A stretch of 53,497 nucleotides of DNA from Candidatus Accumulibacter necessarius (GTDB lineage Bacteria > Pseudomonadota > Gammaproteobacteria > Burkholderiales > Rhodocyclaceae): assembly GCA_017302435.1 (NCBI GenBank), contig JAFLDL010000034.1:1-53497 (forward strand), read 5' to 3'. The first letter of the stretch is position 1, and each line of letters starts with the position of its first letter. This document shows positions 1 through 53,497 of this stretch, in pieces. Below the pieces are notes generated by a model. It was given only the letters and a program-made list of their open reading frames with translations. It had not been told where the DNA came from and searched no databases. The translations under genes were made by a program, and so were the position numbers.

Positions 1-434
1 CGGGTGCCAAGGAACTGCTGATCACGGCAGACGGAGGTGGCAGCAACGGCTCACGGGTACGCCTCTGGAAACTGGAGTTGCAGCGCCTCGCTGACGAACT
101 GTCGATCCCAATCCGGATCAGTCACTTTCCTCCCGGAACCAGCAAGTGGAACAAGATCGAGCATCGCTTGTTCTCCTTCATCAGCCTCAACTGGCGCGGC
201 AAGCCCTTGGTAAGTCACGAGGTCATCGTCAATCTCATTGCCGCTACCACCACACGCAGAGGCTTAACCGTCCGGGCAGAACTGGACCCGACCCTGTACC
301 CGAAAGGCGTCAAAGTATCTGACGAAGAGTTCGCAGCCATTTGCCTCACACGGGACGAATTTCACGGCGAATGGAACTACGTCATTACTCCAAGTACCAC
401 ATAAAAGTCCACGTTATTATTTAACGGCTCCTTA
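1..434 (+). mobile_element. Right end of an ISAzo13-family insertion sequence (partial)
   Basis: The transposase stop at 404 is followed by an AT-rich stretch that ends near TTAACGGCTCCTTA (421-434). I take this as the likely right terminal inverted repeat because it lies where the IS should end and differs in composition from the flank. The matching left repeat is outside the window, so the exact boundary is an inference. Confidence 0.5.
3..404 (+). CDS. ISAzo13-type transposase, C-terminal fragment
   Basis: The reading frame is open from the left edge of the window to a TAA at 402-404, so only about the last 133 codons are present and the real start lies outside. Two pieces of a DDE catalytic core can be read. 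ITADGGGSNGSR carries the second acidic residue, and HFPPGTSKWNKIEHR carries the final Glu. This pattern, with KWNKIEHRLFSF followed by a short domain of about 75 residues, is typical of the ISAzo13 (Rhodopirellula-type) transposase family. The protein would cut and join the ends of its own element. Base composition is lower in GC than the housekeeping genes further right, as expected for a mobile element. Whether the element is intact cannot be judged because its left part is missing. Confidence 0.85.
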   Translation, partial: GAKELLITADGGGSNGSRVRLWKLELQRLADELSIPIRISHFPPGTSKWNKIEHRLFSFISLNWRGKPLVSHEVIVNLIAATTTRRGLTVRAELDPTLYPKGVKVSDEEFAAICLTRDEFHGEWNYVITPSTT

Positions 435-845
435 GAAGTGTTCTGAGCAAGAAGTTTCGGTGCAAATAGCTCCCAAGTTTGTTTATGGCATATTTTGGGT
501 CGCCGAGAGTATCGTGCGGATAACGCAAGTATCTGTTTTTCCATCGGAAGTATCTTTTCGGAAAGTCCGACAGGCTGCTAGTGCGAGCAGAACACCCTGC
601 TTCAGGTGCACCGCTTGAACACTGGTGCTACGTTTCGAACGTCCGATTTTCAGTTCCGGCGACTTCCGCTTCGGGTCGCGACGCGACCGACAACTGTCAA
701 AGTTGATTGCCGTAAAGCAGCCAGTGAATTTTCGTTTCCCGAAAACGGCCTTTCGTTGAATACACTGGATGTAGACATCAACACCATCACCAGAAATGAA
801 CATTCAACAAACAGTAACGCCATCTTCAGCCAGGGGAGTAATGCT
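405..845. other. Non-coding stretch between IS end and acetyltransferase
   Basis: After the probable IS end near 434 there is about 400 bp without a convincing gene. The frame of the downstream acetyltransferase stays open back to 606, but that extension has no family-like sequence or ribosome binding site. A sequence resembling the short repeats at 1520 and 1623 (CCGAAAACGGCC) lies near 740-750. Confidence 0.6.
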
Positions 846-1487
846 TTGAAAATAGCAATCAGGTCTGAAAACGAAGCCGACCACCTCGCCGTTGAAGTAT
901 TAACCCGCGAAGCCTTCTGGAACCTATATAGGCCAGGCTGCGATGAGCACTACACCACACATTTGATACGTGGCCATGAAGACTTTCTGCCAGACTTGAC
1001 CTTCGTAGCTGAGGTAGATGGCGAGATCGTTGGCAGCATTGTGTACACCCGATCATGGGTGATCGATGAGCTCGACGAGAGGGTAGAGACGGCCACCTTC
1101 GGGCCGTTGTGCGTGCACCCAGCTTGGCAGCGACGGGGCGTAGGTTCTGCTCTGATCGGGCATTCATGGGCGCTGGCAGCAGAGAAGGGGTATCCAGGAA
1201 TCATAATTCTGGGTGACCCGCACAACTACTGCAAGCATGGCTTTAAGACGGGAAAGGACCTAGGAGTCTGCACTCTAGATGGCAAGTACCCCTTGGGACT
1301 GCTGGTGTTGGAATTACGTCAGGGCTTTTTTGCTTCTAGCCGACGATGGAAATTCCAGACCAGTGAGGTGTATGAGTTTGACGCCGCCCAGGTGGAGGTG
1401 TACGACGCACGCTTTCCTCCCAAGGAAAAGAAGCATCAGTACTCGCAAGAACTGTTTGCCATGCTAGTGCGTGCGGTGGTGGAGTAA
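846..1487 (+). CDS. GNAT family N-acetyltransferase (YhbS-like)
   Basis: This 213-residue protein is a GCN5-related acetyltransferase that would move an acetyl group from acetyl-CoA to an unknown amine. The family core is visible: a hydrophobic strand with VAEVDGEIVGSIVY (about residues 55-70), then CVHPAWQRRGVGSALIGH, the acetyl-CoA pyrophosphate loop (Q/R-x-x-G-x-G/A). The layout matches COG3153 (YhbS-like) proteins. I chose the TTG at 846 because AGGGGAG at 832-838 sits 7 bases upstream and the product then begins MKIAIRSE, as family members do. The ATG at 841 is in another frame and stops after two codons. The gene stands alone beside an IS end and short repeats and has lower GC than the core genes, which suggests recent acquisition. 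The substrate cannot be predicted. Confidence 0.85.
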   Translation: MKIAIRSENEADHLAVEVLTREAFWNLYRPGCDEHYTTHLIRGHEDFLPDLTFVAEVDGEIVGSIVYTRSWVIDELDERVETATFGPLCVHPAWQRRGVGSALIGHSWALAAEKGYPGIIILGDPHNYCKHGFKTGKDLGVCTLDGKYPLGLLVLELRQGFFASSRRWKFQTSEVYEFDAAQVEVYDARFPPKEKKHQYSQELFAMLVRAVVE

Positions 1488-1519
1488 GCGGGGCAGTCAA
1501 GCGCGTCTCAAGTTCCTTA

Positions 1520-1541
1520 CCGAAAACCGGCCACTCAATAG
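1520..1541 (+). repeat. Short direct repeat, copy 1
   Basis: A 22-bp unit beginning CCGAAAACCGGCCACTCAAT. It recurs at 1623-1644 with two differences (C/T and A/G). A more divergent relative (CCGAAAACGGCC) lies upstream of the acetyltransferase near 740. The units sit only in the non-coding DNA around that gene. Confidence 0.6.
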
Positions 1542-1622
1542 CGCAAAACGATTGAAAATTCGAACGCGCCTTAGAGGACCGCTGATGGCCGGGTCGAGCC
1601 AGTGGGGTTGTCAACTTGCTCG

Positions 1623-1644
1623 CCGAAAACCGGCCATTCAGTAG
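1623..1644 (+). repeat. Short direct repeat, copy 2
   Basis: Second copy of the unit at 1520-1541, 103 bp further on, reading CCGAAAACCGGCCATTCAGT and ending in AG. Related GGCCA-centred words (for example GGCTAATGGCCGACTG near 1694) follow, so the region may be built from degenerate copies of one small element. Confidence 0.6.
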
Positions 1645-2599
1645 GGGCATGGTACGCCACATCTATTGAAATTGGATGGCTATCTCGACCGTCGGCTAAT
1701 GGCCGACTGCCGACGGACGCCATCCTGCATCCAGTGACTGCTTTCCGCGGCGTAGCGGTCAATCAGGCAAGAATAGCACCGCTGAAAATCGAGCGGCGGC
1801 TTCCGTGTTGTCGGGGGTGCGGTGAATAGATGCTTGCAAGAGCCTCGATCGTCTGCTCTGGGTCGGTCGCTGTCTGTGGTCGGAAAGGTCAGAACGACTG
1901 CTCTCATGTTCGATGCGGCCGTTCGCGCTCGACTCCAGCAGTTGCTCGTCCGGCTGGCTGCTCCCGAGCATAAGCGGCCACTGAACTTGCGTGGTTCGGT
2001 GACGGCAACCGGCCAAGAGCGGATGGCGAGGAAACTACTTCCATGGCGGACATTCGATCGAAAACCTCTATCGGTCTACCATGGCATCCGGAACGACGGA
2101 GAGCAGGATCGAAAGTGCCTGCCAATGGTTTGCAGGCGCAACCTCCCGCTCATCGGCGCGCCAAGTCAGGAAGGCAGAGACCACAGCAGCCCCCATCTCC
2201 CGCGGAGGCCCACGTGCCCGCGCACACGGAATCCCAGACGACTAGCGCCGACGTTTCGGGCGGTTCGATAGCTGTTACGATTGCGTCTGCAAGACGGACT
2301 TCTGAGGTGGGCATGCGCGGGTCTCCTGACGGGTTGATGGGTGTGCAAGAGCCATGGACGGGGTCACCCGTGCATCCTCGTACATGCGGAACGATCCGCA
2401 GACTAACCAAAATCCCGCCAAGGCTCTGATTTGTTACGGACTATGCATCGCCATTCAGCCTCGTGCATGTCACCCCTGCAATATGAACCACAGCCCGCGC
2501 TTCTGGGCGATCGTTGCGCGACTGTGTCCCGATTACCGGGCGGCACGCGAAAAACTGAAACGGCGCGCGGCCCATTGTCCAAACTGGTAAGGAAATGGC

Positions 2600-2986
<387 letters not shown>

Positions 2987-3050
2987 AGCGGGAAATGCTC
3001 ATCGATGATCTCACCGATCCGCGGCTAGTCAGCCTGGCGTAAGAGGAAGC

Positions 3051-3081
3051 CTGCAGAATCGTGCTCCGATCGATTCTGCAG
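3051..3081 (+). terminator. Hairpin downstream of gloA
   Basis: A perfect 11-bp stem (CTGCAGAATCG paired with CGATTCTGCAG) closes a 9-base loop. There is no run of T after it, so it is either a weak terminator or an mRNA 3'-end stabiliser between gloA and the next operon. Confidence 0.35.
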
Positions 3082-3182
3082 CCCGCGTAGCACAGTGTCT
3101 GCAACCGTCGACCGGATCCTGCCGAGCCACGTCTCGCCCCGGGCGAGACCCTTTCAACCTGTTCAAACTGTACAACAAAGCC

Positions 3183-4172
3183 ATGCTGCTCCGCCGCCTC
3201 GCAAGCTCCGGCCACCGCCTGGCCGCATCTCTGGTCATTGCCCTGACCCTGTTTGCGGCCGTTGACGCCCCTGCCGGCCTGGCGATTGCCCTCAATTCGG
3301 CCGACGGCACGATCAGCCTGATCGACACCGAAACCTACGCCGTCACCGGCAAGGCAAACGTGTGCAAGGAGCCGCATCACCTGATGCCGACGCCCGACGA
3401 CAAGTCGGTGATCGTCGCCTGCGCCGCCGCCAACCAGCTGGTCTTCTTCGACCCGCAAACCGGTCAGGAGCAGAAGCGCATCCGCAACATTTCGGACCCC
3501 TATCAACTGGGCTACTCGCCGAACGGGAAATGGTTCGTTGCCACTTCACTGCGGCTGGACCGGGTCGATATCTATGATCCGCAGGACTTCCGGCTCATCG
3601 CCCGCCTGCCCGCACCGAAGACCCCTTCGCACATGGCTTTCGACGATGCCAGCCAGTTTGTCTTCGTGACCCTGCAGGACTCGAACGAGGTGATGGCGAT
3701 CAGCCTGCCGACGCAGAAGATCGCCTGGGTCATGCCAGTCGCCGCGACGCCGGCGGGAATCGTCATGTCTCCCGACAACCGCCATCTGCTCGTCGCTTGC
3801 ATGGGCGACGGCGTCGTCGAGGTGATTGAGTGGCGCTACCGGAAGAGCGTCAAGAAGGTGGCCACCGCCGCTGCCGCCCACAATCTGCAGCCAAAGGGTG
3901 ACGGGCGCCATTTCTACGTTTCGAACCGCTCGGTCGATGGCAGTATCTCGCTGCTTGATACCCAGACACTGACGGTGGTGGGCAAGTACGAGGTGCCGGG
4001 CGGCCCGGACGACATGATGGTACGTGCCGACGGCAAGGAACTGTGGGCCACCGCCCGCTTCGCCCGCAAGGTGCAGGTCATCGACCTCGCCACCGGTACG
4101 CTCAAGCGGTCGATACCGGTCGGCAGTTCGCCACACGGGGTCTTCTTCCTCAATCACGCGGGTCTCAGATGA
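3183..4172 (+). CDS. YncE-like YVTN beta-propeller protein, exported
   Basis: The 329-residue product starts with a signal peptide (basic LLRRLASSGHR, hydrophobic SLVIALTLFAAV, cleavage near residues 30-35). It then consists almost entirely of YVTN/NHL-like propeller repeats of about 42 residues. Each repeat has a 'D-x-x-T/Q-x-x' turn, as in SLIDTETYAVTGK, FFDPQTGQEQK, SLLDTQTLTVVGK and VIDLATGTLKR. About seven blades can be counted, as in YncE-type proteins, which are periplasmic and have no settled enzymatic role. It is the first gene of a tight operon: its TGA at 4170-4172 overlaps the ATG of the deacetylase gene. It could be a binding or scaffold protein for a cell-envelope modification carried out by its neighbours; that role is inferred from context only. 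Confidence 0.8.
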   Translation: MLLRRLASSGHRLAASLVIALTLFAAVDAPAGLAIALNSADGTISLIDTETYAVTGKANVCKEPHHLMPTPDDKSVIVACAAANQLVFFDPQTGQEQKRIRNISDPYQLGYSPNGKWFVATSLRLDRVDIYDPQDFRLIARLPAPKTPSHMAFDDASQFVFVTLQDSNEVMAISLPTQKIAWVMPVAATPAGIVMSPDNRHLLVACMGDGVVEVIEWRYRKSVKKVATAAAAHNLQPKGDGRHFYVSNRSVDGSISLLDTQTLTVVGKYEVPGGPDDMMVRADGKELWATARFARKVQVIDLATGTLKRSIPVGSSPHGVFFLNHAGLR

Positions 4173-4927
4173 ACGCCTTGATCAGCCACCTGGGGCTTGG
4201 CCTGAGCCTGCTGACCGCTTGCGCGACTGCCCTCGCCACGCCTGCCGCGCCGCCCTCTGCCGCCTGCAAGGGGACACTCTACCTGACCTTTGACACCGGC
4301 AACATGCGCCACGCCGACCTGATCGCCGAGACGCTGGCGAGGCATGGCGTCAAGGCGACCTTCTTTCTCGCCCAGGAAAAGACCAGCCGCGGGGACCATG
4401 CGCTTGACGCCAGCTGGGCGCCTTACTGGCAGGCGCGCGTCGCGGAAGGCCACGCTTTTGGCAGCCACACCTGGCGGCACGGCAGCTTCCGTGAGGATAT
4501 CGGCAACCAGGTCCGCTACCGGCTGCCGGATGGCGGCAGCGAAAACATGGACGCGCGGGCCGTCTGTGGCGAGTTGCAGCGCCCCGATACGCGCTTCCAG
4601 GAGTTGACCGGCCGTCGGCTCGATCCCCTGTGGCGCGCTCCCGGCGGTCGCACGACGCCGAACACGCTGGCCGCCGCGCAGGCCTGTGGCTACCGCCATG
4701 TCGGCTGGGCGGCAGCGGGTTTTCTGGGTGATGAACTTCCCTCCGAGACCTACCCCAATTCGCTGCTGCTGAAGCGCGCCTTCGAGCGTCTGAAGGATGG
4801 CGACATCGTCATGGCCCATCTCGGCATCTGGTCGCGCAAGGATCCCTTTGCGCCGATGCTGGACCCCTTGATCGCTGGCCTGAAAAGCAGAGGCTTCTGT
4901 TTTGCGGCGCGGCGCGCGCAGCCATGA
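4169..4927 (+). CDS. Polysaccharide deacetylase family protein, exported
   Basis: This 252-residue protein has a signal peptide (residues 1-23, LGLSLLTACATALA) and a NodB/CE4 deacetylase fold. Motif 1 reads LTFDTGNM (about residues 39-46). The first Asp is kept but the usual second Asp of TFDDG is Thr. Motif 2 is GSHTWRH, giving the metal pair H-x3-H. Motif 3 is the WRAPGG loop, and a late MAHLGI could provide the catalytic His. The enzyme would remove acetyl groups from N-acetylated sugars in the periplasm, or act as a related amide hydrolase if the altered motif 1 changes its chemistry. The ATG overlaps the stop of the propeller gene, and its own TGA overlaps the next start, so translation of the three is probably coupled. 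Confidence 0.85.
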   Translation: MNALISHLGLGLSLLTACATALATPAAPPSAACKGTLYLTFDTGNMRHADLIAETLARHGVKATFFLAQEKTSRGDHALDASWAPYWQARVAEGHAFGSHTWRHGSFREDIGNQVRYRLPDGGSENMDARAVCGELQRPDTRFQELTGRRLDPLWRAPGGRTTPNTLAAAQACGYRHVGWAAAGFLGDELPSETYPNSLLLKRAFERLKDGDIVMAHLGIWSRKDPFAPMLDPLIAGLKSRGFCFAARRAQP

Positions 4928-5946
4928 TCAACGGCCTGAGTGAGGCGTTTGTCACCATTCAGGGTTGGCTGCTCGATCGCCTGATCCAGCCGCCACTACT
5001 GGCCATGGGGTTGGGCAGCTATCTGGAGATGGCGTTCGACGGCATCGAGTTCTTCCTCTGCGGGGTCCTGCAGATCGGCGCGGCCTACCTCCTGCTGCGC
5101 CCCCTGGAGGCCCTGCGACCGATCGAGGTCTGGCCGGACCGCCGGGCGGTGCGGGTGGACGTGCTCTATTCGCTGCTCGACCGGCTGGGCATCATTCCCC
5201 TCCTCGTCTTTGCCCTTCTGGCGCCCCTGTTCGCGAGCTTCGACAGCTGGCTACGCTTCAACGACATCATCCCACCACAACTCGAAGACCTCTTCCCTTC
5301 GCTGGAGACGCGGCCACTGCTCAGTTTCCTGATCTATCTCCTGATCCTGGACTTCACCGAATACTGGCGCCACCGCCTGTCGCACCGTTTTCGCTGGTGG
5401 TGGGCGCTGCACGCGATCCACCACAGTCAGCGCCAGATGACGTTGTGGACCGACAGCCGCAACCATCTGCTCGACGACCTGATTGGCGGCTTCTGGTTTG
5501 CCGTCGTCGCGCTGCTGGTCGGCGTGCCGCCAGGCCATTTCATCGGCCTGCTGATCGTCGTCAAGACGATCGAGAACCTGTCACATGTCAATGCCCGGCT
5601 TTCGTTCGGACGCCTTGGCGAATTGCTTCTGGTCAGCCCGCGTTACCATCGCTGGCACCATGCGCTCGACCTCCCGGGCGGCCGCCAGTACCGCTACGGC
5701 TGCAATTTTGCGGTCCTCTTTCCGGTCTGGGATCAACTCTTTGCGACCCAGTATCGTGGACAGGCAATGCCCGCCTGCGGCATCAGGCATGGGCCGCTGC
5801 CCGAGTCGGCGGCGCAGAGCGGCTTCTGGCGACAGCAATACGAGGGCCTTTGCGCGCTGGCAGCGGCTTTCCGCCCCGATCCATGCCGACCGCAACCGAT
5901 CGGCCGAACCGACGACTACCGACAGTCAGACACCCATGCTCGATGA
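4924..5946 (+). CDS. Sterol desaturase / fatty acid hydroxylase family membrane protein
   Basis: The 340-residue protein has about five hydrophobic segments (for example FFLCGVLQIGAAYLLL, IIPLLVFALLAPLFA, LLSFLIYLLILDF). It also has the three His clusters that hold the di-iron centre of this superfamily: HRLSHR, HAIHHS and RYHRWHHAL, plus an upstream EYWRH and an HVN. Members insert oxygen into lipid chains or sterols using O2 in the inner membrane. The substrate here is unknown; membrane lipids or hopanoids are possible. The ATG at 4924 overlaps the deacetylase stop (ATGA). The last 11 bases overlap the start of the HD-domain gene. The tight coupling with an exported deacetylase and propeller points to envelope or lipid modification. 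Confidence 0.85.
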   Translation: MINGLSEAFVTIQGWLLDRLIQPPLLAMGLGSYLEMAFDGIEFFLCGVLQIGAAYLLLRPLEALRPIEVWPDRRAVRVDVLYSLLDRLGIIPLLVFALLAPLFASFDSWLRFNDIIPPQLEDLFPSLETRPLLSFLIYLLILDFTEYWRHRLSHRFRWWWALHAIHHSQRQMTLWTDSRNHLLDDLIGGFWFAVVALLVGVPPGHFIGLLIVVKTIENLSHVNARLSFGRLGELLLVSPRYHRWHHALDLPGGRQYRYGCNFAVLFPVWDQLFATQYRGQAMPACGIRHGPLPESAAQSGFWRQQYEGLCALAAAFRPDPCRPQPIGRTDDYRQSDTHAR

Positions 5947-6427
5947 AGCCCGCGCCTTCGCGTTGACAGCACACGGCAGCCAGATGTATGGCGACCGGCC
6001 CTATGCCTTCCATCTCGAAGCAGTCGTCAGCCTGTTGTCGGATTACGGGACCGACGCTCAGGTCGTCGGCTATCTTCACGACGTGATCGAGGACACCCGG
6101 GTCACCGAGGACGAGGTTCTGGCGCGCTTTGGACGACGGATTGCCGAGTGCGTCAGCCTGCTCACCGACTCCCCCGGCGCCAGCCGCGCCGAGCGGAAGG
6201 CCGGAACCTACGCCAGGCTGGCGACGGTCGCTGGTCCCGCCGAGCTGGCATTGGTCGTCAAAGCCGCCGACCGGCTGGCCAACGTCAGAAGCTGCCTGGT
6301 CGATCAGTACCATGGCCTGTTGGAGGTGTACCGCAAGGAGCACCCCAGCTTCCGGCGCGCCGCTTACCGCGAGGGCCTCTGTGAGCCCCTGTGGCGCGAA
6401 CTCGATGCCTTGCTGAACGGAGATTGA
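5936..6427 (+). CDS. HD-domain phosphohydrolase (RelA/SpoT hydrolase-like)
   Basis: The start is the ATG at 5936, inside the end of the previous gene, because the product then begins MLDEARAFALTAHGSQ, as small SpoT-like hydrolases do. The 163-residue protein shows the HD motifs in order: an H in AFHLEAVV, the HD pair in GYLHDVIEDT with the downstream ED, and the metal Asp in VKAADRLANV. This resembles MESH1 / small alarmone hydrolases, which remove the 3'-pyrophosphate of (p)ppGpp, but no synthetase domain is present. It is the fourth gene of the operon beginning at 3183, and the exporter gene begins 4 bases after its stop. Alarmone hydrolysis is the best family guess; another nucleotide substrate is possible. 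Confidence 0.75.
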   Translation: MLDEARAFALTAHGSQMYGDRPYAFHLEAVVSLLSDYGTDAQVVGYLHDVIEDTRVTEDEVLARFGRRIAECVSLLTDSPGASRAERKAGTYARLATVAGPAELALVVKAADRLANVRSCLVDQYHGLLEVYRKEHPSFRRAAYREGLCEPLWRELDALLNGD

Positions 6428-6430
6428 CCG

Positions 6431-7051
6431 ATGTTTGAAATCCAGAATTACGCCAGCTTCGTGGCTGCCATCATCGTCTTCCAGTTGATCCCGGGTCCCG
6501 GTACGCTGGCCATTCTCAATGCCACGGCGCGCAATGGCATCGGCGCGGGGCTGGGCGCAGTCGTCGGTACGCTGCTGGGTGACATGGTCTATATGGTCGC
6601 CGCGATCGTCGGTCTGGCCGCGGTGATGAATGCCCACCCCGTGCTTTTCCAGGGCTTGCAGTGGTTCGGCGCCGCCTATCTGGGCTGGATGGGACTGCAA
6701 CTGCTGTTCAGGCCCGTCGCCACCGCCAGTGCCGCCGAGGAAGCAAGGAAAAGCGCCTGGGTGTACTTCCGGCAGGCCTTTGCCGTCAGCCTCACCAACC
6801 CGAAGGTGATGCTTTTTTTTGTCGCCTTCTTTCCGCTCTTCCTGGACGCCAACGCCTCGTCGCTGACGCTGGCGGTGATGATGGCGCACGTCACCATCCT
6901 CAGCTTTCTCTACCAGGCGGGTCTGGTGCTCGTTGGCAACGCGGTGGCGCGCAAACTGTCGTCGCTGCCCTTCGCGCGCAAGCTGGCGACCCGTCTGGCA
7001 GGCGGTGCGCTGCTCGGGTTCGGTGTCAAGCTGGCGCTGGACAATCGCTGA
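6431..7051 (+). CDS. LysE/RhtB family amino-acid exporter
   Basis: This 206-residue inner-membrane protein has the family layout. The N-terminal segment FVAAIIVFQLIPGPGTLAIL contains the PGPG signature at about residues 20-23. It is followed by GIGAGLGAVVGTLLGDMVYM, a third hydrophobic helix (LFQGLQWFGAAYLGWMG), the conserved AVSLTNPKVMLFFVAFFP motif and two more C-terminal helices. Members export amino acids or derivatives (threonine, homoserine lactone, leucine) using the proton gradient. The ATG follows GGAGATTGACCG, and the gene begins 4 bases after the HD-domain gene, so it is probably co-transcribed as the last gene of that operon. The substrate cannot be read from sequence. Confidence 0.9.
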   Translation: MFEIQNYASFVAAIIVFQLIPGPGTLAILNATARNGIGAGLGAVVGTLLGDMVYMVAAIVGLAAVMNAHPVLFQGLQWFGAAYLGWMGLQLLFRPVATASAAEEARKSAWVYFRQAFAVSLTNPKVMLFFVAFFPLFLDANASSLTLAVMMAHVTILSFLYQAGLVLVGNAVARKLSSLPFARKLATRLAGGALLGFGVKLALDNR

Positions 7052-7249
7052 CGCAGGCTCGGCGAACCACGGCATTTCCTGGCGAGGGCCCGGCGCTGGT
7101 CGATTGAGGTCTGGTCTGCGACCAGAAACCAGCCCCCTCGGTGCAACCGAAAACGATGTCGCTCAGGGTGTCGCAGCGGAAACACATCGCCGACGCCTGG
7201 AGTACAATAGCGCCCTCTTGCAACTTGATGATTTTACCGAGGTTTCTGA

Positions 7250-8872
7250 GTGCTCGTCGCCAACAACATCACCATGCAGTTCGGGGCCAAGCCCCTTTTT
7301 GAAAACGTCTCGGTCAAGTTTGGCGAAGGCTATCGCTACGGCCTGATTGGCGCCAATGGCTCCGGCAAGTCGACCTTCATGAAGATCCTCGCCGGCGAAC
7401 TTGAACCCACCGCCGGCAACATCTCGAAAGACCCGCACGAACGCCTGGCCTACCTGCGTCAGGACCAGTTCGCCTTCGAGCAGCAGCGCGTCATCGACGT
7501 GGTGATGATGGGGCACGAGCAGATGTGGGCCTGCATGCTCGAGAAGGACGCCATCTACGCCAACCTCGATGCCACCGAGGACGACTACATGCACGCCGCC
7601 GACCTCGAGGCCCGGTTCGCCGAATACGGCGGCTACACCGCCGAGGCGCGCGCCGGCGAACTGCTGCTCGGCGTCGGCATCCCGGCCGAACAGCACTTTG
7701 GTCCGATGAGCGATGTCGCACCGGGCTGGAAGCTGCGCGTCCTGTTGATCCAGGCGCTGTTTGCCGACCCCGAAATCCTGCTGCTCGACGAACCGACCAA
7801 CAACCTCGACATTGCCACCATCCGCTGGCTGGAAAACGCGATCAACGAGCGCAACAGCACGATGGTCATCATTTCTCACGATCGACACTTCCTCAATCAG
7901 GTGTGTACGCACATGGCCGACCTGGATTACGGCAAGATCGCCGTCTATCCCGGCAACTACGACGACTTCATGGAAGCTTCGACGCAGGCGCGCGAGCGCC
8001 AGCAGAGCGCCAACGCGAAAGCCAAGGAACGGATTGCCGAGCTGCAGAACTTCGTCCGCCGCTTCTCGGCCAACGCCTCGAAAGCCAAACAGGCGACGTC
8101 CCGCCTGAAGCTGATCGACAAACTCAAACCGGAAGACGTCAAGCCCTCGTCTCGCCAGTATCCATGGATCCGTTTCGAGTTCGACGAGAAGGAAAAACTG
8201 CATCGGCAGGCGGTCGAAATCCAGAACCTCAGCTTCGGCTATCACGGCAGCGAGCAGAAAATCTTCAGCAAGCTGGACCTGTCGATCAACGGCGGCGACC
8301 GTCTGGCGGTGATCGGGGAAAACGGTGTCGGCAAGACCACCCTGCTGAAGCTGCTGATGGGAGAGTTGCAACCCCAGCGCGGCAGCATCAAGTGGGCAGA
8401 GAAGGCGCGCCCCGGCTACTATGCTCAGGATCACGCGCAGGATTTCAACAGCGATGTCAGCTTGGCCGACTGGATCGCCGGCTACGCGCGCGATGGCGCC
8501 AGCGACGGTGATGACCTGTCAACGCTGATCCGCGGTACGCTCGGACGCCTCCTGTTCTCGGGCAACGAGGCCCAGAAGGCGGTCAAGGTGATCTCCGGAG
8601 GGGAGCAGGGTCGGATGATTTTCGGCAAACTGATGCTGATGAGACCGAACGTCCTGATCCTTGACGAACCCACCAACCACCTCGACATGGAATCGATCGA
8701 GTCGCTCAATAGCGCGCTCGAGAAGTTCAAGGGCACGCTGGTCTTCGTCTCGCACGACCGCGAATTCGTCTCGTCGCTGGCCACCCGAATCCTCGAAATC
8801 GGCAGCGACGGCAAGGTCGTCAACTACCTCGGCAATTACGAAGAGTACCTGGCGAGCCAGGGTATCACCTGA
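7250..8872 (+). CDS. ybiT: ABC-F family ribosome-associated ATPase YbiT
   Basis: The 540-residue soluble protein has two ABC ATPase domains without membrane segments. Walker A sequences are GANGSGKST (about 35-43) and GENGVGKTT (about 357-365). Walker B regions are [13 protein letters not shown] and [12 protein letters not shown]. The first signature is the unusual VAPGWKLR instead of LSGGE, which is characteristic of YbiT; the second is [10 protein letters not shown] charged linker of about 80 residues ([17 protein letters not shown] onward) joins the domains. ABC-F proteins bind the ribosomal E site and modulate translation. The start is GTG at 7250, giving [12 protein letters not shown] as in orthologues. 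A TACAAT box at 7203-7208 could be its -10 element. The gene stands alone. Confidence 0.93.
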
Positions 8873-8965
8873 AATGGGGCGGGCGGGCGCTGATACGGCG
8901 CCTGCCAGTGGCCCCTGACGGACAGGACGCCGGCGGCCGCTCCTCTGGCACGCCCTGGCCTGCGA

Positions 8966-9556
8966 TCAGTTGCCGGCGCCCGCCGCTGGCGTGCCCGCTT
9001 GCTTGGCAGCCTTTTTCGCCTCGCGCTCGGCGTCTTGCCGGGCTCGCTTCTCCAGTTTGGCTTGCCGCTTGGCCTGTTCGGCGGCCGTCTTCTGGCGTCC
9101 CTCTTCAGCCTGCCGGGCCTTTTCCGCAAGCTTCCGCTGACGCTCACTCGCCTTCGCTGCTTCCTCGGCACGGAAGCGCTCGGCACTCGCCTTCTGCTCG
9201 GCCTCGCGCGCCGGCTGGTCGGCCAGTCGTTGCGCTTCCTCGGCCTCGACATCACGCCGCCGCGCCTCGCGCTCGAAATCCCGCGCCGGTTGATCCAGTC
9301 TGCGCGCTTCGACGATCGTCGCCGTATAGCGCTTCTTGGCGTCTGCCAGACAGTCGTTGACCAGAAACTTGCTGTAGCAGGCATTTTTCTCGGCCTCGTG
9401 GCGACGCTCGGCTTCGTCGCGCATCGCCGCCGCCCGTGCTCGCTGCGCACTCGCCTGTTCGAGCGTCTGCGGTATCTCTGGCGCCGGCGCCGGCTCTTCG
9501 GCCCAGGCCGCGCCACTCATCACCAGCGAAACAAGCAACCATCCACCAACGCGCAT
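8966..9556 (-). CDS. Exported Ala/Glu/Arg-rich coiled-coil protein, unknown function
   Basis: The start at 9556 was chosen because an AAGGAGG ribosome binding site precedes it and the product begins with a clear signal peptide (MRVGGWLLVSLVMSGAAWA, cleavage AWA-EE near residue 20). The mature 175 residues are dominated by Ala, Glu, Arg, Lys and Gln with almost no hydrophobic core, which predicts a long helical or coiled-coil rod. Two Cys (NACYSKFLVNDCLADAKKRY, about residues 70-82) are the only conserved-looking spot and could form a periplasmic disulfide. Low-complexity proteins of this kind occur in many Rhodocyclales genomes as hypothetical proteins. It is transcribed in the same direction as the reductase pseudogene upstream but separated by 218 bp. 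I cannot assign a function. Confidence 0.7.
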   Translation of the reverse strand: MRVGGWLLVSLVMSGAAWAEEPAPAPEIPQTLEQASAQRARAAAMRDEAERRHEAEKNACYSKFLVNDCLADAKKRYTATIVEARRLDQPARDFEREARRRDVEAEEAQRLADQPAREAEQKASAERFRAEEAAKASERQRKLAEKARQAEEGRQKTAAEQAKRQAKLEKRARQDAEREAKKAAKQAGTPAAGAGN

Positions 9557-9774
9557 TGAATCCTCCTTTTTTTCTGCCCGGCCTCTGGCCACCGGACACC
9601 CCGGCAGACGAGGCGACCGCGGGCCTTCGACTCCGCGACCCCGACGCCCAAGTCGCGCTTGGCGGCCATTCTGCGGCAATTCGACCGCAGGTGAAACTGT
9701 CTATTGGTACACCAGCCGCGCACCCGCCGTGAAATGCGGTTTCCGGCTTCGTTTGCGGCAAAGCGGCAGCCGCC

Positions 9775-11097
9775 CTAGCGCAAGACAAACGCCTCCTGAT
9801 GAAAAGTCAGCCGCCCGCGCCAGGCCGCTCGCAGGCCCGCGCGCAGCGCCTCGGCGAAGCCCTGCGGGCCGCAGAACCAGACCTCGGCAGGCCGGGAGCG
9901 ATCCTTGCCGGAAGCCAGCTGGTCAGCGGTGAGTTCCTCACCCTGCCGCAAGCCGTGCACCTGCAGCCGGATGCCGAGAAGCGGCGCGCACAGGGACTCG
10001 ATCCGGGTGACGAAGGGATCGACGTCGCGGTCGCCAGTGCAGTAGTGCAGCTCGGCAGCCGGGGCATCATCGGGCCGCGCCTGCAGTGATTCGAGCCAGG
10101 CCAGGAAGGGCGTGACGCCGATCCCGCCGGCGACCCACAACTGCTGCGCCCGCCGGTCCTGGCGCCCGATGTCGAAGCGCCCGTACGGTCCCTCGACACG
10201 CACCGGTTGACCGGCCGCAAGGAGCGTGGCAAGGCTACGGGTGTAATCACCAAGCGCCTTGATCTGGAAAGAAAGCTCCCGATCGCCGCGGTCGGCGCTG
10301 GCTATCGTGAACGGATGCGCGCCCTCGTGGTCGGCGAAACTGACGAACGCGAACTGGCCGGGTCGATGTCCGGGCCAGCGCTGATCGAGGCGGCAGCGCA
10401 CGGCGACGACATCGGGAGCCGACTGGCCGACGGCAAGGACTGTCCCCTGTACCTGCCGCGAGCGACCGATGCGCCCGCTCAGCGACAATACGCTGCCGTA
10501 GACACCGCCGGCGATCAGCAGCGCCAACAACCCACCCACTGGCTGTCCCCAGTACGAGGCCGGGGCGAGAAAGACGGCATGAAAAGCGAGCGTCAGGTAG
10601 AGAATCGGCATCAGCCGATGCAGGAATCGCCACATCCGGTACGGGAAGCGCTACCAGAGCGTGATCAGCAGCATCACCAGGAGGACGTAGATCGCCCATT
10701 CGCCGAGGTCTTCCGCCACGTCGCGCAGCACCTCCAGGAAGCCGTTGAACTTCTCCTTCGGCACGCGTCCCTGGCGACCGATGAGGGCCTTCAGCAGGTC
10801 GCCCGACATCTCGATCAGCCAGTGCAGTGCGGCGAAGGCGCAGGCCAGGATGCCTGCCCACTTGTGGCTGCGATAGACCCGGTCCATGCCGCCAAGCGGC
10901 ACTTCGAGCCACACCGGACGACTCGCCAAGAGCATTGCCAGCGACGTCAGGACGATCGATAGCAACCCGCTGAGGTAGAGCCCCTGCTGACGCAGAATCC
11001 ACAGGGGGGCGGCGCCGACCGGAGCGGCGACGCCCAGGGCATGCCAGCCCCAGGCCAGCGAGACAAGAGTGACGAGCAAGGCGAGAACGGTTTTCAT
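9775..11097 (-). pseudogene. Ferric-reductase-like cytochrome b / FAD-NAD(P) reductase broken by an amber codon
   Basis: Read as one frame from the ATG at 11097, this is a 440-codon member of the ferric reductase-like family (COG4097). Residues 1-148 carry four or five membrane helices and possible haem ligands in SHKWAGIL and ALHWL. Residues 155-200 hold two more helices. The rest is a ferredoxin-reductase domain with an FAD motif (HPFTIAS), an NAD(P) loop (WVAGGIGVTPFLAW) and a C-terminal WFCGPQGF. A TAG (10651-10653 on this strand) interrupts the frame between LITLW and RFPYR, exactly where the two open parts (10651-11097 and 9775-10635) would join without any frame change. The natural codon was probably AAG or CAG. 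The gene would deliver electrons across the membrane to the c-type cytochromes whose remnants lie just upstream. Confidence 0.8.
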
Positions 11098-11122
11098 GGC
11101 GGGAAACTCCGGTTGGTTCGGT

Positions 11123-11393
11123 CAGCAGGCCGCCGCCGGCGGACAGGAGCGAGGGCGGCGTGCTCGTCCAGTGCTCATAGTCGCCGCGCTCGGCATGGGC
11201 GTGGCAGGCAGTCGCCCTCGGTGCGCGGGTCGCTCGAATGGCAAGTGCCGCAGGCGGGCGTCGCCGGTTTGCCGCCGGCAAACAACTGGCGGTGGAAGGT
11301 TTCGCCGCGCGCGGCGGCTGTCGCGGTGGCCGTCGTCGCGGCGGGGGCCGGTCGGATTGCCAAGGCCAGTGGCGAGACTTTTTGACAGGTCAT
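11123..11393 (-). pseudogene. Fused remnant of SHP (DUF1924) and diheme cytochrome c genes
   Basis: From the ATG at 11393 the frame gives a signal-peptide start (MTCQKVSPLALAI) and then a stretch typical of SHP/DUF1924 monohaem cytochromes, GETFHRQLFAGGKPATPACG. It includes the haem motif CGTCH at 11238-11252. The frame stops at 11175. At about residue 63 the similarity jumps, one frame away, to ACHAHAERGDYEHW, which looks like the C-terminal haem site of a diheme cytochrome c (DHC). The first Cys of that CxxCH is lost at the junction. This is what a deletion from inside SHP to near the end of DHC would leave. The reductase gene starts 25 bases further on, as in known SHP-DHC-cytochrome b operons. 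A functional cytochrome is unlikely. Confidence 0.65.
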
Positions 11394-11523
11394 GGTCGGG
11401 CCCTCGGTGATTGGATATGCCGCCACTCTGCCCTGGGGTCGCTGAACCATTGCTGAAGCGCGTGTTCATGCTGCGTTCAGCAACTCAGGCGAAAAAGGAC
11501 GCATGATGTGTTCGGCTGTCGCC
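11360..11523. repeat. 164-bp direct repeat, copy A (divergent promoter of the cytochrome locus)
   Basis: This segment aligns without gaps to 23231-23394, offset 11,871 bp, with about 146 of 164 positions identical by eye. It contains the start of the SHP/DHC remnant, its upstream region and the tandem CTGAA boxes. The repeat ends where a cyclic-nucleotide-binding remnant begins. Confidence 0.9.
11442..11457 (-). promoter_or_regulatory. Tandem CTGAA-N6-CTGAA operator, copy A
   Basis: Two CTGAA half-sites are 11 bp apart centre to centre (11442-11446 and 11453-11457), about 50 bases upstream of the cytochrome remnant start. QseB/PmrA-type regulators bind direct repeats of this spacing (for example CTTAA-N6-CTTAA). 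An OmpR-type regulator gene lies beside the second copy of this promoter. Binding is inferred. Confidence 0.5.
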
Positions 11524-11695
11524 GCGGTATTTTTTTCCGATACCGAGCTTTACGTGCTGTCGCGCAAGGTCTTCACTCTGCTGGCCGAAAATCACAAGAA
11601 GTTCGCCCTGAACCTCACGGAGGGAGGGAGAGGCCAGCATGCTCGCCCGCCGACTGCGCTATAGCAAAGCCAAGTTGCGGGTGCTGCAGTCCTGA
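11503..11695 (+). pseudogene. Remnant of a cyclic-nucleotide-binding (Crp-like) protein, C-terminal end
   Basis: From the ATGs at 11503/11506 a frame reads AVFFSDTELYVLSRKVFTLL and AENHKKFAL, like the end of a cNMP-binding beta-barrel and its exit helix. The frame then shifts near 11620-11635 and continues as MLARRLRYSKAKLRVLQS with a TGA at 11693-11695, which matches the usual C-terminal helix of such single-domain proteins. The N-terminal two thirds are missing and the frame is broken, so it is a relic. It abuts the right edge of repeat copy A, so the break may date from the rearrangement that placed the signalling block here. Confidence 0.5.
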
Positions 11696-11762
11696 GGCGC
11701 AGCAGGATTACGTCTGTCTGAACTCGTGGCTTCCGGCCCTCGCCGGGCTGACGCGTGGCATA

Positions 11763-12422
11763 CTACGGCGAATCGTGAGCGGGCAGGAACTCAATGGTCA
11801 AACGTACCAGTTCGGCGACGGATCCGGCCTGCAACTTTTCCATCATCAGATGTCGATAGGTCTCGGCAGTGCGCTGGCTTATGCCCAGGTCGTGGGCAAT
11901 GGTCTTGGTCAGCTTGCCTTCAAACACGCCTTGCAGCACTTCTTTCTCGCGTGGCGTCAGCAAAGCCATCCGTTCGCCGATGGCCCGGCTCCTGGCCTGT
12001 CTGTGGCTTCGCGCTTTGTCGATGCGCAGACCATCCTGGATGCGATCCAGGACCTGTTGCGGGGCAAAAGGCTTCTGGAAGAAATCCAGCGCGCCGCCGC
12101 GCATCGCGCGGACCACCGACGGCACCTCGGGATAGCTGGAAATGAAGATCATCGGCAGGTCGATCTCCTGGTAGCGTAGTTCGTCCTGCAGTTCGAGACC
12201 ACTGGTACCAGGCATGCGCACATCGGCGACAATGCAGCCGGTCAGTAACGACAGGTCCTGCCGAAGAAATGCGCTGGCATCACTGAAGACAACATAGGGC
12301 AGATGCACCGACTCGACGAGGTCGGCCAGAATAAAGCTGATCACCGGGTCGTCGTCGATCAGATAGACTGTTGGAGACAACATGACCGAGTTCGCACTAG
12401 GTATCGATTTGTTAAGTGTCAT
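11763..12422 (-). CDS. FixJ/NarL-type response regulator, orphan
   Basis: The protein has a receiver domain (LIDDDPV with the acidic pocket near the N-terminus, phospho-acceptor Asp in VADVRMPGTSG, Ser/Thr in IFISSY, Lys in FFQKPF). A LuxR-type helix-turn-helix follows (LLTPREKEVLQGVFEG, then DLGISQRTAETYRHLMMEKL). This is the FixJ/TtrR architecture: phosphorylation by a sensor kinase exposes the DNA-binding domain. The start is uncertain. I use the ATG at 12422 (219 residues); an ATG at 12383 (MLSPTVYLIDDD) would give the tightest receiver domain, and a TTG at 12440 is possible. No kinase gene of the matching type is adjacent, so the partner may be one of the hybrid kinases nearby or lie elsewhere. 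Confidence 0.85.
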   Translation of the reverse strand: MTLNKSIPSANSVMLSPTVYLIDDDPVISFILADLVESVHLPYVVFSDASAFLRQDLSLLTGCIVADVRMPGTSGLELQDELRYQEIDLPMIFISSYPEVPSVVRAMRGGALDFFQKPFAPQQVLDRIQDGLRIDKARSHRQARSRAIGERMALLTPREKEVLQGVFEGKLTKTIAHDLGISQRTAETYRHLMMEKLQAGSVAELVRLTIEFLPAHDSP

Positions 12423-12641
12423 GGGTGCTGGTGCGTGCAATGCTCTGGCTGTTGGGGGACAAGCGTGTCAACTACGTAGACGCCGCAGTTCGCCGCGCAA
12501 CTCCCGGAGGCACAATATATATCCTTCTTGGTAAATTGGGAAACCTCCGGGCTCAGAAGTCAGGAGTCCGTATTTGCCGCGCCTGCACCGGTCGTCGTGG
12601 CGCGCCCTCAAACCCACTATCTACCAGCTTCCCACCGAGAC

Positions 12642-13709
12642 ATGGCCAACAAGATCAAAGTATTGATCGTCGATGACTCGGCCGTAGTGCGCCAGGTCAA
12701 TCGCGAGACCCTGGAGCGCGAGCCCGACATCGAGGTCATCGGCGTCGCTGCCGACCCACTCTACGCGCTGGACAAGATGAAGGTGCAATGGCCGGACGTG
12801 CTGGTCATCGACATCGAAATGCCGCGCATGGACGGCCTGACCTTCCTCAAGAAGATCATGAGCGAGCACCCGACGCCGACCATCGTGTGCTCCTCCCTGG
12901 CCGAGCAGGGCGCCAGTGCCACCATCGATGCCTTGGCAGCTGGTGCACTCGCCATCATTACCAAGCCCAAGGGCGGGGTAAAGCAGTTCCTCCGGGATGC
13001 CAGCAACGACCTCGTCTCGGCTGTACGTGCCGCCGCGCGCGCCAACATGCGCCGCGTCACGCCGGGTGCGGCCCCACCGCCCAGGCTCACGGCCGACGTC
13101 ATGCTCGCCGCACAGGTAGCCAGCACCCGCGCCATGGCAAACACCACCAACCGGGTGGTAGCCATCGGCACTTCCACCGGCGGCACCCAGGCCCTGGAAG
13201 CGGTACTAACCCGCCTCCCCAATGTCGGCAGCGGCATTGTCATCGTCCAGCACATGCCGGCGAAATTCACCGCGATGTTCTCCGAGCGCCTCAACGCCCT
13301 GTGCAAGCTGGAAGTACGCGAAGCGCGGAACGGCGACCGTGTCATGCCCGGTCGTGCGCTGATCGCACCCGGCGGCCGCCACATGATGTTGAGGCGCAGC
13401 GGCGCGCAGTATTACGTCGAAGTTGCCGATGGCCCGCTGGTGAACCGGCACAAGCCCTCGGTCGATGTCCTGTTCCGTTCCGTGGCACAGATCGCCGGTC
13501 GCAATGCGCTGGGCGTGATCATGACCGGCATGGGCGACGACGGCGCGCGCGGCATGAAGGAGATGCACGACGCCGGTGCGCAAACCGTCGCCGAGGACGA
13601 ATCGACTTGCGTCGTGTTCGGCATGCCGAAAGAGGCCATCAAGCTCGGTGGAGTGGAGCGGGTGGTGCCGCTCCATGGAATCCCGTCCGAGATCATCGCC
13701 TACGGATAA
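12642..13709 (+). CDS. cheB: Chemotaxis response regulator, protein-glutamate methylesterase/deamidase CheB
   Basis: This 355-residue protein resets chemoreceptors by demethylating or deamidating their glutamyl side chains. The receiver domain (1-125) has DD at 11-12, phospho-acceptor Asp57 (VIDIEMP) and Lys in TKPKGG. After a linker, the methylesterase domain carries the catalytic triad: Ser178 in GTSTGG, His204 in VQHMPA and Asp300 in MTGMGDDG. I chose the ATG at 12642 because it begins [13 protein letters not shown], as usual; the frame is open further upstream without family similarity. All key residues are present, so the enzyme looks functional. No cheA, cheR or receptor gene is in the window; a CheD remnant follows in the same frame, and a CheW remnant lies at 19038-19268. 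Confidence 0.95.
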
Positions 13710-13973
13710 GAGACCAGGCGACCCATCGACCATGACCCCGGGGAAGTTGAACGCCGCGCCCGGAACATCAATCCGGGAGGCTGGACGGTCGAAACCGAGC
13801 CCCCCATCGCCACCCTGCTCGGCTCCTGTGTCGCGGTCTGCCTGTACGACGCGAAGCTGCGTCTGGCCGACCTGAACCATTTCCTGCTGCCCAGCCGCAG
13901 CCTCGCGTCGACCCGGCCCGTTCAGCAAATGCTCTCCGACACGGAAAGTGCCTTCTGCGCGCCATGCGGATGA
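13710..13973 (+). pseudogene. cheD: CheD remnant (chemoreceptor glutamine deamidase), N-terminal third
   Basis: Immediately after the cheB stop, in the same frame, the translation reads INPGGWTVETEPPIATLLGS then CVAVCLYDAKLRLADLNHFL and LPSRS. This is the start of a CheD catalytic domain with its Cys (GSCVAV) and His (LNHFLLP). There is no in-frame ATG; the ATG at 13732 is in another frame. Similarity stops near 13905, where the end of the convergent kinase gene (13922) begins. The tail to the TGA at 13971-13973 is unrelated. Roughly two thirds of CheD, including its C-terminal half, are gone. A deletion joining cheD to the kinase locus explains this. The fragment cannot be active. Confidence 0.8.
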
Positions 13974-16900
13974 GCGAGAAACTGACGCAATTCGGACGCG
14001 GCGTTGTCATAGTCGAAGGCCTCGATACGCGCCAGCAGTTCCCTGGCCGAATCGCCCAGTGCAGCTTGCAGGAGGCCAAACTCGTTCCAGGCGAGATAGC
14101 TGGCCTCCAGGTTGCCTTCGTCGAGCAACTCCGCCAGCCGTGTCAGCACTGCCAAGCACCTTGAGTCGGCGCCGGCCCGGGCGGGGTCGATATTCCCGGC
14201 GGTGGCAAGTCGTATTTTGTTGACCAGGCTTGATAGATCGTCGGTCAGGCTGGTGCAGAGTGAGCCAAGTACCTCTGTTCCCGCGCCACCGTCAAGTGCC
14301 GAAATGAGAGCCTCGACGCTCGTTGTCACGTCACTCGCCCCCAACATGCTGGCGGTGCCCTTCAAGGAATACGCGATGGGTTTGATTGTGTCGAGATCGC
14401 CGAAGGCCACCATTGCCGAAATCTGCGCGGCATACTGCTCGTAGCCGACGACAAACATGACCAGGAGCCGTGAGTACTTGTTCACCTTGCCGCGCATCAG
14501 CGACAGGCCAACGTCTACGTCCAGCCCGGGGATGTCGGCAAGGCGCTGGAACAATTTTGCATCATCGCTGATTGGCGCTGCAGCCGCTTCAGTCGCAACG
14601 ATGGTGACCGGCGCTTCAAGAGCTTTTCTAGGCAGCCATTTCGACAGCATGGCATAGAGGAGCTGGGGATCCACCGGCTTGGAGACGAAATCGTTCATGC
14701 CGACGTCCAGGCAGGCTTGGCGATTCTCGTTCAGGGCGTTGGCGGTCATCGCCAGAATGGGCGTGGCCACGCCGCTGGGCAGAGAGCGAATCGCACGGGT
14801 GGCGTCGAGGCCATTCATCCGCGGCATCTGCATATCCATCAGGATCAGGTCGTAGTGCTTGGAGGAGGCCATGGCAACGGCTTCGACGCCGTCGGCTGCA
14901 CTGTCGGCAGTGATGCCGGCGGCGTGAATCAGTTCCAGGGCCACTTCCCGGTTGACGGGATTGTCCTCGACCAACAGGAGGTGCCAGCCGCCATGATGCT
15001 GGCGCAGTTCGTCTTCTGCGCTATCGGTGGTATCGGCCACATCCGGCTCGGCATGCAAGACGCCGGTACCACGCTCGAAGCAGATGCTGAACCAGAATTT
15101 GCTGCCGCGCCCGACTTCGCTCTCCACGCCCATCTCGCCGCCCATCAGTTCGACCAGGCGCCGGCTGATGGCAAGTCCAAGACCGGTGCCGCCATAATTG
15201 CGTGTGGTCGCGACATCGGCCTGGGCGAAAGGCTGAAACAATACGGACAGATCATCGGCGGCAATGCCAATCCCGGTGTCTTCGACCTCGAAGCGGATCC
15301 GTACCTGATCGCCGTGGTCTTCGAGGAGCCGCGCGCGCAGGGTAATGGCGCCCCACTCGGTGAACTTCACGGCATTGCTGGCGAAGTTAAGAAGGGCCTG
15401 CCGTAGCCGGGTCGGGTCGCCGCGCAACCACTGGGGCACACCGTCAGCCTCTACGCTGAGGGCGAGGCCCTTGGCCTGTGCCAGCTCGAAGATCAGCGAG
15501 CGCGTGTGGTCGAGAATCGATGCCAGAGAAAAGTCGGTCTGTTCCAGATCCAGCTTTCCGGACTCGATCTTCGAGAGATCGAGGATGTCATTGACAATGG
15601 ACAGCAGATGCGCGGCGGCGACGGCGATCCTCTCCAGCTTGCCGGCCTGTTCGGGGGTCGGTCGGGCCTGGCGCAGAATATGGGTGAGGCCGACGATGGC
15701 GTTCATCGGCGTGCGGATTTCGTGGCTCATGTTGGCCAGGAATGCGCTCTTGGCGCGATTGGCGATATCCGCCAGCTGCCGCGCCTCGACCAGTTGCGCC
15801 GTACGGCTGTCGACCAGTTCCTCCAGATGGTGGCGGTGCTGGTCGAGTTCCTTGCCGAGGCGCTGCTTCTCGGTGATGTCTTCCTTGACGGCGACAAAAT
15901 GGGTGACGCGTCCGTCCGCCTCGTGGATCGGCGTGATGATGACGAATTCGACGTAGTCGCTACCATCCTTGCGCCGGTTGAACAAGACACCCTTCCAGGG
16001 CTTGCCCTGGCTGAGATCGGCCCACATGCTCTCGAATGTTTCGGGCGGTGTCCGGCCCGATTGCAGGATTCTGGGGTTCTTGCCGAGCGCTTCTTCGCGG
16101 CTGTAACCGGTGTTGCGCACGAAAGCTTCGTTCACGTACACGAGGCGCGCGTCAATGTCGGTAATGACGATGCTTTCGGGGCTTTGTTCGACAGCCATGG
16201 AAAGCATGCGCAGCGATTCGGTAGACCGTTTGCTCTCGGTAACGTCGCGTGCAACGCCGAACACGCCGTTCAATTCACCCTTCGCATCAAGCAGCGGACC
16301 CAGGGTAGTGCGGAGTGTCAAAAGCCCGTTTGCGGTGGTGAGGCACAGTTCGCGGGTCAGGGTGCGCCTATTGGTCATTACCTCTTGGTCGGCGGCCGTC
16401 AGCATCGCCGCCTCCTCGGGAGGAAACAGATCCGAGCATTCCTTTCCCAGCACGTCCTGTTCGGCCTTGCTAAACAGTTCGCAGGCCGCGCGATTGAACA
16501 GCAGGTAGCGGCCATGCATATCCTTGATGAACATGACGTCGGCGGTGCCCTTCGCAAGGGCAGCGAGCGTTTGCAGGGCGCGCAGTTTTTCGGTCTGGAT
16601 CTGGTGCTCGCGCCGAATTTCCACCATGTACCACCGCTGCCGCAGGATCATGGCTCCGGCGATCGTCGTGAATATCGCCAACAGCCCCGCCAGAACAATC
16701 CACAGGAAATCGCGCCAGGCTTGCGCGAATATCTCGCCCCGATCCAGCTTGGCGAGCAGGAACCAGTCGGTGCCAGGTATCGCTCTTACAGCGCCCACCG
16801 CCGGCACGCCGCGGTAGTCCAGGCCTTCGAACGCGCTGCCGGGTTTGATTTCGCCGCGCAGCACCTGGGCGGCGAGCAGGCTTTTCGTGGCGATCGGCAG

Positions 16901-17866
16901 GCGTAGCAAGCCTTGAGCGTCAGGCTCATGGCGCAATCGGTTGAGGTACAGCACCTGATCGCCGCGGCGGCGGAAGAGCAGGGTTTCTGCGCTCGAGCTG
17001 GGCACCGGCCATTTCTGCAGCAACGGAGTCAGATAGCCCGCCGGGTTGACGTTCAGGATGATGATCGGGCTGGGCCCGCCGCCCGGTACGGGAAGACTGG
17101 CGGCAAAATTGAGGTCCAGTTCCCCATTGGCCGTTCCGAGTGAGACTATCAAGGGACTTTCTCCGGAGGCGACGGCCTGGCGAGCGTCGTTGAGCAACTC
17201 CGGGGCGACACCCGGGGTTTGGCCGCTCGATCCGCGCAGTGGTTCGCCCTGCTCGTCGAGCAACACTACCTTCTCATAGCCCTTGCTCATGCCGAATTGT
17301 CCAAACCGTTCAAGCAGCCGGTCGCGACTGGCGCTGTCGCCACGCTCTCGCCAGTTGCGGTAAAGTTCGGTCAGCAGGCGACTGGATTGTAAAAAGGCGA
17401 CGTCGCCCTGCCTTTCCTCCAGCCAGGCTTTGATCTGCCAGGCCTTGAGATCGGCGATGGATTGCAGGCGCGCGACCTCCGTTTGCTTGTGACGGCTGAA
17501 GTTGTAGCCGATGGCCACTGCCGTCAGGCCGGCGATGACCACGCAGGCCAGCGTCACGGGCGGCCACAAAGAGTGTCGGGAAACGGGCGCCGGTGGGTCC
17601 CCTGCGGGACCCATCCAGTTGCGCATCATCATGTAAAGCAGCAGCGAGGTGAGCGCAATAAAAGCCCAGCCCTTGAGCGTATTGGCGATGGCGACCAATG
17701 CCGGGTCGTGCAGCAGCCATTCGACGGCCCGGTCGGAAAGCAGAATCCACAATGCACCGAATACGGCGTAGCCGAGGACCAATGCAAGCGGATTGGTAAT
17801 GACCGCGCGCGGATTGAGCTGTGACGGCTTCACGGGTGCGTTCCGTACGTGTTTTGAAGGTCGCAT
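13922..17866 (-). CDS. Large membrane hybrid sensor histidine kinase with altered Hpt domain
   Basis: This 1314-residue protein has membrane helices near residues 25-50, 60-85 and 100-122. A periplasmic sensor region (about 125-385) and another helix (about 388-410) follow, then two PAS domains (about 425-545 and 550-675). A HisKA domain carries phospho-His715 ([10 protein letters not shown]). The HATPase has its N, G1 and G2 boxes ([22 protein letters not shown]). A receiver has Asp1011 (LILMDMQMP), and a C-terminal Hpt-like region ends the protein. In the Hpt motif the phosphorylatable His is replaced by Tyr1166 (IAYSLKG, codon TAT at 14369-14371). The second kinase at 20016-22940 has the normal AHTLKG. 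Relay through this Hpt should be blocked. It lies 29 bp downstream of the HD-GYP regulator gene, probably in one operon, and its 3' end overlaps the CheD remnant. Confidence 0.9.
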
Positions 17867-17895
17867 GGTTTAAGGTCGCATTAGCAGGCCATGGT

Positions 17896-19041
17896 TCAGC
17901 GGCTATCCATGTGCTTCGCGGCGATCGCGGCGAATTCCGCGAAGCCCGAGAGGAACGCGTCGGTCACATCGGGATCGAACTGGCGGCCGCGCTCTGCGGC
18001 GATGATCGCCCGTGCCTCTTCGGCGGGCATGGCGTCCTTGTAGACACGCTTCGAAATCAGCGCATCGAAGACGTCGGCCAGAGTCATCAGCCGGGCGGAG
18101 ATGGGTATCGCTTCTTCCGCCAGGCCATCCGGGTAGCCCTTGCCATCCCAGCGCTCGTGGTGCCAATGGGTGACTTCCTTGGCCAGCTTCAGAAACTCGA
18201 CCGGCTGGTCGATATCCCGCTCGGCAAGATCGATCGCTTCGCTGCCCAGACGGGAATGAGTCTTCATGATCACCCACTCGTCCGCGGTGAGCTTGCCGGG
18301 TTTCTGGAGGATGGAATCGGGAATGCCGACCTTGCCTATGTCGTGCAAGGGCGCGGAACGGGCCAGCATCCTGATATAGGCCTCATCGAGCGTGGCGGCG
18401 AAACGGGGATGCTCCCGCAGGCGAATGGCCAGCAGTTGCACATAGCCCTGGGTGCGCAGGATGTGGTTGCCGGTCTCGGGGTCGCGGGTCTCGGCGAGAT
18501 GGGCCAAGGCGCGGATACTGACGGTCTGGATCCGTTCGTTTTCTTCCATGCGCCGGGCAACCTCCGTTTCCAGCATCATGTTCTGGTCGCGCAGCCAATT
18601 CTGCGCCAGACTCGCGAGCAACTGGCTGCGCACCCTGGCCAGCACCACGTCAGGCTTGATCGGCTTGGCGATGTAGTCGGCCGCGCCGTGCTGAAAACCC
18701 CGCTCCTCGTCGCGCGAATTGTCGAGGGCCGTGAGAAGGATGACCGGAATGTCCCGGGTGGCCAGGTCCTGTTTCAGCGCGGCGAGGACCTGATAACCAT
18801 TCATCTCCGGCATCATCACGTCCAGCAGGATCAGCGCCGGCCGTGGTTCCTGAGTGGCATGACGCAGCGCCGTCCGGCCCGAGGTGGCGATCCTGACCTG
18901 ATAGCCGGACTGATGCAGGAGCTCGCCGAGCACGCTCAGATTCGCCGCGATGTCGTCGACGATCAGGATCAACGAGCCATTCACCGCATCGATGGTTAAC
19001 GTCGGCGTTCCCATTGCCGTCGGTCTCGGGTCGCTGTTCAT
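17896..19041 (-). CDS. Response regulator with HD-GYP output domain (c-di-GMP phosphodiesterase)
   Basis: Residues 25-145 are a receiver domain (LILIVDDIAANL, phospho-acceptor Asp in LILLDVMMPEMNG, Thr in ILLTAL, Lys in YIAKPIKP). After a helix-rich linker comes an HD-GYP domain of about 190 residues with LHDIGKVGIPD, the HHERWDGKGYPDGL signature and the metal-binding His/Asp residues between them. Such proteins cut cyclic di-GMP to pGpG or GMP when phosphorylated. The length (381) is usual. Its ATG at 19041 overlaps the stop of the CheW remnant, and the membrane hybrid kinase starts 29 bp downstream of its stop. The kinase is therefore the likely phosphate donor through its HisKA/receiver pair. 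Confidence 0.93.
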   Translation of the reverse strand: MNSDPRPTAMGTPTLTIDAVNGSLILIVDDIAANLSVLGELLHQSGYQVRIATSGRTALRHATQEPRPALILLDVMMPEMNGYQVLAALKQDLATRDIPVILLTALDNSRDEERGFQHGAADYIAKPIKPDVVLARVRSQLLASLAQNWLRDQNMMLETEVARRMEENERIQTVSIRALAHLAETRDPETGNHILRTQGYVQLLAIRLREHPRFAATLDEAYIRMLARSAPLHDIGKVGIPDSILQKPGKLTADEWVIMKTHSRLGSEAIDLAERDIDQPVEFLKLAKEVTHWHHERWDGKGYPDGLAEEAIPISARLMTLADVFDALISKRVYKDAMPAEEARAIIAAERGRQFDPDVTDAFLSGFAEFAAIAAKHMDSR

Positions 19042-19268
19042 TCGGCCGCGCCGCCCTCCTCGCTGCGCTCCGCCATCGTTGCCAGCGAGGCGATCTCATC
19101 GACCGAGAGCACCTTCTGGATGTCGCGGATGATGACGAACTTGCCACCGACTTTGCCCATGCGCTGGATGAAGTCGGCGCGTATCTTTGCGCCGAAGGCC
19201 CGCCTTGGTAAGAAGTTCGAGATGGACAATATCGTCGCCGCATCGTCAAACAGCATGTTTGTGCTCAT
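19038..19268 (-). pseudogene. CheW C-terminal remnant fused to a short unrelated start
   Basis: The last 55 codons read AKIRADFIQRMGKVGGKFVI then IRDIQKVLSVDEIASL, the C-terminal strand and helix of CheW coupling proteins (compare 'KV-GKFVIILDVDKVLS'). The N-terminal 20 or so residues from the ATG at 19268 (MSTNMLFDDAATILSISNFL) do not match CheW, and the first two SH3-like lobes are missing. The stop overlaps the start of the HD-GYP gene, so the fragment keeps its old operon position and may still drive translational coupling. Together with cheB and the CheD remnant it marks a former chemosensory cluster. It cannot bridge receptors and CheA. Confidence 0.75.
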
Positions 19269-19648
19269 ATTGCCTTTCCCTGTTAAAACGCCGCACACCC
19301 AAACGAAGAATCGACAAGACCGAGTTGCGGGAGGTGCGCGCCACGTTGAAGGCAATAGTCTCAAAGCAGCAGCCTGTTGTTTATCCGTGCCTTGCGCGAC
19401 AAACTGCGGTATCTACGTAGTGCTTCACCGAAACCCCATTCTTCGAGCAAGTCCAACAAAAAAATTCTTCCATGCATATTGTCGGCAATTCCTCCCACCA
19501 CCATGCCCTATGGTCATTTTCCCGTGCGGCAAGGTGCAATTTCCCATTGTGCCGACGCGGGAGCCCCGTCCTCCTTCCGCTATGTGGCACTGTACGCACC
19601 GAGAACCTGCCACCTAAACGAGGCCGGTTTGATCACGGCGAGTCGATC
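19269..19648. other. 380-bp low-GC region without a clear gene
   Basis: This stretch separates the minus-strand CheW/HD-GYP/kinase operon from plus-strand genes and probably holds promoters for both. A minus-strand frame at 19425-19613 contains a chance CxxCH (CVQCH) but no other cytochrome feature. Nothing else is recognisable. Confidence 0.5.
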
Positions 19649-19846
19649 ATGCACACCATGAACATTCATGCGGCCAAGACAAAGCTTTCCCGTCTAGTCG
19701 AGCAGATTGCCGCCGGCCAGGAAATCACGATGGTCAAGGCGGGCAATCCATTCTGCGGGTTGCCGTCGCTGTTGCTGGCAAACTGGTTGCCGCGGAAAGC
19801 ACCGCACGGGCAAACTGAAGCGAAATTTGTCCTCCAATCTGCGTAA
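19649..19846 (+). pseudogene. Phd/YefM-type antitoxin gene, probably frameshifted, no toxin
   Basis: The first 37 residues (MHTMNIHAAKTKLSRLVEQI, AAGQEITMVKAGNP) match the DNA-binding N-terminus of Phd/YefM antitoxins. After about residue 40 the expected 'VARLVPL' continuation is lost. The sequence keeps antitoxin-like basic composition only in another frame (GKHRTGKLKRN), and the frame ends at 65 residues instead of about 80. No PIN- or RelE-type toxin gene follows; the hybrid kinase starts 170 bp downstream. I read it as an inactivated orphan antitoxin. It could still bind DNA through its intact N-terminal domain. Confidence 0.6.
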
Positions 19847-20015
19847 GTCCACGCGCAATTGCTCGACCTGAGTGCGCCAGCGCACATACAGCCAAGGAGT
19901 AGACGGTCAGAATCACGCTGGTAACGTTAGGGTGATGTTTAGCGCCGTCGGAGCGAGATCGCAGCCCTTTAACACTCTTGCCTCAGGCGACACTCGATCC
20001 TTAGAGAAATTGGTC

Positions 20016-22940
20016 ATGACTGAGACGCTGTCCGCTCCTCCCGCGCCCGACGAACTCGAAAGAACCTGCGAATTAACTGAGAACAAGCGCCAAGAGGCCT
20101 TGTTGACGACGGGGTCCTTGCAAAACGCGATTTTCAACAGCGCCAATTTCTCGTACATTGCGACGGATGCGAAGGGTGTCATCCAGATCTTCAACGTCGG
20201 CGCCGAGCGCATGCTGGGCTATACCGCAGACGAGGTGGTGGACACGATCACCCCGGCGGACATTTCCGATCCTCAGGAATTGATCGCGCGAGCCAGGGCC
20301 TTGAGCATCGAGTTCGCCACGCCGATCGCGCCAGGCTTCGAGGCTTTGGTGTTCAAAGCGGTACGCGGCATTGAAGACATCTACGAACTGACCAAAATCC
20401 GCAAGGATGGCAGCGGTTTCCCGGCCATGGTCTCGGTCACTGCGCTGCGTGACCCTTACGATGCCGTCATCGGCTACCTGTTGATTGGCACCGACAATAC
20501 CGAAGGCAAGCGGGCGCAAGCACTGGAAAAGCGTTATCGCCGCCTCTTCGAATCGGCTCAGGACGGAATTCTGATCCTGGATGCGGAAACCGGTCTGGTC
20601 GTTGACGCCAATCCGTTCATCACTGAGCTACTCGGCTACTCGCTTGACGACGTTCGTGAAAAGTACATCTGGGATCTGGGCTTTTTCAGGAATATTGCAG
20701 CCAACAAGGACAAATTCCTGGAATTACAGCAGCAGGACTATGTGCGCTATGACGATCTCCCGCTCGAAACAGCGCAGGGAAAGAAAATCCATGTGGAGTT
20801 TGTCAGTAACGTTTATCTGGTCGATCACAATCGGGTGATTCAATGCAATATCCGTGACATCTCGGAACGAAAGGCAGCCGAGGAGAAAATCCAGAACCTT
20901 TCAATGGCTGTCGAGCAGAGCTCGGAGTGCATCATCATCACCGATCTCAATGGCCGGATCGAATATGCCAACGACTCCTTCCTCAAGATCACCGGCTATA
21001 CCAGGGACGATGTTATCGGCCAGAACGTGCGCCTGCTGGGGTCCGGCAAGACGCCGAAAGACACCTACAATGCCCTGTGGAATACCCTGAATCAAGGCCG
21101 AACCTGGCTGGGCGAGTTGATTAACCGGCGCAAGGACGGCAGCGAATACACCGAGGCCGTCAGCATCACGCCGATTCGGCACACCGACGGACGCGTCAGT
21201 CACTATGTAGCGGTAATGGAGGACATTACCCAACGTAGACAAGATGCCGATGAACTGGAGCAGTATCGCCACAAGCTGGAGCATCTGGTCGAGACCCGAA
21301 CGTACGAACTCGAACGAGTCAAGGACGCGGCCGAGGCGGCGAACAAGGCCAAGAGCGAATTCGTGGCCAACATGAGTCACGAGATTCGTACTCCATTGAA
21401 TGCCATCATCGGGCTCACTCACCTGTTGCTGCACGGCAATTCGGACCCGCTGCAAAAGTTGAAGCTGGAAAAGATTGTTGACGCTTCCCAGCATCTGCTC
21501 TCGGTCATCAACGATATTCTCGATTTTTCAAAAATTGAAGCAGGAAAGTTGAAACTCAGTCTCACTGACTTTGTTCTTGAACGCATGCTGGATAACGTCG
21601 TTTCCATGATAGCGCCCAAGGTCCGCGAAAACCAACTGGGGTTTGTCGTGGAACGGGATAAGCTACCCCTGGTTCTGGTCGGTGACTCTACCCGTCTGGC
21701 ACAGGCCCTGCTCAACTATCTTTCCAACGCCGTTAAATTTACCGAACAGGGCAAGATTACCGTGCGCCTGAAAATAGTGGCGGAAACGGCGGACGATCTG
21801 ATGCTGCGTTTCGAAGTCACCGACACGGGTATCGGTATTGCACCGGACAAGATCGCCGGGTTGTTCGCGGCCTTCGAGCAGGTCGATGCCACACCCGCGC
21901 GGCGCTTTGGCGGCACCGGTCTCGGGCTCGCCATCACCTGGCGACTGGCGCACCTCATGGGTGGCGAGACCGGAGCGCATAGCGTTCCTGGCCAGGGCAG
22001 CACCTTCTGGTTTACCTCCCGGCTCGGCAAGAGCAAACTGACCATGGACGACCTGATTGAAGCGCCCGCCACTGCCGAACATGACTTGCAAGCCATGCCT
22101 GCAGGTCGTTACATCCTGTTGGCAGAGGATAACAAGATCAGCCAGGAAATCATGGTAGAACTTCTGACCTACCGTGGGTTGAACGTCGACATCGCCAACA
22201 ACGGTTATGAGGCCCTGGAGAAAGCACGTGACGGCAAGTACGACCTGATCCTTATGGATATGCAGATGCCGGGAATGGATGGCCTGGAGGCGACCCGTGC
22301 CATTCGACTACTGCCCCACCTTGCAAGCACACCGATTCTGGCCATGACCGCCAACGCCTTCGACGAGGATCGCCATGCCTGTCAGGAAGCCGGAATGAAC
22401 GACTTTGTGGCCAAACCGATAAATCCCGATATTCTCTTTGCCGCACTGCTCAAGTGGCTGCCGGTAAGTTCCCCTGCACGTCTGCCCACTCCTGCGCCAT
22501 CGCTTGATCCGGATACGGCCGAATGGGAGCACCGGATTGCGGGTTGTCAGGAGCTGGACATGGCGAAAGGGCTGGCGCTGGTGCGCGGCAACAAGGCGAA
22601 ATATGCACGAGTGCTGGGGATTTTTGTTGATGCTCACGCTCATGATGCGACCCGCATCGCAGAGAAGATGTCTTCAGGTGATCTTGAATCACTCAGGGAA
22701 ATTGCACACACCCTTAAAGGTAGTGCCGGTAGTGTGGGTGCCGTGCGGGTGTCTGGCACGGCAGATCTTCTTCTACGCGCAATTCGTCAAGCCGCCGGAG
22801 CGGAGGAAATCACCGCGTGCTGTACTGCGCTAATCGCTGATCTGACGTCGCTTATCGATTCGCTTCAAGGCCTCCTGAATAGCGCTGATCTTCCGCCAGC
22901 CTTAGCCACACCTCGGTGCGCTTGCCGGTGGTTGCGGTAG
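20016..22940 (+). CDS. Soluble hybrid sensor histidine kinase (PAS-PAS-PAS-HisKA-HATPase-REC-Hpt)
   Basis: From the ATG at 20016 the product has 974 residues and no membrane helix. The frame is open further back, but the upstream part lacks similarity. Three PAS-like domains occupy about residues 35-160, 170-290 and 300-425; the third has the [18 protein letters not shown] pattern. HisKA has phospho-His455 ([10 protein letters not shown]). The HATPase boxes are LSNAVKF, DTGIGIA and FGGTGLGLA. The receiver has Asp748 ([13 protein letters not shown]), and the Hpt domain has a normal His898 ([10 protein letters not shown]). The protein can run a complete His-Asp-His relay to a separate regulator. 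The C-terminus ([11 protein letters not shown]) looks degenerate and may be a readthrough past an older end. GC content is lower than in the kinase at 13922-17866, so the two are not recent copies. Confidence 0.9.
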
Positions 22941-23071
22941 CGCGACGCCCGCGAAGTGGCATCGGTGCAGGATGTTGACATTATCCCGGGCGTGGCCTGG
23001 TTTGGCTATCCGAGGAGATGGATCATGGCAATGCGAGTGAAGCCGGACACTGGCGAGGTAGGCCAGGAAAT

Positions 23072-23264
23072 TTAGGGTACGAGGCTCGACGGCGGGAAAG
23101 TGATGTGGCAACTGCCGCATTCTTCCCTGACGACCTGATCGGCGACCGGCGGGAAATAATGGCCCGCCGGCCTGCGCCCGAGCCAGGACCAGTAGTGATG
23201 TGGCCGCGCTAGCAAGCACCAGCGTGATCGCCAAGGCCAGTGGCGAAACTGTTCGATGGGTCAT
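23072..23264 (-). pseudogene. Diheme cytochrome c (DHC) remnant, frameshifted and truncated
   Basis: From the ATG at 23264 the frame gives a signal peptide (MTHRTVSPLALAITLVLASA) closely like that of the remnant at 11393. After residue 34 the similarity moves one frame over to HYFPPVADQVVREECGSCHI then TFPPSS. This is the N-terminal part of DHC with its first haem site (CGSCH at 23105-23119). A TAA follows at 23072-23074, and a weak continuation (ISWPTSPVSG) suggests more of DHC beyond it. Thus a frameshift and a stop break this copy, and its second haem half is absent. A DHC-like C-terminal haem half survives instead at the other locus (near 11130-11200). Confidence 0.65.
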
Positions 23265-23394
23265 GGTCGAGCCCTCGGTGGTTGCACATGCCGTCACTCT
23301 GCCCGGGGGTCGCTGAACCATTGCTGAAGCGCGTGTTAATCCTACGTTCAGCAATTCAGGCGTAAGAGGACGCATGACGTGTTCGGCTGTCGCC
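23231..23394. repeat. 164-bp direct repeat, copy B (divergent promoter of the cytochrome locus)
   Basis: Gapless match to 11360-11523 (about 89% by hand). On the minus side it leads into the DHC remnant. On the plus side it leads, after 51 bp, into the EF-hand/PepSY/regulator operon. Confidence 0.9.
23313..23328. promoter_or_regulatory. Tandem CTGAA-N6-CTGAA operator, copy B
   Basis: Half-sites at 23313-23317 and 23324-23328 are identical to those of copy A although the surrounding repeat has diverged. The box is about 50 bp before the DHC remnant start and 118 bp before the EF-hand gene, so it could serve both directions. The regulator at 24263 is the obvious candidate protein. Confidence 0.5.
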
Positions 23395-23445
23395 AATGCG
23401 GCGGCGTGGCCGGGACGCTCGCTTGCTTGATATCACGCCAAGGAA

Positions 23446-23874
23446 ATGAACATGCTGAAGAAGACCTCGTGGCTTTTCGCCGGCAGCCTGTGCCTGACTG
23501 CCGGGCTGGCCACTGCCGCTGATCCTGCCCGCTCCAGTCAGACGTTCACGCCACCGCAAGCGTCGGCAGCGCCCGCGGGGACGCGCCCGGCCGGCGGGCA
23601 GGGAATGCAGAGGCCCACCTTCGCCGATTTCGACCGCAACGCTGATGGCCGCATCAGCGAGCAGGAATTCGACGCGACGCGCAGCGAACGAATCGCGCAG
23701 CGGGCCAGCGAAGGTCGGCCGATGCGCGGGTTGGCCGGCGCTCCGTCGTTTGCCGAGATCGACCGGGATGGTGATGGCTCGATCAGCCGTGCCGAATTCG
23801 CAGCGCATCGGCTAGCTGGCCAAAAGGGGCGAGGGCCGGGACAGGGCATGGGTCCGGGTAGCGGCACGCAGTGA
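23446..23874 (+). CDS. Exported EF-hand calcium-binding protein
   Basis: The 142-residue product has a signal peptide (MNMLKKTSWLFAGSLCLTAG, cleavage near TAA-DP at 25). A Pro/Ala/Gly-rich spacer and two canonical EF-hand loops follow. The first is DRNADGRISEQEF (about residues 63-75) and the second DRDGDGSISRAEF (about 105-117). Both have Asp at positions 1, 3 and 5 and Glu at 12, so they should bind Ca2+ in the periplasm. AAGGA precedes the ATG. It is the first gene of a plus-strand operon with a PepSY gene, an OmpR-type regulator and a kinase, in the place where such small periplasmic proteins often tune QseBC/PmrAB-like sensors. The gene itself appears intact although its partners are damaged. 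Confidence 0.88.
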   Translation: MNMLKKTSWLFAGSLCLTAGLATAADPARSSQTFTPPQASAAPAGTRPAGGQGMQRPTFADFDRNADGRISEQEFDATRSERIAQRASEGRPMRGLAGAPSFAEIDRDGDGSISRAEFAAHRLAGQKGRGPGQGMGPGSGTQ

Positions 23875-23891
23875 GCGGGAACACCTGAATC

Positions 23892-24263
23892 ATGACCGGC
23901 ATGCGGCGTCTACTGGTCGGCCTGGTCGTGGCCTCGTCGCTGGCCTGGGCCGGCAGCAGTCGCGCCGGCGGCGACGGGCAGGGCAGTGACCATGATCGCG
24001 CCCGCCAAGCGCTCGAAGCCGGCGAAGTACTGCCACTGCGGACGATCCTCGAGCGCGTAGAGCGCGAGTATCCGGGGCAGGTGCTCGAGGTGGAACTCGA
24101 GCGCGACCGCGGTCACTGAGTGTACGAAATCAAGACCCTGCGCAGCGGCGGTTCACTGGTCAGGCTGAAGGTGGACGCGCGCGACGGCACCATTCTCGGC
24201 GCCAAAGCGCGCGAGGCCGGTGGGGCGCGTGCACAAGGTCGACGTAGCGGCGACGAACACTGA
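23892..24263 (+). pseudogene. PepSY-domain protein interrupted by an in-frame TGA
   Basis: The first 75 codons encode a signal peptide (MRRLLVGLVVASSLAWA) and the first half of a PepSY domain (LPLRTILERVEREYPGQVLE then VELERDRGH). A TGA at 24117-24119 stops the frame, and without any shift the rest of the domain continues: VYEIKTLRSGGSLVRLKVDA, RDGTILGAK. In PepSY proteins a Trp usually stands at this point (G-x-WVYE), so TGG to TGA is the simplest explanation. The full reading frame would end at 24261-24263, overlapping the regulator start (TGATG). A GTG at 24120 might restart translation of a 47-residue piece without signal peptide. PepSY proteins act in the periplasm as protease or sensor inhibitors. 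Confidence 0.8.
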
Positions 24264-25003
24264 TGCGCATCCTGATTGTCGAAGACGACGACATTCTGCG
24301 CCGCCAGCTGATCCAGGGACTGCAGGCGGCAGGCTACGCGGTCGATTCGGCGGCCAACGGCGTCGACGCCCATCACGTTGGCGACAGCAGCCCGTACGAT
24401 GCCGTCGTCCTGGACCTCGGTCTGCAGCAGATCGATGGCCTGACCGTGCTCAGGAAGTGGCGCAGCGCCGGCCGCGACATGCCGGTGCTGATCTTGACGG
24501 CGCGCGATGGCTGGCACGAGAAGGTCGCCGGCATCGACGCCGGCGCCGATGACTATCTGGGCAAGCCCTTCCACATGGAAGAACTGCTCGCCCGCCTGCG
24601 CGCACTGATTCGCCGCGCCGGCGGGCACGCCAGCGCCGAGCTGGCCTGCGGATCACTGACGCTGGACACCCGCAACGGCCGCGCGACAGTCGATGGCCAG
24701 GCGTTGTCGCTGACCAGCCATGAATACCGGGTGCTGGCCTACCTGATGCACCATCGCGACAAAGTGATCTCACGCAGCGATCTGGTCGAGCACATTTATG
24801 CTCAGGACTTCGACCGTGACGCGAACACTGTCGAAGTCTTCATCGCCCGTCTGCGCAAGAAGCTGCCACCAGGGCTGATCGAGACCGTGCGCGGCCTGGG
24901 CTACCGGCTGACCGCACCCGTAGACGCTCCCGCCAACGGGGAAATCCACCAGCACCGGCTGTGCGGGTCCGGCGGGAACGATGCTCGGCATGATCGAGCG
25001 TAG
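24263..25003 (+). CDS. OmpR/QseB-type response regulator
   Basis: Residues 1-118 form a receiver domain: EDDD at 7-10, phospho-acceptor Asp in AVVLDLGLQQIDG, Thr in LILTAR, Lys in LGKPF. Residues 125-218 form a winged-helix DNA-binding domain (LTSHEYRVLAYLMHHRDKVI, VEVFIARLRKKL, IETVRGLGYRLT). It belongs to the QseB/PmrA/TctD group and is the natural binder of the CTGAA-N6-CTGAA boxes upstream. Family members end a few residues after GYRLTAP. Here the frame runs on for about 25 residues (NGEIHQHRLCGSGGNDARHD) through what should be the end of the gene and start of the kinase, so the junction has probably suffered a deletion. The domains themselves look complete. It overlaps the PepSY frame by TGATG. 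Confidence 0.9.
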   Translation: MRILIVEDDDILRRQLIQGLQAAGYAVDSAANGVDAHHVGDSSPYDAVVLDLGLQQIDGLTVLRKWRSAGRDMPVLILTARDGWHEKVAGIDAGADDYLGKPFHMEELLARLRALIRRAGGHASAELACGSLTLDTRNGRATVDGQALSLTSHEYRVLAYLMHHRDKVISRSDLVEHIYAQDFDRDANTVEVFIARLRKKLPPGLIETVRGLGYRLTAPVDAPANGEIHQHRLCGSGGNDARHDRA

Positions 25004-25988
25004 CGTGCGCCTCAACGACCGCCCAGAGATCGCCTCGCAAAAATTCCGCCTGATCGTCGCCGCTGACGAGCGCCTGATGGTCGAACCGGCGGCAGGTTTC
25101 AACGGCGCGCTCGGGCTGGCCCTCGGGATACTCGCTGCCGGTCTGGTGATCGCCGCGCTGGTGCAGGTGTTCGTCGGGCTGTCGCCACTGCGCACGCTGC
25201 GCGCAGCTGTCGGCCGGGTGCGCAATGGCGATGCGCAGCGTCTCGAAGGTGAATTCCCGGTCGAAATCGCGCCACTCGTCAGGGAATTCAACAGCGTGCT
25301 CGAGCAGAACGCCGAGGTCGTCCAGCGCGCGCGAACGCAGGCGGGCAATCTGGCGCATGCCCTGAAAACACCGCTGAGCGTTCTCGCCAATGCCGCCGCC
25401 GGCGGGGACGGCGCACTCGCCCGGTTGGTGATCGCCCAGGTCGATGCCGCGAAAAAACAGGTGCACTACCACCTGGCGCGGGCCCAGGCGGCCGCCGCGG
25501 CGCGGCTGCCGACAGTGCGCACCGCGCTGCGACCGGTGCTAGAGGGGCTGCTGCGGACGATGCGGCGAATCCACGCGGGGCGGCAGCTCGAACTGCTCCT
25601 GCATTCACTTGCCGAATCCCTGGCCTTCCGCGGCGAGGAGCAGGATCTCCAGGAGATGCTCGGCAACCTGCTCGACAACGCCTGCAAGTGGGCTACCGCC
25701 CGCGTCGAGATTCAGGCCAGCGTCGATGGAGAAAACCTGATGATCCGCGTGGACGATGATGGCCAGGGCATTGCCGCTGCAGCCCGCGATGCTGTACTCT
25801 GCCGGGGCGTTCACGCCGACCAGCAGGTGCCGGGATCCGGGCTGGGCCTGTCGATTGTCGACGATCTGGCGCAGCTCTACGGCGGCGAACTCAGACTGGC
25901 CGATTCGCCGCTCGGTGGCTTGCAGGCAGTGCTGACCTTGCCGGCCGTGAGATCCGGAATGTCGCATCTGAACGCCAACCTGCCCTGA
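24981..25988 (+). CDS. Sensor histidine kinase lacking its N-terminal sensor region
   Basis: The 335 residues contain one membrane helix (GLALGILAAGLVIAALVQVF, about 41-60), a HAMP-like segment (GLSPLRTLRAAVGRVRNGD), and a HisKA-type domain with the His in NLAHALKTPLSVLAN. An HATPase follows with its N box (MLGNLLDNACKWA), G1 (DDDGQGI) and G2 (GSGLGLSIV). Intact PhoQ/QseC-like relatives have an additional N-terminal helix and a periplasmic sensor of about 100 residues before this point. Those are missing, and the regulator frame runs 22 bases into this one. Such a protein could insert but not sense, and might be constitutively active or phosphatase-biased. It could equally be a dead gene. Confidence 0.75.
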   Translation: MLGMIERSVRLNDRPEIASQKFRLIVAADERLMVEPAAGFNGALGLALGILAAGLVIAALVQVFVGLSPLRTLRAAVGRVRNGDAQRLEGEFPVEIAPLVREFNSVLEQNAEVVQRARTQAGNLAHALKTPLSVLANAAAGGDGALARLVIAQVDAAKKQVHYHLARAQAAAAARLPTVRTALRPVLEGLLRTMRRIHAGRQLELLLHSLAESLAFRGEEQDLQEMLGNLLDNACKWATARVEIQASVDGENLMIRVDDDGQGIAAAARDAVLCRGVHADQQVPGSGLGLSIVDDLAQLYGGELRLADSPLGGLQAVLTLPAVRSGMSHLNANLP

Positions 25989-25996
25989 AAGCCCCG

Positions 25997-26725
25997 ATGA
26001 TCCAGGCCCCTACCCCCTCCTCCTCTCGCGCACTTTCGCCGTTGCTGGCCATCGTTCCTGCCGTGGTGCTAATGGCACTGGTACTGGTCGACACCGCTGC
26101 CGTGGATTTTGCCGTCGAAGGCTGGTTCTATAGCGCCGGCGATGGCTTCATCGGCAAGCACGCATGGGTGCTCGAAGACTTCATGCACGACTTCCTGAAA
26201 AAGGCGGTGATCGCTTTTGCGCTGCTGGCGCTGCTTGGCTGGATGGTCAGCTTCAGCCGTCGTCAATGGCAGCAGTGGCGACGGCCGCTCGGCTACCTGG
26301 TAGTGGCGATGGGGCTGTCCACCGGCATTGTCACCCACCTCAAGGACCTCACCGGCGTTCACTGTCCATGGGATATCAAGGAATTTGGTGGCCCCTACAC
26401 CTACGTGCATATTCTGGACCACAAGCCGGAGGCTGAACCCCGAGGCAGGTGTTGGCCCGCCGGTCACGCGGCCACCGGCTTTTCGTTGTTCGCGCTGTTT
26501 TTCTTTCTTCGCGACCGGCGCCCGCAACTAGCACGACGCGTCCTCGTCGGGGTGCTGACATTCGGCAGCCTCCTGGCGCTGGGGCGGATGATTCAGGGCG
26601 CGCACTTCCTCTCGCATACCGTTGCCACCGGTCTGATTGCCTGGCTGATCTGCCTGGGCTGCTATCGCGCGCTCCTGTACCGCAGGGGTTCAGGGCCGGT
26701 CAAAAATGCTGCGCAGGAGGCCTGA
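25997..26725 (+). CDS. PAP2-family membrane phosphatase (LpxE-like)
   Basis: The 242-residue protein has about six membrane helices (for example LSPLLAIVPAVVLMALVLV, AVIAFALLALLGWMV, LGYLVVAMGLSTGIVT). It carries the PAP2 active-site motifs in modified form: KDLTGVHCPWD for motif 1, PAGHAATGF with the catalytic His for motif 2, and RMIQGAHFLSHTVAT for motif 3. The layout with HCPWD and PAGHA is that of the lipid A / lipid-linked phosphatase branch, which removes phosphates on the periplasmic face of the inner membrane. The ATG lies 8 bases after the kinase stop, so it belongs to the end of that operon. Polymyxin-response systems often pair such enzymes with PmrAB-like regulators; that link is an inference. 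Confidence 0.88.
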   Translation: MIQAPTPSSSRALSPLLAIVPAVVLMALVLVDTAAVDFAVEGWFYSAGDGFIGKHAWVLEDFMHDFLKKAVIAFALLALLGWMVSFSRRQWQQWRRPLGYLVVAMGLSTGIVTHLKDLTGVHCPWDIKEFGGPYTYVHILDHKPEAEPRGRCWPAGHAATGFSLFALFFFLRDRRPQLARRVLVGVLTFGSLLALGRMIQGAHFLSHTVATGLIAWLICLGCYRALLYRRGSGPVKNAAQEA

Positions 26726-26831
26726 GGACGGCAGCGAGGACCGGGTGGGCAAGTGCTCACGAGGACGAAAGCCGACGCTGCCGCCAACCATCGGCAAGGA
26801 ATCACAGCCTGCCATCGCTGACCGGCAGGGG

Positions 26832-27923
26832 TCAGCCGGGATGCCTGCTGACCGTGCGGAATGGGCTGGCCTTCGCCGTCACCTGCATGCAGGTGGGGTA
26901 GGCCTGCCCCCTGATAACCAGGGTCGCTGCGTCACCTTTCGACCAGAACGAGGTCGTTGCGTCGTCGACAGCGACGTATCTGGCCCCCGATGCGGCTTCG
27001 ATCTGCTGCATGGCGAAGATCTCGCCTCCGACACTCAGCTGCATCCTTTCGCCGTGATGCGTCAGCAGCACACGCAGGTCGCCACAAAGAAAGACCTGAC
27101 TGGGGAACGCTGCCCGGCGCGGTTCCGTCGTCCAAACTGCGGCGCTGTCAGCTGCCAACAGGCTGAGGGCCAGCGCCCCTGCGGCGGTCCGAAGCTCGAG
27201 CCGGTCCCCGTCCAGCCGCCAGGTGGCAGCGCTGGCCAGAGCGTTGAGAAAGCGGTCTTCCTGTTCCATGATGCCTTCCGGCTGGGAGCACACCTTCCTG
27301 GTGGCGGCGGCCTGGCCAATCTCGATGCGCTCACCGGAAGTCGTAAAGGAAGCGGTGTAGTTGTTGCAGCCGGCCGCCCCGGCAAGCTTTCCATCAGCAG
27401 CAAAAGCCAGCGTCAGTTCGGAACCGGCCAGGATGCCCACAACTGCCTGCTTGCCGTTGTTGTAGCCGGTCACCCGCCAGGCGGTCGCGGCAAGATCCTG
27501 TGGCTGCGCGGCAAGAGTTGCCAATTCCCTGCCGCCGGAGTCGAGCAGCACCAGTTGCCCGGCTTCCTTGCGCCATGCGCTGGCCTTGGTAAGGGCGCGG
27601 GTAAAGGCCTCGGCCTGCCGCATGAGCGGTTCGGGACAAGCCATCTTGGTCGACGCCAGGTTCTCGCTGATATTTAATTTCTCGCCGGCAGCATTATAGG
27701 TGCCACTGTAGCGGTTGCAGCCATCGCTGCCGTGAACACGGCCTTCGGAGAAATGCAATGTTGCCGGCCGACCGGTGAGTGACGTTTGCCCGGGCAAGGC
27801 GGACAGCTTCCAGCCCGTGTCGGTCAGGGCATCGCTGCTGCCGGCTGAACCAACCGTCGCACAGGCAAGAATCATCTGAGTGGTGATCAACACCAGCCCA
27901 AGGCCCATTCGATGTGTATGCAT
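26832..27923 (-). CDS. META-META-MliC triple-domain lipoprotein
   Basis: I chose the ATG at 27923 because GGAGGGA precedes it and the product opens with a lipoprotein signal (MGLGLVLITTQMILAC, lipobox ILAC at about 18-21). Residues 35-135 form a META/HslJ domain (LTDTGWKLSALPGQTSL, GSDGCNRYSGTY, STKMACPE). Residues 145-255 form a second one (LAATAWRVTGYNNGKQ, GAAGCNNYTASF, TRKVCSQPEGIMEQEDRFL). Residues 270-350 match MliC, the C-type lysozyme inhibitor fold (VFLCGDLRVLL, SGARYVAVDDATTSFWSKGD, YPTCMQ, with paired Cys). META proteins are linked to stress tolerance, and MliC blocks lysozyme at the outer membrane. A protein carrying both could protect the envelope against muramidases. It stands alone, convergent with the PAP2 gene. 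Confidence 0.88.
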   Translation of the reverse strand: MHTHRMGLGLVLITTQMILACATVGSAGSSDALTDTGWKLSALPGQTSLTGRPATLHFSEGRVHGSDGCNRYSGTYNAAGEKLNISENLASTKMACPEPLMRQAEAFTRALTKASAWRKEAGQLVLLDSGGRELATLAAQPQDLAATAWRVTGYNNGKQAVVGILAGSELTLAFAADGKLAGAAGCNNYTASFTTSGERIEIGQAAATRKVCSQPEGIMEQEDRFLNALASAATWRLDGDRLELRTAAGALALSLLAADSAAVWTTEPRRAAFPSQVFLCGDLRVLLTHHGERMQLSVGGEIFAMQQIEAASGARYVAVDDATTSFWSKGDAATLVIRGQAYPTCMQVTAKASPFRTVSRHPG

Positions 27924-28032
27924 TGCTCCCTCCGTTGATTCCACTGCTGATTGATGACGGGCCTTGATTCGGACTGGACACTCGCCGCGAGGCCGATCTT
28001 TCGCAGACTGCCTCAAGACCTCCCGGGCGACA

Positions 28033-28494
28033 TCAGATGTAAGCGCCGTGCCAAGCCGCGGCGCCATTGGCACTCTTGTCCACCACCGCTGCAGCGCCTG
28101 CCACCGCGGAAGCAAAACCGGCGGCAGTCTCGCCACGCATCGACAGGAAACGGTCGATGATCTGGCGGCTTGCCCGTGACATCCTGGCGACAAGAAGCGA
28201 GCTGTCCTGATCGAAGAAATGCAGCGCGGTGGCGTCATCGCCCGCGAACGCAGCGCCCGATGCGGCGGCCCAGAAAACACTGTGGCAGTTGGTCGCTGAC
28301 TCGTGGCTGAACAGGAACAGCATCGACTCGGCGATCAGGCCGGTTTCTTCGGCGAGCTCGCGGGCCCCTGCCTGCAGTCGTGACTCCTCCGGGTTGATGC
28401 CACCGCCTGGCAGCAGCACCAGTCCCCCCCGGTTTTCCACCAGCAGGATGCGTTGATCGACTTCGACGATGATGGTGGCTCTTTGTCGCTTCAT
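28033..28494 (-). CDS. Nudix hydrolase
   Basis: From the ATG at 28494 (MKRQRATIIVEVDQ) the product has 153 residues. The Nudix box is complete: G-x5-E-x7-REL-x-EE-x-G read as GGINPEESRLQAGA followed by RELAEETGLI at about residues 33-56. It coordinates Mg2+ for cleavage of a nucleoside diphosphate linked to another group. The rest is a standard small Nudix fold (VFWAAASGAAF, DATALHFFD). The last 40 residues are Ala-rich and probably flexible. The substrate is unknown. It lies 109 bp upstream of the META lipoprotein gene on the same strand, with no sign of coupling. Confidence 0.9.
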   Translation of the reverse strand: MKRQRATIIVEVDQRILLVENRGGLVLLPGGGINPEESRLQAGARELAEETGLIAESMLFLFSHESATNCHSVFWAAASGAAFAGDDATALHFFDQDSSLLVARMSRASRQIIDRFLSMRGETAAGFASAVAGAAAVVDKSANGAAAWHGAYI

Positions 28495-28836
28495 GTTCAC
28501 TTTCGGTCGCCTGCCGGGCGCATCGGGAAACGGGCCAGGCCGGGGCCGCTGGTCAGGAGTCGGGAAAGGTACCGCATTTTGACCTTTTCTGCAGCACTGC
28601 CGTCGCAAGGCCGACATGGCCCCGGCTTGACCTCGTCAGACCGGGCGATTGTCAGCAATGCGCCGGCCGGCCACTGGCGCGAGTTCCCCAACCGTCAAGG
28701 GAAGGGCCAGGGACCAGACGGCGTCGGCGACCAGCGAGGGAACCCGTCCCTTGCCGCATGCCTGCTTGCAAGGGGGGAGGAGTTTCCGGGCAATGACGTG
28801 TGCCGGATCTCGGGGATGTTCTTCTATGGCAGTGAA
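28495..28836. other. Intergenic, no gene seen
   Basis: About 340 bp between two minus-strand genes. A plus-strand segment near 28670-28720 (GCCACTGG followed by GGGAAGGG) faintly recalls cobalamin-riboswitch boxes but lacks the rest of the consensus and has no gene downstream on that strand. Confidence 0.5.
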
Positions 28837-29820
28837 CTAGACCATCGCCAGCCCATTGCTTTCAACCGCTACCAGCGCCTTTGCCTGATGGAAGTCGGTC
28901 GCCCGGCCGCAGGCATAGAGGCAGCAGGCCAGCTGGTTAGCAATCGGCAGGGGCAGCGAGACTTCGCCGGCTAGGACGCGGCGCATCCAGGCAACCGTCG
29001 CCTGTGCGTCGCAGTTTTCAGGCAGTTGCGGCAGATTCCTGAGGCTGTCGTGCTCGGCTTCAAAGAGGATGTCGCTGACGCCGCCGTGAATGTGCTCGAT
29101 CATCGGCCGGCGCTTCGGATTGGCGAAGGGTTCGCCCTCGGTACCGCGCAGCAGCAACGCGTCCGCCCCGACGCTGGTCAGCACAGTGCGCATGCTGCTG
29201 AGGTAATCAGGGTGAGTCGCTGCCGCCAGCAGCAGGGCGTCGCCCTGGAAGGGATCGAGCATCTTGACGAGGCTGTGCGCGCTGTTGCGCAGGCCGAGCC
29301 GGCTGCGCAAGGCAAGCTGCCGGTCGAGCCCCGGCGAAAGCAGCGGCAGCGGCAGGTAAGCGAGGCCATGTTGATCCATCAGGAGCTGCGCCTGCTGCAG
29401 GCTGCTGCTGGGCTGCAGGCCATACTCGCGCAGGACCTGCTCGCTGGTGACCCGTCCGTAAGCGTCGCCGACGCCGTGCAGCAGTACCGGCACGCCGTGG
29501 CGTTGCAACAGCAGCGCCAGCAGCGGCGTCAGATTGGCGGCGCGACGTGCGCCGTTGTAGGTCGGAATGACGACCGGGCGAATGCGCCCCGCCGGGCGGC
29601 GCAGGACTGGCAAACGTTCATTCGCCGCCGCAAGAAATCCGACCATTTCGTCCACCGTCTCGGTCTTCACGCGCAGCGCGATGACAATCGCGCCCAGTTC
29701 GAGGTCGGGAACAGTCCCGTCGAGCATCGCCGTGTAGAGATCCTGCGCTTCTCGCCGTGACATGTCGCGCGCACCCGTCGCACCACGACCGATCTCTCTG
29801 ATATAAGAAGCGAAATCCAT
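28837..29820 (-). CDS. ybiB: YbiB, TrpD-like nucleic-acid-binding protein
   Basis: The start at 29820 follows CCAGGAGATCG and gives MDFASYIREIGRG. The 327-residue protein has the nucleoside phosphoribosyltransferase (TrpD) fold: an N-terminal helical domain (DMSRREAQDLYTAMLDGTV, LGAIVIALRVKTETVDEMVG), then PVVIPTYNGARRAANLTPLL, and GVPVLLHGVG. YbiB-type motifs replace the catalytic GTGGD of true anthranilate phosphoribosyltransferases, so it should not act in tryptophan synthesis. E. coli YbiB binds DNA or RNA without sequence preference and is under LexA control. The C-terminal region (HSLVKMLDPFQGDALLLAAA) fits the family. No tryptophan genes are nearby. Confidence 0.85.
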   Translation of the reverse strand: MDFASYIREIGRGATGARDMSRREAQDLYTAMLDGTVPDLELGAIVIALRVKTETVDEMVGFLAAANERLPVLRRPAGRIRPVVIPTYNGARRAANLTPLLALLLQRHGVPVLLHGVGDAYGRVTSEQVLREYGLQPSSSLQQAQLLMDQHGLAYLPLPLLSPGLDRQLALRSRLGLRNSAHSLVKMLDPFQGDALLLAAATHPDYLSSMRTVLTSVGADALLLRGTEGEPFANPKRRPMIEHIHGGVSDILFEAEHDSLRNLPQLPENCDAQATVAWMRRVLAGEVSLPLPIANQLACCLYACGRATDFHQAKALVAVESNGLAMV

Positions 29821-30785
29821 TCGATCTCCTGGTATCGTCAGACCACCGCTGCGTCGCCGGCGAACAGTGCCCGAGTTGAAACAACCCGCCAGATCGCCGG
29901 CAGGCGCGAGCCACGGAAGGTAGCGCATTTCCGGTTTTTCCGCAGCAGCGTCTGACTATGGAGGGCTGCTGACGGCGACCTGCACAGGCACGCGTTGGTG
30001 TCGATCTTGGCGCGGTCGACCCGCGGCATGCAATGGACACCGCCGCAGAACAGCTGGATTTTCCTCTCCAGCTCATGGCGATGGCTCCAGCGTGTGTTAA
30101 GCAACAGACGTGCCATGTCCATGAATCGTCAGCCAGGTGGGATTGGCGGCGGATCTGCCGGGATTTGCGCCTTATCGTGGTGCGCGCCGGCACCCGGTCG
30201 CCTCAATGAAGGGCGCGGTTCGCAGTTCCTACCTTCCTAAGATCTGATGTGCCGGGTTGACGCGGGCGACCCGAGCAGCCGACTGGTCGGGCTCCTGCTC
30301 AAGACTTCGCGCCTGGCGGCGAGGCTGCAAGAGAAACTGTTGCCGCATTGATGGGTTGCCAACACGATCCGGCAGCCGCGGCTGGCGACCCGCAGGCGGC
30401 TCAGGCGCCGACCGAAGCGGGATTCGGACGATTTTTCAGGGACTTCCCGGACCAGATGCGAGGTTGACGCCGCTCGTGCGATTTCCTATCCTCTGGATCG
30501 AGGCTCATTTGTTCTTGATGGCAAGCTTGGATTTGTTGGTCCGGGCTACGCGGGTCCGAACCACGGAGGGGGCGACTGCGGGGAGAAGTCGAATTTCATT
30601 GCTTTCGCGTCGGAGTGGTTGGCGTCGGGAGGCAACAGCAAGCAGTGACAGCCATCTTGCAGATCAGAAGGTGGCCCGCAGTCGGCAGGAAACTTGCTAC
30701 ATATCTACGCCAATTGCGCCTGGCGAAAGACGTACGAGCCTGGTGGTCGGCGCTTCTATTTCTGACGCTTCTTGGGAGAACGGGA
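29821..30785. other. 965-bp region without a supported gene
   Basis: No domain is recognisable on either strand. A minus-strand frame at 29838-30122 opens with MDMARLLLNTRWSHRHELER and a Cys/His-containing IQLFCGGVHCMPRVDRAKID. It has no clear ribosome binding site and runs into the ybiB promoter, so I do not call it. The right part probably carries the promoter of the PEP-CTERM gene; its frame is open back to 30615 without signal-peptide-like sequence. Confidence 0.45.
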
Positions 30786-31736
30786 ATGATCAACAGCATC
30801 GCATTCGACAGCCTGCGTGCCAGACGACCAATCATTGGCACAACCGCGCTTTGGCTGCTGCTCGGATTTTCAGGAGCAGTATCCGCCACCAGTTTGCAGG
30901 ACATGTTCAAGACCGGTGAAACCTTTACCCAGGACGGTCTTGTATTCTCGAATTTCGCCCCGGTCCTGGCCAACGCGTTCCCGGCGGGCCAGGATCTGGA
31001 GAATCTGCTCAAGAAAGACCCGCTGGCTTTATTCAATGTCCAGGCCCTGGACTTCGCGGCCGGCAAGTTCTCACATGGCTGGGGCAACGCCAGGGCTGCC
31101 GATGCCGCAAGCATCGATTTTGTTATTCTGGCCGACAATGGTGCGACAGCGGGTGTGGATCCCGGCTTCAGGCTTGACGGTGCCACTGAATGGACGGTGG
31201 ATGCGGGCCGAACGGTGAATAAACCCAAAATAGCTTCCGGCCAGCTTTCCGCCTTCGCCTATGACGTCAAGAAAACCCCGAATTCGAAGCGGATCAGCAG
31301 TGCCGACATCAGCCAGATTTCAGCTATCGATGCCGTCGGACCCGACATCTTTTCCCTTTCCCCTTTCGCGTTGCCCGATGTAGCAGCCGGCTTCGTCCTT
31401 CAGTTCATCATGGATCCGAACAGCGACGATGTTCTGAATGCCATCCTGAACGTCACCCTGGACCTCGGTGTGCAGTCGCCAACCGGGGTTATGCGGTTCA
31501 GCCAGTTTGACAGCTGGTCCGGTTTTTCGGACCGGGACGCCATCCGCGTAGTCAATGTGATCGGTCTTGGGGCGAGTTCGGGCGGTGGCTTCACCATGAA
31601 TACCCTGGAGCAACGCATCGATCCTCCCCCACCCCAGCTCCCTCAACCCGGCACGCTGCTCCTGATCAGCATCGGGCTCGTGGGCCTAGCTTGTCGGCGG
31701 CGGCGCAGTTCCGCGACCAGCGAGTCCCCAAGCTGA
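30786..31736 (+). CDS. PEP-CTERM sorting-domain protein, exported
   Basis: From the ATG at 30786 the 316-residue product has a signal peptide (RRPIIGTTALWLLLGFSGAV, cleavage VSA-TS near 35). A beta-rich central region without a known enzyme domain follows. The C-terminus has the complete PEP-CTERM layout: a Pro stretch (DPPPPQLPQPG), a hydrophobic helix (TLLLISIGLVGLAC) and a basic cluster (RRRRS). Such proteins are cut and anchored by exosortase (EpsH/XrtA-type) and are linked to extracellular polysaccharide in sludge-dwelling betaproteobacteria. No exosortase or glycosyltransferase gene is nearby, so the sorting enzyme must lie elsewhere. The start was chosen because the upstream frame lacks a signal sequence and the ATG follows GGGAGAACGGGA. 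Confidence 0.88.
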   Translation: MINSIAFDSLRARRPIIGTTALWLLLGFSGAVSATSLQDMFKTGETFTQDGLVFSNFAPVLANAFPAGQDLENLLKKDPLALFNVQALDFAAGKFSHGWGNARAADAASIDFVILADNGATAGVDPGFRLDGATEWTVDAGRTVNKPKIASGQLSAFAYDVKKTPNSKRISSADISQISAIDAVGPDIFSLSPFALPDVAAGFVLQFIMDPNSDDVLNAILNVTLDLGVQSPTGVMRFSQFDSWSGFSDRDAIRVVNVIGLGASSGGGFTMNTLEQRIDPPPPQLPQPGTLLLISIGLVGLACRRRRSSATSESPS

Positions 31737-32053
31737 CTGCGGACAGGCTTTTGTGAAGGTTCCCGTCTCCTGGTTTCTCGGGACAGGACCTTGCCCAGCA
31801 CGCGATCTGGGCCGGTTACAGGCAAAAAGATCCGCCCGAATAGCAAGATTCTGGATCACCTCGTCGCCTCACCATCGGTTGCTGGCCATTGGCCGCCAAG
31901 GATCGCCCACCGACCTCAAAGGTCCGTTTCGGAGCACCTGACCGCAATCCGCTGCGCGCCGCAGGAGCATTCTGTCGCTGGTCAATCCAGCGACCGGAAG
32001 AAAGAAGGGCCACCGTCGCCGATAGCCCCTGCTCATCCGGACGAGCCGCGCCC
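31737..32053. other. Convergent intergenic region with a hairpin
   Basis: Between the convergent PEP-CTERM and pfp genes there is no gene. A perfect 8-bp stem (GTCGCTGG / CCAGCGAC, loop TCAAT) at 31974-31994 could end transcription from either side, although neither side has a strong T-run. Confidence 0.5.
31974..31994. terminator. Possible bidirectional hairpin between PEP-CTERM gene and pfp
   Basis: Perfect 8-bp inverted repeat with a 5-base loop, placed about 240 bp after the PEP-CTERM stop and 60 bp after the pfp stop. The lack of a U-tract makes intrinsic termination uncertain. Confidence 0.35.
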
Positions 32054-33760
32054 TCAGCCGATCTTGAACATCAGCGAATCAGCGCCGGAGTTGAGTGCGA
32101 CAGTGATCGGCAACTGGTGGGTGGTCGGCCCCCAGAACTGGCGCGGACCCGGCGAGGCGAAGAGGTCCTTCGCCGCCCACTCGTCGCGCCGCGAGGCGAA
32201 GTACTGCATGGCCGGTGAATCCATCTTGACCAATGCCTTTTCGATCACGAACTCGTCCTTGCCATGGCGACGCTCGATGTTGAGCAGGCCGGCAAGCGGG
32301 ATCGCCTGGGGCGTGCCGCCGCTGGTCAGGCCGGTGATCGTCGCCATGTAGCCGGTGCGGCCGTCGAGGATCAGCGAGCCAGCAGTCAGGCCGAGGTTGT
32401 AGGTGTAGGCAGCATCGAACAGGGTCGGCGCGCCGCAACGGCCTTCGTAGCCGAGGAAGTGACTGTGCGCGGCAAACGGCACCTGCGGATCCAGTTCCCT
32501 GACCCGCTTCTTGGCCATGTCGATCAGCAACTGCTCGGTGGGGATCAGCGAGACCTGCAGATTGCCGTGGGAATCGCGCTCAGCGAGCAGCATGTTCACG
32601 ATGTAGTGCGGCAGAGAAGCCAGCAGATGGGCGTTGTCCGTGCTGAGCCTGCTCTCGATGAAAGCCGGCTTGGCCTCGTCGGCCAGCGCGGCGAACTCGG
32701 CCACGTTGTGCGCCAGAACGTCGTTGAGTTCGGCGATCATCGCGTTCATTTCCGGGATGAACTCGATCAGGCCTTCCGGCGCCAGCAGGACGCCATAGTT
32801 CATTCCCCGATGCGAACGATCGACGATGACCTGCGCCACGCGGTCGATGATGCTTGCCAGGGACTCCTTCCTGGCGGCGATTTCTTCCGAGATCAGGGCG
32901 ATCGCCGGCTTGGTCTGCAGCGCAACTTCGAGTGCGACGTGCGAGGCGGACCGGCCCATCAGCTTCACGAAGTGCCAGTACTTCAGCGAGGAACTGGTGT
33001 CCTGCAGGATGTTGCCGACCATTTCGCTGTAGATGCGGGTGGCGGTATCGAAGCCGAACGAAATCGACAGCAGGTCGCCGACCTGGAGGTCGCCGTCGAT
33101 GGTCTTCGGAACACCGATCACCTGTACGCCGGAGCCGTCGGTCTTGACCCCGGTGAACAGCGATTCGGCGAGCACGGCCGCATTGGTGTTGGAGTCGTCT
33201 CCACCGACGACGACAATCGCGTCGAGCTGATGCTTGATGCACGTCTCGCGGACCTGCGCGAACTGTTCGTCACTCTTGATCTTGGTCCGGTCCGAGCCAA
33301 GAAAGTCGAAGCCGCCGGTGTTGATGATGAAGTCGACGTTGGCGTCGGTGATCTCGAACAGCGAGCCCTTGAGCAGGCCTTTCGGGCCGGCCTTGACGCC
33401 GAAAAGGGTGTTGCCGGCGCCGAGGACGCGCTTGAGACCGCAGACCACGTTGTGGCCACCGGCAGCGGGGCCGCCCGAAAACAGCACGGCGACGCGCTTG
33501 CCCTGCACCCCGGCGCTGCTGGCGCCGGCAGAAGTGAGGACGACATTGCCGGAGGCGGCGACGGTTTGTGGAAACTGTGCGCGCACGCCGTCGCTGTCCT
33601 TGGTGCTCAGGACGCGGCCGGTGTTGCTGAAGCTGACCGGCTGCGGGCTGCTCGACGAGCCGAACGCGGCGCAGACAGGAAGGGGATTCTGGCGTACGGC
33701 GGTCTCGAAAATGGATTTGTGTGCTTCAGTGTTGATTAGCTGTTCTACCAGGGTGCTCAT
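32054..33760 (-). CDS. pfp: Pyrophosphate-dependent 6-phosphofructokinase (PFP), long form
   Basis: The 568-residue protein phosphorylates fructose 6-phosphate with pyrophosphate and can run in reverse, so it serves both glycolysis and gluconeogenesis. The long (plant-like, TP0108-type) layout is clear: an N-terminal extension, a phosphate-binding loop (VAVLFSGGPAAGGHNVVCGL), and VVGGDDSNTNAAVLAE with the GGDD of PPi-users instead of the GGDG of ATP enzymes. GVPKTIDGDL with the substrate-site PKTIDxD, LMGRSASHVALE, and the late FLGYEGRCGAPTLFDAAYTY complete the pattern. The ATG at 33760 follows GAGG. The aldolase gene lies just upstream in the same direction but ends in its own terminator. 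Using PPi saves ATP, which suits a cell with large polyphosphate and PPi turnover. Confidence 0.93.
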   Translation of the reverse strand: MSTLVEQLINTEAHKSIFETAVRQNPLPVCAAFGSSSSPQPVSFSNTGRVLSTKDSDGVRAQFPQTVAASGNVVLTSAGASSAGVQGKRVAVLFSGGPAAGGHNVVCGLKRVLGAGNTLFGVKAGPKGLLKGSLFEITDANVDFIINTGGFDFLGSDRTKIKSDEQFAQVRETCIKHQLDAIVVVGGDDSNTNAAVLAESLFTGVKTDGSGVQVIGVPKTIDGDLQVGDLLSISFGFDTATRIYSEMVGNILQDTSSSLKYWHFVKLMGRSASHVALEVALQTKPAIALISEEIAARKESLASIIDRVAQVIVDRSHRGMNYGVLLAPEGLIEFIPEMNAMIAELNDVLAHNVAEFAALADEAKPAFIESRLSTDNAHLLASLPHYIVNMLLAERDSHGNLQVSLIPTEQLLIDMAKKRVRELDPQVPFAAHSHFLGYEGRCGAPTLFDAAYTYNLGLTAGSLILDGRTGYMATITGLTSGGTPQAIPLAGLLNIERRHGKDEFVIEKALVKMDSPAMQYFASRRDEWAAKDLFASPGPRQFWGPTTHQLPITVALNSGADSLMFKIG

Positions 33761-33995
33761 GGTTTGATCCTCGGTGTACAAAAATTGGCAGTTGGAAACG
33801 GGCCAGGCAACGCGCCGGCGCAGCCGGCAGGCAACGGCCCTGCAGCGGGGCCACGGCGGGCTTCTTGCGGCGACAGGACTGGCGCTGGATCATCCTTCGA
33901 TGGCGTGTGGAGAGTCGGGGCAAAGCGTGCCTGACTTGGCGGGAGTCAACTGCTGGCCCGGGCTGACGCCCATTGGTGGGTGCCTCCGCAGACAC

Positions 33996-34027
33996 AAAAA
34001 AGGGCCAGCCCAGATCTGAGCCAGCCC
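33996..34027 (-). terminator. Rho-independent terminator of fba
   Basis: On the minus strand a 10-12-bp stem with some G-U pairs (GGGCTGGCTCAG / CTGGGCTGGCCC) is followed directly by TTTTTT. It lies 23 bases after the aldolase stop and separates fba from pfp. Confidence 0.85.
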
Positions 34028-34049
34028 GTCTTGATGCCCCGCCGGTCAA

Positions 34050-35123
34050 TTACCCCAGCGTGCCGATGTTATTCAGATCGGCAAATGCCTGCTTCAGCCT
34101 GGCCCGGAAAGCGTCTTCGCCCTTGCGCAACCAGGCGCGCGGGTCGTAGAACTTCTTGTTCGGCTTGTCGTCACCTTCCGGGTTGCCGATCTGGCCTTGC
34201 AGATAGCCTTCGTTCTTCTTGTAGAAGCCCATCACGCCATCCCAGAACGCCCACTGGAGGTCCGTGTCGATGTTCATCTTGACCACGCCATAGGAGATCG
34301 CCTCGCGTATTTCCTCAAGAGTCGACCCGGAACCGCCATGGAAGACGAAGTTGACCGGATGAGGCTTGGTGCCGAATTTCTTCTGCACGTATTCCTGCGA
34401 GTTCTTGAGGATGATCGGCTGCAACTTGACGTTGCCGGGCTTGTAGACGCCGTGGACATTGCCGAAGGAGGCAGCGATCGTAAACCGGTCGCTGACCTTC
34501 GAGAGTTCCTCGTAAGCCTGCGAGACGTCCTCTGGCTGCGTGTACAGCTTCGAGCTGTCCACGCCGGAATTGTCGACGCCATCTTCTTCACCACCAGTGA
34601 CGCCGAGTTCGATCTCGAGCGTCATTCCCATCTTACTCATCCGTTCGAGATACCGCTTGCAGATCTCGATGTTCTCTTCAATCGGCTCTTCGGACAGGTC
34701 GAGCATGTGCGAGCTGTACAGCGGCTTGCCATGCGTCTTGAAGTACTTCTCGCCGGCGTCGAGCAGGCCGTCGATCCAGGGCAGCAGTTTCTTGGCCGCG
34801 TGGTCGGTGTGCAGGATGATCGTCGCGCCATACAGCTCGGCGAGCTGGTGGATGTGATGGGCGCCCGAGATACCACCGGCGATGCAAGAGCGCTGGTTGG
34901 TGTTGTCGAGGCCCTTGCCGGCAAAGAACTGCGCGCCGCCGTTGGAGAACTGGATGATCGCCGGGGAGTTCAGCTCCTTGGCGGTTTCCATGACCGCGTT
35001 CACTGTGCTGGTGTTGATGACGTTGACCGCCGGCAGCGCGAAATGCTTGGCCTTGGCCAGATCGAAAATCGCTTGCAACTCGTCGCCAGTGGCGACGCCA
35101 GGTTTGATTTGTGTTGCACTCAT
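34050..35123 (-). CDS. fba: Fructose-bisphosphate aldolase, class II
   Basis: The 357-residue enzyme cleaves fructose 1,6-bisphosphate to the two triose phosphates with a zinc ion. Class II signatures are present: the metal and catalytic pair in ILHTDHAAK (about residues 107-115), EIELGVTGGEEDGVDN (zinc Glu loop), NVHGVYKPGNVKL, and the phosphate-binding VFHGGSGSTLEEI followed by VKMNIDTDLQWAF. The length matches E. coli FbaA (359). The start at 35123 gives MSATQIKPGVATGDEL, as in orthologues; the frame is open for nearly 600 bp further upstream, but that part is not aldolase. Its product is the substrate or product of the neighbouring PFP, so the two genes form a glycolytic pair with separate transcripts. 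Confidence 0.96.
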   Translation of the reverse strand: MSATQIKPGVATGDELQAIFDLAKAKHFALPAVNVINTSTVNAVMETAKELNSPAIIQFSNGGAQFFAGKGLDNTNQRSCIAGGISGAHHIHQLAELYGATIILHTDHAAKKLLPWIDGLLDAGEKYFKTHGKPLYSSHMLDLSEEPIEENIEICKRYLERMSKMGMTLEIELGVTGGEEDGVDNSGVDSSKLYTQPEDVSQAYEELSKVSDRFTIAASFGNVHGVYKPGNVKLQPIILKNSQEYVQKKFGTKPHPVNFVFHGGSGSTLEEIREAISYGVVKMNIDTDLQWAFWDGVMGFYKKNEGYLQGQIGNPEGDDKPNKKFYDPRAWLRKGEDAFRARLKQAFADLNNIGTLG

Positions 35124-35711
35124 GATTGATTTTTCCACATTCAGTTGATCGAGAGGGTCGAGAGAATCGAGAAGCGAGGGCAAAACGGACGCCGAGACGC
35201 CCGATTCAGTGGAAGTATCTCCGGCGTGCAGCGACTCGTCAAGCACCGTCTGTTTTATGTTGGCAAAAACGCGGAAAGGAGCTCGACTGGCACCGAAACG
35301 GGGCGCGGAAGCGCGCGTCCGGAGCTTACCAGCCGCCTGCAGAACGTTCAGTCCAGCGATGTCTACCTGCAAGTCAGCACGGCGGTAGCTCTTGCCGAAA
35401 CGGGTAGTGTCCTTCTGAATGTCTCGTCGGTACCAGCGCTGCTCCTCCGGGGTCAGATTCTCCTCGGTCGGCTGTGAGTCGATATCGAAGAAGCAGATTC
35501 TCCGCAGGAGCTGTTGTCTGGCGTGTCGCTGAGTACCATCGTCATCCCGCCCATCCGCCTGAAAACCCGGAGGTAGGCGCCCATCAGACCACTCGGGGTG
35601 AGTGATATCAAGCAATCCCGGCTCCCCGGACGGCTCAGCAAGTCGACGAAAATCCCCTTGACCAGATTGCGGGCTTTCGGACTGACCGCCGAAGTCACCG
35701 GAGTGCACATC
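35124..35711. other. 588-bp region upstream of fba, no confident gene
   Basis: Two minus-strand frames are open here. One contains KARNLVKGIFVDLLSRPGSR and another LTPEEQRWYRRDIQKDTTRF. Both look mildly protein-like, but neither has a start with a ribosome binding site or a family I recognise. They could be relics of one frameshifted gene. The fba promoter should lie near 35130-35200. Confidence 0.4.
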
Positions 35712-35942
35712 TCACAGCCAGCCTTCCACCTTGCTGCGTGCAGGCACACCGCCGGCATGCACCACCTGCCCGTCGATCACCACGCCGGGCGTGGACATCA
35801 CGCCATAGCTCATGATGTCCGGCAGGTTCTCGACTTTTTCGAGCGAAATCTCGACACCCTTCTCTCTGGCAACCGCTTCGACGAGGGCGACGGTCGTGCG
35901 ACAGTTGGCGCAGCCGGTACCGAGAACCTTGATGTTTTTCAT
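35712..35942 (-). CDS. Thioredoxin-like small redox protein (TM0996/MTH895 family)
   Basis: This 76-residue protein begins MKNIKVLGTGCANCRTTVAL with a CxxC redox pair (GCANC, Cys11 and Cys14) after the first strand, followed by the thioredoxin fold with a cis-Pro loop (MSTPGVVIDGQVVHAGG). This short family, often annotated as redox-active disulfide protein 2, has no dimerisation extras. AGAGGA precedes the ATG at 35942, and the gene starts 31 bp after the permease stop, so the two are an operon. Pairs of this kind recur in bacteria, and the small protein probably reduces or delivers a thiol partner for the permease. The cargo is not known; arsenicals or metals have been proposed for related permeases. 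Confidence 0.9.
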   Translation of the reverse strand: MKNIKVLGTGCANCRTTVALVEAVAREKGVEISLEKVENLPDIMSYGVMSTPGVVIDGQVVHAGGVPARSKVEGWL

Positions 35943-35973
35943 GGGAATTCCTCTTACCTGATGAAGAAAAGAA

Positions 35974-37026
35974 TCACAGCAGCCAGTTGAAAATATAGCC
36001 GACCAGCAAAATGCCGGTCGCCACGACACCGGCGAAGGTCGCTATCAGGGTCGGCCTGAGCGCTTTCCGCAGAATGATCATTTCCGGCGCCGAAAGCGCG
36101 ATCACGGCCATCATGAAGGCCAGGACCGTGCCGAGAGCCGCGCCTTTGCCGATCAGGGCTTCGACAATCGGGATGATTCCCGCGGCATTGGTATACATTG
36201 GCACCCCGAGCAGAACCGCGGCGGGTACGGCCCACCAGACATCACGGCCCATGAACGAGGCCATGAAATCCTCCGGCACATAGCCGTGGATGCCGGCACC
36301 CAGGGCAATCCCCACCAGGACGTAGGGCCACACCTTGCCGACAATTTCGCGCACATGCGCACCGCCGGCCTGCAAGCGTTCCAACCAGGAAAGCTGTTCA
36401 CCGTTCACCTGAGCCACCTGGCCGGCGAGGATCTTCTGCACCCAGTCCTCGAGGTGACGTTCCATCCGCAGTTTGCCGATCACCATGCCGGCGACGATGG
36501 CCACCAGCAACCCCATTCCGAGGTAGAGAGCGGCGACCTTCCAGCCAAACATGCCGAAGAGCAGCACCAGGGCAATTTCGTTGACCATCGGGGCCGAGAT
36601 CAGGAAGGAGAAGGTCACCCCCAACGGCACACCTGCCGAGAGGAAACCGATGAACAGGGGCACCGCCGAGCACGAGCAGAACGGTGTGACGATACCCAGG
36701 GTGGCCGCCAGCACGTTACCGATGCCTTCCTGCTTGCCGGAAAGCAGCGCCCGGGTACGCTCCGGCGAGAAGAAAGTCTGGATGACGCCCATGACGAAGA
36801 CGATTCCGGTCAGGAGCAGCAGCACCTTGGGTGTGTCGTAGAGGAAAAAATGGACGGCTTCACCGAGGTGCGTCCCACGGGAAAGGCCAACGGCGCTGAC
36901 GACCGCGTCGGCAAGAGCGGTCAGCTGACTGTAGACGGCTATCCAGAGCACGCCGCCCAGGCCAATTCCAATTAGCCACCAGGTGAGCTTGGCGCTTGCG
37001 GTCTTGTCGACCACCGAAACGTTCAT
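35974..37026 (-). CDS. ArsP-type permease (DUF318 / UPF0718 family)
   Basis: The 350-residue inner-membrane protein has eight or nine helices in two similar halves. Its hallmark is the cysteine motif TPFCSCSAVPLFIGFLSAGV in the fourth helix region, followed by the conserved SAPMVNEIALVLL. The second half repeats the idea with GVPMYTNAAGIIPIVEALI and FMMAVIALSAPEMIILRKAL. A hydrophilic loop (about residues 190-240) separates the halves. ArsP members export organoarsenicals; others act on unknown metal or thiol compounds. GGAG lies 8 bases before the ATG at 37026. It is followed at 31 bp by the thioredoxin-like gene. No arsR or arsC gene is present, so arsenic specificity is only one possibility. 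Confidence 0.9.
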   Translation of the reverse strand: MNVSVVDKTASAKLTWWLIGIGLGGVLWIAVYSQLTALADAVVSAVGLSRGTHLGEAVHFFLYDTPKVLLLLTGIVFVMGVIQTFFSPERTRALLSGKQEGIGNVLAATLGIVTPFCSCSAVPLFIGFLSAGVPLGVTFSFLISAPMVNEIALVLLFGMFGWKVAALYLGMGLLVAIVAGMVIGKLRMERHLEDWVQKILAGQVAQVNGEQLSWLERLQAGGAHVREIVGKVWPYVLVGIALGAGIHGYVPEDFMASFMGRDVWWAVPAAVLLGVPMYTNAAGIIPIVEALIGKGAALGTVLAFMMAVIALSAPEMIILRKALRPTLIATFAGVVATGILLVGYIFNWLL

Positions 37027-37152
37027 GCGGTGACTCCAGGGGACTTCACTGTCGTAGATGATACTGCCTTCCCCGAAACCTCGCCGTCGTGGCAGGGTTC
37101 GGCAGACCCTGGCCGCCGTGCTTCGGCCAAACAGTCCTGGCACGAGGCCCGT

Positions 37153-37599
37153 TCAAAGCATCGACTTGCCCTGGGCAAGAACCTTGTCGCAGATCTGCTT
37201 CGTGACTTTTTTCTTCATGCTGCCCAGGTCGAACTGGCTGCCTTTGCTGTCGCTCAGGATGCCCTTGGCACCGCTGCTGTAGCCACTGTCAGATGACGAG
37301 GATCCACCCGGCAGCTTGCTCATCAGCGAGTCCTTGACCGAGGCCGCGTTCTTTCCCCCGAGATAATTGTTCTTGATGCAGAACTCCAGCAGACCGGCGA
37401 CGTTGCTTGTGCTGCCAGAGGTGATGGACTGTCCGGAAAGCGCGTCGCCGACGCCACCCAGGTTCCCGAGTCCGCCGGATAATCCGCTGCTTTCCCCCTG
37501 TTTCATCAGGTCCCCAAGCTGCGCGTGTGCGGCCGTGAAGGGGAAGAGACCGACGATGAGGATACCTGCGGTTGCGATGCGACAAGTGCGTGCATTCAT
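37153..37599 (-). CDS. DUF2501 (YjjA-like) exported protein
   Basis: AAGGAGG five bases before the ATG at 37599 supports the start. The 148-residue product has a signal peptide (MNARTCRIATAGILIVGLFP, cleavage AHA-QL near 26). A Gly/Ser-rich segment follows, then the DUF2501 pattern: GLLEFCIKNNYLGGKNAASV, KDSLMSKLPG and a C-terminal MKKKVTKQICDKVLAQGKSM with two conserved Cys that could form a disulfide. E. coli YjjA belongs here, and its function is unknown. It is on the same strand as the permease gene but 127 bp upstream, so co-transcription is not certain. Confidence 0.85.
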   Translation of the reverse strand: MNARTCRIATAGILIVGLFPFTAAHAQLGDLMKQGESSGLSGGLGNLGGVGDALSGQSITSGSTSNVAGLLEFCIKNNYLGGKNAASVKDSLMSKLPGGSSSSDSGYSSGAKGILSDSKGSQFDLGSMKKKVTKQICDKVLAQGKSML

Positions 37600-37852
37600 G
37601 CTGACCTCCTTCTGGTTGGCTGGAAGAGTCCGCTACTGGACTGTGGTAATGCATTGCTGACGGACAGCCAGTCGTTTTTGGCTGCGTGCAGACCTCGATC
37701 CTGTGATGATACGCTTGGTCCGGTGACGCTGTGACATGCTGCCCGGTCGGCAACCGGCAACACCCGCACTGATTGCAGCCGCCAAGGTGCGCCTGTCCGC
37801 CCCTGATGCCCTGCTCTGGCGCCGATCAAGACCCACTGAATGGCAGAATTGA

Positions 37853-38704
37853 TCAGCGGATGACGTTCCGCGCAAGAAGCGCCAGGCGCACATCCACGGT
37901 GACCGACAGCGCTGTCAACGCTGCGGCCCTCGAACGGCGCTCGGCGCTGGCGCGGTAGAGATGCGGCGTCATTGCGAGCAGATCGGCAATCGTCTCGCTG
38001 CCCGCGAGGTCGAGGTGGTAGCGAACGGTTTCGTTGGAGACGCCGGTAAAGCCCTGCAGCTCCCGGACGTCGGCAGCACGCCCCGGCTTCAGCGTGGGGT
38101 AGATTATCTCGCGCAGTTCCCGCAGATGGTCCGGCCCGGCATCAAGCTGCAACAGCTGGCCGCCCGGCTTGAGCACACGGGCAAACTCGGCATGGACCGG
38201 GAAGCCGAAAATGCACAGCACCCGATCAAGCGTGCCTGGCTGCACGGGCAGGTTGGCGTTGCTCCCCACAACCCAGGTGGGCAGCCTGTCCTGTTTCGCT
38301 GCCGACAGGACCGCCCACTTGGAGATATCCAGCCCAAGCAGCGCCAGGGATTGGCCGTCACGGGTCGCAGCGGCCAGCTGACGCAGGTAGTAACCCTCGC
38401 CGCAACCGGCATCGAGGCAACTGGCAATTCCCCCGGGTGGCAGACCCGCCAGTACCGCCTGGCTTACCGCAGCGGCAATTGCCTGGTAATGGCCGGCATT
38501 GAGGAAGCGCCGGCGGGCAGCGACCATCAGCTTGCTGTCACCCGGATCGCGCGAGCGCTTGTGCTGAACCGGAAGCAAGTGGGTATAGCCCTGACTGGCG
38601 ATGTCAAAGCCATGACCAGCGGCGCAGCGCCACATCGACCCGTTGCTGTGAAGAGGGGCGCCGTCCAGGGGGCAGGCAAGCGCCTGGAATGAGGTGATGG
38701 GCAT
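37853..38704 (-). CDS. rlmA: 23S rRNA (guanine-N1)-methyltransferase RlmA
   Basis: The 283-residue protein has the RlmA layout: an N-terminal zinc finger (LACPLDGAPL ... WRCAAGHGFD), then the family stretch QGYTHLLPVQHKRSRDPGDS and MVAARRRFLNAGHYQAIA. A class I SAM-binding domain follows, with motif I LDAGCGEGYYLRQL and the later GLDISKWAVLSAA. It methylates a guanine of helix 35 in 23S rRNA (G745 in E. coli, G748 in the Gram-positive type). The late FGFPVHAEFARVLKPGGQLL is the usual post-catalytic segment. The zinc ligands are CxxD-spaced for the first pair, and the second pair includes C-x3-H, as in family members. It appears to be transcribed alone. Confidence 0.92.
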   Translation of the reverse strand: MPITSFQALACPLDGAPLHSNGSMWRCAAGHGFDIASQGYTHLLPVQHKRSRDPGDSKLMVAARRRFLNAGHYQAIAAAVSQAVLAGLPPGGIASCLDAGCGEGYYLRQLAAATRDGQSLALLGLDISKWAVLSAAKQDRLPTWVVGSNANLPVQPGTLDRVLCIFGFPVHAEFARVLKPGGQLLQLDAGPDHLRELREIIYPTLKPGRAADVRELQGFTGVSNETVRYHLDLAGSETIADLLAMTPHLYRASAERRSRAAALTALSVTVDVRLALLARNVIR

Positions 38705-39748
38705 GAACCGTGCGTCCTGAGCGCCTGACGAATCGGGTTTATCCGTCGCAACACGCCAGAGGACTCGGGTGATCGACCTTGTAAACTGAACCGGTGCCCG
38801 GAAGGGAACATGGGCGATTCTACCCCCGGCTCACGCCCTTTCGATAGGCTGCAGCGGCTGGAAGCGCCACTGGTGGAGCATAAGCCGGAGGGAAACCGGT
38901 CATGGGCCGCAGACGGACCAGAGGCGACTCTCGACGAGATCGGCGTTCGCCACCGATGCAGGCGACGATCTACCAGCTGCAACATCTGCTCCGCTCGCTG
39001 TGCCAGCCGGTTCGCCCTGCGGCGTTACGGCAGAGGTCTGCCGTAACGCCGCATTGAATGGTTGCAGGCAAGTCTCAACGTTCTGCTGCCGAATGCCACC
39101 CAGTCGGACCCCGTGGTTCAGGCCGTGCCGGCGCCTCGCGCCGTTTTCGGCGAACTGATCCGCCAAGCGGGACAGGGCGATTTGTTGCTCTGCGACAACA
39201 CCCGGGCGAAGGCTCTGTCGTTGATCGTCGCAGGAAACCAGCTTGAAGCGGCCGGTTTGGCCACGTGCGAGCGCTTACTCCTTCACAACCTACTGCAGAT
39301 TTGCGTGCCTAATCCATGACGCTGGTCAACCGAGGTAAGGGTAAGCAATCGCGCCAACGCGTGTACATGGTGTGCCGCATACAACCGATCGACGCTTTCC
39401 CTGCGTGTCCAGTGACCGCAACTATGGAAGCTAATCGAGGCAATCCATCAACGAGCTCGCAAGAAGGGCCGATCGCGAGCCAACGGAGAGTAGTCTTGAA
39501 TCCATCGATCAACCGGACGCCGACATTGTCCGCCACGAATCGGTTCAAATCCTAGGCGAGGTTGGGGGTTGGCGGTCGTCAGGAATAGTGCAGATCACAC
39601 CAACCAGACATTTCGCGTTGGCATATTTCACGTATCTCATGAAACCAAAGAATACGCCACCGCAAGCCGTCCCAGTTTCTCCAACAGTCACCTTCAAACA
39701 ACCACTTGAACGAAATGCATCAAATTTGCCAAGTCAGGAGATTTACAC
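38705..39748. other. 1.0-kb gene-poor region with a long perfect palindrome
   Basis: No gene could be supported on either strand. A plus-strand frame at 39059-39319 reads DLLLCDNTRAKALSLIVAGN in part but has no recognised domain. GC content falls towards the tRNA end (39580-39740 is AT-rich). The main landmark is the 17-bp perfect inverted repeat at 39018-39053. Confidence 0.5.
39018..39053. repeat. Perfect 17-bp inverted repeat with 2-base spacer
   Basis: Left arm TGCGGCGTTACGGCAGA (39018-39034), spacer GG, right arm TCTGCCGTAACGCCGCA. The arms are exact complements. There is no T-run and no adjacent gene on either side, so it may be a mobile-element end, a REP-like unit or a cruciform rather than a terminator. 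Confidence 0.75.
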
Positions 39749-39780
39749 AAAAACCCCGCAAAACATGGCGTTGAGCGGGG
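39749..39780 (-). terminator. Rho-independent terminator of the lysC/tRNA-Ser transcript
   Basis: On the minus strand CCCCGC pairs with GCGGGG across a 15-base loop, followed by TTTTT. It lies 39 bases after the 3' end of the tRNA and is the only clear terminator for it. Confidence 0.75.
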
Positions 39781-39818
39781 TGTTCGTTCTTGCTGCAGAG
39801 AGTTTACAGCCAATGTCC

Positions 39819-39912
39819 TGGCGGAGACGAAGGGATTCGAACCCTTGATGCAGGTTTATGCCCGCATGCTCCCTTAGCAGGGGAGTGCCTTCGACCTCTC
39901 GGCCACGTCTCC
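39819..39912 (-). tRNA. tRNA-Ser(GCU)
   Basis: The minus-strand sequence starts GGAGACGTGGCCGAG and ends CGTCTCCGCCA, so the 7-bp acceptor stem pairs perfectly and CCA is encoded. The anticodon loop CTGCTAA carries anticodon GCU, which reads AGC/AGU serine codons. A long variable arm (AGCATGCGGGCATAAACCTGCAT region) and the GGTTCGAATCC T-arm fit the serine class. The first G coincides with the last base of the lysC stop codon. Confidence 0.97.
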
Positions 39913-41192
39913 TAAGACGGCGTGATGATATCGGTTTCGCCACGACCGGTCAAACCCAACTTGGCCTTCGCGGGCTTCTCCAGGCCAAAGGCCTTGTGCA
40001 GGACGCGCACGGCGAGTTCCAGATACTTCTCCTCGATGACCACCGAGATCTTGATTTCCGAGGTAGAGATCATCTGCAGGTTGATGTTCTCCTTCGCCAG
40101 TGCTCCGAACATCTTGCTCGCAACCCCCGGGTGGGAGCGCATCCCGACTCCGACAGCAGAAATCTTGCAGGTCGTGTTGTCTCCGGTGAGATCTCGAGCG
40201 CCGATTTTCTCCTTGACGCCTTCGAGAATGCCGAGCGCTTTGCCGTAGTCGTTGCGATTGACCGTGAAGGAAAAATCGGTCGTCCCGTCGCGGCCAATAT
40301 TCTGGATGATCATGTCGACGTCAATGTTCGCTTCGGCGATCGGCCCCAGGATCTGGTAAGCAATACCGGGGCGGTCCGGGACGCCCAGGACGGTAAGTTT
40401 GGCTTCGTCACGATTGAAAGCGATCCCGGAGATGATCGGTTGTTCCATGTTCCCTTTTTCCTCAACAGTGATCAATGTGCCTTCGCCCTCATCCTCGAAA
40501 CTGGAAAGCACACGGAGCTTTACCTTGTATTTGCCGGCGAACTCGACCGATCGGATCTGGAGCACCTTGGAGCCGAGACTGGCCATCTCCAGCATCTCTT
40601 CGAAGGTGATCGTGTCGAGTTTGCGCGCTTCCGGAACGACACGCGGGTCGGTGGTGTAGACACCGTCTACATCAGTGTAAATCTGGCACTCGTCGGCCTT
40701 CATCGCAGCGGCCAGCGCCACTGCCGAGGTGTCTGAGCCTCCACGGCCAAGCGTGGTGATGTTGCCGTCCTCGTCGGCTCCCTGGAAACCGGCGACAACG
40801 ACCACGTTGCCATCGGCCAGTGCCTTGCGTATTCGTTCCTGGTCGATCTTCAGAATCCGCGCCTTGGTGAAAGTACTGTCAGTCAACACTCCAACCTGCG
40901 AACCGGTAAAGCTCTTCGCCTTGATACCCTCAGCATGCATGGCCATGGCCAGCAACGCGATGGTCACTTGTTCCCCGGTGGAGGCAATGACATCCAGTTC
41001 ACGCGGGTCAGGTAGTGGCGAAATCTCCTTGGCCAGGCCGATCAGGCGATTGGTTTCCCCGGCCATGGCCGACGGAACCAGAATGATTTCGTGCCCTTGC
41101 GCCCGCCAGCGGGCGACGCGCTTTGCCACGTTCTTGATACGATCGATTGACCCAACAGAAGTACCGCCGAACTTCTGAACTATCAGTGCCAT
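39912..41192 (-). CDS. lysC: Aspartate kinase
   Basis: The 426-residue enzyme phosphorylates aspartate, the committed step to lysine, threonine, methionine and diaminopimelate. Its N-terminus has KFGGTSVGSIDRI. The kinase domain continues with VVVAGFQGADEDGNITTLGR and GGSDTSAVALAAAMKADECQ, and IYTDVDGVYTTDPR. Two ACT domains follow (about residues 265-340 and 345-415, for example VLGVPDRPGIAYQILGPIAE and ISAVGVGMRSHPGVASKMFG), where lysine and threonine inhibit. The ATG at 41192 begins MALIVQKFGG, as usual. The TAG stop at 39914-39912 ends on the first nucleotide of tRNA-Ser, so the tRNA is almost certainly processed from the lysC transcript. Confidence 0.96.
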   Translation of the reverse strand: MALIVQKFGGTSVGSIDRIKNVAKRVARWRAQGHEIILVPSAMAGETNRLIGLAKEISPLPDPRELDVIASTGEQVTIALLAMAMHAEGIKAKSFTGSQVGVLTDSTFTKARILKIDQERIRKALADGNVVVVAGFQGADEDGNITTLGRGGSDTSAVALAAAMKADECQIYTDVDGVYTTDPRVVPEARKLDTITFEEMLEMASLGSKVLQIRSVEFAGKYKVKLRVLSSFEDEGEGTLITVEEKGNMEQPIISGIAFNRDEAKLTVLGVPDRPGIAYQILGPIAEANIDVDMIIQNIGRDGTTDFSFTVNRNDYGKALGILEGVKEKIGARDLTGDNTTCKISAVGVGMRSHPGVASKMFGALAKENINLQMISTSEIKISVVIEEKYLELAVRVLHKAFGLEKPAKAKLGLTGRGETDIITPS

Positions 41193-41313
41193 TCCCTATC
41201 CAAAATAAAGACCCAAACGCCCGTATTCTAAAGCAATAACCGACGCAAGAGCAAAAGGCGTCGAACAGTGCCAAGCCTGTCGGCATTAGACTGATGTTCT
41301 ATTGGAATGCCAC

Positions 41314-41341
41314 TTGCAATTCTGGACGAATCGCTTATAGT
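41314..41341 (+). promoter_or_regulatory. Sigma-70-like promoter for the XRE-type gene
   Basis: TTGCAA (41314-41319), a 16-base spacer and TATAGT (41336-41341) match the -35 and -10 consensus well. Transcription would begin near 41348, leaving a leader of about 88 bases before the ATG at 41436. Confidence 0.6.
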
Positions 41342-41435
41342 GTGCCGTGTTTTACCAAAGTCATATCGTGTCGATCTGTCGCAGGAAGCCGGATTCCTGT
41401 CGGTTCGCGTGGCGTATTTGCAAGAAAGGACACTC

Positions 41436-41741
41436 ATGAGCACCGTCAAAGTTGTCGAAAGGGTTGATCCCCGCGAGATTCGCCGCAAGCTTGGTTTGAA
41501 TCAGCAGCAGTTCTGGTCGAAGATCGGTGTAACTCAGAGCGGCGGCTCACGCTATGAAAGCGGCCGCAACATGCCCAAGCCGGTGCGTGAGTTGCTACGC
41601 CTCGTGCATGTTGAACAGATCGACATTCAGCGGCTCAAACGGGAAGACTTCGAGGTTGTCGAATACCTCAAAGCGGACGACCCAGAGCTTTTCAAGACCC
41701 TCAGGAAGGCTGCCAAGAGCAAGCTCAAGAAGCCTGCTTGA
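41436..41741 (+). CDS. Small XRE-type helix-turn-helix protein
   Basis: The 101-residue product begins MSTVKVVERVDPREIRRKLG. Its helix-turn-helix region (LNQQQFWSKIGVTQSGGSRY, ESGRNMPKPVRELL) has the XRE 'Q-x-x-F/L-W-x-x-I-G-V-T-Q-S' pattern seen in single-domain regulators of betaproteobacteria. The C-terminal part is basic (KAAKSKLKKPA). AAGGA six bases before the ATG supports the start. It is transcribed away from lysC from its own promoter. The target is unknown. The frame stays open upstream to 41307, but that part includes the promoter and is not coding. Confidence 0.85.
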   Translation: MSTVKVVERVDPREIRRKLGLNQQQFWSKIGVTQSGGSRYESGRNMPKPVRELLRLVHVEQIDIQRLKREDFEVVEYLKADDPELFKTLRKAAKSKLKKPA

Positions 41742-42047
41742 GTAGGTACGAGCTTTCCAAAGGGCTTGTGAGCGATCTGCTTGCGCTTCGACACCAGTCC
41801 GGGGTCCATGGCCTGAAACGCGCAGTGCTTTCTTGAAATTGCGCGACGGCGTTTATCCTGTGGTGCTGGACAATGGGTGAGTAGTGGCAAACAGGCGCTC
41901 GCCCACGTCCAAGGGAGACCGCGCAACAACCCCGCGTCAAACCCGTCGTCGTCGAACATTTCCCTCGGATCCAGACGAGTGGCCTTTCGGCTGCAGGATC
42001 GGTGCGCGCGGCGGGAGGACCCGACGAGGCTCCAGCGTTGAAGTCGA
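41742..42047. other. Intergenic, no gene seen
   Basis: About 300 bp between the convergent small XRE gene and recN. I see no terminator-like hairpin with a T-run and no gene. Confidence 0.5.
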
Positions 42048-43703
42048 TCAAGAGAGCCTCAGCATTTCCCTCGCATGCTGACGGGTGAGTGCCGTAATCT
42101 CGATGCCGCCAAGCATGCGCGCGATTTCTTCGACCCGCGCCTCGGCATCAAGCACGGCAACCTGGCTGTGAACGTACCCGACTTTGGAAATCTTGCTGAC
42201 CTGCCATTGCCAGTTGGCACGTGCAGCCACCTGTGGCAGATGCGTGACGCAGAGGACCTGCCGTTCGGCTCCCAGCTCACGCAGCAAACGACCGACAACC
42301 TCGGCCACGCCGCCACCGATACCGACATCGACTTCGTCAAAGATAAGCGTTGGTACGCGTGCCGCTTGACTGGTGACCACCTGAATGGCAAGACTGATGC
42401 GCGAGATCTCGCCACCGGACGCGACCTTGGCCAAGGGCCGCGGTTCGCTGCCCGCCAGTCCGGCAATGCGGAACTCGACCTGCTCGAACCCGGCAGCATT
42501 ACCTCCGTCAACCGGCAGCAAGCCGACCTCGAAGCGACCGCCACCGAGCGCCAGTTGCTGCATGACCTGGCTGACCTCTCGGCCAAGCGCGTCGGCTGCC
42601 ATGGCGCGACTGCCGGATAGACGCTGCGCGAGTTGTTCGTATTGCTGCCGCGTGCTGGCCACGCGCGCCGTCAGACCGGCGATATCTGCCGCGTCACCGA
42701 GAACGGCCAGCCTCTCCTGCCAGCGCGTCAGCAAACCGGGCAAGTCTTCGGGGCCGCAGCGAAACTTCCGTGCGACGCCCAGGACCGCTTCGATGCGGCG
42801 ATCGAGTTCTGCCAGGCGACGCGGATCCAGTTCGACGCGGTCGGCGTAACGACGCAGCGCGGAGATCGCCTCGCTGAGTTCTGTCCGGGCTGACTCCACG
42901 AGAATGGCAACTTCTGACAAGGTCGGGTCGTACTCGGAGAGGCCTTCAAGGCGATTGGCTACGGCAGCAACCTGAGCCTCACAGGCAGCGTCGCCCTCGG
43001 CGAGCACCTGCAAGGAGAATTGGGCACCTTCGACAAGGCTTGTGGCGTGGGCCAGACGCTTGTGCTCCTCGTTAAGCGCCAACCATTCCTCGGCCGAAAA
43101 ACCGAGAGCCTGCAGTTCGCGTACCTGCCAGTCCAATTGCTCTCGCTCGATAGCCAAGGCCTCAAGTCCGCTGCTGGCGGTGTCAAGCATCGTCCTGGCT
43201 TCACGCCAGCTACGCCACGCGGCGGCTACGTCCGCCAGCAGCGGCTGCAGTCTGGCGTGTGCATCCAGCAGTGCGCGCTGCGCTTCGCCCCGCAGCAGCG
43301 ACTGATGCGCGTGCTGGCCGTGAATATCAACCAATGATTCAGCCACCTCACGCAGCTGCTGAACGGTCACTGGCGAACCATTCAGATAGGCCCGCGAACG
43401 ACCGTTGGCGTCGACCACTCGCCGCAGCAACAAGGCGCCCTGGCCATCCATATCGTGCGCAAGCAACCAATCTGCAGCCGCGGGCGCGCCATCGAGATCG
43501 AACTCGGCATTGACTTCAGCGCGTTCGCAACCCGTCCGTATGAGACCAGCATCAGCCCGCTCACCGAGAGCGAAGGCCAGCGCATCGACCAGAATCGACT
43601 TGCCAGCGCCAGTTTCGCCCGTCAGCGTGCCAAATCCAGCCTGAAAGTCGAGTTCAAGTCGGTCAACCAGCACGAAATTGCGAATCGTCAAACGGCACAG
43701 CAT
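42048..43703 (-). CDS. recN: DNA repair protein RecN
   Basis: RecN is an SMC-like ATPase that gathers broken DNA ends during RecA-dependent double-strand break repair. From the ATG at 43703 the 551 residues begin MLCRLTIRNFVLVDRLELDF, as in orthologues, with Walker A GETGAGKS at about 31-38. A long coiled-coil region fills residues 160-350. The C-terminal half carries the ABC signature VASGGEISR, Walker B LIFDEVDVGIGG and the late VLCVTHLPQVAARA. A TTG further upstream (43766) would add 21 residues without similarity. The nadK stop lies 35 bp upstream on the same strand, so the two form an operon, the common arrangement in betaproteobacteria. Confidence 0.95.
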   Translation of the reverse strand: MLCRLTIRNFVLVDRLELDFQAGFGTLTGETGAGKSILVDALAFALGERADAGLIRTGCERAEVNAEFDLDGAPAAADWLLAHDMDGQGALLLRRVVDANGRSRAYLNGSPVTVQQLREVAESLVDIHGQHAHQSLLRGEAQRALLDAHARLQPLLADVAAAWRSWREARTMLDTASSGLEALAIEREQLDWQVRELQALGFSAEEWLALNEEHKRLAHATSLVEGAQFSLQVLAEGDAACEAQVAAVANRLEGLSEYDPTLSEVAILVESARTELSEAISALRRYADRVELDPRRLAELDRRIEAVLGVARKFRCGPEDLPGLLTRWQERLAVLGDAADIAGLTARVASTRQQYEQLAQRLSGSRAMAADALGREVSQVMQQLALGGGRFEVGLLPVDGGNAAGFEQVEFRIAGLAGSEPRPLAKVASGGEISRISLAIQVVTSQAARVPTLIFDEVDVGIGGGVAEVVGRLLRELGAERQVLCVTHLPQVAARANWQWQVSKISKVGYVHSQVAVLDAEARVEEIARMLGGIEITALTRQHAREMLRLS

Positions 43704-43738
43704 GCGAGGGAACTCAATATCGTCACCACGAGGAGGGT

Positions 43739-44665
43739 CTAGTGTTCCTTGGGCCGTTCGCTCCAATGCAGCTTTTCACGGAGCATGGCAAAATAGCTGT
43801 AGCCTGGCGGATGCAACAGGCAGATCGAGTATTCGGAACGCCGGATGCGTACGGAATCCTCGTTCCTTAGATCGACCGTCACCTGACCATCGAAATGGGC
43901 GCGCGAGTCCGTCGCGTGGACGATTCGGATCTCGATCTCGTTGCGGTCACCCACCAGGATCGGCCGGTTGGTCAGCGCGTGCGGGCAAAGCGGTACCAGG
44001 GCGATGGCTGCTACCTGCGGATGCAGGATCGGGCCATTGGCCGAAAGAGCGTAGGCCGTCGAACCGGTAGACGTGGCTACGATCAAGCCATCCGAGCGCA
44101 GGTGATAGATAAACTCGCCGTCGATGAAAAGCTCGAACTCGATCATCCGTCCGATCGCACCCTTATCAACGACAACATCGTTAAGCGCGAGATTCGAAAC
44201 GACGCTGCGCTCGCCGCGCACGATTTCAGCGTCCAGGAGCATGCGCGTTTCGGGGACGAACTTGCCGTCGAGCAGGTCATCCATACAAGGCAGCATGTCG
44301 GCGCGCGCGATATCCGTCATGAAGCCAAGGCGCCCCTGGTTAACGCCAACCAGGGGTACTCGATAACGTGCCAGTTGCCGTGCGGCATTGAGCATGGTGC
44401 CGTCGCCGCCGACGACGATCGCCAGATCCGCGTGCGCACCGAGCCATGAGAAACTGCCGCTTGCCCAACTTCCCAGGCCAAGCCCGGAGACCACGTTGGA
44501 CGCCGTCTCCTCCTCGATCAGAACCGTCATGCCACGCTCATGAAGGTATCTGGCCAGCAAGCGAATTGACTCAGCGATCTCCCGACTGTGGTACTTTCCA
44601 ATCAGCGCGATCGTCCGGGGTGGTGGCGCGCAATCAGCCGACTCTTGGGGAAACGCGTTGTTCAT
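43739..44665 (-). CDS. nadK: NAD kinase
   Basis: The enzyme phosphorylates NAD+ to NADP+ using ATP; related enzymes can also use polyphosphate. I use the ATG at 44665, giving 308 residues; an upstream ATG at 44701 would add 12. The GGDGT motif ([17 protein letters not shown]) marks the nucleotide site. [41 protein letters not shown] and [19 protein letters not shown] are the other family blocks. It precedes recN by 35 bp on the same strand and is divergent from hrcA (76 bp between starts), the usual hrcA-nadK-recN order of betaproteobacteria. Confidence 0.95.
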
Positions 44666-44741
44666 GAGGCGAATTAAACCACAATTCAGCTTGCTTTCCA
44701 TGGCGCCCCGCGCGTGAAGGATTTTTTGTAGAATCGGACCC

Positions 44742-45770
44742 ATGCTCGACGACCGTGCCAGAACCCTCCTGAAAACCCTGATCGAACGCTACATTGCCGA
44801 AGGACAGCCAGTAGGGTCGCGCGCGCTGTCAAAGTACTCGTGCCTGGACCTGTCGGCCGCCACCGTGCGCAATGTCATGGCCGACCTCGAAGACATTGGC
44901 CTCATCGCCAGTCCGCACACTTCGGCCGGACGGATCCCTACGGCACGTGGCTACCGTTTTTTCGTCGACAGCCTTCTGACCGTCAAGCCAATCGAGCAAG
45001 AGAAGCTCGATGCCATTGAGGGGCAATTGCTCCCCTCGCAGCCGCGGCAGTTGATCAGCAATGCGTCGTATCTGCTGTCGGGGTTGACCCGTTTTGCGGG
45101 CATCGTGCTGACGCCTCGCCGCCTGACACCGAAAATTCGCCAGATGGAGTTCGTCAGTCTTTCCGAGCGGCGCGTTCTGCTGATCCTGGTCACTTCAGAC
45201 GGCGACGTGCAGAATCGACTGCTGTTCACTGCACGCGCCTATTCCCCATCGGAACTGGTCACTGCAACCAACTACCTCAACCAGCATTTTGTCGGCCACG
45301 ATTTCGAGCACATTCACTCCCGCGTTCAGGAAGAGCTGCATGAGCTGCGAGGTGATCTGCAGGCGCTGATGGCCGCGGCGCTGGCCGCCGGCGACGAGGC
45401 GATGAAGGGCCCCGGCGAAAGATATGTCATCTCGGGTGAGCGCAACCTCCTGGAGGTTGAGGAGTTTTCATCAAACATGAAGCGTCTGCGCGAGTTGTTC
45501 GACCTTTTCGAACAGCGCACCTCACTGATGCAGTTGCTTGATCTCTCGCAGCGTGCCGACGGCGTGCAGATCTTCATTGGTGGCGAATCGGGACTGGCCC
45601 CACTGGATGAATGCAGCGTCGTTACAGCGCCTTATGAAGTGGATGGTCAGGTCGTTGGCTCGGTTGGCGTCATCGGTCCCACCCGAATGGCCTACGAGCG
45701 CGTCATCCCGATCGTGGACATCACCGCCAAACTGCTTTCGTCCGCGCTGACTTACCAGGCCAAGTGCTGA
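44742..45770 (+). CDS. hrcA: Heat-inducible transcription repressor HrcA
   Basis: HrcA represses chaperone operons by binding CIRCE elements and is tuned by GroEL. The 342-residue protein has an N-terminal winged helix ([60 protein letters not shown]). A GAF-like and dimerisation region follows, ending [20 protein letters not shown] then [20 protein letters not shown]. Family length and motifs agree. A TAGAAT box at 44729-44734 ends only 7 bases before the ATG, so the transcript may be leaderless. I see no CIRCE inverted repeat in front of this gene. The stop overlaps the hemH start as TGATG. Confidence 0.95.
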
Positions 45771-46873
45771 TGCCACGCTATCTCCCGGAGCCAGTCTACC
45801 GCCATGGTTCGCCGACGCTGACCGCCGTTCTGCTGATCAATCTGGGGACACCAGCCGCGCCGACGGCAAAGGCCGTACGCAGCTACCTTCGCGAGTTCCT
45901 CTCCGACCCGCGGGTCGTCGAGATCCCACGCCCGCTCTGGTGGCTAATTCTGAACGGCATCATCCTCCAGATCAGGCCACGACGGTCAGCACAGAAGTAT
46001 GCGTCGGTCTGGACCACCGAAGGTTCACCGCTGAAAGTTCATGTCGAACGTCAGTCGAAACTGCTGCGCGGTTTCCTTGGCCAGGCCGGACATCGGGTGC
46101 GGGTTGACTACGCCATGCGTTACGGTCAGCCGTCGATTGCCGCGACGCTCTCGCGCCTCAAAGCCGAGGGCTGCACACGCATTCTCCTGCTCCCCCTCTA
46201 CCCGCAATATGCTGCCAGTACGACTGCCACCGCCTTCGATGCGGTCGGCGCCTGGCTGAAAAGCATCCGCAACCAGCCCGAAATCCGCAGCGTCAGGAGT
46301 TTTGCCGATCACCCGGGCTACATCGAAGCGCTGGCCGCCAGTGTGCGCGAGCACTGGACGACCCATGGACTACCCACGAGTTCGTATCGTCTGGTGATGA
46401 GCTTTCACGGCTTGCCACGCTACACGCTGGACAAGGGCGACCCTTATCACTGCGAATGTCACAAGAGCGGTCGCTTGCTTGCCGAGGCGCTGGGCCTGGG
46501 CCAGGAACACTACCAGATCTGTTTTCAGTCGCGTTTCGGCCGTGCTGAATGGCTGCAGCCTTATACTGCGGCAACTCTCGAGGGGCTTGGCAAACAGGGA
46601 CTACAGCGGGTCGATGTGATCTGCCCGGGGTTTCCGGCAGACTGTCTTGAGACTCTCGAAGAAATTGCCATCGAAGGCAAGGCCGAGTTCCTTCAGGCCG
46701 GCGGCAGGGAGTACCTCTACATTCCCTGCCTCAATGAGCGTGATGACTGGATACGAGCCCTGACCGAACTTGCCGCCAGTCACCTTCAGGGCTGGCCAAC
46801 GCGAGAGGCGCCCGACCCGGCCAGTCTGGAACTCAGCGCCCTGCGCGCACGCGCCCTGGGAGCGTCGTCCTGA
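45770..46873 (+). CDS. hemH: Ferrochelatase
   Basis: Ferrochelatase inserts Fe2+ into protoporphyrin IX, the last step of protohaem synthesis. The 367-residue product starts [20 protein letters not shown] at the ATG in the TGATG overlap with hrcA. Family signatures are [28 protein letters not shown], the metal-site [17 protein letters not shown] with the conserved His, [19 protein letters not shown] and [17 protein letters not shown] with the conserved Glu. It is cytoplasmic or membrane-associated. The overlap with hrcA suggests translational coupling of a heat-shock repressor and a haem gene, an arrangement found in several betaproteobacteria. Haem demand here should have been high while the c-type cytochrome module was intact. 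Confidence 0.96.
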
Positions 46874-46994
46874 CGCGCCGGGGCGATTCGCTGCGATACC
46901 CGATGGTTCAGCGTCAAAGTAGTGGGTTGACCACCGTCAAAGCGGCGCAGCGGATCATTCTGGCGTCGTTTGCCACCGGCCAATGCGATTCTTC

Positions 46995-47022
46995 GCCTGC
47001 CGGCGCCACCACGCCAGCAGGC
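46995..47022 (-). terminator. Hairpin downstream of aceB
   Basis: GCCTGCCGGCG (46995-47005) pairs with CGCCAGCAGGC (47012-47022) with one mismatch across a 6-base loop. On the minus strand it comes 8 bases after the aceB stop. The following bases are not T-rich, so termination is only likely. Confidence 0.45.
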
Positions 47023-47030
47023 GACAGACC

Positions 47031-48629
47031 TTAATCCATCGCTTCGTACAGCGGCAGGGTCAGGAACTCGGGATACTCGGGCGTCAAAGACATCTTGTCG
47101 AAAATAACCGCGGCCTGATCATAGGTAGCCGTATCTTCACCCTGGGCGCTGACCGTGGCTTTGACCTTGAGCAGTTCGTCGGCGATCATGCCGCGCACCA
47201 TCTCGGCGGTCACCTTCCGACCATCGTCGAGTACGCCTTTCGGGGAAACCACCCACTGCCACACCTGCGAACGAGAGATCTCGGCCGTCGCTGCGTCTTC
47301 CATCAGGTTGTGAATCGGTACGCAGCCATTACCCGCGAGCCAGCTGCCGAGGTAATGAATGCCGACATTGATGTTGTTACGCACCCCTGCTTCGGTGATC
47401 GGTTGCGCGGGTTGGAAGTTGAGGAAGTCAGCGGCCGTAAAGGTTTCGTCGCGCTGCTTCTCCCACTGATTGGGGCGATCACCCAGCACCTTCTGAAACT
47501 CTTCACCGGCGATCGACACCAGGCCGGGGTGGGCCACCCAGCCGCCATCGAACCCGTCGTTGGCGTCGCGCGTCTTGTCGTGACGGATGCCCGCCAGCGC
47601 CTTGTCGTTGGCGACCGGATCGTTCTTGATCGGAATCAGTGCGCTCATGCCGCCCATCGCAGGCGCACCGCGCTTGTGGCAGATCTTAACCAGTTGCAGC
47701 GCATAGCTGCGCATGAAGGGAACCTCCATGGTGATCGCACCGCGGTTTGCAAGACAGAAGTCTGGATTCTTCTTGAACTTCTTGATGCAGGAGAAGATGT
47801 AGTCCCAACGGCCGGCGTTCAGGCCCGCCGAGTGCTCACGCAGTTCGTAGAGGATTTCCTCCATTTCGAAGGTCGCGAGAATCGTCTCGACCAGCACCGT
47901 TGCCTTGATCGTGCCCCTCGGCAGACCGATGTGCTCCTGCGCCATGATGAAGATATCGTTCCACAGCCGTGCCTCGAGATGCGATTCCATCTTTGGCAGG
48001 TAGTAGAAGGGGCCGGCACCGCGCGCGATCTGCTCCTTCGCATTGTGGAAGAAAACGAGTCCGAAGTCGAAGATGCCGCCCGAAACACGCTGACCGTCGA
48101 CGGTGACGTGCTTTTCATCAAGGTGCCAGCCACGCGGACGGATCTGCAAGGTGGCGATCCTTTCGTTGAGCGTGTATTCCTTGCCGGCTTCATTGGTGAA
48201 GGACAGCTGGCGCCGAATGGCCTGATAGAGGTTGACCTGCCCCTGGATCTGGTTGTCCCACTTCGGGCTGTTCGAGTCCTCGAAGTCGCTCATGTACGAG
48301 TCGGCGCCCGAGTTGAAGGCGTTGATGATCATCTTGGCTTCGACCGGGCCGGTGATTTCGGTCCGGCGACGCTCAAGCGCCTTGGGCAGTGGAGAAATTT
48401 TCCAGTCACCTTCACGGATAAGTCGCGTCTCAGGCAGGAAGTCGGGCATCTCGCCAGCGTCGATTCGTGCCTGACGCGCGATACGGGCCTGCAGCAATTC
48501 CTGGCGGCGACCTTCGAAGGCGCGGTGCAATTTGGCCACCAGAGCCAGCGCCTCAGCAGTAAGAATGGTTTCGTAAGCAGCTTGGATCGGCGCGTTGATT
48601 TGCATGCCGGCGGGCAGGTTGAGACTCAT
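47031..48629 (-). CDS. aceB: Malate synthase A
   Basis: Malate synthase joins glyoxylate and acetyl-CoA to malate, the second step of the glyoxylate shunt needed for growth on acetate. The 532-residue length fits isoform A. The family signature with catalytic surroundings reads REHSAGLNAGRWDYIFS (about residues 265-281). SYMSDFEDSNSPKWDN carries the acidic metal-site residues, and the C-terminal block includes GVRNNINVGIHYLGSWLAGN, GCVPIHNLMEDAATAEISRS and QVWQW. AGGAG before the ATG at 48629 supports the start. It is divergent from a LysR-type regulator gene across a 117-bp AT-rich spacer, the classic regulator-target arrangement. No aceA is present in the window. Confidence 0.96.
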   Translation of the reverse strand: MSLNLPAGMQINAPIQAAYETILTAEALALVAKLHRAFEGRRQELLQARIARQARIDAGEMPDFLPETRLIREGDWKISPLPKALERRRTEITGPVEAKMIINAFNSGADSYMSDFEDSNSPKWDNQIQGQVNLYQAIRRQLSFTNEAGKEYTLNERIATLQIRPRGWHLDEKHVTVDGQRVSGGIFDFGLVFFHNAKEQIARGAGPFYYLPKMESHLEARLWNDIFIMAQEHIGLPRGTIKATVLVETILATFEMEEILYELREHSAGLNAGRWDYIFSCIKKFKKNPDFCLANRGAITMEVPFMRSYALQLVKICHKRGAPAMGGMSALIPIKNDPVANDKALAGIRHDKTRDANDGFDGGWVAHPGLVSIAGEEFQKVLGDRPNQWEKQRDETFTAADFLNFQPAQPITEAGVRNNINVGIHYLGSWLAGNGCVPIHNLMEDAATAEISRSQVWQWVVSPKGVLDDGRKVTAEMVRGMIADELLKVKATVSAQGEDTATYDQAAVIFDKMSLTPEYPEFLTLPLYEAMD

Positions 48630-48746
48630 GGTATGGCTCCTGTCGGTAGGTTATGATGCAGTGCACGAATTCTATTCGATGCTTCTGCGAAAGATAAGAG
48701 CGAATAAAATCAAATTATCTTTTACTACTGGTATCGAATCGGCGCC

Positions 48747-49652
48747 ATGGACCATATCAAACAAATCGAAGCTTTTGTCAATTCGGCAACCCGCGGCAGC
48801 CTGTCAGCGGCGGCACAGGTGGAAGGCGTCACTCCGGCAGTGATCGGGCGTCGGCTCGATGCGCTCGAGGCACGCCTTGGCGTCAAGCTGTTGCTGCGCA
48901 CAACCCGCAAGCTGTCCCTGACTTTCGAAGGGCAGGCTTTTCTGGAAGACTGTCAGCGTATACTCAACGACCTTGCGAACGCAGAGGCGGCCGTTTCTCT
49001 GGGAGGGATCCGCGCCAGCGGTCACCTCAGAGTATCGGCCCCGGCCGGCTTCGGGCGCCGTCATGTGGCGCCGCAGGTGGCTGCTTTCATGCAGGCTAAT
49101 CCCGACGTGACCGTGCGCCTCGATCTGACCGACCGACTGGTCGATTTGCTCAACGAGGGCGTGGATTGTGCGGTGCGTATCGGCGAAATGGCCGATTCAA
49201 GTCTGGCGGTCAGCAAGCTCGGGGAAATGCGTCGACTGGTGGTGGCCAGTCCCGACTACATCGCACGCTACGGGATGCCGAAGAACCCAGCCGAACTGGC
49301 AGCCCACAACTGCTTGTCGCTGGGCCAGCAGCGTGGCTGGACGCTGCGCCAGACACCCGGTGGCGAAGTGGCGAGCCGCAAGGTATCGGGCACCTTTGAG
49401 TGTAACGATGGCGCAGTTTTGCACGAATGGGCTCTGGCCGGCAAGGGCCTGGCCTGGCGATCGATGTGGGAAGTGGGTGATGATCTACGAAGCGGTCGGC
49501 TTGTTTCTCTGCTGGAAGACCATGCCGCGCCAGCGGTGGGTATCTATGCCGTCTTTCCCCAGCGCCGGCATCTGCCGTTGCGTGTTCGGTTGTTCATCGA
49601 TCAGCTCAAGACCACCTTTGGTGATTCGCAGTACTGGGAAATTGGCGACTGA
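48747..49652 (+). CDS. LysR-family transcriptional regulator
   Basis: The 301-residue protein starts MDHIKQIEAFVNSATRGSLS. Its N-terminal winged helix is clear (SAAAQVEGVTPAVIGRRLDA, LEARLGVKLLLRTTRKLSLT). The periplasmic-binding-protein-like effector domain covers residues 90-295 (GHLRVSAPAGFGRRHVAPQV onward). Its place beside aceB, in divergent orientation, makes it the likely regulator of malate synthase. The shared spacer (48630-48746) is AT-rich and contains inverted T-N11-A-type words, but I cannot single out one operator. The effector is unknown. The start was chosen by the spacing of the winged helix to the N-terminus. Confidence 0.9.
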   Translation: MDHIKQIEAFVNSATRGSLSAAAQVEGVTPAVIGRRLDALEARLGVKLLLRTTRKLSLTFEGQAFLEDCQRILNDLANAEAAVSLGGIRASGHLRVSAPAGFGRRHVAPQVAAFMQANPDVTVRLDLTDRLVDLLNEGVDCAVRIGEMADSSLAVSKLGEMRRLVVASPDYIARYGMPKNPAELAAHNCLSLGQQRGWTLRQTPGGEVASRKVSGTFECNDGAVLHEWALAGKGLAWRSMWEVGDDLRSGRLVSLLEDHAAPAVGIYAVFPQRRHLPLRVRLFIDQLKTTFGDSQYWEIGD

Positions 49653-49685
49653 ACGCGGAACTGCAGGCGTCTGCCTGCCTGCCGC

Positions 49686-49886
49686 TTACCCAGCGGTGGT
49701 ACTGGCGGCTTTCCGGGCAGCCCTCAGCAGGGCTTTCCTGGCTTTCTCAGCGCGAATGTGGGCAAGGGCCTGAGCCTTGTTGCACTCCTTGCAATAGGAA
49801 TGCAAGCCATCCGCACTGCGTGAGTTCTTGTGAAACTCGAGTACAGATTTCTGTTGCTTGCACTTGACGCAAATTTTCGTGTTCAT
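49686..49886 (-). CDS. Small zinc-ribbon protein, unknown function
   Basis: The 66-residue product has MNTKICVKCKQQKSVLEFHK, then NSRSADGLHSYCKECNKAQA, with two CxxC pairs 24 residues apart, a zinc ribbon like that found at the start of HNH-type phage proteins but without the nuclease part. The C-terminal third is Ala/Lys/Arg-rich and helical. It may bind nucleic acid. The ribosome binding site is poor. It lies convergent to the LysR gene, alone on its strand, with no phage genes near. Function unknown. Confidence 0.7.
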   Translation of the reverse strand: MNTKICVKCKQQKSVLEFHKNSRSADGLHSYCKECNKAQALAHIRAEKARKALLRAARKAASTTAG

Positions 49887-50396
49887 GAGAATAGAAAAAA
49901 TTCATTCGATAAGCGAGCAAGACTATTGATCGGTAATTCCGGCGAATGGCCCGAGTGACTGTTGTCCTCTCAGCGCGGCCAGCGTTCGGGTGTCATGCTT
50001 CCCGCAGATCAATTCCCAAACGTTACAGCAAGCGACCTAAATCCAGAGGCTGATAGAAAATCAATTAGTTGATGCGGACTTGATCGGCAAACCAGGAGCT
50101 GTCTGAGGATGTTGCGCAGCTAACCGGGAGCACCCGAAAGCGCCTTTATTCGGTTCTGCCTTGGATGCGCCCTGCTTGAAAGAACACCCGACAAGTCCAT
50201 AAGACATAAGCAAAGACTATGCCTTGATATAAGCTGTCTTTATTTCTCAACGGCTTAGCTCGTGTGGGTCGGTGGACTTGCCGGTCAATGGGCGTTGGCT
50301 GTAAAGAATCCTGACAGTGTTGCGCATGGGAAAGGAACGCCAATCCGGGTCCGGGCGCTTTGGCCGAACTGCGCGGCGCGATGGCGACGCACCGAA
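49887..50396. other. 510-bp region without a gene
   Basis: AT content is raised in parts (50150-50270). I see no RNA, terminator or coding signal I can support. It should hold the promoter of the zinc-ribbon gene on the minus strand. Confidence 0.5.
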
Positions 50397-53330
50397 TCAG
50401 CCTGAGGAACCCGGGCGAAGCGTGGCGTCGAGCAGGCCATCGACGTCCACTGCGTCAATCTGCTCAGGCTTCATGAATTGTCGAGCGTATTCGAGATGCA
50501 CCCCCGAGCGCAGGAAGAGAGCAAACAGGTCGCCATCGATGTGCTGTTCCTGTTGCATTCGGGACATGATGGCAACAGCCTCCGACAGGGTCTTCCCCTG
50601 CTTGTAAGGCCGATCAATCGCGGTCAGCGCTTCGAAAATGTCGGCGATCGCCATCATGCGCGCCAGCGGGCTCATTTCTTCGCACCTGAGTCCGCGCGGG
50701 TAGCCGCTGCCATCCATCTTCTCGTGGTGACCGCCAGCGATTTCCGGCACTGCCCGCAGCTGCTTGGGGAAGGGGAGGTCTTGAAGCATGATCAGCGTCT
50801 GTACGATGTGTTCGTTGATCTTGTAACGCTCCTCGTCAGTCAGCGTCCCACGTCCTATGGCGAGATTGTAAAGTTCACCGCGGTTATAGAGCAGTACCGG
50901 CATATTCATCCGGAAGCCCCAGCGATTGTCTTCCGGCATCTGATCCTGCGCCCGTCGCGGCAAGAGGTGTTCCGGCTTGTCGGCCAGCAAAGCTTCGACC
51001 ACCGGCAATAGGGCACCAGGTGTTCGCGCCTTGCGCAATTTCTCCTCCTGCGCAATGCCGATGCGGTCGTCAAGGGTGCGCAACCAGGTTCGCCGGGCGA
51101 TCGACTGCAGGCGCTCGATCCTTTGCGGAGCCATCAATTCGCCACCCTCATTGCAACTGGCGACGAAAGCGAAATCCGCGTCGATCTGCTGCCACTCGGC
51201 GGCCAGGCGGGCGCGCGCAGTTTCCTCGATCTCGCCGCTGGCAATGGCCTTCAGACAGCTTATTTCGGCGTCACGCTTGAGCACTTCGAAGCGCATCCGC
51301 ACTTCATGGATCCGGTCGTAAATAGTTTCCAGCTTAGTCGCCTTGTCCACCACGTACTCGGGCGTCGTGACCTTGCCGCAGTCATGCAGCCAGGCAGCGA
51401 CGTGCACCGCATCCCGGTCATCGCTGGTCATCGTGAAGTCCTGGTACGGACCGCTGGTCGCCGCACAGGCAGCTTCGGCCAGCATCTTGGTCAGTTCAGG
51501 CACGCGTTTGCAATGGCCGCCGGTATAGGGACTCTTGGCATCGATCGCCGCAGCAATCAGCTTGATGAAGGCTTCAAAGAGGTCCTTCTGCGCCTTGATC
51601 AGCGCCTTGCTTTCCAGCGATACCGCCGCCGAGGCTGAAAGTGCCTTGACGAAGCTCAGGCGGCGGCTGTCGATTTCACTGTCACCGATGAGAAGCATGG
51701 CCCCGACCAGCTCGCCCTGTCGGTTGAGCAGCGGAACGGCGATGGCGTGGCTCGCCGCCGCCATGCCAGCAGTCGCCAGCCCGAGGGCAACCACATCCTC
51801 GGGCTGCAGGCAGCCGGCACGCGGCAGGCCAGCGGCAAGCGCTGCGCCGAGCAAAGGACCGGCGTGGCCAAGGTTGAAAGAGGGTAACTCGCCGGCCAAC
51901 GCCAAGCCGGTATTGTCTCGAGCCGCCGCCGGGTTGAGTTGTCTTTCCTCGGCCAGATAGAGCACACCGGCACGGGCACCGGAGGCCGTGAGGGTATCGT
52001 CGAGCAGCCGCGGCAGGAGCTGGTCGAAATTCTGCTCGGCAGCGACCGCCTGGCTGATCTCGAGAAAACGGTGGATCGTGCGCTTCATCCCGTCCATCGT
52101 CTGCGCAAGCTCGGTGACTTCCCTGATCGAAGACTCGATCACTATTGGCCGCGAGAATTCGAAGTGGCGGATCGCCTCCGCTTCGCTGGCCAGACTACCC
52201 AGCGATCGTGAAATGCTGTGCGCCAGCAGCCAGGTGAGGGGGATCGTCAACAGCAGAACGAGCAGCGTACTGATCGCCGAGTGGTGGATCAATTGCAGGG
52301 CCCCGGCCATCAACTCGCGTTCGGGAATCGCGGTGACGATGTACAGCGGCGGCACGCCTTGGAGCAGCAGCGGGGTGACCGAGGCTCGCCAGTCATCGTC
52401 CCCGACCTTGACGCGCAGCGTTTGCGTCGCTTTGCCTCTCATGCTGATGACCGTTGGCAATAGCGGCACCAGCGCCGGCACGCCCAGCTCGTCGACTCGC
52501 GCCAGCGCGGGGCTACCGTCGCCGTCAGGAGGCGCCAGCACCATCCTCGAGGCGTCGCCGTATGCCAGCACATAGCCCTCTGGATTGACCAGGACCATCT
52601 CGCTCCCCGGCGTCACCGCTTGTCTCGCCAGAGTTTCGCCAAGCGTGTGCAGGAGGATGTCCGCTCCCACCACGGCACGCCGGTTGCTGGCGCGGTTGGC
52701 CAGCGTGGTGCCGACCTTCCGGCTCGAGTAGAAAAGGTAGGGCGGCGTCTTCACCTGCGTCGGCGAGGCTGATCCCTGTATGAACCACGGCCGCTGCCGC
52801 GGATCGTAGGCCACGGCATAGTCGGACCGCTCGTCCTCGCGCACGACCTTCAGATCCGCGTCGAGATAGATGAAGCGGCCACGCGGCTCGGGCCCGGCCC
52901 GCTCGATGCTCTGCACGACGTAGGTCGCCCGATCCGGTGCTCTCGAGGCTTCGGCCGCGCTACCGTGGCCGATGCGCCCGATCAGGAAGAAATCGCCGCT
53001 ATCGTAACCAATGTAGAGCGACGATAGTGCGGGCGAACTGTCAAGCGCCTGACGCAGGAACTGCAGGCTGTCGAGACGTTCCCCGATCGAACTGGCAGTC
53101 GTCACCGGTTGCACGCTCAAAAGGCGGGTGGCCACCTCGGCCGGTTCGATGATCCGGCGCATCTCGAGCAGCGCCTCGCGGCCGAAGCCCGCCGTGAGGT
53201 CGGCGGCGGACTCCTCCAGCAGACCAGTGCTGAGTTTGTAACCAATGCTCCCGAGAACTCCACAGACGAGAAGAATCAGCGTCAGAAACAGCGTCGAGAT
53301 GTGGATATGCAATGGATAATGGCGGCGCAT
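50397..53330 (-). CDS. Membrane sensor with HAMP, GAF and HD-GYP domains (c-di-GMP phosphodiesterase)
   Basis: I chose the ATG at 53330 (GAGG 8 bases upstream; product begins MRRHYPLHIHISTLFLTLIL); an ATG at 53477 would add 49 residues without domain features. The 977-residue protein has a first membrane helix (10-32), a double-CACHE-like periplasmic sensor (about 35-325), a second helix (STLLVLLLTIPLTWLLAHSI, about 345-365) and a HAMP segment. A GAF domain covers about 440-590. The HD-GYP domain of about 350 residues has WLHDCGKVTTPEYVVDKATK, a long insertion, and HHEKMDGSGYPRGL. It should degrade cyclic di-GMP in response to an external signal. Residues of the two metal sites are present. 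No partner gene is adjacent; the second HD-GYP protein at 17896-19041 is a response regulator instead. Confidence 0.9.
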   Translation of the reverse strand: MRRHYPLHIHISTLFLTLILLVCGVLGSIGYKLSTGLLEESAADLTAGFGREALLEMRRIIEPAEVATRLLSVQPVTTASSIGERLDSLQFLRQALDSSPALSSLYIGYDSGDFFLIGRIGHGSAAEASRAPDRATYVVQSIERAGPEPRGRFIYLDADLKVVREDERSDYAVAYDPRQRPWFIQGSASPTQVKTPPYLFYSSRKVGTTLANRASNRRAVVGADILLHTLGETLARQAVTPGSEMVLVNPEGYVLAYGDASRMVLAPPDGDGSPALARVDELGVPALVPLLPTVISMRGKATQTLRVKVGDDDWRASVTPLLLQGVPPLYIVTAIPERELMAGALQLIHHSAISTLLVLLLTIPLTWLLAHSISRSLGSLASEAEAIRHFEFSRPIVIESSIREVTELAQTMDGMKRTIHRFLEISQAVAAEQNFDQLLPRLLDDTLTASGARAGVLYLAEERQLNPAAARDNTGLALAGELPSFNLGHAGPLLGAALAAGLPRAGCLQPEDVVALGLATAGMAAASHAIAVPLLNRQGELVGAMLLIGDSEIDSRRLSFVKALSASAAVSLESKALIKAQKDLFEAFIKLIAAAIDAKSPYTGGHCKRVPELTKMLAEAACAATSGPYQDFTMTSDDRDAVHVAAWLHDCGKVTTPEYVVDKATKLETIYDRIHEVRMRFEVLKRDAEISCLKAIASGEIEETARARLAAEWQQIDADFAFVASCNEGGELMAPQRIERLQSIARRTWLRTLDDRIGIAQEEKLRKARTPGALLPVVEALLADKPEHLLPRRAQDQMPEDNRWGFRMNMPVLLYNRGELYNLAIGRGTLTDEERYKINEHIVQTLIMLQDLPFPKQLRAVPEIAGGHHEKMDGSGYPRGLRCEEMSPLARMMAIADIFEALTAIDRPYKQGKTLSEAVAIMSRMQQEQHIDGDLFALFLRSGVHLEYARQFMKPEQIDAVDVDGLLDATLRPGSSG

Positions 53331-53497
53331 GGACTTGGCCTCGTGGCGGGCTAGAGTGACCCAACGATACCGAAAAACCGGACCTTCGTGGGTGGCCGGG
53401 GTTTCACGAGGTGCCCGCAGGCCTTGCGAGAATCCTGGCGCGTCGCCCGAGGAGTGGGGGGTGGGCTTCGCGCCCATTGCGAAAGCCTGTACGATAA

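Follow-up and report, generated by a model that had tools for sequence, protein, structure and literature searches.

A broken copy of a divergent redox-and-regulation locus and its intact counterpart in Candidatus Accumulibacter necessarius

Anatomy of the window locus

The window (the whole stretch of 53,497 nucleotides of Candidatus Accumulibacter necessarius DNA analysed here) carries the parts of a divergent locus, with genes for a cytochrome b and the heme proteins DHC and SHP on the minus strand and genes for an EF-hand protein, a PepSY protein, an OmpR-type response regulator and a histidine kinase on the plus strand:

9775–11097, minus strand: NOX/ferric-reductase-like cytochrome b, broken by an amber codon (codon 149, 10651–10653)
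11175–11393, minus strand: SHP N-terminal remnant fused to a DHC C-terminal remnant
11355–11523, minus strand: left copy of a 169-bp direct repeat
11443–11479, minus strand: predicted four-pentamer operator, exact match
11763–22940: sensor-gene block flanked by the two repeats, with a LuxR-type regulator, CheB, a pair of related hybrid kinases and an HD-GYP regulator
23063–23265, minus strand: DHC N-terminal remnant joined to an SHP start, with a frame change and an early stop
23226–23394, minus strand: right copy of the 169-bp direct repeat
23314–23350, minus strand: predicted four-pentamer operator, one mismatch
23446–23874, plus strand: EF-hand protein of periplasmic type, open, carrying a pair of EF-hand motifs and, as judged by eye, a signal peptide
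23892–24263, plus strand: PepSY protein, broken by TGA at 24117–24119
24263–25003, plus strand: OmpR-type response regulator, its C-terminus running on into the kinase region
24981–25988, plus strand: histidine kinase that lacks the first transmembrane helix and the greater part of its periplasmic sensor

Open reading frames and domain matches place the interrupted cytochrome b, the SHP/DHC fusion and the second DHC remnant where the original prediction had put them. The TAG in cytochrome b separates two minus-strand reading frames, 11097–10651 (148 aa) and 10635–9775 (286 aa), which lie in the same frame, and the protein match spans 442 of 442 residues with this single stop. In the fusion remnant, an SHP (DUF1924) N-terminal piece with CxxCH (11315–11250, minus strand) is followed by the C-terminal end of DHC (11227–11175), and about 640 bp are absent relative to the related genome G027. 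The second remnant holds the DHC N-terminus with its first CxxCH (23180–23086, minus strand); its alignment shows a two-base gap, an early stop is present, and its Pfam DHC match is weak (E 0.015).

On the plus strand, the PepSY gene with its TGA, the regulator and the sensorless kinase were likewise present as claimed. PepSY matches are weak on both halves of the broken gene (E 0.026 and 0.0056), and the regulator extends beyond its usual end. Homology of the kinase starts at residue 148 of the 479 of an intact paralog, both SK1 motifs are absent, and a deletion with a frame change lies near 24918–24980. The lesions, at least five as had been predicted, are genuine differences from intact relatives, and SHP, DHC, cytochrome b and sensor kinase are all four broken. 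A search for RNA families at the gathering threshold found one tRNA only in the window.

The 169-bp direct repeat, overlooked in the original prediction, contains the SHP start and the divergent promoter. Its two copies are 89% identical and flank the block of sensor genes, with different pieces of SHP and DHC missing at each copy. The locus had been described as split by 12 kb; there is no simple split, as the SHP start and promoter are duplicated on either side of the block. Insertion at a single point was rejected because both sides carry the same promoter segment with different pieces missing. The sensor block was also rejected as a part of the locus, since no such block stands beside the 23 relatives' loci read; L053, L054 and L059 have just scattered matches of hybrid-kinase, HD-GYP or LuxR type. 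When the 12 kb were searched against nine genomes, scattered paralogs were among the matches listed.

The intact copy and its relatives

An intact six-gene second copy lies in the same genome on contig C25 (C25:12256–17362); its regulator is 86% identical to that of the window. The prediction that the window's parts once formed one divergent locus is borne out by relatives, in which the expected order was found. The order cytochrome b, DHC, SHP / EF-hand, PepSY, regulator, kinase is present in G023 (L055) and G027 (L058), so the outcome named beforehand as speaking against the idea, cytochrome genes and an EF-hand/PepSY operon that are never linked, did not occur. The remaining 21 of the 23 relatives' loci read have the same order without the EF-hand gene, as do 58 of 80 named loci in complete form. 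Dechloromonas agitata (L202) is a culturable relative that has the locus complete.

SHP with CxxCH and the residues W, N, C and C occurs in 24/24 genus loci, and the C25 protein, of the DUF1924 family, matches 1dw0 (E 2.8e-30). DHC matches 2fw5 (E 6.2e-32) and has two CxxCH motifs in all 24 genus loci. The SK1 motifs are found in 24/24 other genus loci, RSRSLWD exactly and SGVYWQ with one or two mismatches. PepSY, for which the C25 protein gives E 9.7e-9, belongs with SHP/DHC as proposed: it is a core part of the relatives' loci, and a putatively secreted form (judged by eye) adjoins regulator and kinase in 23/23 of these and at C25.

For the C25 cytochrome b, the only Pfam families matched at E up to 0.01 were Ferric_reduct and those of the FAD and NAD domains, and the closest solved structures were 8qt6 (E 2.5e-27) and 8qq7 (E 2.9e-27). 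The protein combines the FRD transmembrane domain of the NOX/ferric reductase superfamily with two pairs of invariant histidines, spaced 14 and 13 residues, and the FAD and NAD domains. The genus copies do not have the character of the quinone-linked, formate-dehydrogenase-subunit type, and their solved relatives are SpNOX-like. By its predicted domains this cytochrome b is NOX/ferric-reductase-like and not of the quinol-linked type of described SHP operons. The nearest solved relative type is the bacterial NADPH oxidase SpNOX (PDB 8qq7, 8qq5), as presented in the part of PMC11031084 used here; unlike SpNOX, the protein is encoded together with periplasmic cytochromes that could accept electrons instead of free oxygen.

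The part of Meyer et al. 2010 (PMC2909971) used here describes an SHP/DHC/CytB operon with a divergent Orf1-RR-SK1 group and a quinone-linked cytochrome b, and names the SK1 motifs SGVYWQ and RSRSLWD and the SHP residues W, N, C and C. SHP and DHC (by sequence), a cytochrome b partner, and a divergent regulator with an SK1-motif kinase are common to that operon and the present locus, and a small periplasmic protein stands here at the place of Orf1, a likeness by position. In contrast to that description, the locus here has a flavoprotein of NOX/ferric-reductase type and an extra EF-hand gene, and the window copy is broken. Among the literature matches listed (titles and abstract openings, few subscription papers covered), none reported a NOX-type cytochrome b in an SHP locus, or the operator described below.

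The EF-hand gene had been proposed as a functional partner of SHP/DHC. Its position agrees with this, as it sits between SHP and PepSY in 4/4 genomes that have it. As a general partner it was rejected: it is found in 4 of 28 genus genomes, in 0/80 named loci, and in 1/300 genomes of the order, that one being the genome studied here, which alone represents the genus in a sample where the initial pass rated no more than 13 candidates from each genome. The EF-hand gene is a rare addition to the locus; it is still open here and in the otherwise wrecked remnant of G005.

A predicted operator in the divergent promoter

Each promoter copy contains a predicted 37-bp operator of four pentamers (TGAAC), a direct pair and a second, facing pair. 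C25 and the window copy have two such sites each, four in all, and the rest of the 4.56-Mb genome has none. The pattern is present in 74/74 distinct regions, that is, in every divergent PepSY/SHP promoter examined, and the six-base pentamer spacing is exact in 65 of them. A hairpin reading of the promoter dyad was unsupported (single-strand fold z -0.63). Operators standing alone at the YbiB site in relatives, considered as traces of an older locus, were rejected, as none occurred in 15/15 stretches (L149–L163).

As given in the portion of PMC4682146 used here, BqsR of Pseudomonas aeruginosa has the operator TTAAG-N6-TTAAG. Direct pentamers six bases apart are found in both cases; the pentamer of the site predicted here differs, being TGAAC, and a second, facing pair is added. 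The four-pentamer operator, as predicted from these promoters, is new here.

Lineages of the locus

In trees, the window copy falls into a group with the EF-hand-bearing loci of G023 and G027. The C25 copy groups with G017, G007 and G025, weakly so in the cytochrome b tree (82/66). The trees place the two copies in different lineages of the locus. The window site is common to the loci of G014, G026 and G021, yet its sequences group with G023/G027. Between G023 and G027, identity is 82.2% in rpoB and 92.2% over exactly the operon, and the EF-hand type seems to be passed from species to species. G027 presents the reverse case, with an intact EF-hand-type copy and a C25-type remnant, which occupies the place of G007's intact locus. 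The present genome (G000) and G027 are the only two cases among those analysed in which two versions were found together. G005 has an EF-hand-type remnant from which cytochrome b, regulator and kinase are absent; an intact copy was looked for there and not found.

Discussion

SHP is an oxygen-binding heme protein, and its cluster would supply it with electrons. From the domains and published relatives, an NAD(P)H-fed, NOX-like flavocytochrome b would pass electrons across the membrane to DHC and from there to SHP. The OmpR-type regulator would bind the four-pentamer operator in the divergent promoter, and the periplasmic PepSY protein may modulate the SK1-type sensor kinase. A comparable arrangement is described in the part of PMC12714742 used here, where DbfQ binds the sensor domain of DbfS in Vibrio cholerae: there too, the gene of a small secreted PepSY protein neighbours those of an OmpR-type regulator and a kinase. 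In difference to DbfQ-DbfRS, PepSY here faces a redox operon, and neither PepSY nor the sensor domain is whole in the window copy.

The window very probably holds a recently broken second copy of this redox-and-regulation locus that is decaying as a spare. The promoter-proximal part would have been duplicated around the sensor-gene block, each duplicate would have lost the greater part of SHP and DHC to deletions, and cytochrome b, PepSY and kinase would have been hit by stops, frame changes and deletions. Redundancy with C25 is the presumed cause: the intact copy kept there would have left the window copy free to decay. Decay as a unit, as originally predicted, overstates the case: the EF-hand protein and the receiver, DNA-binding and kinase catalytic domains keep uninterrupted reading frames, and faster protein change than in intact copies was looked for and not found. 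Accelerated change was accordingly dropped as proof of decay, and parts of the window copy may still be in use because their proteins change no faster than those of intact copies.

Alternatively, the window could be a regulatory remnant, in which the EF-hand protein, the still open regulator and the kinase that lacks its sensor act through the common operator on the C25 copy. The open catalytic domains of regulator and kinase, with changes at 2/117 and 2/97 otherwise invariant sites, would fit this, as would the similarity of the two regulators and the operator kept in both duplicated promoters. However, PepSY and the sensor are broken, and lesions of recent date would leave equal constraint. 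The regulator runs into foreign sequence and carries P55Q, a change that we take to adjoin its phosphorylation site. Such a role is unlikely. That the locus is intact, its stops and shifts stemming from faulty assembly or sequencing, is very unlikely. The assembly is a draft of 88 contigs, in which a join of the window or C25 contig could be wrong, and two of the lesions are single-codon changes; random base errors, however, do not make two different SHP/DHC deletions of hundreds of bases and another in the kinase, nor the 11% difference between the promoter duplicates, and the large sensor-block reading frames and the neighbours searched are open. The original prediction had read the lesions as loss of a whole electron-transfer branch from the lineage. 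This is true for the window copy alone, and the G005 remnant would agree with it, but no branch is lost here because the intact C25 copy retains the two heme motifs of DHC as well as W, N, C and C in SHP, which makes this reading most improbable unless C25 is a foreign contig.

Perhaps, although this is doubtful, Accumulibacter species swap versions of one self-regulated redox cassette, all with one and the same private operator, and dismantle one when two meet in a cell, the dead copy being left as an operator decoy or regulatory remnant. Dismantling would then run opposite ways by species, and, just as tentatively, a surviving regulator could still bind the dead promoters.

With decay of a spare copy as the preferred reading, the window illustrates how a spare cassette copy dies, and counts of broken genes made without a search for a second copy would wrongly call the pathway lost. 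The operator prediction is precise enough for direct tests of the regulon and its signal. The intact relatives would define a version of the SHP operon that is fed by a NOX-like flavocytochrome and not by a quinone-linked cytochrome b.

A decayed copy and an intact copy in one genome

The Candidatus Accumulibacter genome that holds the window as its contig C28 (4.56 Mb in 88 contigs, completeness given as 100%) carries the locus twice, with genes for a cytochrome b, the diheme cytochrome DHC and the heme protein SHP facing those for a PepSY protein, an OmpR-type regulator and a histidine kinase. In the broken window copy, all features of the original prediction were found where it had placed them. 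The loss of a whole electron-transfer branch that it had read from these lesions is contradicted by an intact copy on contig C25; the window therefore shows the loss of one copy and not of the pathway. The main shared blocks of the two copies are 70-78% identical in DNA, and the EF-hand gene is absent from the C25 copy.

Window 11355-11523 and 23226-23394: direct repeat of 169 bp, 89% identical, with the SHP start and the divergent promoter inside
Window, between the repeat copies: sensor block with a LuxR-type regulator, CheB, two related hybrid kinases and an HD-GYP regulator
C25:12256-17362 (fetched stretch L005): intact copy, with kinase (479 aa), regulator (220 aa), PepSY (135 aa), SHP (140 aa), DHC (163 aa) and cytochrome b (442 aa)

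Aligned to the EF-hand-type locus of relative G027, the left repeat copy keeps the N-terminal half of SHP and the DHC tail, with ~640 bp absent between them. What remains in the right copy is the signal peptide of DHC with its first heme site; most of SHP is gone, and the match to G027 ends inside DHC. The two repeat copies resemble each other more than they resemble G027 (against G027, 82% over 61 bp and 77% over 82 bp), so the duplication probably came after the split from G027. In the simplest reading, a segment running from inside DHC up to the promoter would have been duplicated around the sensor block, with separate deletions following in each duplicate. The hybrid kinases of this block (window 13922-17866 and 19872-22940) are inverted paralogs of each other, and the second lies within a lower-G+C stretch (0.54-0.58).

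Relative to G027, the window kinase misses ~330 bp, so that the regulator end directly adjoins the periplasmic domain; after this junction, the frame changes. The missing segment is the location of both sensor motifs named for SHP-linked kinases; one of these, RSRSLWD, is exact in 24/24 other genus kinases and in all 10 further loci with a kinase match (11 tried). The cytochrome b amber, at codon 149, falls between the invariant histidine pairs H78/H92 and H160/H173, so a protein truncated there could neither assemble the heme pairs nor extend into the flavin domain.

Changes at sites invariant in the other alignment rows came to 4/133 for window cytochrome b (other rows 0-6), 2/117 for the regulator (0-2) and 2/97 for the kinase (0-11), placing protein change in the window within the range of the other rows for all three. 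Pairwise dN/dS of cytochrome b was 0.26 for the window against G027; C25 gave 0.16-0.31 with six relatives, and the pair G027 and G007 gave 0.30. Therefore, either the lesions are young relative to the split between the copies, or parts of the window copy remain in use.

Conservation of the locus

With the C25 cytochrome b as query, close orthologs were found in 24 of 28 genus genomes, two of them in the window genome, and only weak relatives in G005, G011, G015 and G018; in the 72% complete G015, a regulator/kinase match lies where a contig ends. The order cytochrome b-DHC-SHP / PepSY-regulator-kinase is present in 23/23 relatives' loci fetched, the kinase match of G009 being partial near a contig end. 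The predicted order with an EF-hand gene between SHP and PepSY does occur, in G023 and G027. Cytochrome b of G008 (G008:C45:27088-28408) appears as two overlapping pieces and the G003 kinase (L040 3553-5156, G003:C9) matches in two pieces; each could be a broken copy or an assembly fault.

The 80 best named loci among those listed when species genomes were scanned include several from the same Accumulibacter genomes; all six genes stand in the same order and orientation in 58, by their titles largely Burkholderiales and Rhodocyclaceae. The remaining 22 are without one or more genes, some at contig ends and others not. SHP was not detected in L180 and L195, and both SHP and DHC are missing from L240 and L251; of the locus genes, L208 showed only DHC and cytochrome b, and L196 and L244 cytochrome b alone. 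A second cytochrome b family, 39-45% identical, occurs in several genus members (L061-L066), with SHP, DHC and PepSY not detected nearby.

Two lineages and transfer

The window copy clusters with those of G023 and G027 both in the cytochrome b tree (97/97) and in the tree of regulator plus kinase (95/88). The C25 copy groups with G017, G007 and G025, weakly in the former (82/66) and at 97/97 in the latter. By rpoB, the window genome falls with G025, G007, G027 and G005 (89/94); G025 also holds a second, very divergent rpoB (L067, G025:C213), which fits its 7% contamination figure. G023 and G027 are 82.2% identical in rpoB (2.8 kb) but 92.2% over 5.4 kb that span the operon and nothing more, their flanks not being shared in the stretches read; we take this as a clear sign of transfer.

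G027 is the reverse of the window genome, having on one contig an intact EF-hand-type copy and, where G007 has an intact locus, a shredded C25-type copy (L057 ~4204-4932, G027:C13) with matching pieces of 86-96% and one short exact piece. In G005, a decayed EF-hand-type copy (L148 7406-10504; G005:C1, about 3.378-3.382 Mb) has SHP and DHC broken, EF-hand open and PepSY cut short; the regulator and kinase were not found in this remnant, nor a C25-type copy in G005. Beside the first codons of its cytochrome b is a 452-aa ORF that by eye looks like a transposase. As in the window, the locus adjoins NUDIX and YbiB-like genes in G014, G026 and G021, so the window site may be an old site of the locus. 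The YbiB-like gene is Glycos_trans_3N by Pfam.

A predicted operator

The spaced pair TGAAC-N6-TGAAC occurs in 70 of the 83 divergent intergenic regions used. Among 74 distinct regions it is exact in 65 (mean of dinucleotide-preserving shuffles, 0.0) and present with at most one mismatch in all 74 (shuffle mean 1.7), and two facing TTCA pentamer cores follow it. The resulting 37-bp pattern (18 fixed bases, up to three mismatches allowed) matches at only four positions genome-wide (backwards control: 1):

C25, divergent promoter: 0 mismatches
C25, upstream of cytochrome b: 1 mismatch
Window, two copies: 0 and 1 mismatch

The intact copy has a second operator, with one mismatch, between DHC and cytochrome b (L005 7837-7873; C25:15836-15872). 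With at most two mismatches, 115 sites were found in the 104 loci fetched, which total 1.43 Mb and include some genomes twice: 89 in the PepSY/SHP gap of 88 loci, the same number as have the divergent pair, 14 between DHC and cytochrome b, each in a different locus, and 12 elsewhere. Most of these 12 lie within ~600 bp upstream of a cytochrome b, DHC or SHP gene without a detected partner, the exceptions being L203 position 146 and L208. At up to three mismatches, the six second-family loci and the G027 remnant gave no site; one with two mismatches survives in the remnant of G005. In L235, L241 and L244 (Glaciimonas, Herminiimonas), only cytochrome b was detected, with an exact operator ~130 bp upstream, so this control may act there on the NOX-like gene by itself. 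The pentamers of the BqsR operator are likewise six bases apart (PMC4682146). The linked regulator would bind the operator.

Proposed function

SHP and DHC are secure by sequence (relatives 1dw0 and 2fw5), and the W, N and two C residues of SHP named in PMC2909971 are kept in 24/24 loci. The protein that partners them in the membrane is a flavoprotein of the NOX/ferric-reductase kind, and its domains point to NAD(P)H, not quinol, as the expected electron source. Orf1 of Meyer et al. likely corresponds to the PepSY protein, whose action may resemble that of DbfQ; the latter binds the sensor domain of its kinase (PMC12714742). In one lineage, the EF-hand protein may add calcium input. The window holds a spare copy in ordinary decay, which the original prediction described well and misread as pathway loss; around it lie an SHP operon variant and a sharply defined operator prediction.
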